Source: Nostoc sp. PCC 7107
GTDB taxonomy: Bacteria > Cyanobacteriota > Cyanobacteriia > Cyanobacteriales > Nostocaceae
Reading direction: 5' to 3'
Assembly (NCBI RefSeq): GCF_000316625.1
Contig: NC_019676.1
Location: 3,552,501-3,616,500, forward strand
DNA length: 64,000 bases
Shown: in pieces, positions 1 through 64,000 of the stretch
How the letters are laid out: each line of letters starts with the position of its first letter
How positions within the stretch are numbered: the stretch's first letter is position 1
Notes under the pieces: generated by a model
The model's input: the letters and a program-made list of their open reading frames with translations, nothing else
What the model was told of the DNA's origin: nothing
The model's database searches: none
Translations under genes and position numbers: made by a program

Positions 1-570
1 GAAAGCTATCGCTTACCACTACAACAATTAGGCTTAAAAGTAGGCAGACAATTAGCAGAAAAAGGCGCACTAGAAAGATTTGGTGTTGATTTTATCGCTG
101 TAGATCAAGGTGATAACAATTGGGATATTCAAGCGATTGAAATTAACCTGCGTAAAGGTGGTACTACCCATCCTTTCATGACCTTAAAATTATTAACAAA
201 TGGACGTTATGACCTTTCCACAGGATTGTTTTACAGTCAACAAGGTCGTCCTAAATACTATGTTGCCACTGATAATCTGCAAAAAGACCGCTATCGAGGA
301 TTGTTACCAAACGATTTAATGGACATTATTGCTCATCACAGATTGCACTTTGATAGTGGCACGGAAACGGGTACAGTCTTTCATTTAATGGGATGTCTTT
401 CTCAATTTGGCAAGTTGGGATTAACCAGTATCGGTGATTCTCCTCAACAAGCCGAAGATATTTATAACAAAGTTGTCAATGTATTAGATGAAGAAACCCG
501 CAGCGACAATCAAAATTTTCCTCTATTTTCTGATTACACATTCCCCATTGCTTGGGATGGATACAGTTAG
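1..570 (+). CDS. PGM1-like ATP-grasp peptide ligase, C-terminal part (partial)
   Basis: The reading frame is open from the first base and ends at 570, so the gene begins before the window. The visible 189 residues contain EINLRKGGTTHPF close to the left edge, a pattern I associate with the ATP-grasp ligase group annotated as PGM1-related peptide ligases. The ATP-grasp N-terminal part is missing, so catalytic residues cannot be checked. An ATG at 178 lies inside the same frame and is unlikely to be the start, because the coding pattern continues upstream of it. The amide-forming ligase role is inferred from family resemblance only. The gene is followed by short tandem repeats and then by a kinase gene on the same strand. 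Confidence 0.6.
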   Translation, partial: ESYRLPLQQLGLKVGRQLAEKGALERFGVDFIAVDQGDNNWDIQAIEINLRKGGTTHPFMTLKLLTNGRYDLSTGLFYSQQGRPKYYVATDNLQKDRYRGLLPNDLMDIIAHHRLHFDSGTETGTVFHLMGCLSQFGKLGLTSIGDSPQQAEDIYNKVVNVLDEETRSDNQNFPLFSDYTFPIAWDGYS

Positions 571-572
571 AA

Positions 573-664
573 AGTGTGAAGTGTGAAGTATGAAGTGTGA
601 AATTTTACCCTTTAACCTCCTGCCTCCTGCCTTCTGCCTTCTGCCTCCTGCCTTCTACCTCCTG
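573..664. repeat. STRR-type heptanucleotide repeats (GTGTGAA, then CTGCCTC-like)
   Basis: Two blocks of degenerate 7-bp tandem repeats follow the ligase stop codon. The first (573-602) is built on GTGTGAA/GTATGAA and the second (616-664) on CCTCCTG/CCTTCTG. Such short tandemly repeated repetitive sequences are known from heterocystous cyanobacteria. Related GTGTGAA blocks recur near 44280 and 51127, and a CCTCCTG block near 60627. Confidence 0.8.
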
Positions 665-706
665 AACATAGGTTAAAATCAACTCAGCGTTTGTATTGTA
701 GCGGTT

Positions 707-2446
707 GTGTCCCATATCCCCCAAAGGGCGGTTCACTGCATAAATCCTGATTGTCAACGTCCTTACCCCCAACCTTGGGGAAACAAATTTTGTAACAGTT
801 GTGGCGCATTGCTACAGCTGCTAGACCGCTATGTCCCACTAGAACCATTGGGTTCGGGTGGTTTTGCCCAAATTTATACAGTTTGGGATGAAAAAACTCA
901 AACAGAAAAAGTGCTAAAGGTTTTGGTGGAAGCGTCACCAAAAGCGCAGGAATTGTTTACACAAGAAGCCTCAGTTTTAATTGGTTTGCAGCATCCTGGT
1001 GTTCCTAGAGTTGAAGCTGATGGTTTTTTTCAGATCAATTTGACTAGTCCGAAACCACGCCAATTAGCTTGTTTGGTGATGGAAAAAATTAACGGGCCGA
1101 CGCTGGATGAAATACTCAATAACTATCCTCAAGGATGTCCAGAGAATTTAATATTCAACTGGTTCACCCAAGCCGTCAAAATTTTACAAGAATTACACAA
1201 ATGCCAAATTATTCACCGCGATATTAAACCTTCTAACTTAATGTTGCGGATACCAGCCTCAACCGCACCGCCAACTCAAGCCAAAACAGGGTGGGAACAA
1301 CTGGTATTAATTGATTTTGGTGGTGTCAAACAAATTAACGCCGCAATGCAGCGCCGAGAGTCGAGTTCAACGCGGTTATTTTCTTCTGGTTACAGTCCAC
1401 CAGAACAAGTAACTGGGGGGAATGTGGGGCCTGCGGCTGATTTTTATGCTCTTGGCCGGACAATGATTGAATTACTCACAGGTAAATATCCGCCAGAGTT
1501 GGAAGATATGCAAACAGGGGAATTGCGCTGGCGGAATCTGGTGAATGTGAATGCACAATTTGCCGATTTACTAGATGCGATGGTAAAGGAAGATGTGCGA
1601 TCGCGTCCAACAAATGCAGCCATCATTCTTAAACGGTTAGCAAAAATTAATAAACCTGACAAACCAGGTTTATTCTCCCAACGCCAAAACTCAACTCCCA
1701 GCAATTACTTCATACTGCTCATTCAAGCCATTGAACGGGCTTTTGCTGATTTCATCCAAGCTATTGGTCAAACAATCTTGTTCATCGCCAAAGCGTTGTT
1801 CAACATTATTCAAGCTTGTTTGGCGATTATTTGGGCGATGCTGCTGTCTAGCTTAGGAGCTTGTTTTGGCACAATTATCGGTTTTTTTATAGCTTACCGG
1901 ACAATTTTAGGCGATCGCATTGTGGAATTAATCTTGGGTCAGCTACCAGGATTAATTCCCCATTCTCAAACTAACTTTGGTGCAGACATTTTAGTATTTA
2001 TCAGCGCTGGCTTGGGAACCGCCTGGGGTCTAACATTATCTGGATGTTTTAGTCAACGGCGACGGTTTTTAGTCGCTTCAATCATGGGGATGATCAGCTA
2101 TGGATTTGGTTGGTTATTTTGGCAACTCATCTCCCCAAAACAAAGTAGTGATGGTTTGATAGTCATGATTGCTGTATCAATATTTTTGTTATCCCTCAGC
2201 TTTGGGTTCCGCAGCCATCACATAGTTTATGCCTTAGTCGCCGCAGTTGGCACAGCGCTGATTTTTTCCGGCTTATTTATTTTAGGCTTCCCCGCCACAG
2301 TCTTTCACTTTTCGCCCCAAGCCCTTTGGTCAGAATTAGGTCTACCCTTGGCTTTGTTTGCTTTGGTCGCCATTTTTATGAGTTTTTGGCTGGGAGTCAG
2401 TCATTACTTAATTATTCCGGGACTGCGCTTTTTGGGATGGCGCTAA
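707..2446 (+). CDS. Zinc-ribbon Ser/Thr protein kinase with C-terminal membrane region
   Basis: A 579-aa Hanks-type kinase. A four-cysteine zinc ribbon (C11, C16, C29, C32) precedes the catalytic domain at about residues 41-310. Visible kinase motifs are the glycine loop LGSGGFAQIY, the lysine strand VLKVLVEA, the catalytic loop IIHRDIKPSN and the metal motif LIDFGG. The remaining C-terminal half (about 345-575) is strongly hydrophobic with several membrane segments, so the kinase domain should face the cytoplasm. The start is a GTG; no upstream ATG fits the zinc-ribbon N-terminus. Cyanobacteria carry many four-Cys kinases of this kind. The substrate and signal are unknown, and no partner gene adjoins it. 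Confidence 0.9.
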   Translation: MSHIPQRAVHCINPDCQRPYPQPWGNKFCNSCGALLQLLDRYVPLEPLGSGGFAQIYTVWDEKTQTEKVLKVLVEASPKAQELFTQEASVLIGLQHPGVPRVEADGFFQINLTSPKPRQLACLVMEKINGPTLDEILNNYPQGCPENLIFNWFTQAVKILQELHKCQIIHRDIKPSNLMLRIPASTAPPTQAKTGWEQLVLIDFGGVKQINAAMQRRESSSTRLFSSGYSPPEQVTGGNVGPAADFYALGRTMIELLTGKYPPELEDMQTGELRWRNLVNVNAQFADLLDAMVKEDVRSRPTNAAIILKRLAKINKPDKPGLFSQRQNSTPSNYFILLIQAIERAFADFIQAIGQTILFIAKALFNIIQACLAIIWAMLLSSLGACFGTIIGFFIAYRTILGDRIVELILGQLPGLIPHSQTNFGADILVFISAGLGTAWGLTLSGCFSQRRRFLVASIMGMISYGFGWLFWQLISPKQSSDGLIVMIAVSIFLLSLSFGFRSHHIVYALVAAVGTALIFSGLFILGFPATVFHFSPQALWSELGLPLALFALVAIFMSFWLGVSHYLIIPGLRFLGWR

Positions 2447-2551
2447 GTAATAGCGTTTGGAGTTGCTGGGGTAAAGGTGTTCAAAACCCTTTCACCCCCC
2501 ACACCCAGCCTTCATAGACAATCTTTGTGCGTCAGTCCTGATGGTATAAAA

Positions 2552-2798
2552 GCCAATACGGTTCAGATAAGAAAACTAAATCACAACAAAACCAACAAAT
2601 AATTACTCAACCAAAAACGCAAGAATGATTTTGCAGGGGGTTAGAGGACACAACCCCCAATCGGGGGCTTGGGGAGCTACTGCGTTGGGCAGCTTTGTCG
2701 ACTTGAAGGCGAGGAGAATCCCCCAAATCTTGCTGATTGTCTGATAGGTAAGCAGAAATTGAGAAATCAACTCTCATCACCTTAACTTAACTGTATTA
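2552..2798. mobile_element. MITE-like non-coding element, copy 1
   Basis: This roughly 247-bp segment is a close copy of 46373-46588. Shared blocks include GAAAACTAAATCACAACAAA, AGAATGATTTTGCAGGGGG and GAAATTGAGAAATCAACTC. It begins GCCAATACGGTTCAG and ends with the degraded inverse CTTAACTTAACTGTATT. Compared with copy 2 it has about 37 extra bases near 2674-2711. It has no open frame of note, so any movement would need a transposase from elsewhere. Confidence 0.75.
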
Positions 2799-2817
2799 GT
2801 ATAAATGCTTAAAACAA

Positions 2818-2856
2818 GATCCCCCTAGCTACTTTGTTTATCTAGCTAGGGGGATC
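2818..2856. repeat. Perfect 14-bp inverted repeat (hairpin)
   Basis: GATCCCCCTAGCTA at 2818-2831 is followed after an 11-base loop by its exact reverse complement at 2843-2856. There is no T-run after either arm, so it is a weak candidate for a rho-independent terminator. It lies just outside the MITE copy. Confidence 0.7.
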
Positions 2857-3083
2857 GTATATGTGATACTTTATAGTGAGTTCGGTATAGTTCCTTATGA
2901 CTCGATTTTAAAACCTAAATTCGGTTTTGTGTAGTCCAAAAATCAGAATTTATACTATTTTTATAGCTTCTTCATCACCACTTCATTCCTAGGATTTGCT
3001 GAGTCAGCGGTATATGTGTATATGTTAAGTATGACAGTAGCTCGACACTTAACCTATCACCTATAGAAATATCCGTAAAAATT

Positions 3084-3671
3084 ATGAAACTCCAGATTGC
3101 CAGCCTTGTTGCTCTACTAGTTTTTACTGGGTTAACAGAAAAAGCTTTGGGTCTGAATCAGCAAGACCTAGAACAGTTAAAAACATCTGGGGCTTGTCCT
3201 CGGTGTGATTTAAGCGGTATCGACCTAAGCCAATCTAATTTAGCTGGTGCAAACTTGCGCGGGGCTAACTTAAAGGGAGCAAATTTATCTCAAGCGAATC
3301 TCTCAAATGCAGATTTGACTGGCGCAAATCTCGAAGGTGCAGTACTAAAATCAGCCAATCTCACAGCTGCATCTTTAACAGGTACCAATTTAACATCAGC
3401 ATCCTTAGAAAATTCTGATTTGTCTTTTACAGGTTTTATCGGTGCCAATTTGACGGCGTCAAATTTATTAGGTGCTAAGTTATACTTAACTAATTTTCGC
3501 GGAGCTAATTTCCGACTGACTACCTTACCCGTTGGGAATGTGACTTCTGATAAACCCTACTGGTGGTCTTCAGAACGTGTAATTCCCAAACAATGTAACA
3601 AATTTAAAGCAGGAAATACACAAGGCACAACTTGTTATACACAATCAGAGGAAGTAGAGAGTCAGAAGTAG
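3084..3671 (+). CDS. Secreted pentapeptide-repeat protein
   Basis: A 195-aa protein with an N-terminal signal-like hydrophobic segment (MKLQIASLVALLVFTGL). A CxxC pair (ACPRCDLSG, about residue 40) follows, and then a run of A(D/N)Lxx pentapeptides (about 43-155) such as NLAGANLRGANLKGANL. Pentapeptide repeats form a right-handed quadrilateral beta-helix. The C-terminus (about 156-195) is non-repetitive and contains two further cysteines, so a disulfide in the periplasm is possible. Pentapeptide-repeat proteins are very common in cyanobacteria and usually have no assigned function. None can be assigned here. Confidence 0.85.
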   Translation: MKLQIASLVALLVFTGLTEKALGLNQQDLEQLKTSGACPRCDLSGIDLSQSNLAGANLRGANLKGANLSQANLSNADLTGANLEGAVLKSANLTAASLTGTNLTSASLENSDLSFTGFIGANLTASNLLGAKLYLTNFRGANFRLTTLPVGNVTSDKPYWWSSERVIPKQCNKFKAGNTQGTTCYTQSEEVESQK

Positions 3672-3904
3672 TGAATAGGGAGTCGGGAGTAGGAACAAAT
3701 AAGTCCCCGTAAGACTTCCTCTACTTGAATAGTTATGCAAAATCTCTATTAAAACCTGTTTTTTGTGTTCCCTATTCCCCTTCCCCGCACAAATAATTTC
3801 AGCAATCAAACCAGATTGTGATCAACACCAATCACTAATCCAGAACATTTTCTTCATAAACACTTCTTTATCATGGGAACAAAGCTCGTAACTGAAATTG
3901 ATTG

Positions 3905-5080
3905 ATGCTATCCCGTATTAAAGACATTGCCACAAAACTAGCGCCCCGGTTAGTTGAAATTCGCCGTCATCTTCACTCTCATCCAGAACTTAGTGGTCAA
4001 GAGTACCAAACTGCTGCTTTTGTGGCTGGGGTTCTGTCTTCTAGTGGTCTGCATGTGCAAGAAGGTGTGGGTAAAACTGGTGTAATTGGGGAAGTGCAGG
4101 GTACCGGTGCTGATCATCGTTTGTTAGCTATTCGGACAGATATGGATGCTTTACCCATCCAAGAACGTACAGGTTTAGAATATGCTTCCCGTACAAATGG
4201 TGTAATGCACGCTTGTGGTCATGATGTTCATACCACAGTCGGATTAGGTACAGCGATGGTATTGTCTCAAGTCGCCGATGAATTGGGTGGTAAGGTACGC
4301 TTTTTATTTCAAGCCGCAGAGGAAATTGCCCAAGGAGCGCACTGGATGGTGCAAGATCAGGCAATGAAAAATGTTTCTGCTATTTTAGGCGTTCATGTTT
4401 TTCCTTCTATACCCGCAGGTTCAATTGGGATACGTTATGGGGCGTTGACAGCTGCGGCTGATGATTTAGAGATTACGATTATTGGTGAGTCTGGACACGG
4501 TGCGCGTCCCCATGAAGCAATTGACGCGATCTGGATTGCTTCTCAAGTTATTAGTGCTTTACAACAAGCCATCAGCCGGACTCAGAATCCTTTGCGCCCG
4601 GTGGTGCTGAGTATTGGTAAAATTCAAGGCGGTAGAGCGCCCAATGTGATTGCTGATCAAGTGCAGTTGTGGGGAACAGTGCGATCGCTTCATCCCGAAA
4701 CTCGCGCCCATCTCCCCAATTGGATTGAAAATATTGTGGCGAATGTCTGTCATGCTTACGGCGCAAAGTATCAAGTTAATTACCGTCAAGGTGTCCCCAG
4801 TGTCCAAAACGATTATTCTTTAACTCAGTTGTTGCAATCAGCCGCAGAAGAAGCTTGGAGTAGCGATCGCGTGCAAGTTTTACCAGAACCTTCTCTCGGT
4901 GCAGAAGATTTTTCTGTTTATTTAGACCACGCTCCTGGTTCAATGTTCCGTTTGGGTGTGGGTTACAAAGATAGAATGATCAATCACCCATTACACCATC
5001 CCGAATTTGAAGTTGATGAGTCAGCAATTTTAACGGGAGTTGTCACTATGGCTTATGCTGCCTATAAATATTGGCTGTGA
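3905..5080 (+). CDS. M20-family amidohydrolase (HipO/AmhX-like N-acyl amino acid hydrolase)
   Basis: A 391-aa metalloamidohydrolase. Metal-binding motifs of family M20D are visible: MHACGHDVH near residue 100, the acidic AAEEIAQGA near 138, GAEDF near 336 and a late HHPEF. Such enzymes cleave N-acyl amino acids or similar amides in the cytoplasm. I chose the ATG at 3905; an in-frame TTG lies directly before it at 3902. The final codons, reading AYKYWL-stop, overlap the left attachment site of the integrated element. The chromosomal original of these codons now lies at 28816-28836. The protein sequence at the junction is unchanged, so the enzyme should remain active despite the insertion. Confidence 0.92.
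   Translation: MLSRIKDIATKLAPRLVEIRRHLHSHPELSGQEYQTAAFVAGVLSSSGLHVQEGVGKTGVIGEVQGTGADHRLLAIRTDMDALPIQERTGLEYASRTNGVMHACGHDVHTTVGLGTAMVLSQVADELGGKVRFLFQAAEEIAQGAHWMVQDQAMKNVSAILGVHVFPSIPAGSIGIRYGALTAAADDLEITIIGESGHGARPHEAIDAIWIASQVISALQQAISRTQNPLRPVVLSIGKIQGGRAPNVIADQVQLWGTVRSLHPETRAHLPNWIENIVANVCHAYGAKYQVNYRQGVPSVQNDYSLTQLLQSAAEEAWSSDRVQVLPEPSLGAEDFSVYLDHAPGSMFRLGVGYKDRMINHPLHHPEFEVDESAILTGVVTMAYAAYKYWL
5059..5074. other. attL core (16-bp direct repeat)
   Basis: TGCCTATAAATATTGG lies inside the last codons of the M20 gene and is repeated exactly at 28815-28830. The codons that follow here (CTG TGA) and at the right end (TTG TAA) both encode Leu-stop. This is what integration into a gene's 3' end with restoration of the reading frame should look like. 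Confidence 0.9.
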
Positions 5081-5113
5081 CTGAAACCCGCAAAAATCAA
5101 GGCTTTTTTGTTG

Positions 5114-5142
5114 AAAATTGAGTAGTATTACTGCTCAATTTT
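5114..5142. terminator. Bidirectional terminator between M20 gene and integrase
   Basis: AAAATTGAG and CTCAATTTT arms pair with an imperfect extension through TAGTA/TTACTG. The two flanking genes converge on it, and A/T tracts lie on both sides. It belongs to the element's left end but resembles a hairpin in the chromosome just right of attR. Confidence 0.65.
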
Positions 5143-5243
5143 CAGATTACAGCTTTTGATGGTACAAAACTCATTCTTCGCAAGGCGGCACAACAAAGTA
5201 GATAAAATCAATTTTCTGTTTAAGTGAGTCAAAGGGTAGACTT

Positions 5244-6428
5244 TCAAAAATCAGGACATTCAAAATTAACAACATTCGGGTGACAGTAATATTTCAAAAC
5301 AGTTGAAACCTCATCCCCAATCAACAAAGCCACTCGATCCGGTGTGATACCACTGGCGATCGCCCAGGTGGCGAAGGTATGGCGAGTTGAGTAGGGTTTG
5401 AGATATGGCAATAATCCTTCACTGGCAAGCTCTTTAACTACACCTGGGTAAAATTTGTCTTTATTCGGGCAACCATACCAAGCGTTATATAGTGCGTCCC
5501 CGTTCATCTGGGTTCCCTGTTTTGAGATGAATATCGTTTTACTTGCTGCACCTCCGGCGGGTGGTTTTAGCTCTAGCAGCAATTGATGAAGTTTGGAATT
5601 TGGTACGGTCGAGAATATGCGGCGCTTGCCATTTTTTGTACCTTTGCGAACTTTATATAAGTTGCAGGATTTTGTAATTGAAATTTTGGTGCAATCAGCA
5701 TTAACATCGCTCCATGTGAGGGCAAAAGCTTCGCCTAAACGAACACCTGTGTAAAACAAAAACTTTACAAGCGGTGCATAATGGCTATGCAATCGGTGTG
5801 ATTCAAAGCCTTGAATCACCAAATCCCGTTGCTCAATAGTGAATGCCAATATCTGCTCTGACACCTCACTACTTTTGCGGGGTTTTTTAATTTTGAGTCG
5901 CTCGAACGGATTTTGAGTAATCAGTCCAGAGTCAACACCCCATACACAGCACTCGTTGAACCTCACTAACAACTCCCAAGCCATACGGCGGGTTGTATTC
6001 ACTAGTAGCCAATCGCGGATTTGTGGTGCTTGTCTTAAATCCTGGGTGGGCAATCTGGCAATGTATCTGGCTGTGGCACCATAGTTACTTTTAATTGTGG
6101 TTGGTTCTAGTAAGGCTTTTTTGAATTCAGTGAACCTGTTCCATAATTCACCCAAGCTTAATGGGTAATTGCTCACAGGACAAGCTTCAATTCCATTACG
6201 TATGGGGTTGAAACAATAAGATTTTAAAGAACCATCAAACCGTTCTAAGGCAATATCAGACTTGATTAAATCACGTCTCAACCGCACAATTTCGCGGTTA
6301 ACTGGAGTGTCCACTAAGCCTGATGACAGATAGAATTGTTTTGCAAATCCTCTGACTCGGAAACGCAAACTTAAGCGGTTAGTTTCTGGGTCAGTATTAA
6401 TCCATTGGTCAGCGTGATTTCGTGCCAA
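5244..6428 (-). CDS. Tyrosine recombinase / integrase
   Basis: A 394-aa phage-type integrase next to attL. The C-terminal catalytic domain (about 190-390) shows the first arginine in FYTGVRLGEAFAL (R230), the box II arginine-histidine in PYSTRHTFAT (R349, H350) and a candidate nucleophile in VLKYYCHPN (Y380 or Y381). The usual histidine of the HxxR motif appears to be tyrosine here. The N-terminal part contains an arm-type or core-binding region. The start is a TTG preceded by AAGGTGG, so it is not certain. It follows the zinc-ribbon gene at 6452 by 23 bp, probably in one transcript. It should catalyse recombination between attP and the M20 gene end. Confidence 0.92.
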   Translation of the reverse strand: MARNHADQWINTDPETNRLSLRFRVRGFAKQFYLSSGLVDTPVNREIVRLRRDLIKSDIALERFDGSLKSYCFNPIRNGIEACPVSNYPLSLGELWNRFTEFKKALLEPTTIKSNYGATARYIARLPTQDLRQAPQIRDWLLVNTTRRMAWELLVRFNECCVWGVDSGLITQNPFERLKIKKPRKSSEVSEQILAFTIEQRDLVIQGFESHRLHSHYAPLVKFLFYTGVRLGEAFALTWSDVNADCTKISITKSCNLYKVRKGTKNGKRRIFSTVPNSKLHQLLLELKPPAGGAASKTIFISKQGTQMNGDALYNAWYGCPNKDKFYPGVVKELASEGLLPYLKPYSTRHTFATWAIASGITPDRVALLIGDEVSTVLKYYCHPNVVNFECPDF

Positions 6429-6451
6429 CTTACAATTTTCACCACCTTTAA

Positions 6452-6679
6452 TTAGTCTTGCCAGTTATCAATAATTTCCCAATACTGCATGGGAATATGA
6501 TTTTTCATAACTTCTGCTACTTCTTTCTGTGAAAAATATCCTTCCCAGCCGCAAGTGTCGCACTCAACATCAAAAGTTGTGCCAGGGTCATGAGGTAGGA
6601 AATAAAGATTGCAATCATGACACTCTGGACAACGATGTTCTAAAATCACCGGGTTTAATTCACTGCTGAAATCAGTCAT
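6452..6679 (-). CDS. Small zinc-ribbon protein
   Basis: A 75-aa protein with two CxxC knuckles (CPECHDC and CDTCGW), typical of a treble-clef or ribbon fold that binds zinc. It overlaps the end of the upstream replication gene by 8 bp and sits just before the integrase, so the three are probably co-transcribed. A DNA-binding accessory role, for example as an excision factor, is possible from the position, but no sequence feature proves it. Confidence 0.7.
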   Translation of the reverse strand: MTDFSSELNPVILEHRCPECHDCNLYFLPHDPGTTFDVECDTCGWEGYFSQKEVAEVMKNHIPMQYWEIIDNWQD

Positions 6680-9092
6680 TGTTCACCTGTGGCATTAATT
6701 CAAATTCATCAGCACCACGCACTTGTAATGATTTACCTGCTGCTGTCTGGAAGACATACCACTGTTTAATCGGTGGCTGAGGAACATCTATTAATTGACA
6801 ATTTTCAACCCAAATAAAATCATCTTCCCCAAGTTGTCTAACTCGGTAGAGTGTGGAAATAGTAGCATTTGGCTGATGGGATTCCCAGTGTTGCATTTCT
6901 ACCATTGCTATTTGCTGGGCTTCCTTTAAATCTGTGGGGTGAGCTATCTGAGAAGCAGTACTGTTGTCTGCGAATACGTAATCAATTTTTACCTCGATGT
7001 ATCTTTTAAATCTTTTGACTACAGCAATATTCGCCGTATTCGTACCTGACTTCACATCGATGCTGATGCGTTTGTCTTCTTGCTCTTCCTTCTGCCTTTG
7101 TAACGGAATGTTGCGATTTTTCTGATCCACCACCCTTGGATCAGAAACCGGATCAGAAAGTGGATCAGAAAGTTTTGCCTGATTTATATGACTTTCAGCC
7201 AATGCTGATCCAGGATCACTATTTTTCAGGGAATTTTTTACAAAATCAGAATTTGTATTTTTGGGGGGGTGTGGATCACTAACTTCTGAAACCCTTGCAA
7301 ATGGCGGAAATTTTTCTGATCCGTCATAGTTTATACCATGATCAGAAAACTCCAAAACCCTTGTAATTGGCGGAAATTTTTCTGATCCATCCGTATGATC
7401 AGAAAGTGGAGACTGTGGATCAGAATCATGGAAGCGATCGCCGCCAGTTTGAAGCGAGGCAGTGTGTCTATTGTAACTGGGCAGATAATATTTTTGGGGC
7501 TTGCCTTTACGGGGAATCAGTTCTTTTTTGTAAATGATGCCGTCTTCCGCTAGTTGGAATAAAGCTCGGCGTATACTGTCTAAATGTCCCCTCAATTCAT
7601 GGGTTATTTCTTCTGCTTCATAATTTGTGCCTCGGTTGTCTTCTAAAAATTCGATAATGGCATCTTTTAGTGATGCGTTGGTATTACCCATTTCTCCCTC
7701 CTTCCCTAAACAAATCCAGCTTTTATCCTCTGGGCAGAATTGCAATTTATAGGTGGCTGGAGCGCGTGACCTTGATTTTTCAATAGTTAATAATCTGCCA
7801 GTGCCGTCACTTGGCGCGTCGGCAGAAACATCTCTTGCCAGTTTCCAAACTTCAGAAACACTGGCGAAAATCGCAGAGGAACCTCTGGTATCACCTTCTT
7901 TGTTGGCGTGATGAATAATCAAAATCGTGACACCCAATTCTTGAGCAATTTCTTTCAGCCTGAGTATGGGTCGGGCATACTCAACATCGTTTTCACTAAA
8001 CAAACTGTTTTTATTGACTGAGCTAAGAGAATCAATCAATATAAATTGCGACCCAAGGCGTTGAATTTCTTTTTTGAGTGATTCGGTATGGTCAACTGTC
8101 CATCTTGATTTCAGATGAATTTCCGTTGAGTTTTCGTATCCCCTGGACTTGAGAACCGATAAAGTGTCATTGGGTGATTCGTCGGTTTGCACATAAAGTA
8201 GTTTGCATTTGCCATTTACAGGAAAGCCGCTCCAAGCTTGACCCGTGGCTAAATGTAGTCCTAGTTCGTAGGCAATGCGAGTTTTCCCCTCCCCTCCTTT
8301 GGCATACAGTAAAACGACTTTACCTTTGGGCAATAACCCGTTCATGTGCCATTCGTTCACCAGTTGACCGTACTTAGCTTCAAATTCGCTTAGGGTCATA
8401 GCTGGTTCGTTCTCGCCATTTAGCAACGATTTGTAGTAAATCGTCTCCAATAATTGAGGACTCATCCCATTGCCGTGTTTTTTGGCTAGGTTGTGCATTT
8501 TCATCATTTTTAAACCTGGATCATCAACACTTGATTCAATTTCTCTGATGGCTTTAATCAAGTTGTTATACTGCCATCTTTCATAATCATCTTCTCTGTG
8601 CTTGAGAGGGCATTCGGTGATACTTAAAACTTTTTCTTCAATTTTTGAAAGTTTTTGTGGTGTATCAATTTCACTTTCAAAAACTAAATGACTGATTTCA
8701 TTAGATAAGCTTAATAGCTGTCTATTAATGTATTTGTCAACCAGCAACCAAGCTAAATGGTCAAGGTTGATATCACTTACTGTTTTGCTTACAAGTGTAT
8801 ATAATTTGTTCCGTCCACCTACTTGAAGCAGTAATTTCTTTTCTTCTAGCCAATCAGTTATGGTCAGAAAAGTTACTGGAATTTTTTTTCTTTGGAGTGA
8901 TAGAGCAGCTTTGTAAATTTCCTTATGAGGGGAAATATAAAATGCTTCTACAGGCAAGAAATCTGCTACCCTATAGATAGCTTCGGGGTTAAACAGAATC
9001 ATCCCTAAAACAGCTTCTTCTGCCTCTAGATTGGCTGGCGGGCGTTCCGCAGCGGATGGATAAGATGGTTTAAAATCTAATGCGGCGACCAT
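6672..9092 (-). CDS. Replication protein: DnaB-N domain, RecA-like ATPase, winged helix
   Basis: An 806-aa multidomain protein. Residues about 18-165 match the N-terminal domain of DnaB helicase (NLEAEEAVLGMILFNPEAIY). Residues about 250-440 form a RecA/RepA-like ATPase with Walker A KGGEGKT (265-271), Walker B FILIDSLSS (D354) and LIIHHANKEG. A winged-helix-like segment follows (about 465-540). Next comes a disordered, repeat-rich linker (about 555-665) full of SDP/SDH tripeptides, then a small C-terminal domain. A strong AGGAGG lies 9 bp before the ATG. The likely role is replicative helicase or initiator for the element. The linker DNA carries an unusual GATC cluster that may be an origin. 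Confidence 0.85.
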   Translation of the reverse strand: MVAALDFKPSYPSAAERPPANLEAEEAVLGMILFNPEAIYRVADFLPVEAFYISPHKEIYKAALSLQRKKIPVTFLTITDWLEEKKLLLQVGGRNKLYTLVSKTVSDINLDHLAWLLVDKYINRQLLSLSNEISHLVFESEIDTPQKLSKIEEKVLSITECPLKHREDDYERWQYNNLIKAIREIESSVDDPGLKMMKMHNLAKKHGNGMSPQLLETIYYKSLLNGENEPAMTLSEFEAKYGQLVNEWHMNGLLPKGKVVLLYAKGGEGKTRIAYELGLHLATGQAWSGFPVNGKCKLLYVQTDESPNDTLSVLKSRGYENSTEIHLKSRWTVDHTESLKKEIQRLGSQFILIDSLSSVNKNSLFSENDVEYARPILRLKEIAQELGVTILIIHHANKEGDTRGSSAIFASVSEVWKLARDVSADAPSDGTGRLLTIEKSRSRAPATYKLQFCPEDKSWICLGKEGEMGNTNASLKDAIIEFLEDNRGTNYEAEEITHELRGHLDSIRRALFQLAEDGIIYKKELIPRKGKPQKYYLPSYNRHTASLQTGGDRFHDSDPQSPLSDHTDGSEKFPPITRVLEFSDHGINYDGSEKFPPFARVSEVSDPHPPKNTNSDFVKNSLKNSDPGSALAESHINQAKLSDPLSDPVSDPRVVDQKNRNIPLQRQKEEQEDKRISIDVKSGTNTANIAVVKRFKRYIEVKIDYVFADNSTASQIAHPTDLKEAQQIAMVEMQHWESHQPNATISTLYRVRQLGEDDFIWVENCQLIDVPQPPIKQWYVFQTAAGKSLQVRGADEFELMPQVNND
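7124..7439. repeat. GATC-rich iteron-like cluster inside the replication gene
   Basis: Thirteen GATC tetranucleotides occur in 316 bp (at 7124, 7139, 7151, 7163, 7207, 7214, 7274, 7318, 7340, 7384, 7397, 7418 and 7436). Chance expectation is between one and two. Most are part of GGATCAGAAA or its inverse TTTCTGATCC, in both orientations. A repeated unit of about 40 bp, containing GGCGGAAATTTTTCTGATCC, appears twice (around 7304-7324 and 7370-7390). They encode the SDP-type linker. Origins placed inside initiator genes are known, for example in phage lambda O. Confidence 0.7.
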
Positions 9093-9194
9093 TTCTGTTT
9101 ACCTCCTAATTTGTTTTTTTAAATACTAGGAACCGAGTTGTTGTTAACCGAACGCTCGGTTTTTTAATTACTAAAAGAAATTTCATAATGACTC

Positions 9195-9437
9195 CTAATA
9201 ATGTTTGGGTTGGTGGTTGATTGGTCGCAAAGTATTAAGCGCGTCATACTCCCGACGCAGTTTGAGGCAGATTTCGTTGCTGTCGGGAGATTGTCCTTTT
9301 AGAATGGCTAATTCTGCGGCGAGAGCATAACTGGCTTCTAAACTGTTGATTAACTGCCAGCGTAGGATGTCAACGAATCGCTCTATTTTTTCAATTCGCT
9401 GTTCGGGCGTTTTTTGCAGATTTTTGTTATTGGTCAT
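9195..9437 (-). CDS. Small hypothetical protein
   Basis: An 80-aa helix-rich protein of unknown function with a probable coiled-coil segment (EQRIEKIERFVDILRWQLINSL is part of it, cut here to its pattern of heptads). Its ATG overlaps the stop of the gene at 9434 by 4 bp, so translation is probably coupled. It is the last of four minus-strand small genes upstream of the replication gene. No family is recognised. Confidence 0.6.
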   Translation of the reverse strand: MTNNKNLQKTPEQRIEKIERFVDILRWQLINSLEASYALAAELAILKGQSPDSNEICLKLRREYDALNTLRPINHQPKHY

Positions 9438-9712
9438 TTCCTGTTGGCTCTAATTTCTTGGGCAAGTTGTTTGATGCCGGCTTGTAATTCAGGGTTGGTG
9501 TTAATCAGTTCTGGTAATGACTGAATAATTGCTGCGGCCAATAGTGTTGATTCATGTCGCTCTAGTTTTGGGTCGAGTGCATCTAGAAAATCAACAAACT
9601 CGCCAAGTCGCCAGCTTGCTTGTTCGGCTGCACTGTTCATCTCTGGTGAGGCGAAAAGAATCGTTTCTGGAGTGACTACAATTGCAGCTTTGATTTCTTC
9701 TTCTCGGCTCAT
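9434..9712 (-). CDS. Small hypothetical protein
   Basis: A 92-aa acidic, helical protein of unknown function. It overlaps both neighbours by 4 bp (9434-9437 and 9709-9712), which supports a real co-translated operon. Its C-terminal part (LPELINTNPELQAGIKQLA) resembles the end of the preceding protein (LPQVFTDHPEFLIEAVAQA). A distant duplication is therefore possible. Confidence 0.65.
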   Translation of the reverse strand: MSREEEIKAAIVVTPETILFASPEMNSAAEQASWRLGEFVDFLDALDPKLERHESTLLAAAIIQSLPELINTNPELQAGIKQLAQEIRANRK

Positions 9713-10062
9713 GCTTCTACCTTCTTGGTTTTGCCGGCTTGGGCAACTGCTTCAATTAAAAATTCGGGGTGGTCTGTGAATACCTGCGGTAATCCAGCCA
9801 GTATTTTAGTGGTCAACACTCTGGCGTTGCCGTCAGAGCCGGAAGGAATTTGAGAATTAATGTAGTTCACCAGGGACTGATAAGCTTTTTCTATTTCATC
9901 AGACTCAGCAATATAACAGTCGGCTTCAATGTAGTCATCGGTTCTGAGGTGGCGAATATAGGCTTTGTCATCTAAGACGATCACATCTGGGTAACTGTAG
10001 CTTTCGGGAATTTCTAAGTCAGTGATGGCCATGTCGTTTTGGTTTCTGAGCGTTACTTGCAT
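9709..10062 (-). CDS. Hypothetical protein
   Basis: A 117-aa protein of unknown function. The first 70 residues look beta-rich (ITDLEIPESYSYPDVIVLDD) and the last 40 look helical, resembling the end of the following protein. The ATG is part of a 4-bp overlap on its downstream side, and 19 bp separate it from the upstream gene. It probably belongs to the element's early operon. Confidence 0.6.
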   Translation of the reverse strand: MQVTLRNQNDMAITDLEIPESYSYPDVIVLDDKAYIRHLRTDDYIEADCYIAESDEIEKAYQSLVNYINSQIPSGSDGNARVLTTKILAGLPQVFTDHPEFLIEAVAQAGKTKKVEA

Positions 10063-10081
10063 GGTTTTTTATTAGTCATTT

Positions 10082-10315
10082 TTAAGGTGAGTAATATCCG
10101 GGGAAATCTTTGGGGTCGAATTGTTCATCTTCTTCTATTGGTGTGTCAGGAAAGCGGTAGTAATTAATCGCTCGGTAAATTGCTTTAGTGCCTTCAATTC
10201 GATGAAGAATGTAAAATCCTCCGTCTAAATACACGGCTGAAGAGAATCGGGCTACGGCAACAAGTTCTTTCTCTGCAACTACTTGTCCGTTTGATTGAAG
10301 AATCGCTTTCAGCAT
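10082..10315 (-). CDS. Small hypothetical protein, first gene of the left-arm small operon
   Basis: A 77-aa protein with a beta-strand pattern (GQVVAEKELVAVARFSSAVY) and an acidic, proline-containing tail. No family is recognised. It is divergent from the KGK-like gene at 10425, and the promoter for the left arm is expected in the 10316-10424 gap. Confidence 0.55.
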   Translation of the reverse strand: MLKAILQSNGQVVAEKELVAVARFSSAVYLDGGFYILHRIEGTKAIYRAINYYRFPDTPIEEDEQFDPKDFPGYYSP

Positions 10316-10424
10316 TGGTTTTCACGGTTTTTGATGTCTGTAATTTGTGGTTTTGGGAATGCTTAGGTAAGGCAGATCAAGTTGCAGCTTGATCTGCTTG
10401 GTTGTGTTGTCAAAGGACAAATTA

Positions 10425-10766
10425 ATGAGTGGAAAAATCGTTTTAGATGACAGTGATGTTGTGTCTATTTTTACTGGTGGTTCTAATCCTGCTATCTATA
10501 CTTTTGGGCTGGGTTCAGGTTCAACCTTTAAATCAAGTGAGCTAATCAAAGCTGCTAAGACCTGGGTTGCCAAGCCAGGGACTGAGAATAACTCTTATTG
10601 CTGGTGGTTCAATCCAGATGGATTGAAATGTCAGGTTTTATTTGCCAATGAAATAGGGTGGAAACCCGGTAAAGTTCGGATTCGCTTGGAATTTATTCCT
10701 GATGAACCAAAAGTTCCACCACAGGAATCGCCACTGGATGATTTAAGGTCGAATCTCGATATCTAA
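10425..10766 (+). CDS. KGK-domain-like small protein
   Basis: A 113-aa protein whose C-terminal half (about residue 76 onward: KPGKVRIRLEFIPDEP, followed by SPLDDLR) resembles the cyanobacterial KGK domain family. In that family a KGK/KGKVRL motif is followed by EFxPDEP. Here the motif is KPGK. I chose the ATG at 10425, preceded by AAAGGACAA; an upstream in-frame TTG at 10389 would add 12 residues. The function of the family is unknown. The gene is single and ends in a strong terminator. Confidence 0.6.
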   Translation: MSGKIVLDDSDVVSIFTGGSNPAIYTFGLGSGSTFKSSELIKAAKTWVAKPGTENNSYCWWFNPDGLKCQVLFANEIGWKPGKVRIRLEFIPDEPKVPPQESPLDDLRSNLDI

Positions 10767-10794
10767 TTCACTGTTTACCTCCTGTTAATTGAGT

Positions 10795-10820
10795 ACCGCC
10801 CATTGAGGCGGTTTTTTTTT
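10795..10820 (+). terminator. Rho-independent terminator of the KGK-like gene
   Basis: ACCGCC (10795-10800), a 6-base loop, GGCGGT (10807-10812) and then a run of T. Position and strand fit the end of the gene at 10766. Confidence 0.8.
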
Positions 10821-10964
10821 GCTTAACGATCTTCAAGCTAGGTACTAACTGTGTACAGAAAACCTTTCTTGTACAAGGTTTCGCTCATTTTGAAAGAGCG
10901 TGGGAAGCTGGTAAAGGGCAGATGTGCGCTAAACAGATCCGCCCAATGTTGTTTACTGGATAAC

Positions 10965-11001
10965 ACGTTAAGCGTTACCGCTTTTAGTGTGCGCTTAACG
11001 T
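10965..11001. promoter_or_regulatory. Operator-like inverted repeat before the Cro/C1-type gene
   Basis: ACGTTAAGCG at 10965-10974 and its exact reverse complement CGCTTAACGT at 10992-11001 are separated by 17 bp. A TATAAT hexamer follows at 11014-11019. The spacing of the two half-sites is suitable for a repressor dimer or a pair of dimers, and the adjacent gene encodes a helix-turn-helix protein that is the natural candidate to bind it. Confidence 0.65.
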
Positions 11002-11019
11002 ACCTGTTTATAGTATAAT

Positions 11020-11262
11020 ATGACAGAAGGAGAAAAAAGAGAACCGTTAACACCGATGTCACTAAGAAAACGTGTTGGGTTAACCCAAAGAAAGGTCGCT
11101 CAAGAACTGGATATTCGCTCTCAAACAGTTGGTGACTGGGAAAAGGGCGGTGTACCTCATTTGACACCTTCAAAAATGAAGCGTTTATGTGAGATTTATC
11201 AATGCAGTTTAGATGACTTAATTGAGGCGTTTGAAATGCGTAATAGCGCTCATACCAGTTAG
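11020..11262 (+). CDS. Cro/C1-type helix-turn-helix regulator
   Basis: An 80-aa protein with an XRE-type HTH at about residues 14-72 (KRVGLTQRKVAQELDIRSQT, then a WEKGG turn). It is likely the element's switch regulator. The start is uncertain: a TATAAT box abuts the ATG at 11020, so a transcript from that promoter would start inside this frame. The internal ATG at 11056 would then be used, giving a 68-aa protein that still holds the full HTH. It lies between the minus-strand replication arm and the plus-strand arm, the usual place for a phage immunity regulator. Confidence 0.85.
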   Translation: MTEGEKREPLTPMSLRKRVGLTQRKVAQELDIRSQTVGDWEKGGVPHLTPSKMKRLCEIYQCSLDDLIEAFEMRNSAHTS

Positions 11263-11502
11263 TGACATCAAGCCAGGTGGGCATTCCTAGCCCACCTCTC
11301 CTCTTATTTCTCTGTCAATCTTTACGTTATCCAAATAGATGTTTTAACTACCGCCCATAAGCCGTAGCGTCGCAGGGTGCTTGTTTGCTGCGTCTATTAA
11401 CAAAACCCAACGCCGCCGGGACAAGTAGCCGGAATCGTTAAACCCTAGAGGGAGCCTTGGAAAAATGCACAGCGAAGAGGTGAGAATAGAAAATAGGGAA
11501 AT

Positions 11503-11679
11503 ATGCAACCAACATCTACACAAGCCATAAATGCAATTCGGGTTTGCGCTCAACTGACCAGAGTTTATAAACAAATAGATTTGGTGAGATTAGATGAACG
11601 CACCAACAACATTTACATCTTGGCTGATAATTCATTAGAAGCTGAGATAACACCAACCGGAGAGGTTCTTTGGCTATGA
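11503..11679 (+). CDS. DUF6888-like small protein
   Basis: A 58-aa protein. Its core (AIRVCAQLTRVYKQIDLVRL, then DERTNNIYILA) matches what I remember of the DUF6888 family in cyanobacteria. Its stop codon overlaps the ATG of the next gene (ATGA at 11676-11679). The two small families commonly occur together. A toxin-antitoxin-like pair is an inference from the architecture, not from any catalytic residue. Confidence 0.6.
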   Translation: MQPTSTQAINAIRVCAQLTRVYKQIDLVRLDERTNNIYILADNSLEAEITPTGEVLWL

Positions 11680-11867
11680 CAAAACCTAACTTTGACGAAA
11701 TGCCTCTAGATCAGCTAAAGGCATACATCTTAGAGCATCGCAATGACGATGAAGCATTTTCTGTTTACATCGCCAGAAGACGCGCTCAATCGCCAAACGT
11801 AGTTCCTATGACAATTGAGGAGGCAGAAGCCGATTTACAAAAACGCTTTGGACAGCAGGCAAGCTAG
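11676..11867 (+). CDS. DUF6887-like small protein
   Basis: A 63-aa acidic protein starting MTKPNFDEMPLDQLKAYIL, followed by EHRNDDEAF. This is the pattern I associate with DUF6887. I chose the ATG at 11676, which overlaps the previous stop by 4 bp; a TTG at 11670 is also in frame. It is followed by a strong terminator at 11891, so the pair forms a two-gene operon. The function is unknown. Confidence 0.6.
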   Translation: MTKPNFDEMPLDQLKAYILEHRNDDEAFSVYIARRRAQSPNVVPMTIEEAEADLQKRFGQQAS

Positions 11868-11890
11868 AAAAAGACCGAATTTACTTTTTA

Positions 11891-11925
11891 AAGCGTTGTG
11901 TTGGTAGCACAACGCTTTTTATTTT
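11891..11925 (+). terminator. Rho-independent terminator
   Basis: A perfect 10-bp stem, AAGCGTTGTG / CACAACGCTT, is followed by TTTATTTT. It closes the DUF6888/6887-like operon. Confidence 0.85.
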
Positions 11926-11993
11926 ACTGAGTCTTCAGTTTTCATGGTGCTGTAGCGCGATCGGCTACACAGTGGTGTGATCGCCTTTGTCTT

Positions 11994-12077
11994 TAGCCTA
12001 TACAAAGTAAGTCACCATGTCAATAATATGCCTATAATTTGTGTAGGCTAAACTCAATTGTCTAGCCTACACAAATT
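11994..12077. repeat. Iteron-like repeats, left cluster, with perfect 15-bp inverted repeat
   Basis: TAGCCTATACAAA (11994-12006) and TAGCCTACACAAA (12063-12075) are direct copies; an inverted copy TTTGTGTAGGCTA sits at 12038-12050. The last two form a perfect inverted repeat with 15-bp arms (12036-12050 and 12063-12077). This cluster lies downstream of the RHH gene; a second cluster lies upstream of it. Together they may form a centromere, operator or replication origin. Confidence 0.7.
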
Positions 12078-12123
12078 CGCTACCTTGCCAGGTAGGAAAA
12101 GTAGATAACCATAAAACCACAAA

Positions 12124-12152
12124 ACCCCTGACTATGACTCAGGGGTCTTTTT
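12124..12152 (+). terminator. Hairpin with T-run
   Basis: ACCCCTGA (12124-12131) and TCAGGGGT (12139-12146) pair, followed by CTTTTTT. The orientation is plus, although the next gene is on the minus strand and ends at 12215. It may insulate the repeat cluster from read-through. Confidence 0.65.
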
Positions 12153-12214
12153 TGGAGGATTTAGAAGTTGACGAATTTGATCTCGTGATTGCCTGAGTTG
12201 CTCATTAGCAATTC

Positions 12215-12466
12215 TCAGGCGGCTAATTCCCCCAATATTTTTTCGGTACGATCTCTAAAATCCTCAAGTTCCGCAACCTTTTTGCTCAACTTATCGATTT
12301 CATCATCCCTTCTAGGCAGTAGTCCCAGGTAACTATCAATGAATTCCAAAAGTAATCGACTAGCAGAAGTGCCGTTTTCTTTGGCCTTCTTGATAAATGC
12401 TTCCTTCTTGTCCTCTGGAATGCGAAAGTTCATCTGAGTTTCGCCTTCAGCGAAATTTCTTGGCAT
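12215..12466 (-). CDS. Ribbon-helix-helix DNA-binding protein with coiled-coil tail
   Basis: An 83-aa protein. QMNFRIPEDKKEAFIKKAKE is followed by a second helix (SASRLLLEFIDSY) and forms a CopG/MetJ-type ribbon-helix-helix at about residues 11-48. Heptad-like charged residues follow (about 54-80). It lies between two clusters of GCCTRnACAAA repeats, which it probably binds. ParR adaptors of actin-type plasmid partition systems are RHH proteins that bind iterons in the centromere. Given the ParM-like gene at 13803, a partition or copy-control role is plausible but unproven. Confidence 0.75.
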   Translation of the reverse strand: MPRNFAEGETQMNFRIPEDKKEAFIKKAKENGTSASRLLLEFIDSYLGLLPRRDDEIDKLSKKVAELEDFRDRTEKILGELAA

Positions 12467-12487
12467 ATAGACACCTCGTAATTAATT

Positions 12488-12623
12488 CAGCCTATACCCA
12501 ATTTTAATTACTTGTCTATCCCTCGCCTAGACAAGCTACAAAGTATAGCCTGTACAGAATATACATATTTTCTTGACTACGCCTGTACAAAAGCCTATCT
12601 TAAATGTAGGCATATAAATAAAA
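12488..12623. repeat. Iteron-like repeats, right cluster
   Basis: Copies related to TAGCCTRYACAAA occur at 12488-12500, 12533-12545, 12556-12568 and 12589-12601, with weaker ones at 12601-12613 and inverted at 12611-12623. Spacing is irregular (45, 23 and 33 bp). The cluster covers the expected promoter of the RHH gene and lies upstream of the plus-strand operon starting at 12749. Confidence 0.65.
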
Positions 12624-12748
12624 CACCCAGCCAAGACCGAGTAGAGATGGCAGCCTACAGCTAGTAGAGCAAAAAAGAAAGACCTGCCAGTGCTGAGGTG
12701 ATGTCAACATCATCTTTTCATCCATGAAAATTCAACGGAGGTACAAAC

Positions 12749-13000
12749 TTGTCCAACCCAACAAAACCATTAGTTCACATCCAAGAAACCGAATTTGAAC
12801 TTGTAATCAACTTAGACAGTGTTAACTACTTAGCAAGAATGGGTACAAGCGTTTACATCCACTTCAAAGGAGAAGCAGAAAAATTAGCACTGCGCGGGCC
12901 GGCAGGGGACGCAGCTTGGAGAATCTTTCGTAACTCCAGCGTAACGATTTACCAAGCGCCACCAGCAGAAGTTATAGAACCCAATACCTCAAATGACTGA
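12749..13000 (+). CDS. Small hypothetical protein, first gene of the right-arm operon
   Basis: An 83-aa beta-rich protein of unknown function. The start is a TTG 9 bp after a strong GGAGG (12737-12741), with no suitable ATG upstream. Its end overlaps the following gene by 8 bp. It opens the plus-strand segregation operon, after the iteron-like repeats. Confidence 0.6.
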   Translation: MSNPTKPLVHIQETEFELVINLDSVNYLARMGTSVYIHFKGEAEKLALRGPAGDAAWRIFRNSSVTIYQAPPAEVIEPNTSND

Positions 13001-13271
13001 CTCAGCAATACCACGAAATCAATGTCATGAATGTCACTCAACCAACACCACATTCTTCTTAGAGCTTGGGCGTTGGGAGTGCTTAGACTGCAATAGTGTT
13101 TGGTGGATGCTTGATACGGATGGAGATCCGGAATATGAAGTAGATCCAGTTTATGGAATACTTGACGGACAAAACAGCTTGGTTGAGCAAGAGTTTTACG
13201 ACGGGTACTGGCACATCTCCAATACGCAATTCATGAAAAGTGAATATCCCCAAATTAAAAATCCAGAGTGA
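12993..13271 (+). CDS. Small zinc-ribbon protein
   Basis: A 92-aa acidic protein with two cysteine knuckles (CHECHS and CLDCNS) spaced about 20 residues apart, as in a zinc ribbon. It overlaps the upstream gene by 8 bp. It is comparable in layout, but not closely similar, to the zinc-ribbon protein at 6452. Its function is unknown. Confidence 0.65.
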   Translation: MTDSAIPRNQCHECHSTNTTFFLELGRWECLDCNSVWWMLDTDGDPEYEVDPVYGILDGQNSLVEQEFYDGYWHISNTQFMKSEYPQIKNPE

Positions 13272-13319
13272 CAGCACCCTGGATAGAGAGTTTTACAAAA
13301 AAATAGCTTGAATTGTGGA

Positions 13320-13610
13320 ATGACTAACATAACAGACTTTAACCTATCTAACCTCATTGCATACATCGAACGGCACTTCAACCGTTCTCAGATGACGGGC
13401 TTGATTTGCCTCACCTTCCTGGCATCCCGCGAAAACAGTAATGTGCAGTGGCAGTGGAGTGAATGGGGTTTTATCCATGTCCCAGAACAAGTGATTGAGT
13501 GGTGCGATCGGCTGGAAAAAGATGAACTGCTCTCTCTAACAGCAGAAATCGCCGCCAGCTTGCTAGAAGAAATCGCCGCAGATACACCAGGAGATACTAC
13601 CAATGACTGA
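13320..13610 (+). CDS. Hypothetical protein
   Basis: A 96-aa helix-rich protein of unknown function, with tryptophan-rich VQWQWSEWGF in its centre. I took the ATG at 13320; an in-frame TTG lies at 13308. It overlaps the next gene by 8 bp, so it belongs to the same operon as the ParM-like gene. Confidence 0.55.
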   Translation: MTNITDFNLSNLIAYIERHFNRSQMTGLICLTFLASRENSNVQWQWSEWGFIHVPEQVIEWCDRLEKDELLSLTAEIAASLLEEIAADTPGDTTND

Positions 13611-13806
13611 ATTCAACGAAAGTCTCTACAAAGCATCTATGGAAGCGCTTTTGACCGCCAACGTTCCGCGAGCGATCGCCGAAGCTGCATCAAGAGTGGT
13701 CGCTAGTGACCAAGCAGATCAACCAAATTTGGGCAGAACCAAAGAAGACCAACAAGCAGTTAACACCGCAATGCAACACTATCGAAGCAATCAGGAGGAT
13801 TCATGA
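13603..13806 (+). CDS. Small hypothetical protein
   Basis: A 67-aa helical protein, rich in Ala, Gln and Asp, without a recognised family. Overlaps of 8 bp upstream and 4 bp downstream indicate translational coupling to the ParM-like gene that follows. Confidence 0.6.
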   Translation: MTEFNESLYKASMEALLTANVPRAIAEAASRVVASDQADQPNLGRTKEDQQAVNTAMQHYRSNQEDS

Positions 13807-14822
13807 CACTCAACGCACACATACAGCCATATAACGGATTTACTTCATATCCGCAAAACGGACACACCAGAGCGCGAGTTGTTTTCGACGGTGGCAACCG
13901 CTTTATTAAATGGCTGGATACGGATAACAACGTGAAATATATACCTAGTTGCATTAAAGAAGTATCCGAGTATCAATGGAAACGTCTCAAACCAGATACC
14001 CAGTCAGTATTAATTGAAGTTGATGGTAAACGCTATGTGATTGGGCGATTGGCTCAACAGCTAAACGGAGAGCCAACTTTTCAAAAAGACAAATGCGAAC
14101 TAGCCGAAATTCTGGTGCTGGCAGCAATTCAGCCCAGTAGAGGTTTTGACCACGTTCGCATTGAACGCCTGGCGATCGCTTTACCTAACTCCCTTAACAG
14201 CAATGATGTGGCCGCGGTGCAACGGATAGCCAACCATCCTTTAACCCGTGAATTTATCCGTGACGATCGCACCATCACCTACACAGTCGGCACAGTCGAA
14301 CCAATCGACGAAACCTATCCCGCTTTCCTATATGCCCAAAAACAAGGGTTTTACCAATTTCCAGAAGCACAAAACGCCGTTTGGGATATTGGCGGCGGCA
14401 CATCGATCGCCAGAATTTACACCCCCAACGGCACACTACTGCACGATGCTGAAGTGATTCTTCCAGGAACCAAGCAACTGGCCCAAGAAATAGCCAGCGA
14501 ACTGAAAGAGTCTCATAACCTCGACTATTCACCATCGCTGACATTAATCATGGATGCAATTGAACGCCGAGATTACGTTTACGGCACAGACCAGCTTGAC
14601 TTTTGGGAAATTTATGATCGCCAAACCTCAGCCTGGATAGAAACTGCCAGAGCCGCAATTCGTTCTAAATGGGTGAATTACTTACCCGAACTTGGCCATG
14701 TGCTTGTAGTTGGTGGCAGCGCGGAACTCGCCAGGCCAATTTGTGAATTAACCAGCGATCGCTTCTTCATCCCTGACCAACCCCAATTTTTTAACCTTAT
14801 CGCAATGGCGCACATGGACTAA
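13803..14822 (+). CDS. ParM-like actin-type ATPase
   Basis: A 339-aa protein of the ParM/StbA actin-like family. The signatures are an N-terminal phosphate loop (VVFDGGNRFIKWL, about residue 22), a central WDIGGGTSIARIY (about 198) and a late adenosine motif LVVGGSAELARP (about 302). In plasmids ParM filaments push replicated copies apart via the ParR adaptor bound to parC. The ATG overlaps the preceding gene by 4 bp, and its stop overlaps the next start by 1 bp. In an integrated element this implies an extrachromosomal, segregated stage. Confidence 0.85.
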   Translation: MTLNAHIQPYNGFTSYPQNGHTRARVVFDGGNRFIKWLDTDNNVKYIPSCIKEVSEYQWKRLKPDTQSVLIEVDGKRYVIGRLAQQLNGEPTFQKDKCELAEILVLAAIQPSRGFDHVRIERLAIALPNSLNSNDVAAVQRIANHPLTREFIRDDRTITYTVGTVEPIDETYPAFLYAQKQGFYQFPEAQNAVWDIGGGTSIARIYTPNGTLLHDAEVILPGTKQLAQEIASELKESHNLDYSPSLTLIMDAIERRDYVYGTDQLDFWEIYDRQTSAWIETARAAIRSKWVNYLPELGHVLVVGGSAELARPICELTSDRFFIPDQPQFFNLIAMAHMD

Positions 14823-15082
14823 TGACACGAGAATCACAAACCCGCATCGTACTTGACCCCAAGCACAAACCAAAAGCAGAGGAGATTATGGCAGCGACAG
14901 GCATCAACACTTATTCTCAGTTGTTCTCAATTTTGTTGGTTTGCTATGGCGACCACTTGGTTAGCGCCCTTAAGTCGCCATCTATGCAAATCCCAATTGC
15001 ACAGGCTGACAGTGACTTACCAAAAGTTCAGCCAAAGTCAACACAGCAAACCAAACAGTTCGCGCCACTGGCAGGCTTTTAA
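14822..15082 (+). CDS. ParR-like candidate adaptor
   Basis: An 86-aa protein starting one base inside the ParM-like stop codon (TAATG). Its first half (TRIVLDPKHKPKAEEIMAAT, then NTYSQLFSILLVCYGDHL) fits a strand-helix-helix arrangement like a ribbon-helix-helix, and the tail is disordered. Position directly after the actin gene is that of parR in ParMRC systems. The assignment is by synteny and weak fold resemblance; the RHH protein at 12215 is an alternative adaptor. Confidence 0.55.
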   Translation: MTRESQTRIVLDPKHKPKAEEIMAATGINTYSQLFSILLVCYGDHLVSALKSPSMQIPIAQADSDLPKVQPKSTQQTKQFAPLAGF

Positions 15083-15144
15083 CCACCATCAAACCAGATG
15101 ACGCACCTTTTCAGGCATCTTTACAGACAAGGAGATTTTACCGC

Positions 15145-15432
15145 ATGAATAAACCTATCGGCTACTACACCTCATATACTCCCGGTGATACGGGACTGCT
15201 AGAAGATATGCAGGATGAATGGGGTGCGTGTTTTGAAAAATTGAGCAATGCAGAGCGACTGTGGATGATTTCACAGTTTGCGGATCAACTCCTCAATGTC
15301 CAGCCAAAAGACCAAGTGATATCAAGATTGGTAGAAATAGCTGTGGCAGAGGCTAAATCTCAATTAACAGTTGGCGATCGCCTGGGACTAATCCGAGCAT
15401 TGGCAGACCAGATCAACATTTCTCCCCAGTAA
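15145..15432 (+). CDS. Hypothetical protein
   Basis: A 95-aa helical, acidic protein of unknown function (NAERLWMISQFADQLL in the middle). It is preceded by AAGGAGA about 12 bp before the ATG. The stop overlaps the next gene's ATG by one base, so it is coupled with the membrane protein gene that follows. Confidence 0.6.
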   Translation: MNKPIGYYTSYTPGDTGLLEDMQDEWGACFEKLSNAERLWMISQFADQLLNVQPKDQVISRLVEIAVAEAKSQLTVGDRLGLIRALADQINISPQ

Positions 15433-15833
15433 TGCAGCACACCAACAAATATCAAATGCAAGCAGTCCTAGGATTTGTGGGACTAGCTTGTATTTCCTTT
15501 CCGTTACTGGCCAAGCTTCCCGGTCAGATTCAAGCTTTCAAAGCCATTCACCAAGTCCAGACATCAGAACAAATTGAGCGTGAGCGCCTGCAAGAGCGAA
15601 AATTAACCGCCGATAAATTACTTGAAACCGGAATACTGCCAACCACACAAAAACTCAAAGTTAGACAGTATCTCGACAGCAAAAAAATAGACCCTAAGCC
15701 AGACACCACAGGCTGGTTAGAAGACGAAGTGATTTATGTCTATGACTCAGGCGGAACTTGCATCGGTAAAATCGCCAATCGTCGCTGGTTGTGGAAACAC
15801 AAATTCAAAAATGCTTGTAAAGGAGTTCTTTAA
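15432..15833 (+). CDS. Single-pass membrane protein
   Basis: A 133-aa protein with one N-terminal membrane helix (about 11-27, VLGFVGLACISFPLLAKL) followed by a basic, helical soluble part. The last 40 residues look beta-rich, with one cysteine pair. The next gene begins one base after its stop. It belongs to a group of three genes that precede the membrane-anchored ATPase; a joint role in a trans-envelope or packaging complex is inferred. Confidence 0.6.
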   Translation: MQHTNKYQMQAVLGFVGLACISFPLLAKLPGQIQAFKAIHQVQTSEQIERERLQERKLTADKLLETGILPTTQKLKVRQYLDSKKIDPKPDTTGWLEDEVIYVYDSGGTCIGKIANRRWLWKHKFKNACKGVL

Positions 15834-16541
15834 ATGGGTATTAAAACAGATGATGACACTAGCAGCCATCCTGTTAACAAACCAGATAAACAAATTAGCG
15901 TCAGCGTCTACGCGGAGATTTTAGCTAATTGGATCATCAACTTAATCAGCTTGCCAGTGAGTTTCGTTGCTTATATTCTCAGTTCTTTTGTCACTCCCGG
16001 TAGTGGTGGTACAAAAATACTAGGAGCAATTGGATTTTTCATTGGCACTACCCTCAGCGCTGATAGTGTGTGGCAAGCAATGTTTCAAGGAACACCTTTA
16101 TTTCCTTGGTACGAACAAAACTGGGTAGGTTGGCTAGGTTGGCTAACAGTGCCATTTAACTTATTTTTCTGGCTAAGTTGGGCTATTTCCTCCTTGGTGC
16201 AAGTTATGGAAGCCAGAACACTCAGAGGTAAAAAACCTAACATAGCCAAAACCGAGTACGAGGATGCCAAGCAATACGCTCTAGATAACAAACCAAATAA
16301 TGGTGTTATCGACATTACTAAAGCCTTGTGGGGTGATTACAAGCGTGCCGGCATGAAAGAACGCCACTCAGGTGCAGCAGTCGCCTTATTCTTTTGGGCT
16401 TTTGACATCACCACAACTTTTGTTGGGCGTAACCCGTTTAGGTATCAAGACCCAGGGCAAATCATTGGCTGTTTCGCCTATAACATCGCCGCCATGATCG
16501 CCGGAGAAATTGGTTTCACGCTTTGGAAGCTAACTAAATAA
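15834..16541 (+). CDS. Polytopic membrane protein
   Basis: A 235-aa protein with about four to five hydrophobic segments (near 27-55, 64-80, 95-125, 180-195 and 205-225) and a basic central loop containing EARTLRGKKPN. No family is recognised. It follows directly on a membrane protein gene and precedes the ATPase locus. Candidates are a component of a DNA transfer channel or a virion inner-membrane protein. Confidence 0.6.
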   Translation: MGIKTDDDTSSHPVNKPDKQISVSVYAEILANWIINLISLPVSFVAYILSSFVTPGSGGTKILGAIGFFIGTTLSADSVWQAMFQGTPLFPWYEQNWVGWLGWLTVPFNLFFWLSWAISSLVQVMEARTLRGKKPNIAKTEYEDAKQYALDNKPNNGVIDITKALWGDYKRAGMKERHSGAAVALFFWAFDITTTFVGRNPFRYQDPGQIIGCFAYNIAAMIAGEIGFTLWKLTK

Positions 16542-16621
16542 CTGGGTGACAGGGGTTTTACTCATATCCCTACACCCTACTCCCCACTCCGCACTCAGCA
16601 CCAAAAAACACACAGAAAAAT

Positions 16622-16903
16622 ATGATCAAAACCTCATTAAGAATCTGGTTAGACGATGGTAGCCACCTAATCAAAGGCTTATTTCTACAAGCTTTGCCAC
16701 AAAAAGGAGACCGTTTTGATATTCAAGGCAAGACAGGCATACCCCAAGCTTTTTGCTATTTCGAGAGCTATGACGACGACACAACCTGGACGGTTGTGGT
16801 TAAGTCAGTAGAGCATAGTTACGATATGGAATTTCAAGAACATTCAATTACAATACACGCTGATTTTGATTGGGAATTAAATGGTTTTGAGAGCAGGTAT
16901 TAA
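16622..16903 (+). CDS. Small hypothetical protein
   Basis: A 93-aa beta-rich acidic protein of unknown function, ending 5 bp before the ATPase gene. Its close spacing suggests it is expressed with the ATPase. There are no cysteine motifs or membrane segments. Confidence 0.6.
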   Translation: MIKTSLRIWLDDGSHLIKGLFLQALPQKGDRFDIQGKTGIPQAFCYFESYDDDTTWTVVVKSVEHSYDMEFQEHSITIHADFDWELNGFESRY

Positions 16904-16908
16904 TCAAA

Positions 16909-18975
16909 ATGCAACAAGTAGAACCATTACCTCAGCCAACAATCCCCCAAATCACAACTAGAGAAACAGCCAGACTCCGAAGCGACTACCCAGCAATTGA
17001 ACACCTAGAAGCGGGTAACGTTGCAGCGTGGCTGATGGAAAGACAAGACCAATTACTAGTGCGCTCCAAAAACCAACGGGCAGAAATGAACTTAGCCAAA
17101 CTCCTGACCTTGGCAGTAGGCGCAACGGGAGCCGTTTGTTATGCCACATCACCACTAGCCCCCATTGGTGCATTAATCGCTGGTGTTGGTTATGTTTGGG
17201 CAGTAGCTCAAGACTTGAATGATTCTCACCAATTTGCACCACTGCCATTTATTCGGGGTAACTTTTGGGAATTTGCGATCGCAATGGGAGACTCTGAAGC
17301 CAGAGCCGACTGGTTCAGTCAAAAAAATGAACTAGTTGATTTGATGCTTCACCTAGAACCTTTTGAGCGTTACGAGTTTGGAATGCTCAAACAATATTTG
17401 CCCACCTTGTCAGAATTTTTAACTACAGTTGAATCAGGGAAACGGTTTTACGCTTATCGCTGGCTACTGGACACATTTGTTCTCTTACGTGGCGAAATTC
17501 CCACTCAAGAGCAATTGTCCAATCACTTATGTGTTGTCACAGTCGATCCACAAATTGACTATGAGAGGGTTAACTTAATCCAGCAACGAGTTACCCCGCT
17601 CATAGGTGAAGCAGAAACAGTTGATCATCTGTCACGGGAGGAACTAGTTATTTCAGGAACAATTGAAAACCAACAACAAAAACTGTTGCAGTTTTACGAT
17701 TGGGATAATTTACAAGATGAAGCCGCTGGAGTGTTAATTGTTGGTAACTCCGGTGCGGCAAAAACTTCTGTGGCTGTTTGGCTGTTGGGGAAGTTCACTG
17801 AATCTACTCCCGCCCAGGTATTAGCTTTAGATACTCACGCCAACGTGAATGTAATTTGGCGTGAGTGGAATATTCCCGTGATTCGAGAAGTAGCAGCAAT
17901 TGAAGCGCAAATAAAATTATTGGTTCAACTGCTGAACTATCGGCAGGAACTCACCTGGGAACAACTAGAAACAGAAGATGACATTATTGTTGTCGCAGAC
18001 GAATTAAACGCCAACCTTTATCGGTTCAAAAGCCCCAAAGAATTAGAAATTGCTTTAAAACGGCTAGGCAGTGAAGGTAGAAAGTACAAAATTACCTTTG
18101 TGGCACTCAACCAAAGTTCTAACTGTGAGGATATTGGTATTAGCAGGCCAATGAAGAATAATTATGCGATCGTGCTGTTGGGAGCCTCCGCCGTCAGTTT
18201 TGCTGAAAGTAACTGGAAATCAACCGACCCTAGAAGACAACATATTGAATCTAACGCTTACCCTTGCATCGTTTCCGGTGCAATTCGCCATCAAGTAGCC
18301 TTACACCCCACTCATCACCAATACACCCAATTTAAGAAAAAAGGTAACGCCCCACAAAATTTACGCCCAATCAACACTTTACCTTTGACTATTCCTCTGG
18401 CCTTTGGCCACGAACATTTACGCCAGGAGCGCCAGCAGCCCCCGCGGACTTCAAAGACTGAAGACCTTACACCAGAAGCACAGCAACGATTACAGCAAAT
18501 AAAAACCTTAATAGAACAAGGACATTCCCCAGAAGACATCATTAACCAACTGTGGGCAATCACCCCCGCCGACGGCGATCGCTGGGAATATGTCAAAGGC
18601 ATTTACTGTGATATGTGCCGGATACTGGGGATACAGCCAGACGATACACCCAAAGATGAAGTATCAACAGTTGATACAAAAACTGATATTGCACCCCTCA
18701 CCGTATTTACCCAAGAACTGGACAACACAAGCGATTCAGACAATATCCCTAAAATCGATACACCCGATACTTATCCAGATATCAACGCCTTCCCCTCCGA
18801 AAAAGAGCTTTTGGCAATGCTGCAAAATACCAACCTGCCACCGGGGGAGTTTATCAAACAGACCCTCAAAGCCACTAGAGGCGATCGCTATCGTTTAGCC
18901 ATCAAAGCCATAGTTTACGTAGTCCGGTACTATGGTGACTTCAACCTTATGCAAAAATTCCAACGCTACTTGTGA
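16909..18975 (+). CDS. Membrane-anchored P-loop ATPase (FtsK/HerA/TraD-like candidate)
   Basis: A 688-aa protein. Two hydrophobic helices lie near residues 62-101. The P-loop is VLIVGNSGAAKTSVAV (Walker A 279-286) and Walker B is DIIVVADE (359-365). A sensor-like segment ITFVALNQSSNCEDI follows, and there is a helical C-terminal extension. The N-terminal membrane anchor plus additional-strand-type ATPase core is the layout of FtsK, TraD/VirD4 coupling proteins and HerA-type packaging motors. It could pump element DNA into a capsid or across a membrane. No terminase or relaxase accompanies it. The subfamily cannot be decided by eye. Confidence 0.75.
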   Translation: MQQVEPLPQPTIPQITTRETARLRSDYPAIEHLEAGNVAAWLMERQDQLLVRSKNQRAEMNLAKLLTLAVGATGAVCYATSPLAPIGALIAGVGYVWAVAQDLNDSHQFAPLPFIRGNFWEFAIAMGDSEARADWFSQKNELVDLMLHLEPFERYEFGMLKQYLPTLSEFLTTVESGKRFYAYRWLLDTFVLLRGEIPTQEQLSNHLCVVTVDPQIDYERVNLIQQRVTPLIGEAETVDHLSREELVISGTIENQQQKLLQFYDWDNLQDEAAGVLIVGNSGAAKTSVAVWLLGKFTESTPAQVLALDTHANVNVIWREWNIPVIREVAAIEAQIKLLVQLLNYRQELTWEQLETEDDIIVVADELNANLYRFKSPKELEIALKRLGSEGRKYKITFVALNQSSNCEDIGISRPMKNNYAIVLLGASAVSFAESNWKSTDPRRQHIESNAYPCIVSGAIRHQVALHPTHHQYTQFKKKGNAPQNLRPINTLPLTIPLAFGHEHLRQERQQPPRTSKTEDLTPEAQQRLQQIKTLIEQGHSPEDIINQLWAITPADGDRWEYVKGIYCDMCRILGIQPDDTPKDEVSTVDTKTDIAPLTVFTQELDNTSDSDNIPKIDTPDTYPDINAFPSEKELLAMLQNTNLPPGEFIKQTLKATRGDRYRLAIKAIVYVVRYYGDFNLMQKFQRYL

Positions 18976-19006
18976 CCAAAACTCAAAACCGCGATTGATA
19001 GAATAA

Positions 19007-19282
19007 ATGTACAAAATTGCCCAAAACCCACGGTTAAAATCAATGGCAGATGCAATCAGCGCCAACTTTCAAGATTTAATAGATCGTGTCGAGCAAAAAG
19101 GTGAACGGATCATTATTGAACGACAAGGTAAAGCAGTAGTCGCCATTATTGGACTAGAAGACCTCAAACGGCTAGAAGCCTTAGAAGATGCTATTGATTC
19201 CCAGGTATTACACCAAGCCATCAGTGAGAACAATGGCTTCACAACCTTAGATGCGGTTATTGCCAGTCGAGGGGATGAATGA
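19007..19282 (+). CDS. Phd/YefM-family antitoxin
   Basis: A 91-aa protein with the Phd signature: SANFQDLIDRVEQKGERIII, then RQGKAVVAIIGLEDLKRLE. The N-terminal half should bind DNA and the C-terminal part should wrap the toxin. The start at 19007 is preferred because the internal ATG at 19043 would remove the first strand. It overlaps the toxin gene by 4 bp. It probably stabilises the element by post-segregational killing. Confidence 0.88.
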   Translation: MYKIAQNPRLKSMADAISANFQDLIDRVEQKGERIIIERQGKAVVAIIGLEDLKRLEALEDAIDSQVLHQAISENNGFTTLDAVIASRGDE

Positions 19283-19554
19283 GTGAACGTTACACTCTCA
19301 GAGTTGCCAAAACCGCCGAGAAAGACTTATTAGATTTGCAAGCCAAACAGTTTAAGCAAGTCGTCTCCAAAATCCTTTCTCTCCAAGGAACTCCCCGTCC
19401 CCAAGACTGCAAAGCCTTAAAAGGTTATGAGGGTGGTTATCGTGTCGATTCTGGAGAATACAGAATCCTTTACACCATTGACGATGAAAATCAACTAGTA
19501 GATGTGTTCCGCGTTGGTAAACGGAACGACGATGAAGTCTACAAAAATTTGTAA
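19279..19554 (+). CDS. RelE/ParE-family toxin
   Basis: A 91-aa protein with the RelE fold pattern: VAKTAEKDLLDLQAKQFKQV, LKGYEGGYRVDSGEYRILYT, and VDVFRVGKRNDDEVYKN. The central arginines (YRVDSGEYRILY) are the usual positions for ribosome-dependent mRNA cleavage in RelE-like toxins. It is encoded directly after and overlapping its antitoxin. The cleavage specificity is unknown. Confidence 0.88.
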   Translation: MSERYTLRVAKTAEKDLLDLQAKQFKQVVSKILSLQGTPRPQDCKALKGYEGGYRVDSGEYRILYTIDDENQLVDVFRVGKRNDDEVYKNL

Positions 19555-19585
19555 TTTAGACTTGTTGCCTTCACCCACCAGAATC

Positions 19586-19622
19586 AATTAGGGAATAATC
19601 ACATATAAATTATTCCCTAATT
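19586..19622. promoter_or_regulatory. Perfect 14-bp inverted repeat directly before the late-type operon
   Basis: AATTAGGGAATAAT (19586-19599) and ATTATTCCCTAATT (19609-19622) are separated by 9 bases and end 3 bp before the ATG at 19626. It has no T-run, so it may be an operator or an mRNA hairpin that masks the start. It could also help end the toxin-antitoxin transcript. Confidence 0.65.
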
Positions 19623-19625
19623 CTC

Positions 19626-20435
19626 ATGACAATTTCGAGCATCAATATAGTTAAGCCCATAGTCCTAAGTTTAAATAACACCTCGACAAACGAGGTATAT
19701 CGCATTTTTGAAGATGAGCCATTCTCTACAGAAAATGGCTCAATTATTAGTGAAAATATTTTTCTAAAAAACTTAAAAGCTTACGTCAAAATCAGCAGTT
19801 TAGCTCCTGCCCAATTACCAGATATCAGCATTGAAGATTCACAAGTGCAAGCCACCTACAAAACGCTTAATGCCGAGTGGATATCAGAACGTAAACAGCT
19901 TAATCTGTTGATTTCCACTGGTGATAATCAATGGTTTCCAGTTGGTTCAATCAGCTTGCTTAACCCTTCTGGCTACCCCTATAGGATTCACAACTTGATG
20001 GATTTGTATACTGACAACCTCATGGTAGAACTAGGGCAAACTGGGAGACTGGGGGTACAACTTCAGGATGTCGGGACTGGACTACTAGTTGGCAGTGATA
20101 CCATCACCATTCATGGTAGCTATTTAAAAGAAGTAGTAATTGATGATACCGCTCAATCAATTACCACCTCCAATGATTTCGCTGTATCTGTATCGGGAAG
20201 CAATTCTCCTGTTTTAGCTGCAAATACGAATAGAAAATATGTTGTATTAATAAATAATTCTTTAGAGGATATTTATATCAATTTAAGTGAAACTTCCCAA
20301 GCTGGACAGGGAATACTATTAAAAGCCGATGGCGGAAGCTATGAATTTTATACATCTACCATTAATTACAAAGGTGCAATAACAGCTTCCACATTTGGCG
20401 ACACAGCAGCAATCACAGGAATTGAAGCAATTTAG
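19626..20435 (+). CDS. Putative virion protein with C-terminal beta module
   Basis: A 269-aa beta-rich protein. The last 70 residues carry the pattern ANTNRKYVVLINNS, IYINL, a glycine-rich turn with YEFY, and YKGAITA near the end. This is a module often seen at the ends of phage and viral structural proteins. The next protein (20444) consists almost wholly of the same module. The N-terminal 190 residues look like further beta-sandwich domains and are not recognised. There is no signal peptide or membrane segment. The structural role is inferred from the module and the operon. Confidence 0.6.
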   Translation: MTISSINIVKPIVLSLNNTSTNEVYRIFEDEPFSTENGSIISENIFLKNLKAYVKISSLAPAQLPDISIEDSQVQATYKTLNAEWISERKQLNLLISTGDNQWFPVGSISLLNPSGYPYRIHNLMDLYTDNLMVELGQTGRLGVQLQDVGTGLLVGSDTITIHGSYLKEVVIDDTAQSITTSNDFAVSVSGSNSPVLAANTNRKYVVLINNSLEDIYINLSETSQAGQGILLKADGGSYEFYTSTINYKGAITASTFGDTAAITGIEAI

Positions 20436-20443
20436 GAGTAGTA

Positions 20444-20764
20444 ATGCCTTTAAATAATCCAAGTTCAAACTTAACAGTAACTGACCAACTAGCAGGAACT
20501 AGCACAAGAATTACAGGTGCAACTTCAACATCTGCGGCGCAACTTATCCCCGCAAATGTTAATAGATTAGGACTAACAATTTACAACCCAACTTCTATTA
20601 CTGTTTACATTGACACAGCAGCCAGCCCTACTACTTCACAGCATCAATTCTCTTTGAATGCAAAAGGCTTTTATGAAATGCCCGACAATAAAATATACAC
20701 TGGTGCATTTTATGCCATTGCTGCATCAGGTACTCCCACTTTAGAAATCAGAGAATTCACTTGA
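20444..20764 (+). CDS. Small putative virion protein, stand-alone beta module
   Basis: A 106-aa protein. Its ANVNRLGLTIYN, VYIDT, LNAKGFYEMP and YTGAFYAIA segments line up in order with the C-terminus of the protein at 19626. The two are therefore probably related by duplication of one domain. AGGAGTA precedes the ATG. The stop overlaps the next gene in an ATGA. A decoration or spike role is possible. Confidence 0.6.
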   Translation: MPLNNPSSNLTVTDQLAGTSTRITGATSTSAAQLIPANVNRLGLTIYNPTSITVYIDTAASPTTSQHQFSLNAKGFYEMPDNKIYTGAFYAIAASGTPTLEIREFT

Positions 20765-20898
20765 TGAATGATTTAGCTGATTTTAAAATTCCCTATAAAA
20801 ATATAGGGAAGACTGATTATGAAGCTATGAAAAATAAATACTTGAAACTTCATAACTTATCAAAAGGTGCAATTATTCGGCATATTAAAACTTTCTAA
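20764..20898 (+). CDS. Very small basic protein
   Basis: A 44-aa protein, lysine-rich (about one fifth Lys) and without cysteine. It overlaps the upstream stop (ATGA) and the downstream start (TAATG), so it is very likely translated. Small basic peptides in a structural operon could bind DNA or act as scaffold; nothing in the sequence decides this. Confidence 0.6.
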   Translation: MNDLADFKIPYKNIGKTDYEAMKNKYLKLHNLSKGAIIRHIKTF

Positions 20899-22964
20899 TG
20901 GTACGCCAATCAAACCGAACCCCACCACAACCTAAAAACAACAGACAACGTAACCGCCCAGAGTGGACACCACCAGACGAACCAGAACCACCAGCACCAG
21001 GGCTAACCCCTCTGGGCGGTGGTTTTTATTCTACTGGGGGCGGTGCAGTTAGCCCCTTCGATTGCGGTCGCTGGCCAGACTCGCCATTTTGCGGTGGTAA
21101 TCCATTCACTAGGGAGCCAGTTGGCTTTGATTTCTCCAAAGTGCAAGATGGATGCAGCATTGGTATACAGATAAATCCGACCTTTGGATTTGTCAAGCTG
21201 CCAATTACTCAATTCGTCTACAGGTTCCCCGGTGAATGCCGGATGCCAAGCCCAAAACCAAAACCCAACCCAGAAATTGAGAATTACGACGATCTACAAG
21301 AATTGGGAGCCGGGCGATACATAACTGTCAAATCACTGCAATACAGTTACAACGATGGAAAAAGCGGTGAGACTGGCTTACCCATCGGACTGGCTGATAA
21401 TTTATATTCTGTCGGCATAAGCCAAATTGAATTTCCAATTCAAACTGATATTTATCTTGATGAGACAACAATTTGTAATTGCTCTATTACCTTTCAAGTT
21501 GAATACAGTTTTAGAATGAATATTGCTTATGTAAATGCCTTTTGGGATATTCAAACAATCGAAAATCATGTAATTCAATTAGGTGGTGAGCCTCCGCAAG
21601 ATTACGAAGACCCAACAGCAGAGTTTAGCGCCAATTCATCTGGTAGTTTTAAGGTGTTTTACGCGGTTGGTGCTTCCCTTCCACCCCATATAGAAATAGA
21701 GAGCAGTAGTTATTATTTTGGTGAGATAGCGTCTGAATATTTAAGGCAGTATGCCATCATAATTAATGCTTCTGATAATCTGACCGTTGAAAGTAAAAGG
21801 ACGACAATTAAAACTCCTTTTACTTTCTTTACTTACGACAGTTCACTATTCCCATTGGATATTCCGTCTGATTTTGAAGCAAGACAAATATCAGTTGATG
21901 GCATGGTAGAAGATGTGATTGGAACTGCTTATTATGGTGAAGCTTATTCTATAGAAATTGACGAAAACCAGTATTCAGCCCAAAAACTGGAAGACTACAA
22001 CCCACCACCACCGCCACCTGATGATAAGGATTGTGAATGTATGTGCTGTGATGATTCACTACTAAGACTACTACTTTCAAGAGTCAACAAAATTTATCAA
22101 ACTATTGGGGTCGATGATTATCCGGTATCAGCCCCACAGTGGATAACAAAGGATGATTCTCCTCAAATATCAATTGCAAATATTACTCGATTTATTAGTT
22201 ATACGGTCAAACAGTTAGATTCAATTAGCGGTAATTATCCAATTAAAATAAAAATTCAAGATGCAGACTTAACCCAAGAAGGCGATCAAACCCAATACGT
22301 GAATGTACCTAATGCCGCTGAAGCTATGGCGGAAATGCTAGGACTTTTATTAACAATTAGAAGCGAAACCAACGCTGGATTGATTGCTGCTGTGAATGGG
22401 ATGATCGAGGCTGGCTCGTCCAAGCAAACGGCGTTCTTGGCTTACGAATATGCTAAAGCTAATGCAGAATTCTTAGGATATAAAGGCAAACAAGTTGAAA
22501 GAGAAATGCCGTTTACATTCAAACCCAATGAGCCACAATTAGACAAAATGATGAAACCTACAACCATGAAGGTAAAAGGTTTTGAAAATGATGATAAAGA
22601 AGATTTTAGTGATGCAATCGCCCCAATTTTAGAAATGTCGGCGATGTGGAAGGCGCAAAACTTCCGCAATTTAGGCACAACTTCTCCAGTCACAAGACTT
22701 AGAGAAATTTTGAAAGGGGCGAATAACATTTCTGAAACGATGAACGAATTCAGAAAAAATCCCCCTACAAAACCAGACCCTAACAACCCAAATCAACAGC
22801 CCGAACCTGTTAAGGATGAATGGGATACGTTTATAGAAGAAGCTGAACAAGGATTTATTGCCCAGCCTGGCATAACTGATAATATCCATCCTTACGGCAG
22901 ACCACTTGAGCAAAGACCCAGAATCAAAGAAATTGGCAATGATACCAGCGATACGGAGGATTAA
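20898..22964 (+). CDS. Large modular protein with Cys-rich patch (candidate virion component)
   Basis: A 688-aa protein with no recognised family. It starts with a basic, proline-rich and probably disordered stretch (1-45), then a beta-rich region (about 60-365). Next come a polyproline spacer PPPPPPDDKDCECMCCDD (about 372-389) with four cysteines in six residues and a helical region (about 400-640). A proline- and asparagine-rich acidic tail closes it. The patch could bind metal or form disulfides. Start and stop are tightly coupled with neighbours. It is the largest late-type protein, so a fibre, vertex or portal-like role can be imagined, but no such motif is visible. Confidence 0.6.
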   Translation: MVRQSNRTPPQPKNNRQRNRPEWTPPDEPEPPAPGLTPLGGGFYSTGGGAVSPFDCGRWPDSPFCGGNPFTREPVGFDFSKVQDGCSIGIQINPTFGFVKLPITQFVYRFPGECRMPSPKPKPNPEIENYDDLQELGAGRYITVKSLQYSYNDGKSGETGLPIGLADNLYSVGISQIEFPIQTDIYLDETTICNCSITFQVEYSFRMNIAYVNAFWDIQTIENHVIQLGGEPPQDYEDPTAEFSANSSGSFKVFYAVGASLPPHIEIESSSYYFGEIASEYLRQYAIIINASDNLTVESKRTTIKTPFTFFTYDSSLFPLDIPSDFEARQISVDGMVEDVIGTAYYGEAYSIEIDENQYSAQKLEDYNPPPPPPDDKDCECMCCDDSLLRLLLSRVNKIYQTIGVDDYPVSAPQWITKDDSPQISIANITRFISYTVKQLDSISGNYPIKIKIQDADLTQEGDQTQYVNVPNAAEAMAEMLGLLLTIRSETNAGLIAAVNGMIEAGSSKQTAFLAYEYAKANAEFLGYKGKQVEREMPFTFKPNEPQLDKMMKPTTMKVKGFENDDKEDFSDAIAPILEMSAMWKAQNFRNLGTTSPVTRLREILKGANNISETMNEFRKNPPTKPDPNNPNQQPEPVKDEWDTFIEEAEQGFIAQPGITDNIHPYGRPLEQRPRIKEIGNDTSDTED

Positions 22965-22973
22965 ATAGTGAGC

Positions 22974-23219
22974 CTACACTTGACCTTCCCCAATTGCCGA
23001 TTCGCCCCATTCTTGCCTTAGCAGGTAAAGCCTCTCTTTGTAAATCTGTTCGCGTACCTTGGCTTCACTCCAGCCCAGTTCATTCATTAGCCGCAGTATT
23101 AATCTGTATTGCGGTCTGTAGTGATATGTTCGATTACGTCCGTTTCTTCCCCTAACGTAGCGTTTCATCATGAGACGTTTGCAGGGTGTTCCCATAAGAC
23201 TGTAACAAATTATATCCAT
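22974..23219 (-). CDS. Small basic protein, possible regulator
   Basis: An 81-aa protein on the opposite strand between two late-type genes. It is strongly basic (KRYVRGRNGRNRTYHYR) and has a helical C-terminal half with WSEAKVREQIYKERLYLLR. It may start at the internal Met at residue 18. The composition and lone inverted position suggest a DNA-binding regulator, with a palindrome at 23277-23297 in its upstream region. The evidence that it is a real gene is moderate. Confidence 0.45.
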   Translation of the reverse strand: MDIICYSLMGTPCKRLMMKRYVRGRNGRNRTYHYRPQYRLILRLMNELGWSEAKVREQIYKERLYLLRQEWGESAIGEGQV

Positions 23220-23276
23220 AGGCTACTTTGTGTACTTAGATTCATAATACCCATGCGCTAAACCCCAGGTAATTTT

Positions 23277-23297
23277 TTAGAACCCATAGGGTTCTAA
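23277..23297. promoter_or_regulatory. Perfect palindrome, operator candidate
   Basis: TTAGAACCC and GGGTTCTAA are separated by ATA. It lies between the divergent genes at 22974-23219 (minus) and 23484 (plus). There is no T-run suiting a terminator on either strand. It is a likely binding site for a regulator controlling the tandem paralogue genes. Confidence 0.6.
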
Positions 23298-23483
23298 CAG
23301 GAGTTTCAAACCTGTCAAACTTGACTTATTTTTCATAATTTTACCTACTTGCTATTAAGAATAGTCTAGTTTTTTGTACTACTAATTCATGCTAAACACC
23401 CGTGATAACAACAGATGGCGTTTTTATTGCTCATGAATTAACTTTGATTCATCGTTGAATAAAAATGTTTTTGAGGTAAATAA

Positions 23484-24170
23484 ATGCCTTCTTTTACCAG
23501 GGGAAAAAAACGTGAAGATTTGGTTTATGTGTTGGTTAATCAGTCCATGTATTATGGATGGAAACGCAAGGATATAGCTGCTTTGGGCGGTATCTCTGAA
23601 GCTGACCTAACAAATATTGGACACTTAAAAGCTGAAGGCGCAACATTGACAGCAGGTAACGTTATTGTGATTGGTGCAAAGTCACCACAACCTGCAAGAG
23701 TTACTAGAAAAATATCTAATGCAACTGTCGGACAACAACAATCAGTTTCTACATTCTGCGCGTATGACAAACTGGCGGCTGCTCTTGGAGCCAAGTGGAA
23801 CGCATCAACTAGCCGTCGGGCTGTGACCTTACGCGCTCCAGTTGCTACTCGTGGGTCACTAACTGCGATTGCTACTCTTGGCGATGGTAGTAAATATTGT
23901 TTTCCAATGAATAAAGCTGATTTTGAAAATTATGGTGCTGAACTGGGTCTAACAAATGCAACAACTATTAACACAGATCTAGAACGTAACAAACTTGTGT
24001 CTGGTTCAACTAGACCTTATCCCGGACGTGCCAGCAAATTATTAGAAGATGGTTCAACGTTCAGTAGTTTTTTCTCAACAGCCGGACAAGGTGCGGCTTT
24101 GACTGCTGGGTACGCGATTTTAAGCGAAGAAGTAATTATTTCTAACGCGGCTCCATCAGGAGGAAACTAA
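23484..24170 (+). CDS. Tandem paralogue A of unknown family (candidate capsid protein)
   Basis: A 228-aa basic-starting protein (MPSFTRGKKREDLVYVLVNQ). By eye roughly half of the residues match the next protein. Shared blocks are PQPxRVTxKIxNATVxQQ, STFCxxDKL, LTAIAxL, YCFPMNKADFxNYG and LEDGSTFxSFxS. There is no signal peptide, membrane segment or known motif. Adjacent pairs of similar-sized capsid proteins occur in some tailless viruses. This would fit the lack of tail genes, but DNA-binding or decoration roles are equally open. The gene begins a new transcription unit after a 264-bp gap. Confidence 0.65.
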   Translation: MPSFTRGKKREDLVYVLVNQSMYYGWKRKDIAALGGISEADLTNIGHLKAEGATLTAGNVIVIGAKSPQPARVTRKISNATVGQQQSVSTFCAYDKLAAALGAKWNASTSRRAVTLRAPVATRGSLTAIATLGDGSKYCFPMNKADFENYGAELGLTNATTINTDLERNKLVSGSTRPYPGRASKLLEDGSTFSSFFSTAGQGAALTAGYAILSEEVIISNAAPSGGN

Positions 24171-24179
24171 TTTTTAACA

Positions 24180-24851
24180 ATGCCAGCATACACACGTAAT
24201 AAAAAACGTGCTGATTTGGTCTTTGTACCAGTTAACCAATACTTGTATTTTGGTTTTAAGCCCAAAGACCTTACATCATTCCCCGGTGTTTCATCCGAGG
24301 ACATAACCGCGCTAGGACACATACTAACTAGCGCGATTCCCGAAGGCGGTTTACGCATTATTGGCGCGAATGCTCCTCAGCCGCCCAGGGTCACTAAAAA
24401 AATCGCTAACGCTACAGTCAGTCAACAGCGGACAATTTCAACTTTTTGCGGCCATGACAAATTACTGACAGCGCAAGCCAAAGGCTGGAACTTAACCAAA
24501 GGTAAATTGAGTATCTCTTTAAAACCTGCTAATGCTAATCGCAGTTCTTTGACCGCGATCGCAATATTGAGTAACTCAATTCATTATTGCTTCCCCATGA
24601 ACAAAGCGGATTTTGATAATTATGGGGTGGCATTGGGTTTAAAAAGTCCAGCACAAATTACCAGCACTGTTGACCAGCTTAAATTTGTATCCGGCTCGAC
24701 CAGTCCCAAGCCAGGCAAAGCAAGTAAAAAACTAGAAGATGGCTCTACGTTTACTAGTTTTTATTCAGATGCAAAGGAAAGCGATTTAACAGGAGATGGC
24801 TGGAACATCCTCAGCCAAGAAAATGTATTAGAAAGCGGTGTGCCGTTCTAA
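24180..24851 (+). CDS. Tandem paralogue B of unknown family (candidate capsid protein)
   Basis: A 223-aa partner of the preceding protein, starting 10 bp after its stop. The strongest conservation lies in the second half (YCFPMNKADFDNYG, then KASKKLEDGSTFTSF), which must be essential for the fold. The N-terminus MPAYTRNKKRADLV is conserved too, so the duplication covers the whole protein. The stop overlaps the next start by one base. The duplicates have diverged clearly, which argues for distinct, retained roles such as two capsomer types. Confidence 0.65.
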   Translation: MPAYTRNKKRADLVFVPVNQYLYFGFKPKDLTSFPGVSSEDITALGHILTSAIPEGGLRIIGANAPQPPRVTKKIANATVSQQRTISTFCGHDKLLTAQAKGWNLTKGKLSISLKPANANRSSLTAIAILSNSIHYCFPMNKADFDNYGVALGLKSPAQITSTVDQLKFVSGSTSPKPGKASKKLEDGSTFTSFYSDAKESDLTGDGWNILSQENVLESGVPF

Positions 24852-25099
24852 TGACCACATTACCAATTGAAACGGAAGCCGGGCTGATACTGCCCGGACA
24901 TCCTTTTTTTGAAGACTACTTATACTCAAGCTTCCCCCCCGGCTGGCGAGATTTCGCCTACCACAATCATGATTTTGCATTCGTAGCGCGGGCTGGTAGC
25001 AAGGTACTCGAAGCGGTCAGCGCCGCCGAGATGGAAGAATATGTTTACGGCGGGGAACTAGACGAAGTACAGGACGAAGATAATGCCTACTTCCTCTGA
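24851..25099 (+). CDS. Small acidic hypothetical protein
   Basis: An 82-aa acidic protein (DEVQDEDNAY at the end) without a recognised family. It overlaps the previous gene by 1 bp and the next by 17 bp, which indicates true co-translation in the late-type operon. A chaperone or scaffold role for the basic paralogues is conceivable from charge and position only. Confidence 0.6.
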   Translation: MTTLPIETEAGLILPGHPFFEDYLYSSFPPGWRDFAYHNHDFAFVARAGSKVLEAVSAAEMEEYVYGGELDEVQDEDNAYFL

Positions 25100-25478
25100 T
25101 GACATCGGCGTTTGGAACAATCTCGGCACAATCCGAGCCGAACCGAAAATTTGGATCAAATTCCCAACAACAGCAACAGGCGCGAATGCGACACTTCGCG
25201 CCACTTTCATCTGTAGCAATTGGGATAAACTTTCAAGCTATGTTCTGTTCCGTCCTCGTTACCAAACTGCTAATTCTAATCAAATAGGTACAGCCATTAG
25301 AATTTACCCTGAACAAATCCCTAGTATTTTTGAAATACCAATTCCTCAAGACCTGCAAGACAGAAGCGTTTATTTTCGAGACATTGAGGTTTACAAAGTT
25401 CGTTATCGGCGGACTAGATTAGTGGGAATTACATTAGATGCAAATCTTGATATCAAGCTTGAAGAATTATGGGGTTAG
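25083..25478 (+). CDS. Beta-rich hypothetical protein
   Basis: A 131-aa protein with alternating strands (KIWIKFPTTATGANATLRAT and SIFEIPIPQ), compatible with a beta-sandwich. It has no signal peptide or membrane helix. It overlaps both neighbours (17 and 10 bp). It is probably a minor structural component of the putative particle. Confidence 0.55.
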   Translation: MPTSSDDIGVWNNLGTIRAEPKIWIKFPTTATGANATLRATFICSNWDKLSSYVLFRPRYQTANSNQIGTAIRIYPEQIPSIFEIPIPQDLQDRSVYFRDIEVYKVRYRRTRLVGITLDANLDIKLEELWG

Positions 25479-27049
25479 CCGATATTGTTTCTGATGGCTT
25501 AGACTCTAAAGTTGTCCGCCAGCAGATAGGTGAGAGAATTTTCAAATCTTCATTTGAAGATAAGCAAACCACCCAGCAGGGTGAAAATAACATCATTTCT
25601 TGGATTTGGAATTCTGGTAGTAAACTTGTAGGCTTTCTAGTTGCAAACGCTGGAAAATTAATTAGTTTTACTTTGACTGGCGCTTGGTCTTTATTTGTCT
25701 CAACAATCCAATTTATTTGGAATTTCGATTGGAATATGAGTGACAAATCAATTGATCAACAAATCCAACAGTATTGGAATAATATTTTAGGAATGCTTGG
25801 AGGGACTTTAGGTAATCTATTCGGGTATTTAGCTTGTGGTGTGGTTCCCGCCGCCACCATTGCAGTGTTCAATGAACCTCTTGGCGCTTATGTAATGAAA
25901 AATGTACTTGAGGAATTAGCTGAGGAATTTTTATCAAACGTAGCTAATTTGGTTCGGTACACTTTCATGAGTGGGGTACAAGCACTTATATTAATTGGAT
26001 TCAAAAATATTAGAAAATGGATTAAAGGTAATGCTGCATTTTTTGGGCGGATATTTGGAGACAAAGCAGAAAATGCTATTAAAGCTTGGGGCGCTGAAGG
26101 TTCAAAACCTTGGAGTTTCGCCATACAAAATGAGAAATTCTTAGAATCCATTCCTAATGAAGGAATTAGAAATTTAGTTGAAGAATTTCAAGAGGAAGCC
26201 TGGGAGGGATGTGTGGAAGCTGGCTATGTAGTAGCGAATTCAATTGATAGTTATTTGGCTGCTGAAAAGCTTAAAAAACAAATTCTTCCCGCGGCAGGTG
26301 AAACTAAATATGTGGAAATTACACCTGATAGGAGTATTGAGAACCAAAAAATAATTCTTGCAGGTGCGGAAGATATTTTGAAACCTGTAATTGTCCAGAC
26401 TTTGACTAATTATCAAATGATGGAGGATAAGGATATTGGTACTTTTGTAGGTAGCCCAATTGATGAACTATTGAGAAGTAAACCAAGAACAATTAGCTTA
26501 CAAATTCAGTTTTTCAGCGTCAAAACACCGCCCTGGTCGAAGCGTCAGGGAGAAAGCCGACTTGTTAGCGCGACCTACACCGTCCCCGATATTGACTCCG
26601 TTAAATTGGACTGGGAGAAAATCAAGCTTTACTGCGGTGGCGAAAATGGCTATATGTATGGGCGGTATCGGGCAACTGGAATGCTAGATAATGGGCGGCA
26701 AATGGCAATCTACGCCCACACAGGAGATGAAGCTGAAGACAGAATGAGGGAACTGCTTAAATTATCTAAAGCCAGTTTGCTCAAGAAACCGACAATTTCA
26801 GAAGATAGGGCAGAAGACAGCACGGGCAGTTACTTAAAGCAACCCATTAGAATTTATCCGGCATATTTCACAGTTTTAAATCAATACCAAGTTCCAGGCG
26901 CTCCAGGTTCAAGTATTCCTATTACTGGAAAGCGGTACATGAGGCGCACCGATAGAATTGATCTTTGGGTTGAAACTAAACCCTATGACTTCCAAGAACG
27001 TATTTTGGAATTACTCAAAAAACCTGGAGCAGAACAAGAAACAACCTAA
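25469..27049 (+). CDS. Large protein with hydrophobic N-terminal half (virion membrane candidate)
   Basis: A 526-aa protein. Several hydrophobic stretches occur between about 40 and 195 (for example SKLVGFLVANAGKLISF, LGNLFGYLACGVVPAATIAV and FMSGVQALILIGF). The remainder is soluble, with a beta-rich C-terminal domain (about 340-510) containing TISLQIQFFSVKTPPWSKR. No family is recognised. Such a protein could sit in a virion membrane, form a genome-delivery pore or anchor a spike. It is placed inside the coupled late-type operon, with a 10-bp overlap upstream. Confidence 0.6.
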   Translation: MGLADIVSDGLDSKVVRQQIGERIFKSSFEDKQTTQQGENNIISWIWNSGSKLVGFLVANAGKLISFTLTGAWSLFVSTIQFIWNFDWNMSDKSIDQQIQQYWNNILGMLGGTLGNLFGYLACGVVPAATIAVFNEPLGAYVMKNVLEELAEEFLSNVANLVRYTFMSGVQALILIGFKNIRKWIKGNAAFFGRIFGDKAENAIKAWGAEGSKPWSFAIQNEKFLESIPNEGIRNLVEEFQEEAWEGCVEAGYVVANSIDSYLAAEKLKKQILPAAGETKYVEITPDRSIENQKIILAGAEDILKPVIVQTLTNYQMMEDKDIGTFVGSPIDELLRSKPRTISLQIQFFSVKTPPWSKRQGESRLVSATYTVPDIDSVKLDWEKIKLYCGGENGYMYGRYRATGMLDNGRQMAIYAHTGDEAEDRMRELLKLSKASLLKKPTISEDRAEDSTGSYLKQPIRIYPAYFTVLNQYQVPGAPGSSIPITGKRYMRRTDRIDLWVETKPYDFQERILELLKKPGAEQETT

Positions 27050-27058
27050 TGATTAATT

Positions 27059-27553
27059 ATGCCTTTATCCAACCCAGAAGGAACACATCAAACTCTTTTA
27101 TTAATTGCAACTAAAACAAGTAATCAATCTCTAACAAGTAACGCAGCAGCAACACCAATTATTTACAACACAAAAGATTATGACCCTTACAATGGGTATG
27201 TTTCATCAGGTACAGGTCAAGGGATTTATACTGTACCAGCTTGGTTCAGTGGCATTGTTGAATTAACTTGTGCTGCTTCTGTTTCGTTTTCTGGCGGTGG
27301 TAGCTCTGGTACAGAAACTATTGTGCTTTCCGCATATAAAAATGGCACCTTTATCGGTGAATTAGATAGAGCATTGGCAACTGCAATTGCTGGTGCAAGT
27401 GATGGCGCTGGCAATAGTATTTATATTCCTAGCGTCTCACCTGGCGATACCGTAGAGGCGAGAATTCAAACTCTTTATACTGCTGCTACTGGCACGATAA
27501 CAATAGTTGGTAGTGCGAAAAATCAATTATCTCTTGTTGGCTGGAGTACGTGA
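27059..27553 (+). CDS. C1q/TNF-like jelly-roll protein (candidate virion spike)
   Basis: A 164-aa protein. Residues about 45-160 follow the pattern of C1q/TNF-type jelly rolls in phage structural proteins: GIYTVPAWFSGIVELTCAAS, a central LSAYKNGTFIGEL, then SVSPGDTVEARIQ and TGTITIVG strands. Such trimers commonly form receptor-binding or spike domains. The family assignment is by pattern, not search. It starts 9 bp after the upstream stop. Confidence 0.55.
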   Translation: MPLSNPEGTHQTLLLIATKTSNQSLTSNAAATPIIYNTKDYDPYNGYVSSGTGQGIYTVPAWFSGIVELTCAASVSFSGGGSSGTETIVLSAYKNGTFIGELDRALATAIAGASDGAGNSIYIPSVSPGDTVEARIQTLYTAATGTITIVGSAKNQLSLVGWST

Positions 27554-27622
27554 AACTTAATTGGTAAAAACCCACAGGATTTTCTACTGTATTTCGATTA
27601 TCTTAAGAAGATCCTTTGCAGA

Positions 27623-28018
27623 GTGGCGGTGTTGTCGCCACTTCATTTTATGTTTTCTTCACTAAAAGATTCTGTAGATGTAATATTATCTGTAACTGCT
27701 TTAATAGGGATAATTTTTCACATTGCCAAAATTAAAGCCGATATAGAAAAAGCTATTGATGATGTTAAAGATGAGCTACGAACTGAATTAATGAGTTTGA
27801 ATACAGATGTTAAAGTATCTCGCGCTCAACAAGAAGGTAAAAAGGAGATGGTCGAGTACTTTATTAACGATTTGTATTATCAAATTCATCACAAATTTTA
27901 TCGAGTCTGGAATGAAGTAAAAGACTTGCAATCTTTTTTACAAAAAGACGGATATGTAGCCAGAGTCAGGCACGAAGAACCACCAGCACCAAAAAAAATT
28001 AAAATCGACGAGATTTGA
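27623..28018 (+). CDS. Membrane protein with coiled coil
   Basis: A 131-aa protein with one membrane helix (about 17-35) followed by a long charged helix (KADIEKAIDDVKDELRTELM) and a basic C-terminus. The start may be the GTG at 27623 or the ATG at 27650; the latter leaves the helix intact. Position near the end of the late-type operon and size fit lysis-associated or virion membrane proteins. No lytic enzyme domain is seen. Confidence 0.55.
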   Translation: MAVLSPLHFMFSSLKDSVDVILSVTALIGIIFHIAKIKADIEKAIDDVKDELRTELMSLNTDVKVSRAQQEGKKEMVEYFINDLYYQIHHKFYRVWNEVKDLQSFLQKDGYVARVRHEEPPAPKKIKIDEI

Positions 28019-28063
28019 GCTTCACTCATGGGAATGCTGATATAAACGTAAGCAGTAAATTTT

Positions 28064-28249
28064 ATGAGCCAACAAACTTTAGATAGACTCAGTACAATCT
28101 TTGGTGCGGTTGCGGGTATTTCGAGCATCCTTGGTAGCACTGGGCTAATTAATCAGCAATTCGCTGGCACGGTGGCAGGGCTTTCGACAGCAATACTCGG
28201 TTACTTGGTACAACGCCAGCCGGGACAGCCACAAACACAGCCTAAATAA
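28064..28249 (+). CDS. Holin-like small hydrophobic protein
   Basis: A 61-aa protein with two hydrophobic segments (about 10-28, IFGAVAGISSILGSTGLI, and 33-50, GTVAGLSTAILGYLVQR) and a short polar tail. This is the layout of class II holins and of small virion membrane proteins. No adjacent endolysin is visible, which weakens the holin assignment. Confidence 0.55.
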   Translation: MSQQTLDRLSTIFGAVAGISSILGSTGLINQQFAGTVAGLSTAILGYLVQRQPGQPQTQPK

Positions 28250-28260
28250 GACAAGAAATA

Positions 28261-28455
28261 ATGGAACATACTTTAGAAGAGTTTTTGCAACGCCATCAAG
28301 CTAAAGCAGTTGACTTTGGCTTAAGAGCCGAGTGCTACAAAGGGCAATGGCGATTTTACATTCATCCGCAACATGTTGACGGGGAAACTTGGGATTTTGA
28401 AGTCAATGGCAATCAGTTAACTTGTGTTAGTGTTCCTAGCACGTTGGATAGCTAA
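28261..28455 (+). CDS. Small hypothetical protein, last gene of the element
   Basis: A 64-aa soluble protein with aromatic-rich strands (YKGQWRFYIHPQHV and ETWDFEVNG). It starts 11 bp after the holin-like gene and is followed by a strong terminator. No family is recognised. Confidence 0.55.
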   Translation: MEHTLEEFLQRHQAKAVDFGLRAECYKGQWRFYIHPQHVDGETWDFEVNGNQLTCVSVPSTLDS

Positions 28456-28470
28456 GCTGCACGTATTCAC

Positions 28471-28513
28471 AAGCCCTGTATTGCCATACAACAAGGCAAT
28501 ACAGGGCTTTTTT
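28471..28513 (+). terminator. Strong rho-independent terminator of the late-type operon
   Basis: A perfect 15-bp stem, AAGCCCTGTATTGCC / GGCAATACAGGGCTT, with a 9-base loop is followed directly by T residues. It ends the plus-strand arm of the element. Confidence 0.9.
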
Positions 28514-28814
28514 AAGCTCAAGGGATTTACAGCAGTTTGCTAGTCGAACAACTTACCACACTCCCATTGCTGGGCGAGAACAGCTACTCGCTGATATCCT
28601 CCCACTGGTGCAGGACGCTCAATTTTAGTTTAGGCGATCGCCCACGCAAAAAAAAATTGAGTTTATTGAGAACCAAAATCAAATGACACCAGTACTGAAA
28701 TAGCCAAAATTTCAGTCATTTGAACAGAGTTTGAGTAGGAATTTTGGGGGTATTTGCATTAAAAGCGTCTGGATGCCTTGTAAATCAAGCTAAAAAATAT
28801 TTAAGTGCTAATAG

Positions 28815-28830
28815 TGCCTATAAATATTGG
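28815..28830. other. attR core (16-bp direct repeat)
   Basis: An exact copy of the attL core. The next bases, TTGTAA, complete the reading AYKYWL-stop in the M20 frame, so this side carries the original chromosomal gene end. Upstream of it there is no similarity to the M20 gene. Over the next 51 bases it aligns without gaps to the DNA after attL (29 matches by hand). Confidence 0.9.
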
Positions 28831-29522
28831 TTGTAAAGTCAAACCTCGAAAAACTTGGTTTTCAGTTCTGATTTTGAGTAGCAACTATTTCTCATCTCAA
28901 CTTAAAAGTTACTCAAAATCTCTTATCTGGGGATAACAGGATTATTTTCGCAGTATATTTAACTAATAATAGTAATTTTGAGAAAAAATACTCAATTTAT
29001 TGTGCTTATTTATTGCATAAATCTAACTATAGTTAAGTATTTATATCTCTTTTGATGTATTGACTTCTCAATTTTTATCGCAATTTATCTTGCGCGTTCT
29101 TAAAAAAGGTTATAAATTATTAGTTTATAGGGGAAAAATAAAATTGTAGTGGCAAAAATAAAATTTTCATACGTAATTATACTGAAATAAATTCGGTTTA
29201 AATAGGTTACAAGATATATTTTGATTGATTTAACTGTTTCTAGGCAGAAAACAGAACATTAATTAATCTATAAATATATTTTTTCTCACTATTTTCAGTA
29301 GTAATTTATTGCTGAGGTAAAAAATATAAATTCAATTTACTGAAAGCATAATTAACGGTGAGATTACTTAAAAACTGTTAATTTAAATCAAAAATACTGG
29401 CTTTAAGAAGATACTATTTCTGCTGTTATATAAGTTCTCTTTGTTATGATGAGGATGGCAGAAAATTAGACAATAAGGCGCATTTACTACGAACATACAC
29501 CCTGAATGGAGTTTTTTAGGCA

Positions 29523-30968
29523 ATGCAAATAGAGAATTTATTAACAGATGAAATTACAGAAAAAGCAGCATGGGAAGCACTAGAAAAATCGATTCTCTAC
29601 TATCATGGGCGACCAATTGGTACAGTTGCTGCTTATGATAATTCTGTAGAAGCACTCAATTATGACCAGTGTTTTATTCGAGATTTTGTCTCTTCAGCAT
29701 TAATTTTTCTTGCTAAAGATAGAACCGATATTGTTCGCAATTTTTTAGAAGAAACTTTAAAGTTACAACCAAAAGAAAGGCAATTAGATGCCTATAAACC
29801 AGGCAGAGGTTTAATTCCAGCCAGCTTCAAAGTTGTTGTGGAGAATGGCGAAGAATATTTAGAAGCAGATTTTGGTGAACATGCAATCGCTAGAGTTACA
29901 CCAGTTGATTCTTGTCTGTGGTGGATTATTTTGTTACGTGCTTATGTTGTAGCTACAAAAGATTTTTCCATAGCCTATCAGCCAGAATTTCAAAATGGCA
30001 TTCGGTTGATTATGGAAATTTGTTTGGCGAATCGTTTTGACATGTACCCAACACTGCTAGTTCCCGACGGTGCTTGTATGATTGACCGTCGTATGGGTAT
30101 ATATGGCCATCCTCTAGAAATCCAAGTTTTATTCTACACAGCACTACGGGCAGCGCGGGAATTACTAATTTGTAAAGGCAATCAAGATATTGTAGCCGCT
30201 ATTGATAATCGTTTACCGCTTTTATGCTCCCATATCCAACAGCATTATTGGATAGATATTAATCGCTTAAATGCCATTTATCGCTTCAAAAGTGAAGAAT
30301 ATGGCAAAACAGCAGTTAATCTATTTAACATCTATGTAGATTCTATTCCCTATTATGAATTAGATAAATGGCTACCCCGCAAAGGCGGTTATTTAGCAGG
30401 TAACGTCGGCCCTTCACAGCTTGATACACGCTTTTTTACTTTGGGTAACTTGATGGCGATTATTTCCGATTTAGCCACTGAAGAACAGTCACAAGCAATT
30501 ATGACTCTCATTGATGAAAGATGGGACGATTTAGTGGGAGATATGCCAATGAAAATCTGTTTTCCAGCTTTAGAACATGAAGAGTACAGAATAGTTACAG
30601 GATGTGACCCAAAAAATATTCCTTGGTCTTATCATAATGCTGGTAGCTGGCCTGTTTTGATGTGGATGTTGACAGCAGCAGCTATTAAAACTGGTAAAGT
30701 AAATTTGGCCAGAAAGGCAATTGAAATTGCGGAAGCACGGATTGGTGAAGATGAATGGCCTGAATATTACGATGGTAAAAAAGGTAGATTAATTGGCAAA
30801 CAAGCTAGAAAGTATCAAACTTGGACAATTGCTGGTTTCTTATTAGCTAAAGAATTAATCAAAGATGACTCTCATTTACCGCTAGTAAGTTTCGAGAAGT
30901 TACCACCAGAGTTAGTATCAAGAGCATGTGAGTTTGAAATTCGCAGTGTAGATCCTCTTAGCTCTTAA
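29523..30968 (+). CDS. GH100 alkaline/neutral invertase
   Basis: A 481-aa cytosolic sucrose hydrolase of glycoside hydrolase family 100. The signatures are [20 protein letters not shown], with the catalytic-type aspartate region before QCFIRDF, and a late [15 protein letters not shown] segment. It splits sucrose into glucose and fructose. In Nostoc-type cyanobacteria this supports diazotrophic growth by feeding sucrose to heterocysts. The N-terminus has no signal peptide. The length matches the family's usual 460-480 aa. It is monocistronic, with AT-rich DNA upstream. Confidence 0.92.
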
Positions 30969-31196
30969 TCTTGATTAAAAAAGAATTCAGTCGTCAGAAT
31001 TCAATTCTGAATTCTGGCGCAATACAGCAGATTCAGTGTTTATGAGGTACAGCAACTGATTGAAAAAAGTAATGATTTTTGAAAGTTAGTTTCAAAATTT
31101 TCCTCTAAGAAAATAGCGATCGCACCCAAACCCGTGTAAATAACTTACAAATTAAAAGCGATCGCCCTCAGCACTTTTCTCTGGCAGCATCAGATT

Positions 31197-31610
31197 TTAA
31201 TCAATTACCTGCCTTCTCATTGACTTAATTTGACTACGCTTAGTTTTACTGTCAAGACGTTTTTTTTGAGAACTGCGAGTTGGTTTGGTGGGTTTGCGGA
31301 TTTCGGGCAGTACAACTGCGCTGAGTATGAGTTCCTTGAGTCGTTGCAAAGCTTCTTCCCGGTTTTGTTCTTGGCTGCGGTGTTCTTGAGCTTTGATAAC
31401 AACAACTCCATCCTGGGTTATACGTCGGTCGTTGAGCTTGAGAAGTTGCTGTTTATAGAAAGCAGGTAGTGATGAAGCTTCAATGTCAAAGCGTAAGTGA
31501 ATGGCTGTAGCAACTTTGTTGACGTTTTGACCCCCGGCTCCTTGAGAACGAATCGCGCTAATTTCGAGTTCGTTATCAGAGATGATGATTTTATTCTTAA
31601 TTTGCAGCAT
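31197..31610 (-). CDS. arfB: Alternative ribosome-rescue factor ArfB
   Basis: A 137-aa class I release-factor-like peptidyl-tRNA hydrolase. The GGQ motif is in SQGAGGQNVNKVATAIHLRF, and a basic C-terminal tail (KKRLDSKTKRSQIKSMRRQ) enters the mRNA channel of stalled ribosomes. It lacks the stop-codon recognition domain. The length and both elements are typical of ArfB/YaeJ. The gene is divergent from rsmB. Confidence 0.92.
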   Translation of the reverse strand: MLQIKNKIIISDNELEISAIRSQGAGGQNVNKVATAIHLRFDIEASSLPAFYKQQLLKLNDRRITQDGVVVIKAQEHRSQEQNREEALQRLKELILSAVVLPEIRKPTKPTRSSQKKRLDSKTKRSQIKSMRRQVID

Positions 31611-31799
31611 AACTTAACTATACGCCCGAAGCCGCAAAGAAAGCAGGGTAGTTAAACGTTGCATGTCTACTGTATTTCTGGAATACACAGATTTCTCACT
31701 TATGAGAAATCCAGGATTAAGGGTGGTCATTCTACTTGTGTGTACCATGCTGATAGAATAATACAGCCCTGCCGAGTCACCGGGGGTAGATAAAAACTT

Positions 31800-33149
31800 A
31801 TGACTAACCCCCGCCAAATAGCTTTTATTGCTTTGCGAGATGTTCACAAAGGGGCGTATGCTGATGTCGCCCTAGATAGAGTGTTGCGAAAATTTAAATT
31901 GCCAGATAGCGATCGCCGTCTAGCGACAGAATTAGTTTATGGCAGTGTCCGCAGACTACGCACCCTCGATGCTTTAATTGACCAAATAGCCACGAAAAAA
32001 TCTCACCAACAACCACCAGAACTGCGTACCATCCTGCATCTCGGTTTTTACCAACTGCGCTATCAAGAACGCATTCCCCCCTCGGCGGCTGTGAATACGA
32101 CTGTGGAACTCGCTAAGGAAAATGGTTTTTCTGGACTCACAGGTTTTGTCAATGGTTTATTACGCCAATACATCCGTCTCACCGAAAAATCCCCCGAACC
32201 TCTGAAATTACCAGAAAACCCTATGGAACGTTTGGGAATTTTACATAGTTTCCCTGACTGGATAATTCAGGTTTGGTTAGACCAAATTGGTTTGGCAGAA
32301 ACCGAAAAACTCTGTGAATGGATGAACCAAACACCAACAATTGATTTACGCATCAACCCACTACGCACTAATCTAGAACAAGTAGAAACAGCCCTAGCAT
32401 CAGCGGGAATTTTTACGCAAAGAATTTCTCATTTACCCCAAGCCTTACGGTTAATTAGTAGTACCGGAGGAATACAAAATCTACCAGGATTTACTGAAGG
32501 TTGGTGGGTTGTGCAAGACGCAAGCGCCCAACTGGTGAGTCATTTACTCGACCCCCAAGCGGGTGAGGTGGTGATTGATACCTGTGCAGCCCCTGGAGGA
32601 AAAACAACGCACATTGCCGAATTAATGCAGGATCAAGGTAAAGTTTGGGCGGGCGATCGCACTGCTTCCCGACTGCGAAAACTCCAAGAAAATGCTCGAC
32701 GACTAAATTTGCAATCAATTGAAATTTGTGCTGGCGACAGTCGCAACTTGCCGCAATTTTATAATATTGGCGATCGCGTATTGTTAGATGCACCATGTTC
32801 TGGTTTGGGAACCTTACATCGTCACGCTGATGCACGTTGGCGACAAACACCAGAATCTATTCAAGAACTTTCACTGCTGCAAAAGCAATTACTGTCACAT
32901 ACATCAAATTTTGTCAAAAATGGTGGCGTACTTGTTTACGCCACCTGTACACTGCATCTAGCAGAAAATGAAGCGGTAATTTCGGGATTTCTGGCAAAGA
33001 ATCCTGAATGGCAAATTGAGCCTCCCGCAGTTGGTTCACCCTACTCTGTTTATTCCACACCTCAAGGCTGGCTAAAAGTTTGGCCTCACCGTTGGGATAT
33101 GGACGGCTTTTTTATGGTGCGCTTAAGAAAAACTAATGATTCCGGGTGA
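31800..33149 (+). CDS. rsmB: 16S rRNA m5C967 methyltransferase RsmB
   Basis: A 449-aa SAM-dependent enzyme. The N-terminal NusB-like RNA-binding domain (about 1-140) begins NPRQIAFIALRDVHKGAYAD. The SAM motif is DTCAAPGGKTTHIAEL (about 260). The two catalytic cysteines of m5C methyltransferases lie in LDAPCSGLGTLHRH and VYATCTLHLAENE. It should methylate C967 of 16S rRNA. Fifty-five bases separate it from the TerB-like gene. Confidence 0.95.
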   Translation: MTNPRQIAFIALRDVHKGAYADVALDRVLRKFKLPDSDRRLATELVYGSVRRLRTLDALIDQIATKKSHQQPPELRTILHLGFYQLRYQERIPPSAAVNTTVELAKENGFSGLTGFVNGLLRQYIRLTEKSPEPLKLPENPMERLGILHSFPDWIIQVWLDQIGLAETEKLCEWMNQTPTIDLRINPLRTNLEQVETALASAGIFTQRISHLPQALRLISSTGGIQNLPGFTEGWWVVQDASAQLVSHLLDPQAGEVVIDTCAAPGGKTTHIAELMQDQGKVWAGDRTASRLRKLQENARRLNLQSIEICAGDSRNLPQFYNIGDRVLLDAPCSGLGTLHRHADARWRQTPESIQELSLLQKQLLSHTSNFVKNGGVLVYATCTLHLAENEAVISGFLAKNPEWQIEPPAVGSPYSVYSTPQGWLKVWPHRWDMDGFFMVRLRKTNDSG

Positions 33150-33206
33150 TTACTACCAGGGATTGTACGATTTGATTGAAGCCCCAATCTACCACAGGAG
33201 GCAGCA

Positions 33207-33629
33207 ATGGTTACTGATTCCAATGTAAAGAACTTAGTTAAAATCTTGATTGGAGCCGCTTGGATTGATGGGATAATTCAGCCAGAGGAGCGACAGTATC
33301 TCCGCGAAATTGCACAAGCAAAAGGTTTGGCTACCGACCCAGAAATCAAGCCTTGGTTGTACGAATTAGTACCTGTGCAACCAAAAGAATGTTATGCCTG
33401 GGTGAAAGAATATTTAGGCGATCGCCCAAGCGTCGAAGATTGCGAAAGTCTCATTGAAGCTATTAGTGGCTTAATTTATAGCGATGGAGAAGTCGCCACC
33501 GAAGAAGCCAGACTTTTAACGCAACTTCAGGATTTAGCAGAACAAGAATCAGCCCAACAACCAGTTCATAATGCGTTGCTTAAACAAATTCAAAAGCTTT
33601 ATCGGCGTTGGGTCGAAGTTCAAAATTAA
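33207..33629 (+). CDS. TerB-family (tellurite resistance-like) protein
   Basis: A 140-aa all-helical protein with the TerB-type acidic motifs WIDGIIQPEERQYL (about residues 19-32) and YSDGEVATEEARLL (about 91-104). TerB-like domains bind metal and often serve in stress or membrane complexes. A strong AGGAGG lies 9 bp before the ATG. No other ter gene is nearby, so tellurite resistance itself is unlikely. Confidence 0.85.
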   Translation: MVTDSNVKNLVKILIGAAWIDGIIQPEERQYLREIAQAKGLATDPEIKPWLYELVPVQPKECYAWVKEYLGDRPSVEDCESLIEAISGLIYSDGEVATEEARLLTQLQDLAEQESAQQPVHNALLKQIQKLYRRWVEVQN

Positions 33630-33800
33630 CACTGTAAGTCTATAGTCAAGAGTCCAACGTCAAAAGTCAAAAGTCTAGATCCCCAATTCTCAAACTTTGA
33701 CTTTTCCGGTGATGCTATTGCGTCGCTAACGCTACGCTAACAAGTCAGAAAACCCGATGACAGCACTAAATCACCATTGACCGTTGACTATTGACTATTG
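33630..33800. repeat. Intergenic repeat block (TGACTAT heptads and related)
   Basis: Degenerate repeats such as GTCAAAAGTC and TTGACTATTGACTATTGAC, together with GCGTCGCTAACGCTACG, fill the space between the TerB-like gene and psb35. Arms of opposite polarity (for example GTCAAAAGTCAAAAG and CTTTGACTTTT) can pair and may end both convergent transcripts. Confidence 0.6.
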
Positions 33801-33805
33801 ACTTA

Positions 33806-34033
33806 TTATGCCTTTGGTTCACCTACACCCGGAGTTTCTTCTTTGTCTACTTTGGGTACAAAGTCGGGACGATCTTTACTTTCCCAACCAACTGGGCGTT
33901 TGGAGTTGTACCAAGCAATAGAACCAATGGTGACAGCAGCAATAAAGCCAACTACATAAACCAATGTAAAAGCCAAGGGGAAATGACCTCCACCTGTGGC
34001 GACTGAATCCGCTGCTTGCATTAATATATTCAT
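33806..34033 (-). CDS. psb35: Photosystem II protein Psb35
   Basis: A 75-aa thylakoid protein with one membrane helix (about 18-40). It carries the sequence FTLVYVVGFIAAVTIGSIAW followed by YNSKRPVGWE, which I recognise from Psb35. Psb35 is associated with photosystem II assembly or the CP47 module in cyanobacteria. The true start may be the second Met (residue 5). The charged C-terminal tail (PDFVPKVDKEE) is cytoplasmic. Confidence 0.8.
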   Translation of the reverse strand: MNILMQAADSVATGGGHFPLAFTLVYVVGFIAAVTIGSIAWYNSKRPVGWESKDRPDFVPKVDKEETPGVGEPKA

Positions 34034-34278
34034 GAGTATATGTTCCTTTTTTACGCAACACTACTTAAGACACTATAAAACTAGAGTATCACTTACATCC
34101 TCCCCAAGTTTGAAATAATTGGTCTTTCAGTAGACACAGGCAGTGCAGTCCTTGGAATATCAAGGCCTGCAAAAAATTTATCTATAAAAAAATATTTTTA
34201 GCTGCACCTACATTTCACGCAAAAATCTTCAGGGGAACTATTGCAGACATCTTGGCGACAGGTGCAAAAACTTTATAC

Positions 34279-35124
34279 TTAGGTATGGAATAAGACAGTT
34301 AATAATGGTAACAATGCTAGGAGGAATCCTGGAGAAGATTGCCAGTTCATTGTTAGCGCAGGTTCTGGTGGTGCGAGTAAAGCATCGATTCTTTGTTCGA
34401 GGCGATCGCCTACAGCAGTACCCAACGCCGCACAGCAAACCTCAGATTCTGGTAAGACAGAAGTTTGACTCACAACCAACACCAGCGATTCTGCTAACAG
34501 CAATGGATCTACTTGAGATACAGCATAACTATCTGCACGGAGTTCTCTCAACACCAGTAATTCTTGCCACAATTCATCAGTATGAGGTAAGTAAGCAGTA
34601 CAAGAACGCACCCAACCCAGCCAAAAAAACCAAAATGTATCTCGGTAATAATGATGTCCTTGCTCATGGGCTAAGACACTTTCTACATGAGCAGGTGAAA
34701 GAGTTTGGAGTAATCCTTGACTAACTACTAATTCTGGTTGCCAAAAACCAATTTGACCAGCGAACAATGCTGGTGTGTTGAGTAGTCTGACTAATTTACC
34801 ATCCAGATTGACCAAGGGAGAATGACGGGCAGATTCTACAGATTGCCAACCTTGAAAAGTTAGCTTGATGACCAAAAAGGCAAAATAACACAGGGTGATA
34901 AATGCTAAGTCATAGCTCAACCATCCTGTATAGGCTCCACCCATTTTACCTTGTGGCCCCATACACAGCAGAGAGATCGCCGTCATAAATAGCAACAAAG
35001 GCGGAAATAGAAAGATAAATAGAGTTTTCCGCCACCGCACGTTCCAATTACCTGGAGTATTAACCCAAGAGCATCTCAATATCCAAGAGACTGTCACAGC
35101 AGTCAAAATCATGATTAGGTGCAT
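34279..35124 (-). CDS. M56-family (BlaR1-like) membrane metallopeptidase
   Basis: A 281-aa membrane protein. The zinc motif HEQGHH (HExxH, about residue 153) lies between membrane segments near 1-60, 80-100 and 255-275. BlaR1-type peptidases sense a signal outside and trigger inactivation of the partner repressor. Here the penicillin-binding sensor domain is absent. Its ATG overlaps the stop of the BlaI-like gene by one base (TAATG), so the pair forms a regulatory operon. The signal is unknown. Confidence 0.9.
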   Translation of the reverse strand: MHLIMILTAVTVSWILRCSWVNTPGNWNVRWRKTLFIFLFPPLLLFMTAISLLCMGPQGKMGGAYTGWLSYDLAFITLCYFAFLVIKLTFQGWQSVESARHSPLVNLDGKLVRLLNTPALFAGQIGFWQPELVVSQGLLQTLSPAHVESVLAHEQGHHYYRDTFWFFWLGWVRSCTAYLPHTDELWQELLVLRELRADSYAVSQVDPLLLAESLVLVVSQTSVLPESEVCCAALGTAVGDRLEQRIDALLAPPEPALTMNWQSSPGFLLALLPLLTVLFHT

Positions 35125-35654
35125 TATTGTTCCTCCCTGGCTTGACGTGCAGCTTGAATGCGCTTGGCGATCGCTTCTATTTGCTGACTTGCAGTTTCAT
35201 CCAGACTATCGGCAAAAGCAGCAATCACATCGGGATTACCCACGGCTAAAAATCGTTGTAATTGATCATGCGCTTTAATGACTTGAGCTTGTTGCTTACT
35301 TAGCAATGGTCGCCAATAAAAGGCGCGTCCTTGTTTATCGCAAGCCAGCCAACCTTTTTCAGTAAGGCGACGCAGCACCGTGGTGACGGAAGTATAAGCC
35401 AATTCTCGGTTAGGATCAGCCAAAATGCGATCGTGTACATCTTTAACTGTCGCGGAACCAAGTTCCCAGACAATATTTAAAATTTCTGCCTCTAAAGGGC
35501 CTAAAGACAGTTGTTTTGGGCGGTAATCGGGTAAAGGTGCCATGTCGATTTTAGATCCTAGAGTTGAGAGTGGCAGATTTAACGCAAAATTCCCCTCTTG
35601 AGAAACCAAGGTAGAGTTATTATAATCGCCTGTTTTTGACATCTCTGATTCCAT
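35124..35654 (-). CDS. BlaI/MecI/CopY-family transcriptional repressor
   Basis: A winged-helix repressor of about 176 aa. The signature is LGPLEAEILNIVWELGSATV, then TSVTTVLRRLTEKGWL, and a C-terminal dimerisation region. I placed the start at the ATG 35654; a TTG at 35666 and an ATG at 35642 are alternatives, and the first 35 residues are not part of the domain. It should repress its own operon until the downstream M56 peptidase acts. Its operator could be in the 35667-35968 gap. Confidence 0.9.
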   Translation of the reverse strand: MESEMSKTGDYNNSTLVSQEGNFALNLPLSTLGSKIDMAPLPDYRPKQLSLGPLEAEILNIVWELGSATVKDVHDRILADPNRELAYTSVTTVLRRLTEKGWLACDKQGRAFYWRPLLSKQQAQVIKAHDQLQRFLAVGNPDVIAAFADSLDETASQQIEAIAKRIQAARQAREEQ

Positions 35655-35666
35655 TAAATCAATCAA

Positions 35667-35968
35667 GCGATCGCACCTCTACAAATATCATCTCAAATCT
35701 TCATAATCATTGCCCTTCACTAGCACTCAAAGGATCTGCAATTATGTATGCAGTGTGTGCAGATTGCTGATCAACGTAACACTAGTGCCGCTATTCGCCA
35801 CCTTAAACAACTGTTAAGTAACAACTAAAGTTAAGGCTATTTGCCCTCATTGGCCAACCTCTTGCCATAACCCCGAAAAATTCCTATTGCTTAAATTGTC
35901 ATTATGGCTGTTAACACAAATTAGAATGTATCTCGACAATAATATTTTATAGTAGGTGTATCCAGCGC
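35667..35968. other. Intergenic region between blaI-like gene and comB
   Basis: No gene seen in about 300 bp. It should contain two divergent promoters. GTATGCAGTGTGTGCAGATTG near 35744 has repeated GTGTGCAG-like words, and the TACAAATATC region near 35681 is another possible repressor site, but neither is a convincing dyad. Confidence 0.4.
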
Positions 35969-36706
35969 GTGAAGTTATTCGTATACCACACTCCAGAATT
36001 AACTCCTAAAGATGAAATTCCAGACTGCGCGATCGCAGTCGATGTCTTGCGAGCCACTAGCACAATTGCCACAGTCTTAGCGGCTGGAGGCGAAGCAGTA
36101 CAAGTCTTCAGCGATTTAGACAATCTCATAGAAGTTAGTGAACGATGGCCAGCAGAAAAACGTTTAAGAGCCGGAGAACGTGGCGGAGCCAAAGTTACTG
36201 GCTTTGAACTCGGTAACTCTCCCCTAGACTGTACATCAGATCTAGTGCATGGTCGTCGCCTGTTTATTAGTACTACTAATGGTACTCGTGCTTTACAACG
36301 CATACAAGATTCTCCGGCTGTACTAGCAGCCGCTTTGATTAACCGAGGCGCAATAGTAAAATATCTTTTAGCAAAACAGCCAGAAACAGTCTGGATTGTT
36401 GGTTCTGGTTGGGAAGGGAGTTTTGCCTTAGAAGATACAGTTTGTGCTGGTGCGATCGCTCATAGTATCGGCGAAAAATCTCAGGTGTCACCTGATGAAT
36501 TAGCGGGTAATGATGAATTGATTGGTGCGATCGCACTTTACACCCAGTGGCAAGATAATTTATTGGGATTATTTCATCATGCTAGTCACGGCAAACGATT
36601 ATTACGCCTAGAATGTCATGAAGACCTAAAATATTGTTCCCAGACTGATATTTTGGATGTTTTGCCAATACAACAAGAAATAGGAGTTTTAAAAAGCCAA
36701 AATTAA
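35969..36706 (+). CDS. comB: 2-phosphosulfolactate phosphatase ComB
   Basis: A 245-aa protein of the ComB family. Signatures are [20 protein letters not shown] (about 18-37), LGNSPLDCT (about 84) and [11 protein letters not shown] (about 100). In methanogens ComB removes phosphate from 2-phosphosulfolactate in coenzyme M synthesis. Cyanobacteria do not use coenzyme M in the same way, so the physiological substrate is uncertain. The start is a GTG. It is monocistronic. Confidence 0.9.
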
Positions 36707-37507
36707 ACATTACTCATAACTCATACATCATCCAAACATTCTCAAGTTTTTTCTTCTTGTTGTCTTGGCTTTTTGGCGATTTCTCAGAGTTTAATGTACT
36801 AAATTTAACTTTTGTGGTCTATCTGGAAGCCTAGTCTTTAAGCAACGCTTGTTTTGTTGGCATTCATGAATGATTAAAAATATCCCCGGTATTTATACCA
36901 GGGATATTCAATTACTTTTTTTAATGTAAAACTACTTAACTATAAAATAAAGTTAACTAAGCTTTTTCATACATACATTCACGATTAAAAGAAAACAGCC
37001 CCTAGAGATAGCCTCAGCCAGAACAGATTCATTAAAAAGGGTTTTTTCTAAGTTAATCTTTAAATTTGTGTTTATTTATTTGTTTATTGATGGTTTTATC
37101 AATCTAAATTCAACTTGCCACCATAGTTATTTACATCATTGTGCTAACTTAAAAAATATCTTGCGCTGACCTCATATTTGGCTGATGGTTGACTTGAGTG
37201 CTAATATTCTCAATGAGAAATTTAGAATCTGAACTAAATACCAGGGGCAATAGAAAACTCGGAACCTGTAAAACAAGTTTAAAAAGTTATGAAGAGGCAA
37301 TATGCTTCAACTCATAGCAAAGCGAATCAAACTCTTTATTGTTTCTGAGGATAGCTCATTAAAGTAAAGTTATGCTTTTTTAGCTAATTTTGGGTAAATC
37401 AACCCTTTTCCGCACAACTGCGTATAAGCGCAAATTTTAATAGACAGATATTCAGTCTGAATAAATAAAGATTTCTGTAGTTTTATCCAATACACCAGAT
37501 TTGTAGC
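36707..37507. other. AT-rich intergenic region without recognisable gene
   Basis: About 800 bp with no supported gene. A weak hairpin built on TATCCCCGGTATTTATACCAG, then GGATA (36879-36906), can act as terminator of comB. No tRNA or riboswitch pattern was seen. Confidence 0.5.
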
Positions 37508-37660
37508 ATGAATAAAAAATGGGCGGTCAAGCGAATAACCATCAACCTGGCATTAAACGAAGCCAAAAATTTGGAAAATTATTGTGATCAGACAGGAAGG
37601 CCAGCAACAGATGTGATTAGGGAATTGATTCGAGGATTAGCTACTACGAGGTCTGAGTAG
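37508..37660 (+). CDS. Small ribbon-helix-helix protein A
   Basis: A 50-aa protein. KRITINLALNEAKNLENYCD, then TGRPATDVIRELIRGL, matches a compact CopG-like RHH. It is clearly related to the convergent protein at 37742 (KQITIDLTPDEAQNLERYCE and TGQAVTNVIEELIRGL). It could be an orphan antitoxin or regulator; no toxin gene adjoins it. Confidence 0.65.
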   Translation: MNKKWAVKRITINLALNEAKNLENYCDQTGRPATDVIRELIRGLATTRSE

Positions 37661-37741
37661 TAGCAACGTTTAGTCTGCGTTTGCAAACATTGCATTGAGG
37701 ATTTCCTCGACCTTAACTTTTTCAGAGTTGTCTTGAAAAAC

Positions 37742-37927
37742 TTAGGTAACAGATAACCCCCGAATGAGTTCTTCAATCACATTTGTGACTGCTTGGCCTG
37801 TCTGTTCACAATATCTTTCTAAGTTTTGAGCTTCATCTGGAGTCAAGTCTATAGTAATTTGCTTGAATACTTCTTTTTTACTGGAGTTTGTCAAACCAGA
37901 AAATCTAAGGGCAGCTATTTTATCCAT
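37742..37927 (-). CDS. Small ribbon-helix-helix protein B
   Basis: A 61-aa CopG-like protein, paralogous to the one encoded at 37508 on the opposite strand; 81 bp separate their ends. The RHH occupies about residues 21-58. The inverted arrangement looks like an inverted duplication of one gene. A partner protein was not identified. Confidence 0.65.
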   Translation of the reverse strand: MDKIAALRFSGLTNSSKKEVFKQITIDLTPDEAQNLERYCEQTGQAVTNVIEELIRGLSVT

Positions 37928-37942
37928 AATTTTTTAATTTGT

Positions 37943-38092
37943 ATGGAGTCCCCTAAATATTGCCAATACGGGAACATCTTTACCAGTGAAAATCAAGGTT
38001 TTAAGCTCAAAGTTAAGCTTTTTAGTGATCTTCTTGATGAAGAAATTTACTTTAGCAACGTAAAAATCACCCTTTGGCCATCCACGCAATAA
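37943..38092 (+). CDS. Possible small hypothetical protein
   Basis: A 49-aa reading frame divergent from the RHH gene B (15 bp between starts). The sequence has a plausible beta pattern (NQGFKLKVKLFSDLL and EEIYFSNVKITLWPS). A longer minus-strand frame at 37934-38149 overlaps it and is less protein-like. Real expression is uncertain. Confidence 0.35.
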   Translation: MESPKYCQYGNIFTSENQGFKLKVKLFSDLLDEEIYFSNVKITLWPSTQ

Positions 38093-38235
38093 TTTTTGAG
38101 TGGAAGAACATTTTAAAAGCAAATGGGTCTCATTAGGCATTGAAATCATTTTATCGTCAAGTTATCTGCTATCTTGCTTAATAGCAGAAGTACAGTCAAA
38201 ATCCTACAAAGATATGGGAGTGTACAACGCGAACC

Positions 38236-39081
38236 ATGCCTAATGAATTCTTAATTGATACGAAATCAGCAAGTATTAACCCTGATATGGTAGGGATGAA
38301 GAAAAACAATAGTAGTTGGGTAAATCAACCTCAATCAGAGGTTAGTGGTGATTGCTTAACTCAAAAAATGATTCATCCTGAGACTTTAGCTAAAACCCGC
38401 AAGCTTTTAGATCAGGCAATAGTATCCGCTTGGCACGCAGTCAAGTCAGATCGCCGACCACCAACTTTAACCCCTACGCGTTGGGTATGGCGACTGGCTG
38501 GTTTTTACCACTTGTGCCATTCTACTCCACGACTAATGGAAGAAGCGCGATCGCGTTTTGCTTCAGCAAATCGTCAGACTTTGGCACAGTGGGCTGCACA
38601 AAAAGTGCAAGAAGAAGCTGGTCACGACATACTCGCTCTGCGAGATATTCGCTCAATGGGTTACAGAGCCGAAGCTGTTGTCCAAGCCTTTTATCCTCCT
38701 GCGGCAAAGGCATTAATGGATTATTTTGCCCAAAGCTCGCAGGACTCAGATCCCATTGATTGCGTAGGCTATTCTTATACAGCAGAACGTTTAGGTACAT
38801 GTATAGGAGAGGCTTACATTCACAAGATAGAGGCATTGCTACCGCCAGGTATTAACGCCACCCGTTGCCTACGCATACACAGCGCTATTAGTCCTACTGA
38901 GGTAAATCACGTTCAGGAAACCGTGACGATGATTGCCGGGCTAACTCCCCAAGAGTGCGATCGCGTGGCACAAGCCTGTTACCAAGCTGCATTATTGCGA
39001 TTTAGCCCACCTCAAGAAGCCTACATATCAGATGAGGAGATTGAAAACGTATTAGAACCACTAAAACTATCAAGTAAGTAG
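38236..39081 (+). CDS. Heme-oxygenase-like diiron (HDO/TenA-fold) enzyme candidate
   Basis: A 281-aa helical protein. Residues about 100-270 show acidic/histidine pairs in the style of heme-oxygenase-like metalloenzymes: VQEEAGHDILALRD, YTAERLGTCIGEAYI and EVNHVQETVTMI. The first 60 residues are not conserved-looking and may be disordered or a wrong start. HDO enzymes perform oxidative chemistry on amino acids, fatty acids and peptides. A 73-aa acidic peptide gene follows after 113 bp on the same strand. Confidence 0.65.
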   Translation: MPNEFLIDTKSASINPDMVGMKKNNSSWVNQPQSEVSGDCLTQKMIHPETLAKTRKLLDQAIVSAWHAVKSDRRPPTLTPTRWVWRLAGFYHLCHSTPRLMEEARSRFASANRQTLAQWAAQKVQEEAGHDILALRDIRSMGYRAEAVVQAFYPPAAKALMDYFAQSSQDSDPIDCVGYSYTAERLGTCIGEAYIHKIEALLPPGINATRCLRIHSAISPTEVNHVQETVTMIAGLTPQECDRVAQACYQAALLRFSPPQEAYISDEEIENVLEPLKLSSK

Positions 39082-39194
39082 CAAGAGTGAGGCTGATTCA
39101 TCGACTGCTCATTTACTCATCAAATAGCCTAGATGAAATTTTGTAAACAAGTTTTAACAGCATAGAATTCTGTGCAATTAACAAGGAGAAGACC

Positions 39195-39416
39195 ATGAAA
39201 ACAACAACATTAACCATTACAACAATCACCCAGCCATTTTTCACTCATGATGATTCTGTGATTCAACACCAATCTTTAAATAATCATGATTCTGACACTA
39301 GTCTCAGCAACAATAACTTAGAAATATTGGATGACACAGACTTGGAATTAGAAAGAATCATGTTCGAGGAATTCGCAGATGGATTGCCCAGTGACATTCC
39401 TATGGCTGATTTTTAG
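39195..39416 (+). CDS. Small acidic peptide (possible enzyme substrate peptide)
   Basis: A 73-aa peptide, Thr/Asn-rich at the start (KTTTLTITTITQPF) and acidic at the end (LELERIMFEEFADGL, then MADF). It has a very good ribosome-binding site (AAGGAGAAGACC) 3 bp before the ATG. It has no cysteine, membrane helix or known domain. Proximity to an oxidative-type enzyme makes a precursor-peptide role thinkable, but neither a leader cleavage motif nor an export gene is visible. Confidence 0.5.
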   Translation: MKTTTLTITTITQPFFTHDDSVIQHQSLNNHDSDTSLSNNNLEILDDTDLELERIMFEEFADGLPSDIPMADF

Positions 39417-39643
39417 TTTCCGTCTACTTGTCTAATTGATAAAACTTAAGTGATTAAGTAAATAGTCTATATCCCTTGATTATCTAGCTTGTGGTCAAAA
39501 AGAGTCTTAAGATGCTCACAGAGTAATTAGAGCGAATAGCGTCGAGGTTAGATAACAAGGGATTAGCACTTATTTTATTACCATGTATTCTTTTGATGAC
39601 TGAATCAATGCTCTATGAGACAGTCCTCTACTCTTCTAGTTTT

Positions 39644-42600
39644 TTACACAACTGCCCCCAATCCCTTCAAAGTAGTAATGGTTGCAGCCGTTAAACCTGT
39701 AACTCCCCTAATATTCATTGACTCATAAAATTTTTTAGCTTTTAAAGTTTTTAAGCACTCAGCCGTGTTGATATCCCAAAGTTTAATCGTTTCATCAGCG
39801 CCGCTGCTGGCTAAAGTCAGATTATCTGGGCTAAAAGCGATTGACCATACCCAAGCTGAATGCCCACATAATGTACTTTGACATTCTCCTGTATCCACAT
39901 CCCATAATTTAATTGTGTAATCGGGACTGCTACTAGCTAGTATCTGTCCATCTTGACTAAAAATAACTGCTTTAACAATACTATTTGCACAAACCTCAAA
40001 AGTTTGTACACAGACACCACTGTTAATATTCCACAAACGGATTGTTCCGTCATAACTTGCACTTGCCAGTAGTTCACCATTTGGGCTAAAAGCGATTGAC
40101 CATACCCAATTGGTATGTCCTTTTAATGTTCGTTTGCACTCACCAGTCTTCACATCCCATAACTTAACGGTCTGATCCCAAGATCCACTTGCTAATGTCC
40201 TATATTGAGGATTGAAGGCTACTGACTGAACAGCCGCATTATGTCCTTGGAGGGTTTGTAATGTTTGGCCTGTATTAATATCCCACAACCTGATTGTTTG
40301 ATCGTCACTACCACTCGCTAACATCTGGCCATCAAAACTAAAAGCAATTGATTGGACAGCAGCACGATGTTCCTGCAAAGTTTGTAAAGTTTGACCTGTG
40401 TTAATATCCCATAATCTGATTGTTTGATCATCGCTGCCGCTTGCCAATATTTTCCCATTTGGGCTAAGGCTTACTGATCTAATCGCAGCACGATGTCCGA
40501 GAAAATTTTGCAAGACCTGACCTGTATCAACATTCCATAACCTTACTATCCGGTCATGACTACCACTTACCAAAAACTGACCATCTGGACTGTAAGCAAC
40601 TGACCAGACCTGACTAGTATATCCACTGAAAGTTTTGAGACATTGGCCAGTACTAACGTCCCATAGTTTCACAGTTTGATCGTCACCGCCACTAGCAAGA
40701 ATATCTCCTTGCAGACTAAAAGCGACAGTAAATACCCAGCTAGAGTGTCCTTGAAGGGTTTTCAGACATTGTCCAGTATGAAAATTCCATAATTTTACGG
40801 TCTGATCGAGACTGCCACTAGCGATGAGATTGCCTTGAGGACTAATAGCTACTGACCAGACAGCAGCATGGTGTCCATGTAGAGTTTTAATACATTTCCC
40901 GGTTTCAATATCCCATAACTTTACTGTTTGGTCATCACTGCTACTGGCGATAGTCTTTCCGTCAGGACTGATACCGATGGAGCGTATGCCATCAAGATGC
41001 CCTTGCAAAATTTTGAGGCATTCACCAGTCCTGACATCCCACACGCGAATTGTGTCATCATCGCTGCCACTTACTAGCTTCTGACCATCCAGAGTGAAAA
41101 CTGCACAGACTATCCAACTTGTATGTCCCAGAAAAGTTTTGAGGCATTCACCAGTACTAACACTCCATAGCTTTATTTTATGGTCATTACTACCACTTAT
41201 TAGGGTATTACCATCTGGACTAAAGGCAACTGTCCACACCTCATGTTTGTGTCCTTGCAGAGTTTGAAGGCATTGACCAGTAATAACATTCCACAACTTC
41301 ACAGTGTGGTCGCTACTACTGCTTGCCAAAATACTATTATCAGGACTAAAGATAAGTGATGGAACCCAGTTAGTATGTCCTTTGCAAATTAAAAGTTGTC
41401 TCCAGTCTGAAACTTGGTACAAGCGAATCTCGCCATTGGTATCGCCTGTAGCTAAAAGTTTGCCATCAGGACTAAAAGCTACTGAGGCAATACCACCAAA
41501 GGTTTCAGTAAAAACAGATTTGGCTAAATCAGCATTTTGAAAATTAACATTGTGCAGCTTGATATTCCGCAAGTCTGCTTGCCAAACTGTCAATTGTGAG
41601 AAATCATAGCCTGTTAAATCTGTTTGTAATTGGCACAACAAATTAAGAATATTTCCACCTGTATAACCAGGTTCTTGGGGTGATTCTGCTCTAAGCTTGA
41701 CTAAAAGTTTAGTTAATTGGTTTTCAATACCTTTTTTGCTTCTTAATACAGTGAGCAAACCATCAATCACTGGTTTGAGAATGAGGCGAATTTGAGTTTC
41801 TCTGATGTAATCTTTAGCACTTGCCTTGATCAGAGCATGGCATCTCAAAAGGTGAATATTCTCAGTAATAATTTCTTCACAGGCTCGCTCTATCAATACC
41901 TGAGTTACATATTCCATGACTACAGGTTGTAAGGTGAAAGTTGTGGTGCTTTTTTCCACTAGCGATCGCCTGACTAAAGATTCTAGAGCCTCTAGTGATT
42001 TTTGTGGTGGCACTGGCGATAAAATATCTTCTCGTAAGTCTGATAGCGCTACTGGTTCACAATTAATTGCTAACCAGTACATGATTTCCTTTTCTAAATC
42101 TGACAAGCGCTCAAACTGCTGGTCTAAAATATCCCGAATATCGCCAAAAACAACTGTATTTTGTTGTAAAAACTCAGTTACATTCCCAGCAAACACATCT
42201 TCAATAGTTGTCGCCACTATTTTTAAGGCTAATGGATTACCGCCATAGGATTCAATCATGGCTTTCCATTCGTCTTCGGCGGCCGATAATCCTTTGACTT
42301 TTAAAATTTCCTGGCCTTCCAGTACCTTTAAGCCACTTAATTTTAAGGAGCGTACTGGTGATGTTTCCCCTTCTAATAGTGCGACTTCTTGAGGTTTTTC
42401 TCGGCTAGTTAATACTAAACAACTTTGGTGAGTGGCTTCTCCTAAACGCCTGAACAAATCACCATAACCTTCATATCCTTCTCGATATTTTCCGGCTCGA
42501 CTGCCATAACGTAAAATGGATTCTGCATTGTCCAGAATCAACAGACAGCGATGCTTGCGAAGATAATCAATCAAACGTGATATGCGATCGCTTAAACTTT

Positions 42601-43162
42601 CTGGTAAGTTAGCTTCTGTTTCTTGTTCGTCAGAGAGAAATTGAATCAACTGAGTAATTATAGCTTTCACTGGTGGAGCTTCGCGGAGCGATCGCCAAAT
42701 CACATACTCAAAGTCTTCTTGAATTTGTTTCGCCAGCTTTACAGAAAGCGCAGTTTTACCAATACCACCCATGCCTAACAATGCCACGAATTGGCAACGC
42801 TCATTCAGCACCCATTGCTCTAATGCGATCAGTTCTTCTTTACGTCCATAAAAAACTGGTAAAAAAGTAGCATCTCCCCAATCTAGACGATTATTTGAAC
42901 TTAAATAATCACTTTCATTTATTTGTAAATTAAAAATTAAAAACAGTTTTTCCAGAGTTTTTTTATCTACTCCGCCTTCTCGGTTGATTACTTTTGAGAT
43001 TGTACTGGGATGTAAACCGGAAAGTGAGCTAATATCTTCAAGTGTGTAGCTATTGCCGAAATTTTCCTTTGCTTCTGACTTACGTTTTGCCTCCTGAAGT
43101 TTTTGTAAACCCCTAGTAGTAAGTGCAACACCACGCTTGCGTTTCCAATTCTGTAATACCAT
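39644..43162 (-). CDS. STAND NTPase: HTH - NB-ARC-like - pentapeptide - 14 WD40 repeats
   Basis: A 1172-aa signal-transduction ATPase. An N-terminal HTH-like segment (about 38-75, [20 protein letters not shown]) precedes the NTPase with Walker [13 protein letters not shown] (about 130) and Walker [12 protein letters not shown] winged-helix/arm region follows, then a short pentapeptide-like stretch (about 530-550) and 14 WD40 blades (about 555-1160). These would form two seven-blade propellers. Blades 9 and 10 are nearly identical. STAND proteins use their repeat domain as sensor and oligomerise when triggered. No toxic effector domain is seen, so DNA binding by the HTH may be the output. Confidence 0.9.
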
Positions 43163-43503
43163 GTATTAAAACTGTATTAATTATCGCCTAGCCCTGATAT
43201 TCTTGGCTTTTTTCCAGAAGAATGTAGTAATTCTAATTTATTTGCAAAATATGTAGTTCAGCATTTTAGTTCAAGCAAGTTTTATCATGTTCAATAAAAC
43301 AGTCTAAACTTGAAATATGACTAAATTATGCTGAATTTATCAAAAAATACTTCAATAGTTATAGTTTACTGGGAATGAGATTATTCACAGGAGTAGGGAT
43401 ATTAAACGTAATTTCGGCTGTATCTTAGCATATACTACGACAATACTCACCCTGAGAATATTGAACCTTCCTGTTTATAATGTTTCTTTCCTGCCCATTA
43501 CGC
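43163..43503. other. Intergenic region upstream of the STAND gene
   Basis: No gene seen in about 340 bp. The DNA is AT-rich and probably holds the promoter of the STAND gene on the minus strand. Confidence 0.5.
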
Positions 43504-44241
43504 TCAACGATAGGCAACGCGGAGACTTTGAATCAAGATTATCAAAGAAGCGATCGCCATCAATCCACCCCAAAACCAATAAGGCAAAAGTAAATATCTT
43601 TGCATCTGGGCTGTATCAGATAGCCCTAAAGAACCAGCGCTATAACTAAATAAATAATTGAGTTGGTGGTATGTACTCACGCAAGCTTGTACACCCAAAA
43701 ATTGAATAGCAAAACCCTGCATCCAACGGGGTGCTTTTAAAGCCATCCCAAGGATAATTAAACCTAATAAAGGAACTGCCAACAAGCCAAACCAAGAACG
43801 TACCCAAATTAATGTAGAAAACAACAAAAAACCGCCTAAAATTTTTAAACTCAAAGATGCTGCTTTAAAACTGCGGGAAGCTAAAATCAAAGCTGCACCA
43901 GCAATTGGCGGCCCCATTGGCCCGGCTGCGGCGACTAAACCAGGGCCAATCGGGCCAAGTGAGGTGGCGATGCGATAAGTAGCTACACCAGAACCATTGC
44001 TAAAGATTTCTAACTTTTGAAACTGTCCGCCTAATACCAGCGCCATCAAACCGTGTCCCATTTCATGAAACCAAGTTGCCAGGATAGTGAACGGGTATAA
44101 AATATAATCGCCGCCGGGAACTTGCCATAATACAGCCGTGGCGATCGCAGCTGCGACTAACCAATTTAACCCCATACGTTCTACTACTGGCGGGGCTTCT
44201 GTAGAGAGCAAGGTTTCAAAATGTTTTCCTGGTTCCTGCAT
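43504..44241 (-). CDS. M50-family membrane metalloprotease
   Basis: A 245-aa polytopic membrane protein with HEMGHG (HExxH, about residue 57) and several hydrophobic helices. Members of this compact M50 group are common in cyanobacteria and are related to site-2 proteases. The substrate is unknown. Repeats of the GTGTGAA family separate it from the downstream FHA gene, so they are likely separate transcripts. Confidence 0.85.
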   Translation of the reverse strand: MQEPGKHFETLLSTEAPPVVERMGLNWLVAAAIATAVLWQVPGGDYILYPFTILATWFHEMGHGLMALVLGGQFQKLEIFSNGSGVATYRIATSLGPIGPGLVAAAGPMGPPIAGAALILASRSFKAASLSLKILGGFLLFSTLIWVRSWFGLLAVPLLGLIILGMALKAPRWMQGFAIQFLGVQACVSTYHQLNYLFSYSAGSLGLSDTAQMQRYLLLPYWFWGGLMAIASLIILIQSLRVAYR

Positions 44242-44278
44242 GGCGCACTTTCCTGAATGTAATTACCCCAATTATAGA

Positions 44279-44397
44279 AAGTCTGAAGTATGAAGTATGA
44301 AGTGTGAAATGTCACGTATGAAGTGTGAAGTGTTAGGTATAAGTTTTATTTTTTAGTTTTTAAACTTCAGACTTCAGACTTCACACTTCACACTTTT
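44279..44397. repeat. STRR block forming a long imperfect hairpin
   Basis: Direct heptads of GTATGAA/GTGTGAA at 44283-44333 are followed by inverse copies (ACTTCAGACTTCAGACTTC, then ACACTTCAC) at 44365-44395. The two arms can pair. The block ends next to the stop codon of the FHA gene on the minus strand. Confidence 0.75.
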
Positions 44398-45201
44398 TTA
44401 GGTTAGTTGAAAGATAAATGTTACCAAATCACCTTTACCGAGGCTGATGCGATCGCCTGGGCGGAGGCGGTGTCTGTTCCCTGGTAATAATGGCAAGTTG
44501 TTAATATAAGTGCCATTGGAACTACCGACATCTTCTACATAGTAAGCATCTCCCTCAACGCGAATATCTGCGTGTATCCGAGAGACAATTTCCGAATTAC
44601 TAAATCCTGAAACATCGATATCAGGAGGAATACGGTCATTGGGCTTGCCAATGTGAATTACCGAGAGACTTTGGGGTAATTCAATTTCGCGATCGCTTTG
44701 AATATGCACCACTCGCGCGGTGACTTGTTGTAATTGAGTTCTCGAAACGCCTGCGGGAGCAGCTTCTGGCTCTTGTTCTGGTGCGGGAGCAGGTTCTGGT
44801 TCGGGCGGTGGGCTAGGAATGGCGGCCTCAACAGCTACAGGTTCAGGAGCGATAGGAGGTAGGGGAGGTGGGGGTGTGCTTTCGGCTGCTACCGCTGTTG
44901 GTGGTACAGCTACAGGCTGGCTAATTCCTAAAGCATCTGGTTGTAGTAGATCTAATAATGGATCTGGAGTAACTAATGGTGGTGCTTGTACAGGAATTTC
45001 GGGAGCAACTGTAGCAGCAACAGGAGCCGGTGCAGCAGCGGAGTGCAGATTAAAGCCACATTGACCGCAGAAAGCAGCATCAGCCTGTACCGTTGCTCCA
45101 CAGTTAGGACAGTTACTAGTCGCTGGTAAAGGCGTATAGCAAGCTTCACACTGGACAGCGCCGTTGGGATTGGGATGATTGCAATTCGGGCAGACGATCA
45201 T
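44398..45201 (-). CDS. FHA-domain protein with N-terminal zinc ribbons
   Basis: About 267 aa. Two zinc-ribbon-like cysteine pairs lie at the start (CPNCNHP, CEACYTP, CPNCGAT and CGQCGFN). A long proline- and alanine-rich linker follows (about 55-155) and then an FHA domain (about 175-265) with SRIHADI and DVGSSNGTYIN. FHA domains bind phosphothreonine, so this protein likely reads out Ser/Thr kinases such as the one at 707. I chose the ATG at 45201; a TTG at 45246 would add 15 residues that do not belong to the zinc ribbon. Confidence 0.88.
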   Translation of the reverse strand: MIVCPNCNHPNPNGAVQCEACYTPLPATSNCPNCGATVQADAAFCGQCGFNLHSAAAPAPVAATVAPEIPVQAPPLVTPDPLLDLLQPDALGISQPVAVPPTAVAAESTPPPPLPPIAPEPVAVEAAIPSPPPEPEPAPAPEQEPEAAPAGVSRTQLQQVTARVVHIQSDREIELPQSLSVIHIGKPNDRIPPDIDVSGFSNSEIVSRIHADIRVEGDAYYVEDVGSSNGTYINNLPLLPGNRHRLRPGDRISLGKGDLVTFIFQLT

Positions 45202-45345
45202 TGATTTGAGCCTTTGTTGAAGATCAGCGTTAGATAGTACTGGCAAGCAGAAAAAACTCCGTAGATGCTTCTGCTTCTACCAATCGGCAGTTTTGCAAGG
45301 GGGCGATTCTAGCTTTCGATTTTAACAACTACTCTTGAGGAAATT

Positions 45346-45398
45346 AAAAGTAAAAAGGCAAAAGTAAAAAGAATAGACGCTTTTGCCTTTTTACTTTT
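45346..45398 (-). terminator. Terminator of the 6-phosphogluconolactonase gene
   Basis: A perfect 19-bp inverted repeat (AAAAGTAAAAAGGCAAAAG and its inverse, 45346-45364 and 45380-45398) lies just beyond the gene end at 45410. The arms are A/T-rich and give T-runs on either strand. Confidence 0.75.
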
Positions 45399-45409
45399 AC
45401 CTTTTGACT

Positions 45410-46132
45410 TTAATTTGGCAATTCCGCCCCAGCTGCTGAATCTAGGAGCCACCAAAGTTCTCCTTGGGGGCGAATTAAGCGAGATGGGTAGCTAAAGTCA
45501 TCGGCTTGAGGGGCAAAGACTTTGGCTAAAGCTGGTCGTTTATTAGCACCTGCAACGACAAAAATCACGCTGCGAGCCGTGTTGATGAAGGGGTAAGTGA
45601 AGGTGATGCGAGGATTTCCGTCTTTGTTACCCACAGTAATTAAGCGATCGCTCACTTTGAGTGCGTCTGTGTGGGGAAACAAAGATGCTGTATGGGCATC
45701 ATCACCCATACCCAGCAAGATGACATCTAATGATGGGAACTCACCGGGAGCAGTATGAAAAAATTCTCGTAAATCCTGCTCATGCTTGTCAGCCGATAAG
45801 GCTGGATCAGCATCTAAAGTAGGGACTGCGTGAATGTTGGCGGCGGGAATGTTAACTCGATCTAGCCATGCACGCCGCGCCATTAATTCATTGCTATCGG
45901 GGTGAGATGCGGGAACGTAGCGCTCATCGCCCCAAAAAACGTGAATTTTATCCCAAGGCAAATCTTGAGCAGCGATCGCTTCATATAAAGGCTTAGGTGT
46001 ACTCCCGCCAGATAGAGCAATCGTAAATTGCCCCCGTTGGGCAATGGCAGTTTCCAACTTCGATAAAATTAACTCCAGCGATCGCGCTACCAGCGCAGAC
46101 TGATCTGATAGAATTTCTACTGTTTTATTCAT
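45410..46132 (-). CDS. pgl: 6-phosphogluconolactonase
   Basis: A 240-aa enzyme of the oxidative pentose phosphate pathway that hydrolyses 6-phosphogluconolactone. The motifs are FTIALSGGSTPKPLYEAIA (about 36-54), VFWGDERYVP (about 64-74) and LLGMGDDAHTASLFP (about 139). The length is normal. It acts in the cytoplasm. In heterocysts this pathway supplies electrons for nitrogenase. It ends in a strong hairpin. Confidence 0.95.
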   Translation of the reverse strand: MNKTVEILSDQSALVARSLELILSKLETAIAQRGQFTIALSGGSTPKPLYEAIAAQDLPWDKIHVFWGDERYVPASHPDSNELMARRAWLDRVNIPAANIHAVPTLDADPALSADKHEQDLREFFHTAPGEFPSLDVILLGMGDDAHTASLFPHTDALKVSDRLITVGNKDGNPRITFTYPFINTARSVIFVVAGANKRPALAKVFAPQADDFSYPSRLIRPQGELWWLLDSAAGAELPN

Positions 46133-46597
46133 GGCTTTATGATTACATTGCCTGCTTCCAGCAATACGATACCGAACTTCTAATCATCCCTCCTTTTACC
46201 TTCTAAAACTTTTAACATCATGATTTAAATAGCCACAAATTAACCTCATTTACCGTTATCATCTTTCATGTTCTGTTGTCAGTAGTCAGTGGTACTAACT
46301 GGGAAGGGTTTAAGGGGGGTTGGGAGGATTTGAAGAAGATGAAAACGTTAACTAGAACCGTATTGGGTTATGGCTCAATACGGTTCAGTTAAGAAAACTA
46401 AATCACAACAAAACCAACAAATGATTACTCAACCAAAACGAAAGAATGATTTTGCAGGGGGTTTGGGGGACGCAACCGTCACCCAATCGGGGGCTTGGGG
46501 GATTCTCCCCCAAATCTTGCTTATTGTCCGATAGTTAAGCAGAAATTGAGAAATCAACTCTCATCACCTTAACTGAACCGTATTGAGCTATAGTCTG
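46133..46597. other. Intergenic region with MITE copy 2
   Basis: There is no gene in 465 bp. It holds MITE copy 2 and, just before it, a partial inverted copy of its terminal repeat (GAACCGTATTG at 46355-46365). Confidence 0.7.
46373..46588. mobile_element. MITE-like non-coding element, copy 2
   Basis: A 216-bp element with a perfect 21-bp terminal inverted repeat. It starts GCTCAATACGGTTCAG and ends with the exact reverse complement. It has no coding capacity. TA dinucleotides flank the ends (TATG on the left, TATA on the right), which resembles elements moved by IS630/Tc1-type transposases. Copy 1 is at 2552-2798. Confidence 0.8.
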
Positions 46598-49555
46598 TCA
46601 CCTATCACTTGCAACATTACTCAACGGAGTCCAATCCCCAGAAGGAAGAAACGCCGCCCAAAATCTGGGATGCTGATATTCTTGACTATTGAGCAAATCC
46701 AACTGTGCAGCACGTAAAGCTTCATGTCTTCCCTTACCCTTCTGCAAATTCTGATAATACTTCACCATTAAATCCTTCGTCGCTGCATCATCCACCAACC
46801 ACAGACTCAAAACTTGAGATTGGGAACCAGCAATTACCAAAGCCCGCCGTAAACCATACACACCATCGCCAACTTTCACATCACCCTTACCTGTTTCACA
46901 AGCCGACAGCACAACTAACTGATTAGAACGCAAATCTAAACCAGCCACTTCCAAAGCTGTCAACACACCATCATCATTCCCTAGGGTGACTTGATTGCGT
47001 TTGTTTGCACCAGCTAGAGCTAAACCAGAACGCAATAAGGGATTTTCTACTTGTAAAATATTTGGTTGACTGGGTGTTAACTCTAAATCTGATGATGCGT
47101 TGAGGTTTTGTTCCACATCAGTGATAAAGAAACCATGCGTAGCCAAGTGTAAAATGCTCGGACTTTGTATTTGTTTGACTGCGGTTTCTGTCGCATCTTT
47201 ACCTAAGACTAATTTTGCCTTGGGTAAAACATTTTTAATGGCTATGGCTTCATCTTTAGTAGCAGTTAAAGCTTCAAATTCCAAATTCGCTAAATCACCA
47301 GAGCGCAGGTTTTGGGAACTACGCATACCAGATGTTTTCGCAGTTCCTCCAGTTGAGGCTTGATTATCGTAGTCAATATCTGCCAACACCACAGGCGCAG
47401 AAGCATTCTGGTTATTTGCTTGAAAGCGTAACAAATCTCTGCCACTGGTAAGGTAAGAAAAAGCATAACTCTGAATCAAGAATTTATCTTGCTGATCCTT
47501 TAAGGCTTCAAAGGGAATTAATGTTAATTGCCCATCAGGAGAAATCAAAATATGCCGCGCATCACCCAATAACGGACGGATAGGTGCGATTAATTTATCT
47601 TCTAAAGTCCGGGCGAGTTTGTTGAATGACCTTCCTGTAGCTAACTCTACGCGAAAATCAACAGCTAATTTATCAATCTCTGCGGCTTCACCTAAATCAA
47701 CCCATGAGGGTTTACCAGTAGAACGTAACACCGCCGCCGCATAACGCGCTTTTCCCCAGGTTGGGACATCTTTCACCGATTGAGCATTGAACGGCCGATA
47801 CTGCACAATCTCTACCAAGACTGCATTTTTGGGGATTTTGGCTTGAATGCTGGCTAATTTTATTGGTTGTGTTTGCTCACGGAATTCAGCACTTTTATTA
47901 CTAATAGCTGCTTCTAGTTTGGCTTTGTCTGCTTCTAGTTGTTCTAGTTGAGGTTTTAGATTAGCAGTTTGTTTTGTTGATTCAGAAAATACTAATGCGG
48001 AGAGTTGCTGTTGTATTTGCAGCCATTGAGTAAATAATTTTTGAGTTTCGGGGTTTTTGTCTAGTTGAGTGCGGAGTATTTGGATGCTATCAGCTACAGC
48101 ATCTAACACCAGTCCTTTGCGCCGCAGTACGGTGGTTAAGGCTAGAGATGCGGCGGTTGAATTTTTAGTTTTTTCTTGCAGGGATAAGGAAATGGCGGTG
48201 TTAGTTGTCCCCCGAAAAGTTCTCACGTAACTCTGTTTTCTTTGTTCTGAGCCGACTGCAAAAATCAAATTGAGATTTTTTGCCTCAATTTCTAGCCCAC
48301 GACGTGAGAAATCAATAGCACGAGTATGATTACCCTTAGCTGAGTAGAGTAAGGCCAAATTATTCAAGCTCAGGGCGATTAATGGATGTTCTTTACCAAG
48401 TACCTGCTCATAAATAGCTAAAGCGCGGAGGTGCAATGGTTCTGCTTGTTGATAATTTCTTTGTATTTGATAGAGTTCAGCTAAGTTATGTAAAATTTGA
48501 GCAAAATTACGATGCTCTTGACCAAATACCTGCTCATAAATAGCCAAAGCGCGGAGATATAATGGTTCCGCTTGTTGATATTTACCTTGGGCGCGATAGA
48601 GTACAGCCAAATTATTTAAGCTTTGGGCAATCTGCGGATTTTCTTTACCTAAGACTTTCTCTCTGATAGCTAGAGAAAGCAAATATAATTGCTCTGCTTG
48701 TTGATATTGACTTTGTTCACCATAAAGTTCAGCCAAATTATTCAAGCTTTGAGCAACATCAGGATGTTCCTTACCCAGAACATTTGCATAAATTTCCAAA
48801 GAGCGAAGATACAATACTTCTGCCTGTTGATAATTGCCTTGTTCTTTGTAGAGTAAGGCTAAATTATTTAAGCTTTCAGCGACATAACGATGTTCTTTAC
48901 CAAGTACCTTTTCATAAATAGCCAGCGATCGCAGATACAATGGTTCTGCTGCTTGATATTTTCCCTGTAATCGATACAGTTCCGCCAAGTTATTCAAGCT
49001 ATTGGCAACATCAGGCGATTCTTGCCCTTGTGCCTTCTGATAAATAGCCAGAGAACGGAGATACAATGGTTCCGCCTGTTGATATTTTCCCTGTTCTTGA
49101 TACAGTAAAGCTAAATTATTTAAAGCAATAGCGACATTGGGATCTTCTTTCCCTCGCACCTTTTCAGAAATTGCCAAAGCGCGGAAATATAATGGCTCGG
49201 CTTGTTGATATTTTCCCTGTAATCGATACAGTTCCGCCAAATTATTCAAGCTATTCGCAACTAATGGGTGTTCCTTACCCAGCACCTGCTCGCGGATAGC
49301 CAATACCCGTTCTGCTAAAGGGGTAGCAGTAGAGTATTTTCCTGCTTGGTATAACTTTCCTATCTGTTGATTAAGTTCTTGGGCTTGTTCTAAAGCTGCT
49401 TGCTCCTCTGCTGAGTATATAGGAGTTTGCTGTTGGGCGATCGCTCTAACTGACACACTCAACAATAACCCTGTTGTCATCACACCCGTTACTATCCAAG
49501 GTGCGAGACAAATACCCGCAGTACTCATCACATTGAATAACTTTTTCACACTCAA
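46598..49555 (-). CDS. TPR-CHAT protein with signal-like N-terminus
   Basis: A 985-aa protein. A signal/anchor segment (about 12-40) precedes about nine 42-residue kinesin-light-chain-type TPR units (about 50-420), most of which contain SLNNLAELY or ALNNLALLY. The C-terminal CHAT caspase-like domain (about 640-975) has the catalytic pair HLATHGFF (about 805) and LSACETGKG (about 885). CHAT proteases cleave partner proteins when the repeat domain binds a signal. With a signal sequence it may act in the periplasm. A broken PIN gene follows upstream; no obvious substrate gene adjoins. Confidence 0.9.
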   Translation of the reverse strand: MSVKKLFNVMSTAGICLAPWIVTGVMTTGLLLSVSVRAIAQQQTPIYSAEEQAALEQAQELNQQIGKLYQAGKYSTATPLAERVLAIREQVLGKEHPLVANSLNNLAELYRLQGKYQQAEPLYFRALAISEKVRGKEDPNVAIALNNLALLYQEQGKYQQAEPLYLRSLAIYQKAQGQESPDVANSLNNLAELYRLQGKYQAAEPLYLRSLAIYEKVLGKEHRYVAESLNNLALLYKEQGNYQQAEVLYLRSLEIYANVLGKEHPDVAQSLNNLAELYGEQSQYQQAEQLYLLSLAIREKVLGKENPQIAQSLNNLAVLYRAQGKYQQAEPLYLRALAIYEQVFGQEHRNFAQILHNLAELYQIQRNYQQAEPLHLRALAIYEQVLGKEHPLIALSLNNLALLYSAKGNHTRAIDFSRRGLEIEAKNLNLIFAVGSEQRKQSYVRTFRGTTNTAISLSLQEKTKNSTAASLALTTVLRRKGLVLDAVADSIQILRTQLDKNPETQKLFTQWLQIQQQLSALVFSESTKQTANLKPQLEQLEADKAKLEAAISNKSAEFREQTQPIKLASIQAKIPKNAVLVEIVQYRPFNAQSVKDVPTWGKARYAAAVLRSTGKPSWVDLGEAAEIDKLAVDFRVELATGRSFNKLARTLEDKLIAPIRPLLGDARHILISPDGQLTLIPFEALKDQQDKFLIQSYAFSYLTSGRDLLRFQANNQNASAPVVLADIDYDNQASTGGTAKTSGMRSSQNLRSGDLANLEFEALTATKDEAIAIKNVLPKAKLVLGKDATETAVKQIQSPSILHLATHGFFITDVEQNLNASSDLELTPSQPNILQVENPLLRSGLALAGANKRNQVTLGNDDGVLTALEVAGLDLRSNQLVVLSACETGKGDVKVGDGVYGLRRALVIAGSQSQVLSLWLVDDAATKDLMVKYYQNLQKGKGRHEALRAAQLDLLNSQEYQHPRFWAAFLPSGDWTPLSNVASDR

Positions 49556-49556
49556 C

Positions 49557-50000
49557 TCACTCTACCTCTAACTCACCTACCACCAAAACCCTCAACTCCG
49601 TCACCCGCTTCAAAGCTACATCATTAGTCAAAAAAGCCTCACAACCAGCCGTTTAAGCCACTGCTACCTGTAACGCATCGAGTAACTGAAGCTTATAATG
49701 CACCCTAATTCTTGCAGCTTCTCGTGCAATAGCAGCATTAATATCCACAAGAATTACTTGTTCTGGTTGTAAAACATCAACAAAAGCTTGCTCTAAATCT
49801 ACTAACCCCAGAGCCATAGCACCTACCAAACATTCTGATAAAGTTATCCCAGATGCTACTGGTGTAATGTCAGTTGACAAAAGTTCAAAAATTGGATCGA
49901 CTAAATCCACAAACTGCGGATGGCGTTCTACAAAATAAATTACGGGTGCTGTATCAAGAAATAAGCGAGAAACTCCAACTAACGCATCGCTAATTCTCAT
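49557..50000 (-). pseudogene. PIN-domain toxin interrupted by an in-frame stop
   Basis: The first 115 codons encode a PIN ribonuclease with acidic residues in LFLDTAPVIYF, LSECLVGA and LLDALQVAVA. A TAA at 49653-49655 then ends translation. The same frame continues without another stop for 31 codons, encoding TAGCEAFLTNDVALKRVTEL and then RVLVVGELEVE. This is the expected end of the family, including the ND motif that supplies a catalytic acid. A single base change (for example TTA to TAA) explains the break. It overlaps the antitoxin gene by 4 bp. A sequencing error is the main alternative. Confidence 0.8.
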
Positions 50001-50248
50001 TCCTCTCCTCGCAACAGCCGTTCTCGATGCTCATCCCCTTCTCGTCGAGTCCGCGAAACCCACTCCTGAGCATCCCCACCCAAGAGCGGATAGGGAGCCA
50101 TACCCTTCAAATCGCTCAACTTGCGTTTTGGTGGCGTTTGGGTGATGTGCTTCTTCACTTGTTTTACCAAATGTCCCATCACCGTCAATTGCTCCTCTGG
50201 AGTTAATTGCTCAATATCGTTTAAAATTTTTTCCAGTGATGGACTCAT
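49997..50248 (-). CDS. Antitoxin-like protein of the broken PIN pair
   Basis: About 83 aa, starting MSPSLEKILNDIEQLTPEEQ. The first half is helical, and the basic-acidic tail (EWVSRTRREGDEHRERLL) fits antitoxins that wrap a PIN toxin. An upstream ATG at 50302 would add 18 residues that look non-conserved. The stop overlaps the PIN gene start. With the toxin truncated, the antitoxin may now be dispensable. Confidence 0.7.
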   Translation of the reverse strand: MSPSLEKILNDIEQLTPEEQLTVMGHLVKQVKKHITQTPPKRKLSDLKGMAPYPLLGGDAQEWVSRTRREGDEHRERLLRGEE

Positions 50249-50350
50249 CAACCTAACCGTATCAACTGCTGTAAATTTTAGCGTCTTTACTCTTAGCCAC
50301 ATTCCAATTCTTGCACAAGCGGATCTGAAAAGCTGAGTTAGGTAGCTATT

Positions 50351-51091
50351 TCAGACTTCAAAAAGATTTTCCCAGCCAGGAATAGCCTCGCGTTGAGCAA
50401 TTAGTAATTCTTGAATGCCTTTTTCGGCACAATCAAGCAGTTGATTTAACTGTGTACGGCTAAAACTACCTTCTTCCGCCGTTCCCTGCACTTCAATTAT
50501 GCCCAAATGATGATCCATCACGACGTTGAAATCGACTGTAGCTGCTACGTCTTCTGGGTAGTTTAAATCTAAATATGCTTCACCTTCTAATAAACCTACA
50601 GAAACGGCTGCCACTTGTCCAGATAAAGGCGATCGCTCTAACACCCCACGCTGTAATAATTGGGAAATTGCCTGCGCTAAGGCGACAAAACCCCCTGTAA
50701 TGGCTGTGGTTCTCGTTCCTGCATCTGCTTGTAACACATCAGCATCCACAGTTATTGTCCGTTCTCCCAACGCCTCAAAATCTATTGTTGCCCTTAAGCT
50801 GCGTCCAATTAAACGTTGAATTTCTTGAGTCCTCCCAGACAGCTTTAACAATTCTCGTTCTTGGCGCTGCTGTGTGGCTGCGGGTAACATTCGGTACTCA
50901 GCCGTTAACCAACCTTTACCACTCCCGTTTAAAAATCTTGGCACTCCCTCATTGATGCTGACATTACAAAGTACCTGAGTATCACCACATTTAGCCAGCA
51001 CCGAACCAGGCGCAAAACGAGTAAACCCAGACTGAAAGCTTACAGGACGAAGTTCGTAAGGTTGTCTGCCGTCGGGACGCTGCCATGCCAT
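50351..51091 (-). CDS. rph: Ribonuclease PH
   Basis: A 246-aa phosphorolytic 3'-5' exoribonuclease that trims tRNA precursors. Motifs include [20 protein letters not shown] at the start, [14 protein letters not shown] and the [20 protein letters not shown]-binding segment (about 85-101), and [16 protein letters not shown]. The length is normal. It probably shares a direction with the kinase gene upstream, but heptad repeats between them may separate the transcripts. Confidence 0.95.
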
Positions 51092-51126
51092 TGGATTGCC
51101 TCACAATTTTCATCTAGAATACTGCT

Positions 51127-51180
51127 TGAAGTGTGAAGTGTGAAGTGTGAAGTGTGAAGTGTGAAGTGTGAAGTCTAAAG
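51127..51180. repeat. STRR block (GTGTGAA)6
   Basis: About six consecutive GTGTGAA heptads plus degenerate ends, between rph and the nucleotide kinase gene. It is the most regular of the heptad blocks in the window. Confidence 0.85.
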
Positions 51181-51201
51181 TCTGAAATTTTATCTTTTGA
51201 C

Positions 51202-51762
51202 TCAGCACTCAGCACTCATCAGCAGATTGAGGATAGTTTGCTCTACCATTTCCGGTACTTGATCACCGTTGATTGTTAACAGGCGGCGGCGACGGTCGTA
51301 GTATTCTAAAATCGGGATAGTGCGATCGTAAAATATTTCCACTCGACGTTGGACAATTTCGGGTTGGTCATCTGGTAAAGAACGGCCTAGAGAACGGCTG
51401 ACCATGATGGCTTGTGGTACTTGTAAATAAATTGCCCAATCTAACTGTTGTCCTAAAGTCTCCAATAAAAAATCTAATTCTTCCGATTGAAAGGCCGTGC
51501 GGGGATAACCTTCTAAAATCCAACCACCAACAACATCAAGTTTTTTTAGTCGCAGCCGCATTAATTCAATCATCATTTCATCGGGGACTAACTCACCTCT
51601 GGCTACATAGGGTTGTGCATGACGACCGAGTTCGCTATAGTTAGCGATCGCTTCCCGTAAAATTTCACCCGTAGAAATCTGAGGTATATCAAAGTGTCTG
51701 CCAAGCCTTTGCGCTTGAGTGCTTTTACCTGATCCTGAACCTCCCAGAATCACTAATCTCAC
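51202..51762 (-). CDS. Adenylate-kinase-family nucleoside monophosphate kinase
   Basis: A 186-aa enzyme with P-loop LGGSGSGKSTQAQRL (about 5-19), the NMP-binding motif ISTGEILREAI, GYPRTAFQSEELDFLL and a short LID (RSLGRSLPDD). The short LID and length are those of small cyanobacterial adenylate kinase paralogues. It should interconvert ATP, AMP and ADP or a related NMP. Whether it is the main Adk of the cell cannot be told here. Confidence 0.85.
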   Translation of the reverse strand: MRLVILGGSGSGKSTQAQRLGRHFDIPQISTGEILREAIANYSELGRHAQPYVARGELVPDEMMIELMRLRLKKLDVVGGWILEGYPRTAFQSEELDFLLETLGQQLDWAIYLQVPQAIMVSRSLGRSLPDDQPEIVQRRVEIFYDRTIPILEYYDRRRRLLTINGDQVPEMVEQTILNLLMSAEC

Positions 51763-52089
51763 TTAATTTCACTCCTCATCTGGTAAAATTCATAACATTC
51801 TACTTTGTTTTGCTCAGACCAATAGTCTAGATCACACTCGGCTATTTTCATTGATTGCTACTAAATTTTGCGATCGTGTTGCGACTAGTTTCATCCAAAA
51901 AATGAAAATGTCAATATCCCATACCAATCTTGAATTATGGGATTTTAGATTTTGGATGATTTTTCCCTGTTCCCTACTCCCCACTCCTAAAACACACTTG
52001 TCAAAATCAGGTTAATCATATAGATAGATTTGCAATCACTCTCAGCCGAATTTCTTGCCTTATTTCTTGTAATTTTCTAAATTCTCCTT
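51763..52089. other. Intergenic region, divergent promoters
   Basis: No gene or notable repeat was seen in about 330 bp. Genes on both sides are divergent, so it should carry both promoters. Confidence 0.5.
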
Positions 52090-52626
52090 ATGGTCGCCCA
52101 GTTAGAATCTCCCAGCAGCAATTCGATACTTTCCTTACCAAACCCAGTAGAAGGACTAGTGCAAGTTTTCACTAGCGCTCACCGTAACTTTTTTACCACT
52201 GTTATGGCTCAATCCTTGAGAATCGCGGGTCAAGGCACATCAGTATTAGTAGTACAGTTTCTCAAAGGCGGTATCGGCCAAGGACAAGATAAACCAATTC
52301 AATTAGGACAAAATCTCGACTGGATACGCTGTGATTTGCCACGCTGTATCGATACACCACAACTAGACGAAGCAGAAAATCAAGCTTTACAAAAGTTATG
52401 GCAATATACACAAAATGTAGTCAATGAGGGCAAATATTCCCTGGTAGTTTTAGATGAATTAAGTTTAGCTATCAACTTTGGTTTAATTCCCGAAGCTGAT
52501 GTTTTAGAGTTTCTGGCAAAACGCCCGCCCCACATCGATATTATTCTCACAGGGCCAGAAATGCCTAAATCCCTGTTAGATGTAGCCGACCAAATTACCG
52601 AAATTCGTCGTAGCCATCGCCCCTAA
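52090..52626 (+). CDS. CobO/BtuR-like protein with degenerate P-loop
   Basis: A 178-aa protein of the ATP:corrinoid adenosyltransferase (CobO/BtuR) family. Typical segments are present: VLVVQFLKGG (about 54), LVVLDELSLAINFGLI (about 119) and DIILTGPEMPKSLLDVAD (about 151). The Walker A loop, normally GxGKGKTT, reads TSAHRNFFTT here. ATP binding in the standard way is therefore unlikely. It may be a structural or regulatory paralogue. It is encoded 52 bp before dcd on the same strand. Confidence 0.8.
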   Translation: MVAQLESPSSNSILSLPNPVEGLVQVFTSAHRNFFTTVMAQSLRIAGQGTSVLVVQFLKGGIGQGQDKPIQLGQNLDWIRCDLPRCIDTPQLDEAENQALQKLWQYTQNVVNEGKYSLVVLDELSLAINFGLIPEADVLEFLAKRPPHIDIILTGPEMPKSLLDVADQITEIRRSHRP

Positions 52627-52678
52627 ACGACACCCTTCACGATATTCTAGTAGTTCGGTTGGAATTACCTGTGAACTT

Positions 52679-54427
52679 GTGATTAAGAACGATAAATGGA
52701 TTACGGAAATGGCTCAACAAGGGATGATTTCACCCTTTGAGCCAAGCTTAATCCGAAAAGTGCAGAAAGAGACATCCGTCGATGCTCAACCCGTTATCAG
52801 TTACGGTCTTTCTTCCTATGGCTACGATATCCGCCTCTCCCCGGCTGAGTTTCGGATTTTTCGCCACATACCGGGAACTGTGGTTGACCCCAAAAACTTT
52901 AATCCCCACAATTTAGAGTCAACACCACTGCATACAGATGTGAATGGCAGTTATTTTATTTTGCCTGCTCATTCTTATGGATTGGGAGTTGCTTTAGAAA
53001 AGCTAGAGGTTCCAGATAATATTACAGTAGTTTGTATAGGTAAAAGCACGTATGCACGTTGCTTTAGAGGTGATACTCGTGTAGCCCTAGTGGATGGCAC
53101 ATCACCAACACTAGAAGAAATGGCTGAACGCTCTGAAAATGGAGAAAAATTTTGGGGCTATAGTATTGGTCAACACGGAAGAATAATAGTCACTTTACTA
53201 GAAAATCCCAAATATATTGGTCGAGATTCTTTATTGGAAGTGACTTTAGACAATAATGAATCAATATTTTGTACACCAGATCATCTTTTTATGACTAGAG
53301 ATGGTCGAATGGTTGAGGCTCATACTCTCAAGCCACAAGATTCTTTAATGCCTCTTTACCGTCAGGTTGCTCGTGGTTATGAGATGGTGTATCAACCGCT
53401 TAACGGTCATCTTTATCCAACTCATCGATTGAGTGATGAGTGGAATCTATATTACGGAATTTACGATAATACACCTAACACTCACCGCCATCATGTTGAC
53501 TTTAATCGTTTAAATAATAATCCCTGGAATATTGTGAGAATGGATGCCTCAGCGCACATTCGATTACATAATCAGGAGAACTATGGTGATGAGTTTGACC
53601 CTGATGAACATGGGGAATCTATTAGAGAAGCTTTTGCCAGACTCAAACAAAATGCTGATTGGAATGCAATGTTTTCTCAACAGCAAAAAGAAAAAGTTGT
53701 GAATTTTTGGCATGATCCCAAATATGAAGAAATCCGCCAAAGAGTCATTGAAGGGAGAAGAAATTGCTCTGATGATACTCGACAAGCACATCGTGATGCG
53801 ATGATTGAGTATTACAAAAATCCCACAGCTAGAGCTTTAACCGGAGAACTGAGTAAACAAGCTTGGGCAAAAGATGACGGGACAAGACGTTATCAGCAAT
53901 CCCAACTGATGAAACAACTAGCGGATGCTTCTAAGACTCGCCATGAAATTACTGCTGATGTTGTGCGATCTGCCCTAGATCAAACAGGTTCTATTCGTGG
54001 TGCGGCTCGATTGCTTAATTGCGATCGCTCTGTATTTAGAAGATTTCCAGACGTTATACAATCATTTAGAGGTTTATCACAAACTCATTCTCTCAAAAAC
54101 CACAAAGTTCTCTCTGTAAAAGAAGTACCTGGTATTCACGATGTTTATTGTTTAACAGTACCCGAAGCAGGTAATTTTGCCTTAGAAGCAGGGGTTTTTG
54201 TCCATAATTGCGGTATAATTGCAAACCTAACGCCTGCGGAAGCGGCTTGGCGCGGTCATTTAACTCTAGAATTTTCCAATTCTTCTAGTGCAGACTGTCG
54301 TATATATGCCAATGAGGGAGTAGTGCAGTTACTCTTTTTAGAAGGAGAACCCTGTGCGATTAGTTACGACACAAGACAGGGTAAATATCAAGATCAGTTA
54401 GAAATTGTCACCATAGCTCGCGTATAG
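52679..54427 (+). CDS. dcd: dCTP deaminase with an in-frame intein
   Basis: 582 aa instead of the usual 190-200. Residues 1-127 and 511-582 join to a normal dCTP deaminase, which converts dCTP to dUTP. The core reads GKSTYAR / CGIIANLTPAEAAWRGHLTL, then EFSN, with the catalytic-type serine (S123), arginine (R127) and glutamate (E531). Residues 128-510 are an intein inserted directly after the arginine. Before splicing the active site is split. The start is a GTG giving IKNDKWITEMA, the expected N-terminus. A terminator follows at 54438. Confidence 0.92.
   Translation: MIKNDKWITEMAQQGMISPFEPSLIRKVQKETSVDAQPVISYGLSSYGYDIRLSPAEFRIFRHIPGTVVDPKNFNPHNLESTPLHTDVNGSYFILPAHSYGLGVALEKLEVPDNITVVCIGKSTYARCFRGDTRVALVDGTSPTLEEMAERSENGEKFWGYSIGQHGRIIVTLLENPKYIGRDSLLEVTLDNNESIFCTPDHLFMTRDGRMVEAHTLKPQDSLMPLYRQVARGYEMVYQPLNGHLYPTHRLSDEWNLYYGIYDNTPNTHRHHVDFNRLNNNPWNIVRMDASAHIRLHNQENYGDEFDPDEHGESIREAFARLKQNADWNAMFSQQQKEKVVNFWHDPKYEEIRQRVIEGRRNCSDDTRQAHRDAMIEYYKNPTARALTGELSKQAWAKDDGTRRYQQSQLMKQLADASKTRHEITADVVRSALDQTGSIRGAARLLNCDRSVFRRFPDVIQSFRGLSQTHSLKNHKVLSVKEVPGIHDVYCLTVPEAGNFALEAGVFVHNCGIIANLTPAEAAWRGHLTLEFSNSSSADCRIYANEGVVQLLFLEGEPCAISYDTRQGKYQDQLEIVTIARV
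53060..54208 (+). other. Dcd intein with HNH-type homing endonuclease region
   Basis: A 383-aa intein. Block A begins with the nucleophile in CFRGDTRVALVDG. Block B contains FCTPDHLFMT (the TxxH motif). Block F is HDVYCLTVPEAGNFALEAG, and block G ends GVFVHN followed by the +1 cysteine, so all class 1 splicing residues are present. The centre has an HNH-like motif (HRHHVDFNRLNNNPWNIV, then an HIRLHN histidine). It also has repeats resembling DNA-binding NUMOD segments (RQAHRDAMIEYYKNP and GSIRGAARLLNC). It is probably still able to splice and perhaps to home. Confidence 0.9.
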
Positions 54428-54437
54428 TTTAAATTCA

Positions 54438-54472
54438 AAACCACAGGTTACGGTTAATTTTACCTGTGGTTT
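54438..54472 (+). terminator. Terminator of dcd
   Basis: AAACCACAGGT (54438-54448) pairs with ACCTGTGGTTT (54462-54472). It lies 10 bp after the dcd stop. Confidence 0.75.
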
Positions 54473-54699
54473 CTGCTCTTATCTAGTAAATTGGAAACAA
54501 TAACAATAAAGCTTTATGGCTCTTTGCATCTTTGTTTGTATGATAATTAAAAGTATTATTTCTCAATTATTCTAGAATCTAGATACAAGTAATGACTGAC
54601 GAACTCATAAATTATATTTTTTGTATATCAAGGATAAATCAATATTTCGACTAATTTTTTTTACTTGATTATAAAACACTTTTATCGACAAAATAATAA

Positions 54700-55134
54700 C
54701 TATTGTCCTGTAGAACCAAAACCGCTAGAGCCTCTTCCAGTAATATTTAATTCTGTAACAGCCTCAATATTAACTAATAAAACTGGTTTAATTACCATTT
54801 GGGCTATTTTCATACCTATGTCTACTGTAAATGGAATCTTACCATGATTAATTAAAATTACTCCAATTTCCCCTCTATAACCTTCATCTATGGTTCCAGG
54901 AGAATTTAATACAGTTATTTGATGATTTAAAGCAAGCCCACTACGAGGCCTGATCTGTGCTTCTGTTTTAGGTGGTAGTTGAATACTAATACCTGTAGGA
55001 ATTAAAGAACTTTCTCCAGGTTTTATAACAGTTTTTACTGTAGAGAATAAATCCAATCCAGCATCACCTTCATGAGCATATTCAGGTAATCGAGCTTTAT
55101 CACTCAGTAATTTAACGTGTAGTATGTAATCCAT
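54700..55134 (-). CDS. dut: dUTPase
   Basis: A 144-aa trimeric dUTP diphosphatase that hydrolyses dUTP to dUMP and pyrophosphate. All five motifs are visible: AGLDLFST (1), [12 protein letters not shown] (2), [19 protein letters not shown] (3), GMKIAQMVI (4) and the C-terminal [10 protein letters not shown] (5). It uses AT-rich codons more than the neighbouring dcd. It shares its direction with the Dcd-like membrane protein gene 83 bp upstream and may be co-transcribed with it. Confidence 0.95.
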
Positions 55135-55217
55135 GAGACTATATTTATAGTTAGTAAATCTGAATTAGATATAAGCTAGCCTCACATTATATATCAAATC
55201 AAAGTACTTTAATAAAT

Positions 55218-56135
55218 TTATTTTTCTTGCATAGATACACTTAGCTGTAAACATGAAATCAAAAGAGCAAAAATAGCTAAAAATCCATTTCTGTCGATTA
55301 AATTAGTAAATATATACAATACTTCTTTTTGTCTAAAATAAGGAATTATAGCAATTATTTTTAGTAATAAAACAATGAATAAAATAATTTCTAGCATTAT
55401 TAATGCTAAATTAAAAGAAAATTTCCAAGCAGTTTGTATAAAACTCCTTTTAAGCCCATTTATGATGGATATGTTAGAATTTTGAGATAGCTGTTCATAC
55501 ACTTTTTTGAATTCATCATATGCTAAAGGATTAGCAATTATACCTTCTGCTTTGATCAATAATTCTTTTTGCGTTTGTTCTATATGATTATTACTCATTA
55601 AGTTTAAAATTTTATTATTTCTTGTATTAATTTTGCCTAATGTTTCTTCACTGATTATTTTTAATAAATCAGACCTACTAGGGTCATTGTCGTGATTCCT
55701 TAAAGCGATACTTCTTACTTTATAAAAAATTAACGTGACAAAAGATTTATCTGCTGGCAATTCTAAATCCATATCCGTTGGATTATTTAAAGAAATTAAT
55801 AAAGGCCCAGCCCATCCAGGATCAAGAGTAGTAGAAATGTGTCCAAACCCAAGAGAAACAATACCTACTTTAGAATGAAAAGTACCTCCTATTTTTTTAG
55901 AAACCCAAACAGCCTCTTGTGTCAATATTAGTACAGTGTCATGTTTTGTAATTTTGTAAATAGGTTTACCTTTGGAATTATATGTTTTTTCGATCAAAGA
56001 TTTAAAGTTGATAGAATAAACAAAATTGCCAGGGTTAAGATTGTACCCAACTGGCGTTAAATTTTTTTCAGGAGAGTAAGGGTAAATTACAATCTCTTTA
56101 TTAAGAAATGTTTCTATATCTCTGTCAGATAGCAT
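55218..56135 (-). CDS. Dcd/dUTPase-like domain fused to two membrane helices
   Basis: A 305-aa protein. Residues about 1-145 resemble the dCTP deaminase/dUTPase fold: LTPVGYNLNPGNF, GTFHSKVGIVSLGFGHIS and TLDPGWAGPLLISLNNPTD, a good match to the DPGWxGxxxLE motif. The catalytic glutamate is replaced (LLISLNN) and the SSxxR motif is altered (TFHSKVG), so deamination is doubtful. A helical linker (about 170-230) leads to two hydrophobic segments (about 240-266 and 284-300). It may sense nucleotides and act at the membrane. Its codons are AT-rich. Confidence 0.7.
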   Translation of the reverse strand: MLSDRDIETFLNKEIVIYPYSPEKNLTPVGYNLNPGNFVYSINFKSLIEKTYNSKGKPIYKITKHDTVLILTQEAVWVSKKIGGTFHSKVGIVSLGFGHISTTLDPGWAGPLLISLNNPTDMDLELPADKSFVTLIFYKVRSIALRNHDNDPSRSDLLKIISEETLGKINTRNNKILNLMSNNHIEQTQKELLIKAEGIIANPLAYDEFKKVYEQLSQNSNISIINGLKRSFIQTAWKFSFNLALIMLEIILFIVLLLKIIAIIPYFRQKEVLYIFTNLIDRNGFLAIFALLISCLQLSVSMQEK

Positions 56136-56269
56136 CTTCTATCAAGGAATAAGTGATTTATTCTGTTCAACAAAGATATCATAAAATTATACAATGTCAA
56201 CACGTATATAATAATGTAATGAGTTTTAAACTTCTTAGAAAAAGTTTACTGATTACATATCAATACTAT

Positions 56270-56896
56270 TCACCAAGTTAAAGGTGTAACAATAATTCCA
56301 ACTAAAACCCTGAGTAATTCTTCCAATTCTTCAGGAACAAGATAAAGCTTCAAGTCTTGCAAAATTATCTTCTCATGACGGTTTAATATTCCAAATCGCC
56401 AGTCTTATCCTGTCGTCACTGCACCATATAAAATTGGCGTTGCTGATTCTATCCATTGGTCAAGTGCAATTAATTCAACTGCTAATTGAGTAAAGCCCCG
56501 TCCTAAATCAGATTGTTTAGCTTCAACTACTAACATTCCCACATCACTGTTAATGTAATAGTCAAAGGTTCCTTTTAATTTTTCATTCACATTAACAGGA
56601 TATTCAATATTTAATTGAGCGTGAGTTTCGGCACAAATTTCTAGTAGTGTGGGTGCAATTAATACTTCTCGTCTTGCAGTTTCACTAATTGGGTTAACGT
56701 AAGTTAAATTTCTTTGCAAATAGCCGGTCAAAAATTCTAAACAATTAACTTTATCTACATATCTTGGTAAGTCCAGCCGCTTGCGTTCATATTTAAAATC
56801 AAATTCTGCAAGAATATCGGCTGGTGCATAAGTTAATTCAAAATATTTGCTAAAGGTATAGCTTGTACCAGGTTGAAGAATTGGCGGGCGAGTCAT
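56270..56896 (-). pseudogene. Restriction-nuclease-like gene interrupted by an in-frame stop
   Basis: The first 163 codons encode a protein with KGTFDYYIN and MLVVEAKQSDLGRG, in the order of PD-(D/E)xK nucleases (D, then ExK). A TAA at 56405-56407 ends translation at GAVTTG. The same frame stays open for 44 more codons (DWRFGILNRHEKIILQD and YLVPEELEELLRVLVGII in order), reading as a natural C-terminus, and ends with TGA at 56270. A one-base change explains the stop. It may be a remnant defence or type I restriction-like gene. A sequencing error is possible. Confidence 0.7.
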
Positions 56897-56925
56897 ATTA
56901 GTATTTAATTATTTGCGATCGCACT

Positions 56926-57591
56926 CTACGAAACCAAAACATCCTGTAACTTGGCCACCATTTCCGCCCGTGCTGATACTTCTAGCTTGCGAAACATCCG
57001 CTTTAAAGCCTGTTTCACAGAGTTTTGTGTAATCCAGAGTTTTTCCCCAATTTCTGCATTCGTTAAACCTTGCGCCACCAATTCAGCGATTTCTAACTCG
57101 CGCGGTGTGAGGCGACTAACTAAAGGTGAAGTTACAGGTTTAGCCCTTAAAGTTGCAATTTTGGCTGACAAATGCAAGCATACAGCACTCAAGTCAGCTA
57201 AATCGTTGCCATCAAAAGCAGGCTGGCCGCGATCGCGTGCTAAGTGTAATGTACCAATCAACTGACCATCACAAACAATTGGCCCAGTCATCACGTGTTC
57301 GTGGTCAGAACGAGAACAAAAATGTTTCCAGTCTCCTGGTGATAATAGCAATTGCTCATGGGCGGGAGCGTGACGCTCAACTACATAGCGCCCAACAGGA
57401 TTTCCCTCTAAACATACAGAGGGAATAGGGGGAATATTAATTTCTGTTGCTGCTGTTTCATCTAAAAGATAGATACCCCAATGCTGTACGCCAAAATGCT
57501 CGCTAATTTTAGCCTTCAGAGCGAGATGTAACTCTTGCTCATTACGGACAGTAGCGATCGCACCAAATACAGCATGAAGAGAATTAGCCAT
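56926..57591 (-). CDS. GAF-LuxR-type transcriptional regulator
   Basis: About 221 aa. An N-terminal GAF-like sensor region (about 1-150) starts MANSLHAVFGAIATVRNEQE. A LuxR/NarL HTH closes the protein (about 155-218): LTPRELEIAELVAQGLTNAE, IGEKLWITQNSVKQALKRMF. I prefer the ATG at 57591; an ATG at 57615 lies upstream within a GGTACACTT direct repeat. The GAF ligand is unknown. It is divergent from the DUF3386 gene. Confidence 0.85.
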   Translation of the reverse strand: MANSLHAVFGAIATVRNEQELHLALKAKISEHFGVQHWGIYLLDETAATEINIPPIPSVCLEGNPVGRYVVERHAPAHEQLLLSPGDWKHFCSRSDHEHVMTGPIVCDGQLIGTLHLARDRGQPAFDGNDLADLSAVCLHLSAKIATLRAKPVTSPLVSRLTPRELEIAELVAQGLTNAEIGEKLWITQNSVKQALKRMFRKLEVSARAEMVAKLQDVLVS

Positions 57592-57704
57592 AAGTGTACC
57601 CAAAGTGTACCCCATTGGGGACTATGCTCTACTCAACAATTACTTCTATGCTAATACCAGCAACAATAAAACGCTATTATCACTGGATACGCTAGGAGAA
57701 GCAC

Positions 57705-58361
57705 ATGACAGTTACCAAACTCTCTGCTCAGGAACTTTTCCGGGCTGCTTATGAAAACCGTTACACATGGGATAACAATTTCCCCGGTTATACCGCAGAT
57801 GTTACCTATAAGTATGACGATAAAGTTACTACAGGTAAAGTAATCATCAATGCTGATCTCAAGGCGGAAGTTCTGGAAGTAGAAGACGAAGCAGTAAAAA
57901 AGGCCATCCACGGTCAAGCTTGGGAAATTGCGATTCACCGTATTCGTCGCAGCTTTGAAGCTACCCACAGCGAAAACACCTTTAGCTATGGCGACAGCGA
58001 CTTAACTGATGCAGTCGAGATTTTAGTTGGTGGTAAAGGTTCTGGCGATAAATATAAAGTCCGCAACAACGAAGTTTGTCTGGTTCATCGTCAAATTCAT
58101 GGCATTTTCGTGACCATCAACACCTTCAGCAGTCACCAAACTGGCGAAGGTTACTTGTCTCACACCTATGATTCTGTTTACCACGACCCCAAAACTGGTG
58201 AACAAAAAGGTGGTAGAAGTGAATTCACCGATGAATATGAAAAAGTAGGCAAATACTTCATTCTCAACCGTCGAGAAATTCGCACCGAAACCAACGGACA
58301 TCTAAATATTCAAGAATTTATTTTCTCGAATATTCAGTTGTTGGAACCTGCGGCAGCTTAG
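57705..58361 (+). CDS. DUF3386 family protein
   Basis: A 218-aa protein starting TVTKLSAQELFRAAYENRYT, as in the cyanobacterial DUF3386 family. The motifs are YTWDNNFPGYTADV, QAWEIAIHRIRRSFEATHSE and GIFVTINTFSSHQTGEGYLS. Its function is not established. It is soluble, without a signal peptide. A hairpin with HIP1 sequences in both arms follows and probably terminates transcription. Confidence 0.85.
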   Translation: MTVTKLSAQELFRAAYENRYTWDNNFPGYTADVTYKYDDKVTTGKVIINADLKAEVLEVEDEAVKKAIHGQAWEIAIHRIRRSFEATHSENTFSYGDSDLTDAVEILVGGKGSGDKYKVRNNEVCLVHRQIHGIFVTINTFSSHQTGEGYLSHTYDSVYHDPKTGEQKGGRSEFTDEYEKVGKYFILNRREIRTETNGHLNIQEFIFSNIQLLEPAAA

Positions 58362-58968
58362 ACTGAATTATTAGTTTAAATTAAAAGCGATCGCCCTGGT
58401 GATGTTAGGGCGATCGCTTTTAATATTTGGGTAGATTGATGCAGTGAATTACTTGCAGGATTCACCATTTTCGCGCTCTTGTTATGTCTTAGCACTAATG
58501 CGCGTCACAAAGAACTATCTTCCACAGCACAGGATAAAAATCATGAATTCTACCAATTTAGGAAATGATTCCGATATATGGATTGAAAGAATTTAGACGC
58601 AGACAACAATTCCCAACCCAAAATCTAAAATTTAAAATCCAAAATTGGATTACCCCAAGGAGGGTAGATGCAATCATGTCATTTGTCCCGTGCATTCAAT
58701 AACTATTAGGCAGTAATAATTGCTGAAGTCACTTATCCTGGGATGACTGGATTTTTCAATGGGGTGCGCTACTGCTGAGATTGGCGCATTTTATCAGAAT
58801 TTAGCTGCTTTCTTTTCTACTGGCTAAAAGCAGCTTTGCCAACGGGAAGCATTTTATCTACCTCAATTTACTCTCAGGAGATATTTCTCTCGTCAGATGT
58901 AAGCAAGCTTTCAGCTATCAGCGGCCAGTGAAACAGTAAAAAGCTGACGGCTGAATGCTGAAAGCCTT
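58362..58968. other. Intergenic region after the DUF3386 gene
   Basis: About 600 bp. Apart from the terminator at 58382 there is nothing I can support. A 17-codon frame at 58543 is too short to judge. Confidence 0.5.
58382..58422 (+). terminator. Terminator with paired HIP1 palindromes
   Basis: TAAAAGCGATCGCCCT and AGGGCGATCGCTTTTA form a perfect 16-bp stem with a 9-base loop. Each arm contains GCGATCGC. It lies 20 bp after the DUF3386 gene. Confidence 0.85.
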
Positions 58969-59601
58969 TTAAGCCATTTGATTTTCAATCGCCCACCGCG
59001 CTAATTCAGTGCGGTTGTGGAGATTGGTTTTGCCCAACATATTGGACACATGGCTTTCAACGGTACGCTGACTAACATTTAATTCTTCAGCAATTTCTCT
59101 GTTCGCTAAACCCCTAGCTACAAACTGGACTACTTTCAGTTCGGTTGGGGTTAACTGCACATCGAAGGGAACTTGAATGCGGGAACCGTTTTCTCCGCCT
59201 TTGGCTTGGTGTTCCTTCCAACGGATAGTTTGTTTCAGCGAAGATTCTACTTGTGCAACAAGTTCTTCTGGTTCAAAAGGCTTGACCATATATACGTCAG
59301 CACCTTTATTTAAACCTTTCACTCGGTCTGCACTTTGCCCTTTAGCTGACAAAAACAGAACAGGAATCCAACTGGTACGTTCGTTTTGCCGGACTTGTTC
59401 TACAAAAGTATAACCGTCCATTTCCGGCATCATTACGTCACAGATGATCATATCTGGAACGTCATGCTCTAGAATTTCCAGAGCTTCACGTCCATTTTCA
59501 GCCGTGACGACTTCATATCCTCTAAATTCCAAGTAATCCTTCACCAGCAAGATGAGGTTAGGGTCGTCATCAATTAGTAGAAGGCGTTTGTGATCTTTCA
59601 T
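58969..59601 (-). CDS. NarL-type response regulator (Ycf29-like)
   Basis: About 210 aa from the ATG at 59601 (MKDHKRLLLIDDDPN); in-frame starts at 59646 and 59649 exist and would add up to 16 residues. The receiver domain (about 5-120) has the DDD acidic pocket, the phosphorylatable Asp in MIICDVMMPEMDG and the Lys in VKPFEPEEL. The LuxR-type HTH (about 145-205) reads LTPTELKVVQFVARGLANRE. It resembles the cyanobacterial/plastid Ycf29 group. A histidine kinase partner is not in the window. Confidence 0.88.
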   Translation of the reverse strand: MKDHKRLLLIDDDPNLILLVKDYLEFRGYEVVTAENGREALEILEHDVPDMIICDVMMPEMDGYTFVEQVRQNERTSWIPVLFLSAKGQSADRVKGLNKGADVYMVKPFEPEELVAQVESSLKQTIRWKEHQAKGGENGSRIQVPFDVQLTPTELKVVQFVARGLANREIAEELNVSQRTVESHVSNMLGKTNLHNRTELARWAIENQMA

Positions 59602-59649
59602 GCTGGGCTCTTTCATAGCAGTGGCACTTGTCGCGCTTCGGTCCATCAA

Positions 59650-60708
59650 GGTCTTGAATGGTTATCCTTAATATGGTGGATTTATCGAGATGTTGTCTTT
59701 TTTCCCACTTAACTTGCCTTTGCTTCCTTGAAGTCTCAAAAGCGGTTCTCACCTTATTTAAGACCACTAGCTCATTGGCAAAAGTCCGGTAAGGATACGT
59801 AGAGCAGTAGTAATTATAATGCGCTATTATATATCGCTTTGAAAGTGGTGGGTGAAAAAACACTGATTAAATAATAATCGTCGGCCATTCACTAGTAAGT
59901 ATTGGCTTCAGATGACCCTAGCTTTATAACAACTCGCACTTTCATCAGCGTACTGCTTTACTATATCCTGCGGATGTGAAGCCTTATCAGATGTTAACAA
60001 GCAAGTAGGGGAATTTCCGGCAAAGATGGGTTAAAAATGCAAATTCTTCTACCACCATGATGCCGATCAAGTATGTTTGGATGATCCTCTCAATAACTTG
60101 CAAATTTGCTTGGCGATACCAGACACCACCATCCAAGCAGACAACCATTATCTGTCTAGAACAACAAAGTGGCAAGCAATTGTCTTGAATTGTCAAGATG
60201 CAGAAGGGTAAACTTTCATAGCTTTTAATCAAGTTTTAGTTCTTGAAGTAGCTAACGGCAGGCTTCCCAGAACATCCACTAACTTGCTGTTAACCGTAGT
60301 TAGCAACAGTGTGGTCAGCATACATAAAAATATGTCGCTGATTTTTGGCAATTCCTAAAATTTTTACACAATTACTTAAGGTTTTCTTGTTGTCTACATG
60401 TTTAATGCCTGTGTCGATGTGATGGTTTTTTGAATCTTGGTATTGTTACTCATGATTCAGATCCCTGTTTACTGTTCTATAACAATTTCCAAGCTTTGCA
60501 AATAAAGTTGACCATATAAAAATATTCGTAACTTACTGATGAAAATCAGAAAATTAAACTTAATTAGGTACTTATACTTACGCGAACCTCCGATTACGGA
60601 AGTCTGAAGTCTGAAACGTCTTTTAGCCTCCTGCCTCCTGCCTCCTCCCACTAGTTCGGAAACCCGTACATAAGCAAATGTTGCCATTGCAGGCTTTACT
60701 TCGGTAAA
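59650..60708. other. Long intergenic region without recognisable gene
   Basis: About 1.06 kb upstream of groES. Only short, non-protein-like frames occur. A degenerate repeat block (GTCTGAAGTCTGAAAC and CCTCCTGCCTCCTGCCTCC) lies at 60600-60650. I see no tRNA, riboswitch or transposase remnant. Confidence 0.5.
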
Positions 60709-60735
60709 TTAGCACTCAGGAGTTGAGAGTGCTAA
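60709..60735. promoter_or_regulatory. CIRCE element (HrcA operator)
   Basis: TTAGCACTC (60709-60717), a 9-bp spacer and GAGTGCTAA (60727-60735) form the exact consensus. It lies 18 bp before groES, so HrcA should repress the groESL operon at normal temperature. Confidence 0.97.
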
Positions 60736-60753
60736 CTCTGGAGAAAAAATTTT

Positions 60754-61065
60754 ATGGCAGCTGTATCTTTAAGCGTATCTACAGTTAAACCTTTGGGCGA
60801 TCGCGTTTTCGTGAAAGTAAGCGCCTCGGAAGAAAAGACCGCCGGTGGTCTATATTTGCCCGACACCGCCAAAGAAAAGCCCCAGGTAGGGGAAGTGGTT
60901 GCTCTTGGCCCTGGCAAGCGTAACGAAGACGGTAGTCGTCAAGAGTTGGAAGTCAAAGTTGGCGACAAAGTGCTGTACTCCAAGTACGCTGGCACAGACG
61001 TTAAACTCGGCACCGATGAATATGTACTGCTTTCGGAAAAAGACATTTTAGCAGTGGTTGCTTAG
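60754..61065 (+). CDS. groES: Co-chaperonin GroES
   Basis: A 103-aa cofactor that caps GroEL as a heptameric lid. Motifs are [20 protein letters not shown] (the mobile loop follows with [13 protein letters not shown]), VVALGPGK and [15 protein letters not shown]. It is regulated by the CIRCE element directly upstream. The groEL gene follows after 90 bp. Confidence 0.98.
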
Positions 61066-61122
61066 TCGAAAGTCAATGGTCAAACGTCAATAGTCTCTGG
61101 ACAAATGACAAAAGCCAAGTGA

Positions 61123-62793
<1,671 letters not shown>

Positions 62794-62813
62794 TACTCTG
62801 TAGTCAAGTAAAT

Positions 62814-62853
62814 AAAAAAACAGCTACTCCCTTGTGGAAGTAGCTGTTTTTTT
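62814..62853 (+). terminator. Terminator of groESL
   Basis: AAAAAAACAGCTACT and AGTAGCTGTTTTTTTT pair across a 10-base loop and end in T residues, 21 bp after the groEL stop. Confidence 0.9.
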
Positions 62854-62931
62854 TGTCAATTACTATATTTTTAGAGAAATTTTAACTGCTAACATAGAAT
62901 TTAAATTGCCTTATTTTGAGGAACTTTAAAG

Positions 62932-63219
62932 ATGACTCTGATTAATTATCAATCTAACTTTCAAAAACTACCTGAAATTGTCAAAACTTTAATAGATAAT
63001 AATCCTGTTTATCAAGAAAATTTAGATAAAGAGCAAATGATTGAAGTAATTAATCGTACTTTTGATCCTAGTTCTGTTCCTGATATTAATAATATTTCTG
63101 AAGAAGAATTAACAAAACGAGTTAAAAGTATTTTATCTTTACATTTAGTGTCAGGAATGATCAATGACTTTACTCCAGAGCAAATGCAACTTTTTGATGA
63201 AGCTGTAAAACGAGGTTAA
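62932..63219 (+). CDS. Antitoxin-like partner of the VapC toxin
   Basis: A 95-aa acidic, helical protein of unknown family (EELTKRVKSILSLHLVSGMI in the middle). Its stop is immediately followed by the ATG of the PIN toxin gene, which is the usual position of VapB-type antitoxins. No classical AbrB or RHH fold is obvious. Confidence 0.65.
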   Translation: MTLINYQSNFQKLPEIVKTLIDNNPVYQENLDKEQMIEVINRTFDPSSVPDINNISEEELTKRVKSILSLHLVSGMINDFTPEQMQLFDEAVKRG

Positions 63220-63624
63220 ATGGGTTATTTATTAGATACTAATATTGTTTCAGCATCACTAAAACAAAACATTCAAATAGGATTGAAAATTACAGAAATA
63301 AGGCGACAAGGTGAATTTCTGGCTATTAGTGGTATCACATACTATGAAATTCAAAGAGGATTGTTAAGTAGCAATGCCATTAAAAAATTAGCTTTATTTC
63401 AACAATTTTGCCAAGATTATCCAATTTTATTTTTGGATGATATTCTAATTTTTCAAAAAGCCGCAGAAATTCATGCTGATTTAAAAGGCAAAGGTAAAAT
63501 CATTCAGGATGCAGATATCTTGATAGCTGCTACCGCCATAATTCATAATTTAATTTTAGTTTCTCACGATTCTGATTTAACCAGAGTTAACAACTTACAC
63601 TTAGAAAATTGGTTAATTTCTTAA
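63220..63624 (+). CDS. VapC-family PIN ribonuclease toxin
   Basis: A 134-aa PIN protein with the four acidic positions: GYLLDTNIVSASL (D6), YYEIQRGLLS (E at about 47), IIQDADILIAATA (D at about 99) and LVSHDSDLTRV (D at about 118). VapC toxins cleave tRNA or rRNA. Unlike the PIN gene at 49557 it is intact. It directly follows its antitoxin candidate. Confidence 0.9.
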   Translation: MGYLLDTNIVSASLKQNIQIGLKITEIRRQGEFLAISGITYYEIQRGLLSSNAIKKLALFQQFCQDYPILFLDDILIFQKAAEIHADLKGKGKIIQDADILIAATAIIHNLILVSHDSDLTRVNNLHLENWLIS

Positions 63625-63695
63625 GTTAATTATTACTGAAAATATTTTTTAATTTATCATTTTAACAAATTGAACTTGACGAATAAATTGGAGCT

Positions 63696-64000
63696 ATGTC
63701 AGCTTTAACAGATGCTTTAGATAGAATCTTGAGTTGGTTGGAGAAACACGGTAATTTAGATTTTACTCAATTTGAATCTTTACAACCAGGGCTAACATTT
63801 GCAGAAATAGAAGAAAAAGTATCTAGTTTATTACCTTTGCGTTTGCCTAAAGAAGTTTATGAACTATATCAATGGGGTAATGGTGTATGGGTAGATGAAG
63901 AAATATATGGGCGCTTTTTTGGAAATTATGTGTTTCTCTCATTAGAAACATCATTGGTAACATATTATGAAATGACAACAATAAATGAAGAAACTGATGA
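63696..64000 (+). CDS. SMI1/KNR4-family protein (partial)
   Basis: The first 101 codons of a gene that runs off the window. ALTDALDRILSWLEKHGN, then LPLRLPKEVYELYQWGNGVW, resembles the start of SMI1/KNR4 (SUKH) proteins. These often serve as immunity proteins against polymorphic toxins. The C-terminal part is not visible. Confidence 0.75.
   Translation, partial: MSALTDALDRILSWLEKHGNLDFTQFESLQPGLTFAEIEEKVSSLLPLRLPKEVYELYQWGNGVWVDEEIYGRFFGNYVFLSLETSLVTYYEMTTINEETD

Follow-up and report, generated by a model that had tools for sequence, protein, structure and literature searches.

A putative tailless provirus without recognised hallmark genes in the genome of Nostoc sp. PCC 7107

What kind of element carries a long operon of virion-like genes and none of the genes by which viruses are usually recognised? 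The question is raised by a locus of Nostoc sp. PCC 7107 within a window of 64,000 nucleotides (the whole stretch of DNA that was analysed), for which a first-pass annotation had proposed the late operon of a tailless temperate virus at 19626-28455. Virus discovery from sequence leans largely on hallmark genes, such as those for terminase and for HK97 or jelly-roll capsids. In this study, we report that the late operon is real but that the mobile unit is larger, the operon being the right-hand portion of a 23,756-bp integrated element at 5059-28814. We consider it somewhat probable that the element is a provirus, apparently uninterrupted in the window, of an undescribed and widespread lineage of temperate, membrane-associated, tailless cyanobacterial viruses, known here from genes alone.

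The element is bounded by a 16-bp direct repeat, TGCCTATAAATATTGG. Its left copy (attL, 5059-5074) was placed in the 3' end of a host gene at 3902-5080 (an M20-type peptidase by eye), and the exact second copy (attR) lies at 28815-28830. A naturally empty integration site is present in a genome of the same genus (G848), and this site together with the repeat identified 5059-28814 as the mobile unit. The window thus shows a tyrosine integrase, direct att repeats and an occupied site with an empty counterpart, as in temperate integrative elements, while a circle and tandem copies were seen in relatives only. In one relative a tRNA-Ala gene harbours copies of 21,490 bp arranged in tandem, with an att of 43 bp; an 18,288-bp contig looks like an excised circle, its sequence being a circular permutation (100%) of a copy that lies in a chromosome and has repeats of 50 bp. 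Relatives also exist as circular plasmids of 20,757 bp and 20,803 bp, both typed as non-mobilizable by PLSDB, and these two were the only matches when a plasmid collection was searched with proteins of the g25469 family (described below). Circular forms were found in Tolypothrix PCC 7601, with the coat candidate, and in Allocoleopsis PCC 7113, where the coat candidate was unrecognised.

The left part of the element encodes, on the minus strand, a tyrosine recombinase integrase (5244-6428; Phage_integrase 2.1e-12, Arm-DNA-bind_2 2.3e-5, phrog_1 5.4e-34) and a replicative helicase-type protein with DnaB-N and RecA-like parts (6672-9092; DnaB 7.5e-25, AAA_25 3.8e-23), relatives of which occur in 3 of 22 loci (L021, L024, L038). 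On the plus strand lie genes for a Cro/C1-type HTH regulator, a candidate lysogeny switch (11020-11262; HTH_3 8.9e-12), a ParM-like actin partition protein (13803-14822; ALP_N 3.7e-8, phrog_691 partition protein 5.6e-22) and, at 15432-16541, a pair of predicted membrane proteins of 133 and 235 aa, which carry hydrophobic segments at 8-30 and 29-49 and gave no family match at E 0.1. These are followed by a P-loop ATPase (16909-18975, plus strand), a candidate packaging motor of the FtsK/HerA type. It had been described as membrane-anchored; the Walker A motif was found (GNSGAAKT, residue 279), and the single hydrophobic segment (82-100) is borderline. Its weak match to phrog_2666, terminase large subunit (5.3e-5), is the one exception to the absence of the terminase, portal and HK97 signals of tailed phages (Duplodnaviria). 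An iterated profile found P-loop homologues in L031, L032, L037 and L066, the last of which matches FtsK_SpoIIIE (2.2e-4) and a HerA domain (3.7e-4), both below the curated cut-off. A stand-alone P-loop ATPase was seen in four of six complete elements, a distribution counted against the tailless-virus reading; one of the four lacks a Pfam match and has a Walker A of unusual form, and FtsK/HerA profile matches, below the curated cut-off, came from two.

The late operon consists of 12 codirectional plus-strand ORFs starting at 19626, 20444, 20898, 23484, 24180, 24851, 25083, 25469, 27059, 27623, 28064 and 28261, most of which overlap or stand at most 70 bases apart. Wider gaps precede 20898 (133 bases) and 23484 (519 bases), and the second contains a conserved antisense gene for a small basic protein (22974-23219, minus strand; relatives in 23 of 38 loci). 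The earlier count of at least eleven coupled genes on one strand agrees with these ORFs but overlooked the antisense gene, whose family lies on the strand opposite to g23484 in 19 of the 22 loci having both and shows dN/dS values of 0.05 and 0.15 (two of five pairs with finite dS). Purifying selection acts on the late genes of relatives (dN/dS 0.05-0.23 in the eight gene pairs, out of 13, for which dS was finite), the pairs being drawn from relatives, with the window's own genes outside them. As had been noted, a strong intrinsic terminator closes the operon (28471 to about 28513, plus strand); its 15-bp stem followed by a T tract gave -26.7 kcal/mol and a z of -7.99, equalled by none of 200 shuffles.

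The signature protein of this operon is g25469 (25469-27049), with a helical N-part carrying hydrophobic segments and an alpha/beta C-domain that is encoded by a separate gene in some relatives. At a lenient threshold, 36 of the 37 g25469 proteins of full length have a hydrophobic segment, and this conserved feature was counted in favour of a virus-like element; the AF2 model is moderate (pLDDT 78.3, pTM 0.45). Of 388 genomes sampled from the class, 59 encode the protein; its relatives are widespread in cyanobacteria, and the late module as a whole was found in diverse members of the phylum.

The candidate coat protein is g23484 (23484-24170), composed of two tandem repeats of ~105 aa (hhalign 99.4%, E 9e-22) and followed by a 49% identical paralogue, g24180 (24180-24851). 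Among the late proteins it alone yielded a high-confidence model (AF2; pLDDT 91.8, pTM 0.85), an alpha/beta two-repeat structure with no Foldseek match among the chains compared. It is not an evident jelly roll, the capsid fold that the first-pass annotation had named as support for its proposal. A known fold in g25469, g20898, g25083 or g19626 may have escaped notice, the fold comparison having covered g23484. Of 38 loci, many of them fetched because of g23484 itself, 33 contain the protein, as do ten of the 14 distinct elements to which g25469 led. In the remaining four (L067, L113, L116, L117) it was unrecognised even at E 10 with filters off, which also counts against the tailless-virus reading; L067 and L113 encode other proteins after g25469.

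Among the other late proteins, g19626 (19626-20435), a putative spike or attachment protein, has profile relatives in 13 of 22 loci, and the small g20444 (20444-20764; phrog_30212 8.9e-5) in 9 of 22. It is possible from their sequences that g20444 shares a module with the C-terminus of g19626; the E-value of 0.008 in that single comparison, and the phrog_30212 match of g19626 at 0.16 only, lend slight weight to the repeated C-terminal beta module suggested at first. The large g20898 (20898-22964; alignment A5; relatives in 18 of 22 loci) has a proline-rich variable N-part and a better conserved C-terminal part, with no convincing PHROG or PDB match. Conserved small proteins are g24851 (24851-25099; 82 aa; 29 of 38 loci) and g25083 (25083-25478; 131 aa; alignment A8; 23 of 38 loci), the latter beta-rich by eye. 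The element-specific g27059 (27059-27553), an attachment candidate by its position, had been read as a C1q-like jelly roll; it gave no Pfam match at E 1, and none of 22 loci has a relative of it. g27623 (27623-28018; segment 14-32; relatives in 14 of 38 loci) and a 61-aa membrane peptide (28064-28249; segment 11-29; weak match to phrog_3996, 0.014) are called holin-like candidates solely because each is small and has a single hydrophobic segment. The last ORF (28261-28455; 64 aa) has no relative in 22 loci. No hydrophobic segment occurs in the window's core soluble late proteins, which speaks against an S-layer or pili.

No tail-tube, sheath, portal, terminase or HK97 profile was matched by the late proteins of the window, whose only named PHROG matches were tape-measure for g25469 (0.0048 and 0.1) and membrane protein for the 28064 ORF (again 0.014). 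Across six complete elements, the 66 proteins left without another assignment matched no terminase, portal, HK97, relaxase or T4SS profile, and members of alignments A4 and A5 no terminase, portal or HK97 profile. The core late proteins have no convincing relative in the libraries searched. The absence of tailed-phage hallmarks noted at first pass is thus upheld among the scanned proteins, and profile searches for the proteins that would contradict it (HK97 capsid or portal, pili, S-layer) found none. As for conjugation or mobilization, the scanned window genes gave only a NikA-like match below cut-off (12215-12466 ORF, 0.073). No relative was found among INPHARED phages or, in scans limited to short peptide patterns, in IMG/VR, and a lysin was not identified in the window element; these results, and the fibre and tape-measure matches considered below, were counted against the tailless-virus reading. 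Late regions of some relatives encode fibre-type proteins and an endolysin-type protein, and unrelated peptidoglycan hydrolases (Amidase_3, C39_2, M15_3) lie late in the operon of some. Integration, the excised circle of a relative, the HTH regulator, the endolysin and fibres of relatives and the missing hallmarks all agree with the temperate tailless virus first proposed; a jelly-roll coat finds no support in the one coat candidate that could be modelled well.

For such a provirus, the following life cycle can be proposed. The HTH protein would hold the late operon silent; after excision, the circle might be replicated by the DnaB-type protein and, when maintained as a plasmid, partitioned by ParM. 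The late operon would yield soluble proteins for assembly inside the cell, with g23484 and g24180, each a pseudo-dimer of one ~105-aa unit, possibly forming the coat in the window element. A role in genome delivery, or as an inner-membrane protein, is conceivable for g25469 in the membrane; minor structural components may be supplied by g25083, g24851 and g20898, and interchangeable spikes for attachment by g19626, g20444 and g27059. Where present, the P-loop ATPase would pump DNA, and cells would be lysed by the small hydrophobic proteins of the operon end and, in some relatives, by the late peptidoglycan hydrolases.

We hold only tentatively the further claim that this is a virus group seen so far only in cyanobacteria, in about one in seven of the genomes sampled from the class, that its coat in most members is a fused pair of ~105-aa alpha/beta units with a fold new to viruses and to solved structures, and that it stands outside the present virus realms. 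Such a group, on that reading, would have been overlooked because it is without the hallmark genes used by virus finders. The lineage has precise borders and excised and plasmid forms in sequenced strains, with no hallmark recognised, and searches of phage and viral collections gave no match to it. Should particles be confirmed, one more virion architecture would be added, and the number of virus groups invisible to hallmark-based surveys would become a testable question.

It is unlikely that the element is a phage satellite, packaged in capsids supplied by an unrelated tailed phage as helper, whose particle the late genes remodel or decorate. Element sizes of 15.4-23.8 kb, the lack of terminase or capsid profiles, and an integrase with a VapE- or D5-type primase-helicase in two relatives would all fit. 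Nevertheless, several late proteins that form a conserved module, along with fibre- and endolysin-type proteins in relatives, exceed what known satellites carry, to our knowledge, and no small-terminase or scaffold (capsid-remodelling) profile was found among the 66 proteins. The genome that carries the element has no evident resident helper, although an incoming one could serve: terminase PF03354 is absent there (three of 14 control genomes gave a match to that profile), and phrog_2, presumably the large terminase, gave one weak match (2.3e-4) outside the element.

Quite unlikely is a tailed or known-fold phage too diverged for profiles, with g20898, g25469, g19626 or g25083 as its HK97 or jelly-roll capsid. 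The scanned proteins of the six complete elements, free of portal, terminase and HK97 profiles, argue against it, as do the profiles of the coat candidate and four other families, which match no PDB sequence convincingly. It gains from the fact that the sole high-confidence model is of the non-universal g23484, and from fibre/minor-tail PHROG matches in two relatives (2 of 10 late proteins examined) and tape-measure-type matches of a single member in A4 and another in A5 (1 of 14 and 1 of 10). These matches fall in repeats or glycine-rich hydrophobic stretches; they neither prove nor exclude a tail.

There is little chance, in our estimate, of a capsid-less pleomorphic virus whose DNA leaves in vesicles studded with g25469 and spikes. 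A conserved membrane-type protein, spike candidates, and a P-loop ATPase and coat candidate each missing in some members suit that explanation, which leaves unaccounted for several conserved soluble late proteins without a hydrophobic segment, including the two-repeat g23484; the late peptidoglycan hydrolases of some relatives suggest lysis, not budding. It is highly improbable that the late genes of a plasmid or integrative element of non-viral nature serve here to build an S-layer, pilus or adhesive fibre, despite the circular plasmids, the ParM-type partition protein in the window and a Malectin domain in one relative, given the soluble core late proteins, the relatives' endolysin- and fibre-type proteins and the absence of conjugation or pilus profiles among the 66 proteins (one FHA protein also matches the T3SS FHA-type domain Yop-YscD_cpl, 1.1e-8).

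Like plasmid P1 of Microcystis NIES-298, the relatives include cyanobacterial plasmids with phage-like genes; those of P1 match Microcystis phages, according to the available text of PMC12510456, and P1 was not among the g25469 plasmid matches, though it may lie outside the collection. Circular forms and plasmid partition and toxin-antitoxin genes are points of likeness to phage-plasmids of glacial ecosystems, several of which, in the portion of PMC4490671 available, carry terminases, unlike the element, where none was recognised. Double jelly-roll tailless phages of the PM2 and Odin groups have small genomes, some integrases and mostly an FtsK/HerA-type ATPase, the Odin group and FLiP having no detectable ATPase, as the accessible part of PMC5894146 describes them. 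The element shares the small genome and the integrase, and the ATPase seemingly missing in two of six elements recalls the Odin group and FLiP (same portion of PMC5894146). Unlike in PM2- and Odin-group phages, no jelly-roll coat was detected, the candidate is of the alpha/beta two-repeat type, and no sequence relative was found among known virion proteins. The major capsid proteins of P23-77 are jelly rolls, whereas the element's two coat candidates are mutual paralogues and not evident jelly rolls. The small and large major capsid proteins and membrane-associated proteins of P23-77-like phages, as given in the available text of PMC12429598, are nonetheless paralleled here by two small tandem coat candidates and a membrane-type protein.

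A temperate virus making tailless, probably membrane-associated particles is the best explanation of the data, because integration is precise, excision is indicated and a regulator is encoded, because relatives carry lysis-type enzymes and exchangeable fibres, and because a conserved set of soluble proteins is accompanied by one membrane-type protein. A 16-bp repeat lies at 5059-5074, where a host gene ends in its final codons next to the integrase, and again at 28815-28830, and in a genome of the same genus the left and right flanks are contiguous (91% and 87% identity, with a 20-base overlap at the repeat). The mobile unit was therefore delimited as 5059-28814 (23,756 bp), and by these sequence borders the late operon makes up its right-hand portion. 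A homologue of this host gene was found in 60/60 family genomes searched. After the early genes, whose products are a tyrosine integrase, a DnaB-type helicase, a Cro/C1-type HTH protein and a ParM-like protein, come two membrane-protein genes, the P-loop ATPase gene and, last, the late operon. Two overlapping small genes between ATPase and late operon (19007-19554) have a RelB/RelE-type toxin-antitoxin look by eye, the second with a weak relative (41.6 bits) in the G700 element. Outside the element, 2568-2787 and 46390-46574 have in common several exact repeats of 19-39 bp.

The first-pass annotation had described at least eleven coupled genes on one strand, closed by a strong terminator. Twelve codirectional ORFs were found at 19626-28455, neighbouring ORFs mostly overlapping or at most 70 bases apart, and the terminator was borne out as a 15-bp stem with a T tract at the operon end (-26.7 kcal/mol, z -7.99); a thirteenth gene, absent from that list, is antisense (22974-23219, minus strand), inside the 519-base gap before 23484. 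In 22 loci from other cyanobacteria, relatives were found for the antisense gene and for nine ORFs, which fall into eight families; ORFs 27059, 28064 and 28261 have none there. The antisense protein is small and basic (mean 22% K+R and 10% D+E, 21 sequences). Its gene is on the strand opposite g23484, the coat-protein candidate, in 19/22 loci, and often abuts the 3' end of the late genes g20898 or g25469 (relatives at L066:3434-3679 and L031:9248-9442); the product could be a late regulator or a nucleic-acid-binding packaging factor.

Iterated profiles were run on 38 fetched loci, including one flank without the module (L022) and two sets of same-genome copies (L031/L032 and L101/L102). The membrane-type g25469 was counted in 36, g23484 in 33 (most of L021-L040 having been fetched through its presence), g24851 in 29, and g25083 and the antisense gene in 23 each; a first pass of 22 loci gave g20898 in 18 and g19626 in 13. 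Gene order varies, with inverted segments in some relatives. In 8/13 gene pairs from relatives, those with finite dS (1.01-2.09), dN/dS was 0.05-0.23; dS was saturated in the other five. Late proteins of 168-186 aa with a GTGGTIKST-like motif by eye recur in several relatives (L067:3646-4152, L101:14856-15416, L021:18749-19264, L026:8453-8986), none being noticed in the window element.

We infer that g23484 and its paralogue g24180 are the coat, from broad (not universal) conservation, tandem paralogy, internal duplication and a compact fold predicted with confidence. Among 14 distinct elements fetched through g25469, g23484 was recognised in ten and, even at E 10 without filters, not in L067, L113, L116 or L117; there the candidate may have been replaced or diverged beyond recognition, or it may not be the coat. 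Different proteins lie downstream of g25469 in L067 and L113, and transposase-like ORFs adjoin it by eye in L116. In L055 and L056 the candidate frame is split into two overlapping ORFs, by decay, assembly error or programmed shift.

Profiles were also run on 66 previously unassigned proteins of six complete elements (window, G087, G789, G700, L066, L067), namely 57 of 58 listed proteins of at least 100 aa (one transposase removed) and nine early window proteins; proteins already in late or early families, known enzymes and shorter ORFs lay outside this set. At E 0.001, 18 PHROG and 11 Pfam families were matched, none of them terminase, portal, HK97, tail-tube, sheath, relaxase or T4SS, in agreement with the earlier remark that tailed-phage hallmarks are not visible. 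One weak minor-tail match (9.4e-4) was obtained, and one FHA protein also matches the T3SS domain Yop-YscD_cpl. On the side of a virus, the late operons of three relatives encode, towards their end, mutually unrelated peptidoglycan hydrolases, Amidase_3 (4.9e-35, L021), C39_2 (3e-16, L037) and M15_3 (5.5e-16, L104; also PHROG endolysin, 4.9e-22), and 2/9 other late proteins tested in relatives (L101, L021) have many fibre/minor-tail PHROG matches. Replication genes are DnaB-type in the window and VapE- or D5-type in relatives. A stand-alone P-loop ATPase was seen in 4/6 complete elements (window, G087, L066, L067); in two of these its FtsK/HerA matches stay under the curated cut-offs, and that of L067 matches no Pfam family. 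Odin-group tailless phages and FLiP are reported to lack a packaging ATPase (PMC5894146).

The element could instead be a phage satellite, at lower odds: the host genome, a one-contig assembly from which plasmids may be missing, lacks a PF03354 terminase, and its one match to phrog_2 (presumably the large terminase) is weak and lies elsewhere than in the element, so no resident helper is evident. A vesicle-type virus, a diverged virus of known fold and a surface structure are likewise the less probable readings.

A tblastn search of 50,697 phage records with two g25469 proteins and g23484 found no relative, short peptide patterns confirmed none in IMG/VR, and the literature searched contained no account of the family; this fits a group overlooked by hallmark-based surveys, but also gives the family no virus-fraction support so far. 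Own genome included, g23484 occurs in 18/291 genomes of the order (E 0.001) and, by profile, 18/386 of the phylum sample (E 1e-4), and the longer g25469 in 59/388 of the class (E 1e-5). When the bacterial and archaeal species genomes were scanned with one peptide pattern, 282 stretches matched and 30 of them code for a relative, 30/30 cyanobacterial by record title; such a scan would overlook distant relatives outside cyanobacteria.

Among relatives, one genome has two identical tandem copies, repeating every 21,490 bp and seated within the 3' half of a tRNA-Ala gene (43-bp att); in a second the tandem period is 15,374 bp, and 14,976 bases are identical within the fetched stretch. An 18,288-bp contig of a third genome, its ends redundant by one base, matches that genome's chromosomal copy at 100% identity as a circular permutation and by this match looks like an excised circle; the chromosomal copy has 50-bp repeats on both flanks. 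Two named circular plasmids (20,757 and 20,803 bp) carry relatives, that of Tolypothrix with the core late families, g23484 among them, and that of Allocoleopsis with only g25469, g20898 and g19626 of the late families. The single-contig genome G007 has two related elements at distant sites (L106/L107 and L108/L109), about 7.6 kb of whose late region is 94% identical and the rest diverged, which we read as modular exchange.
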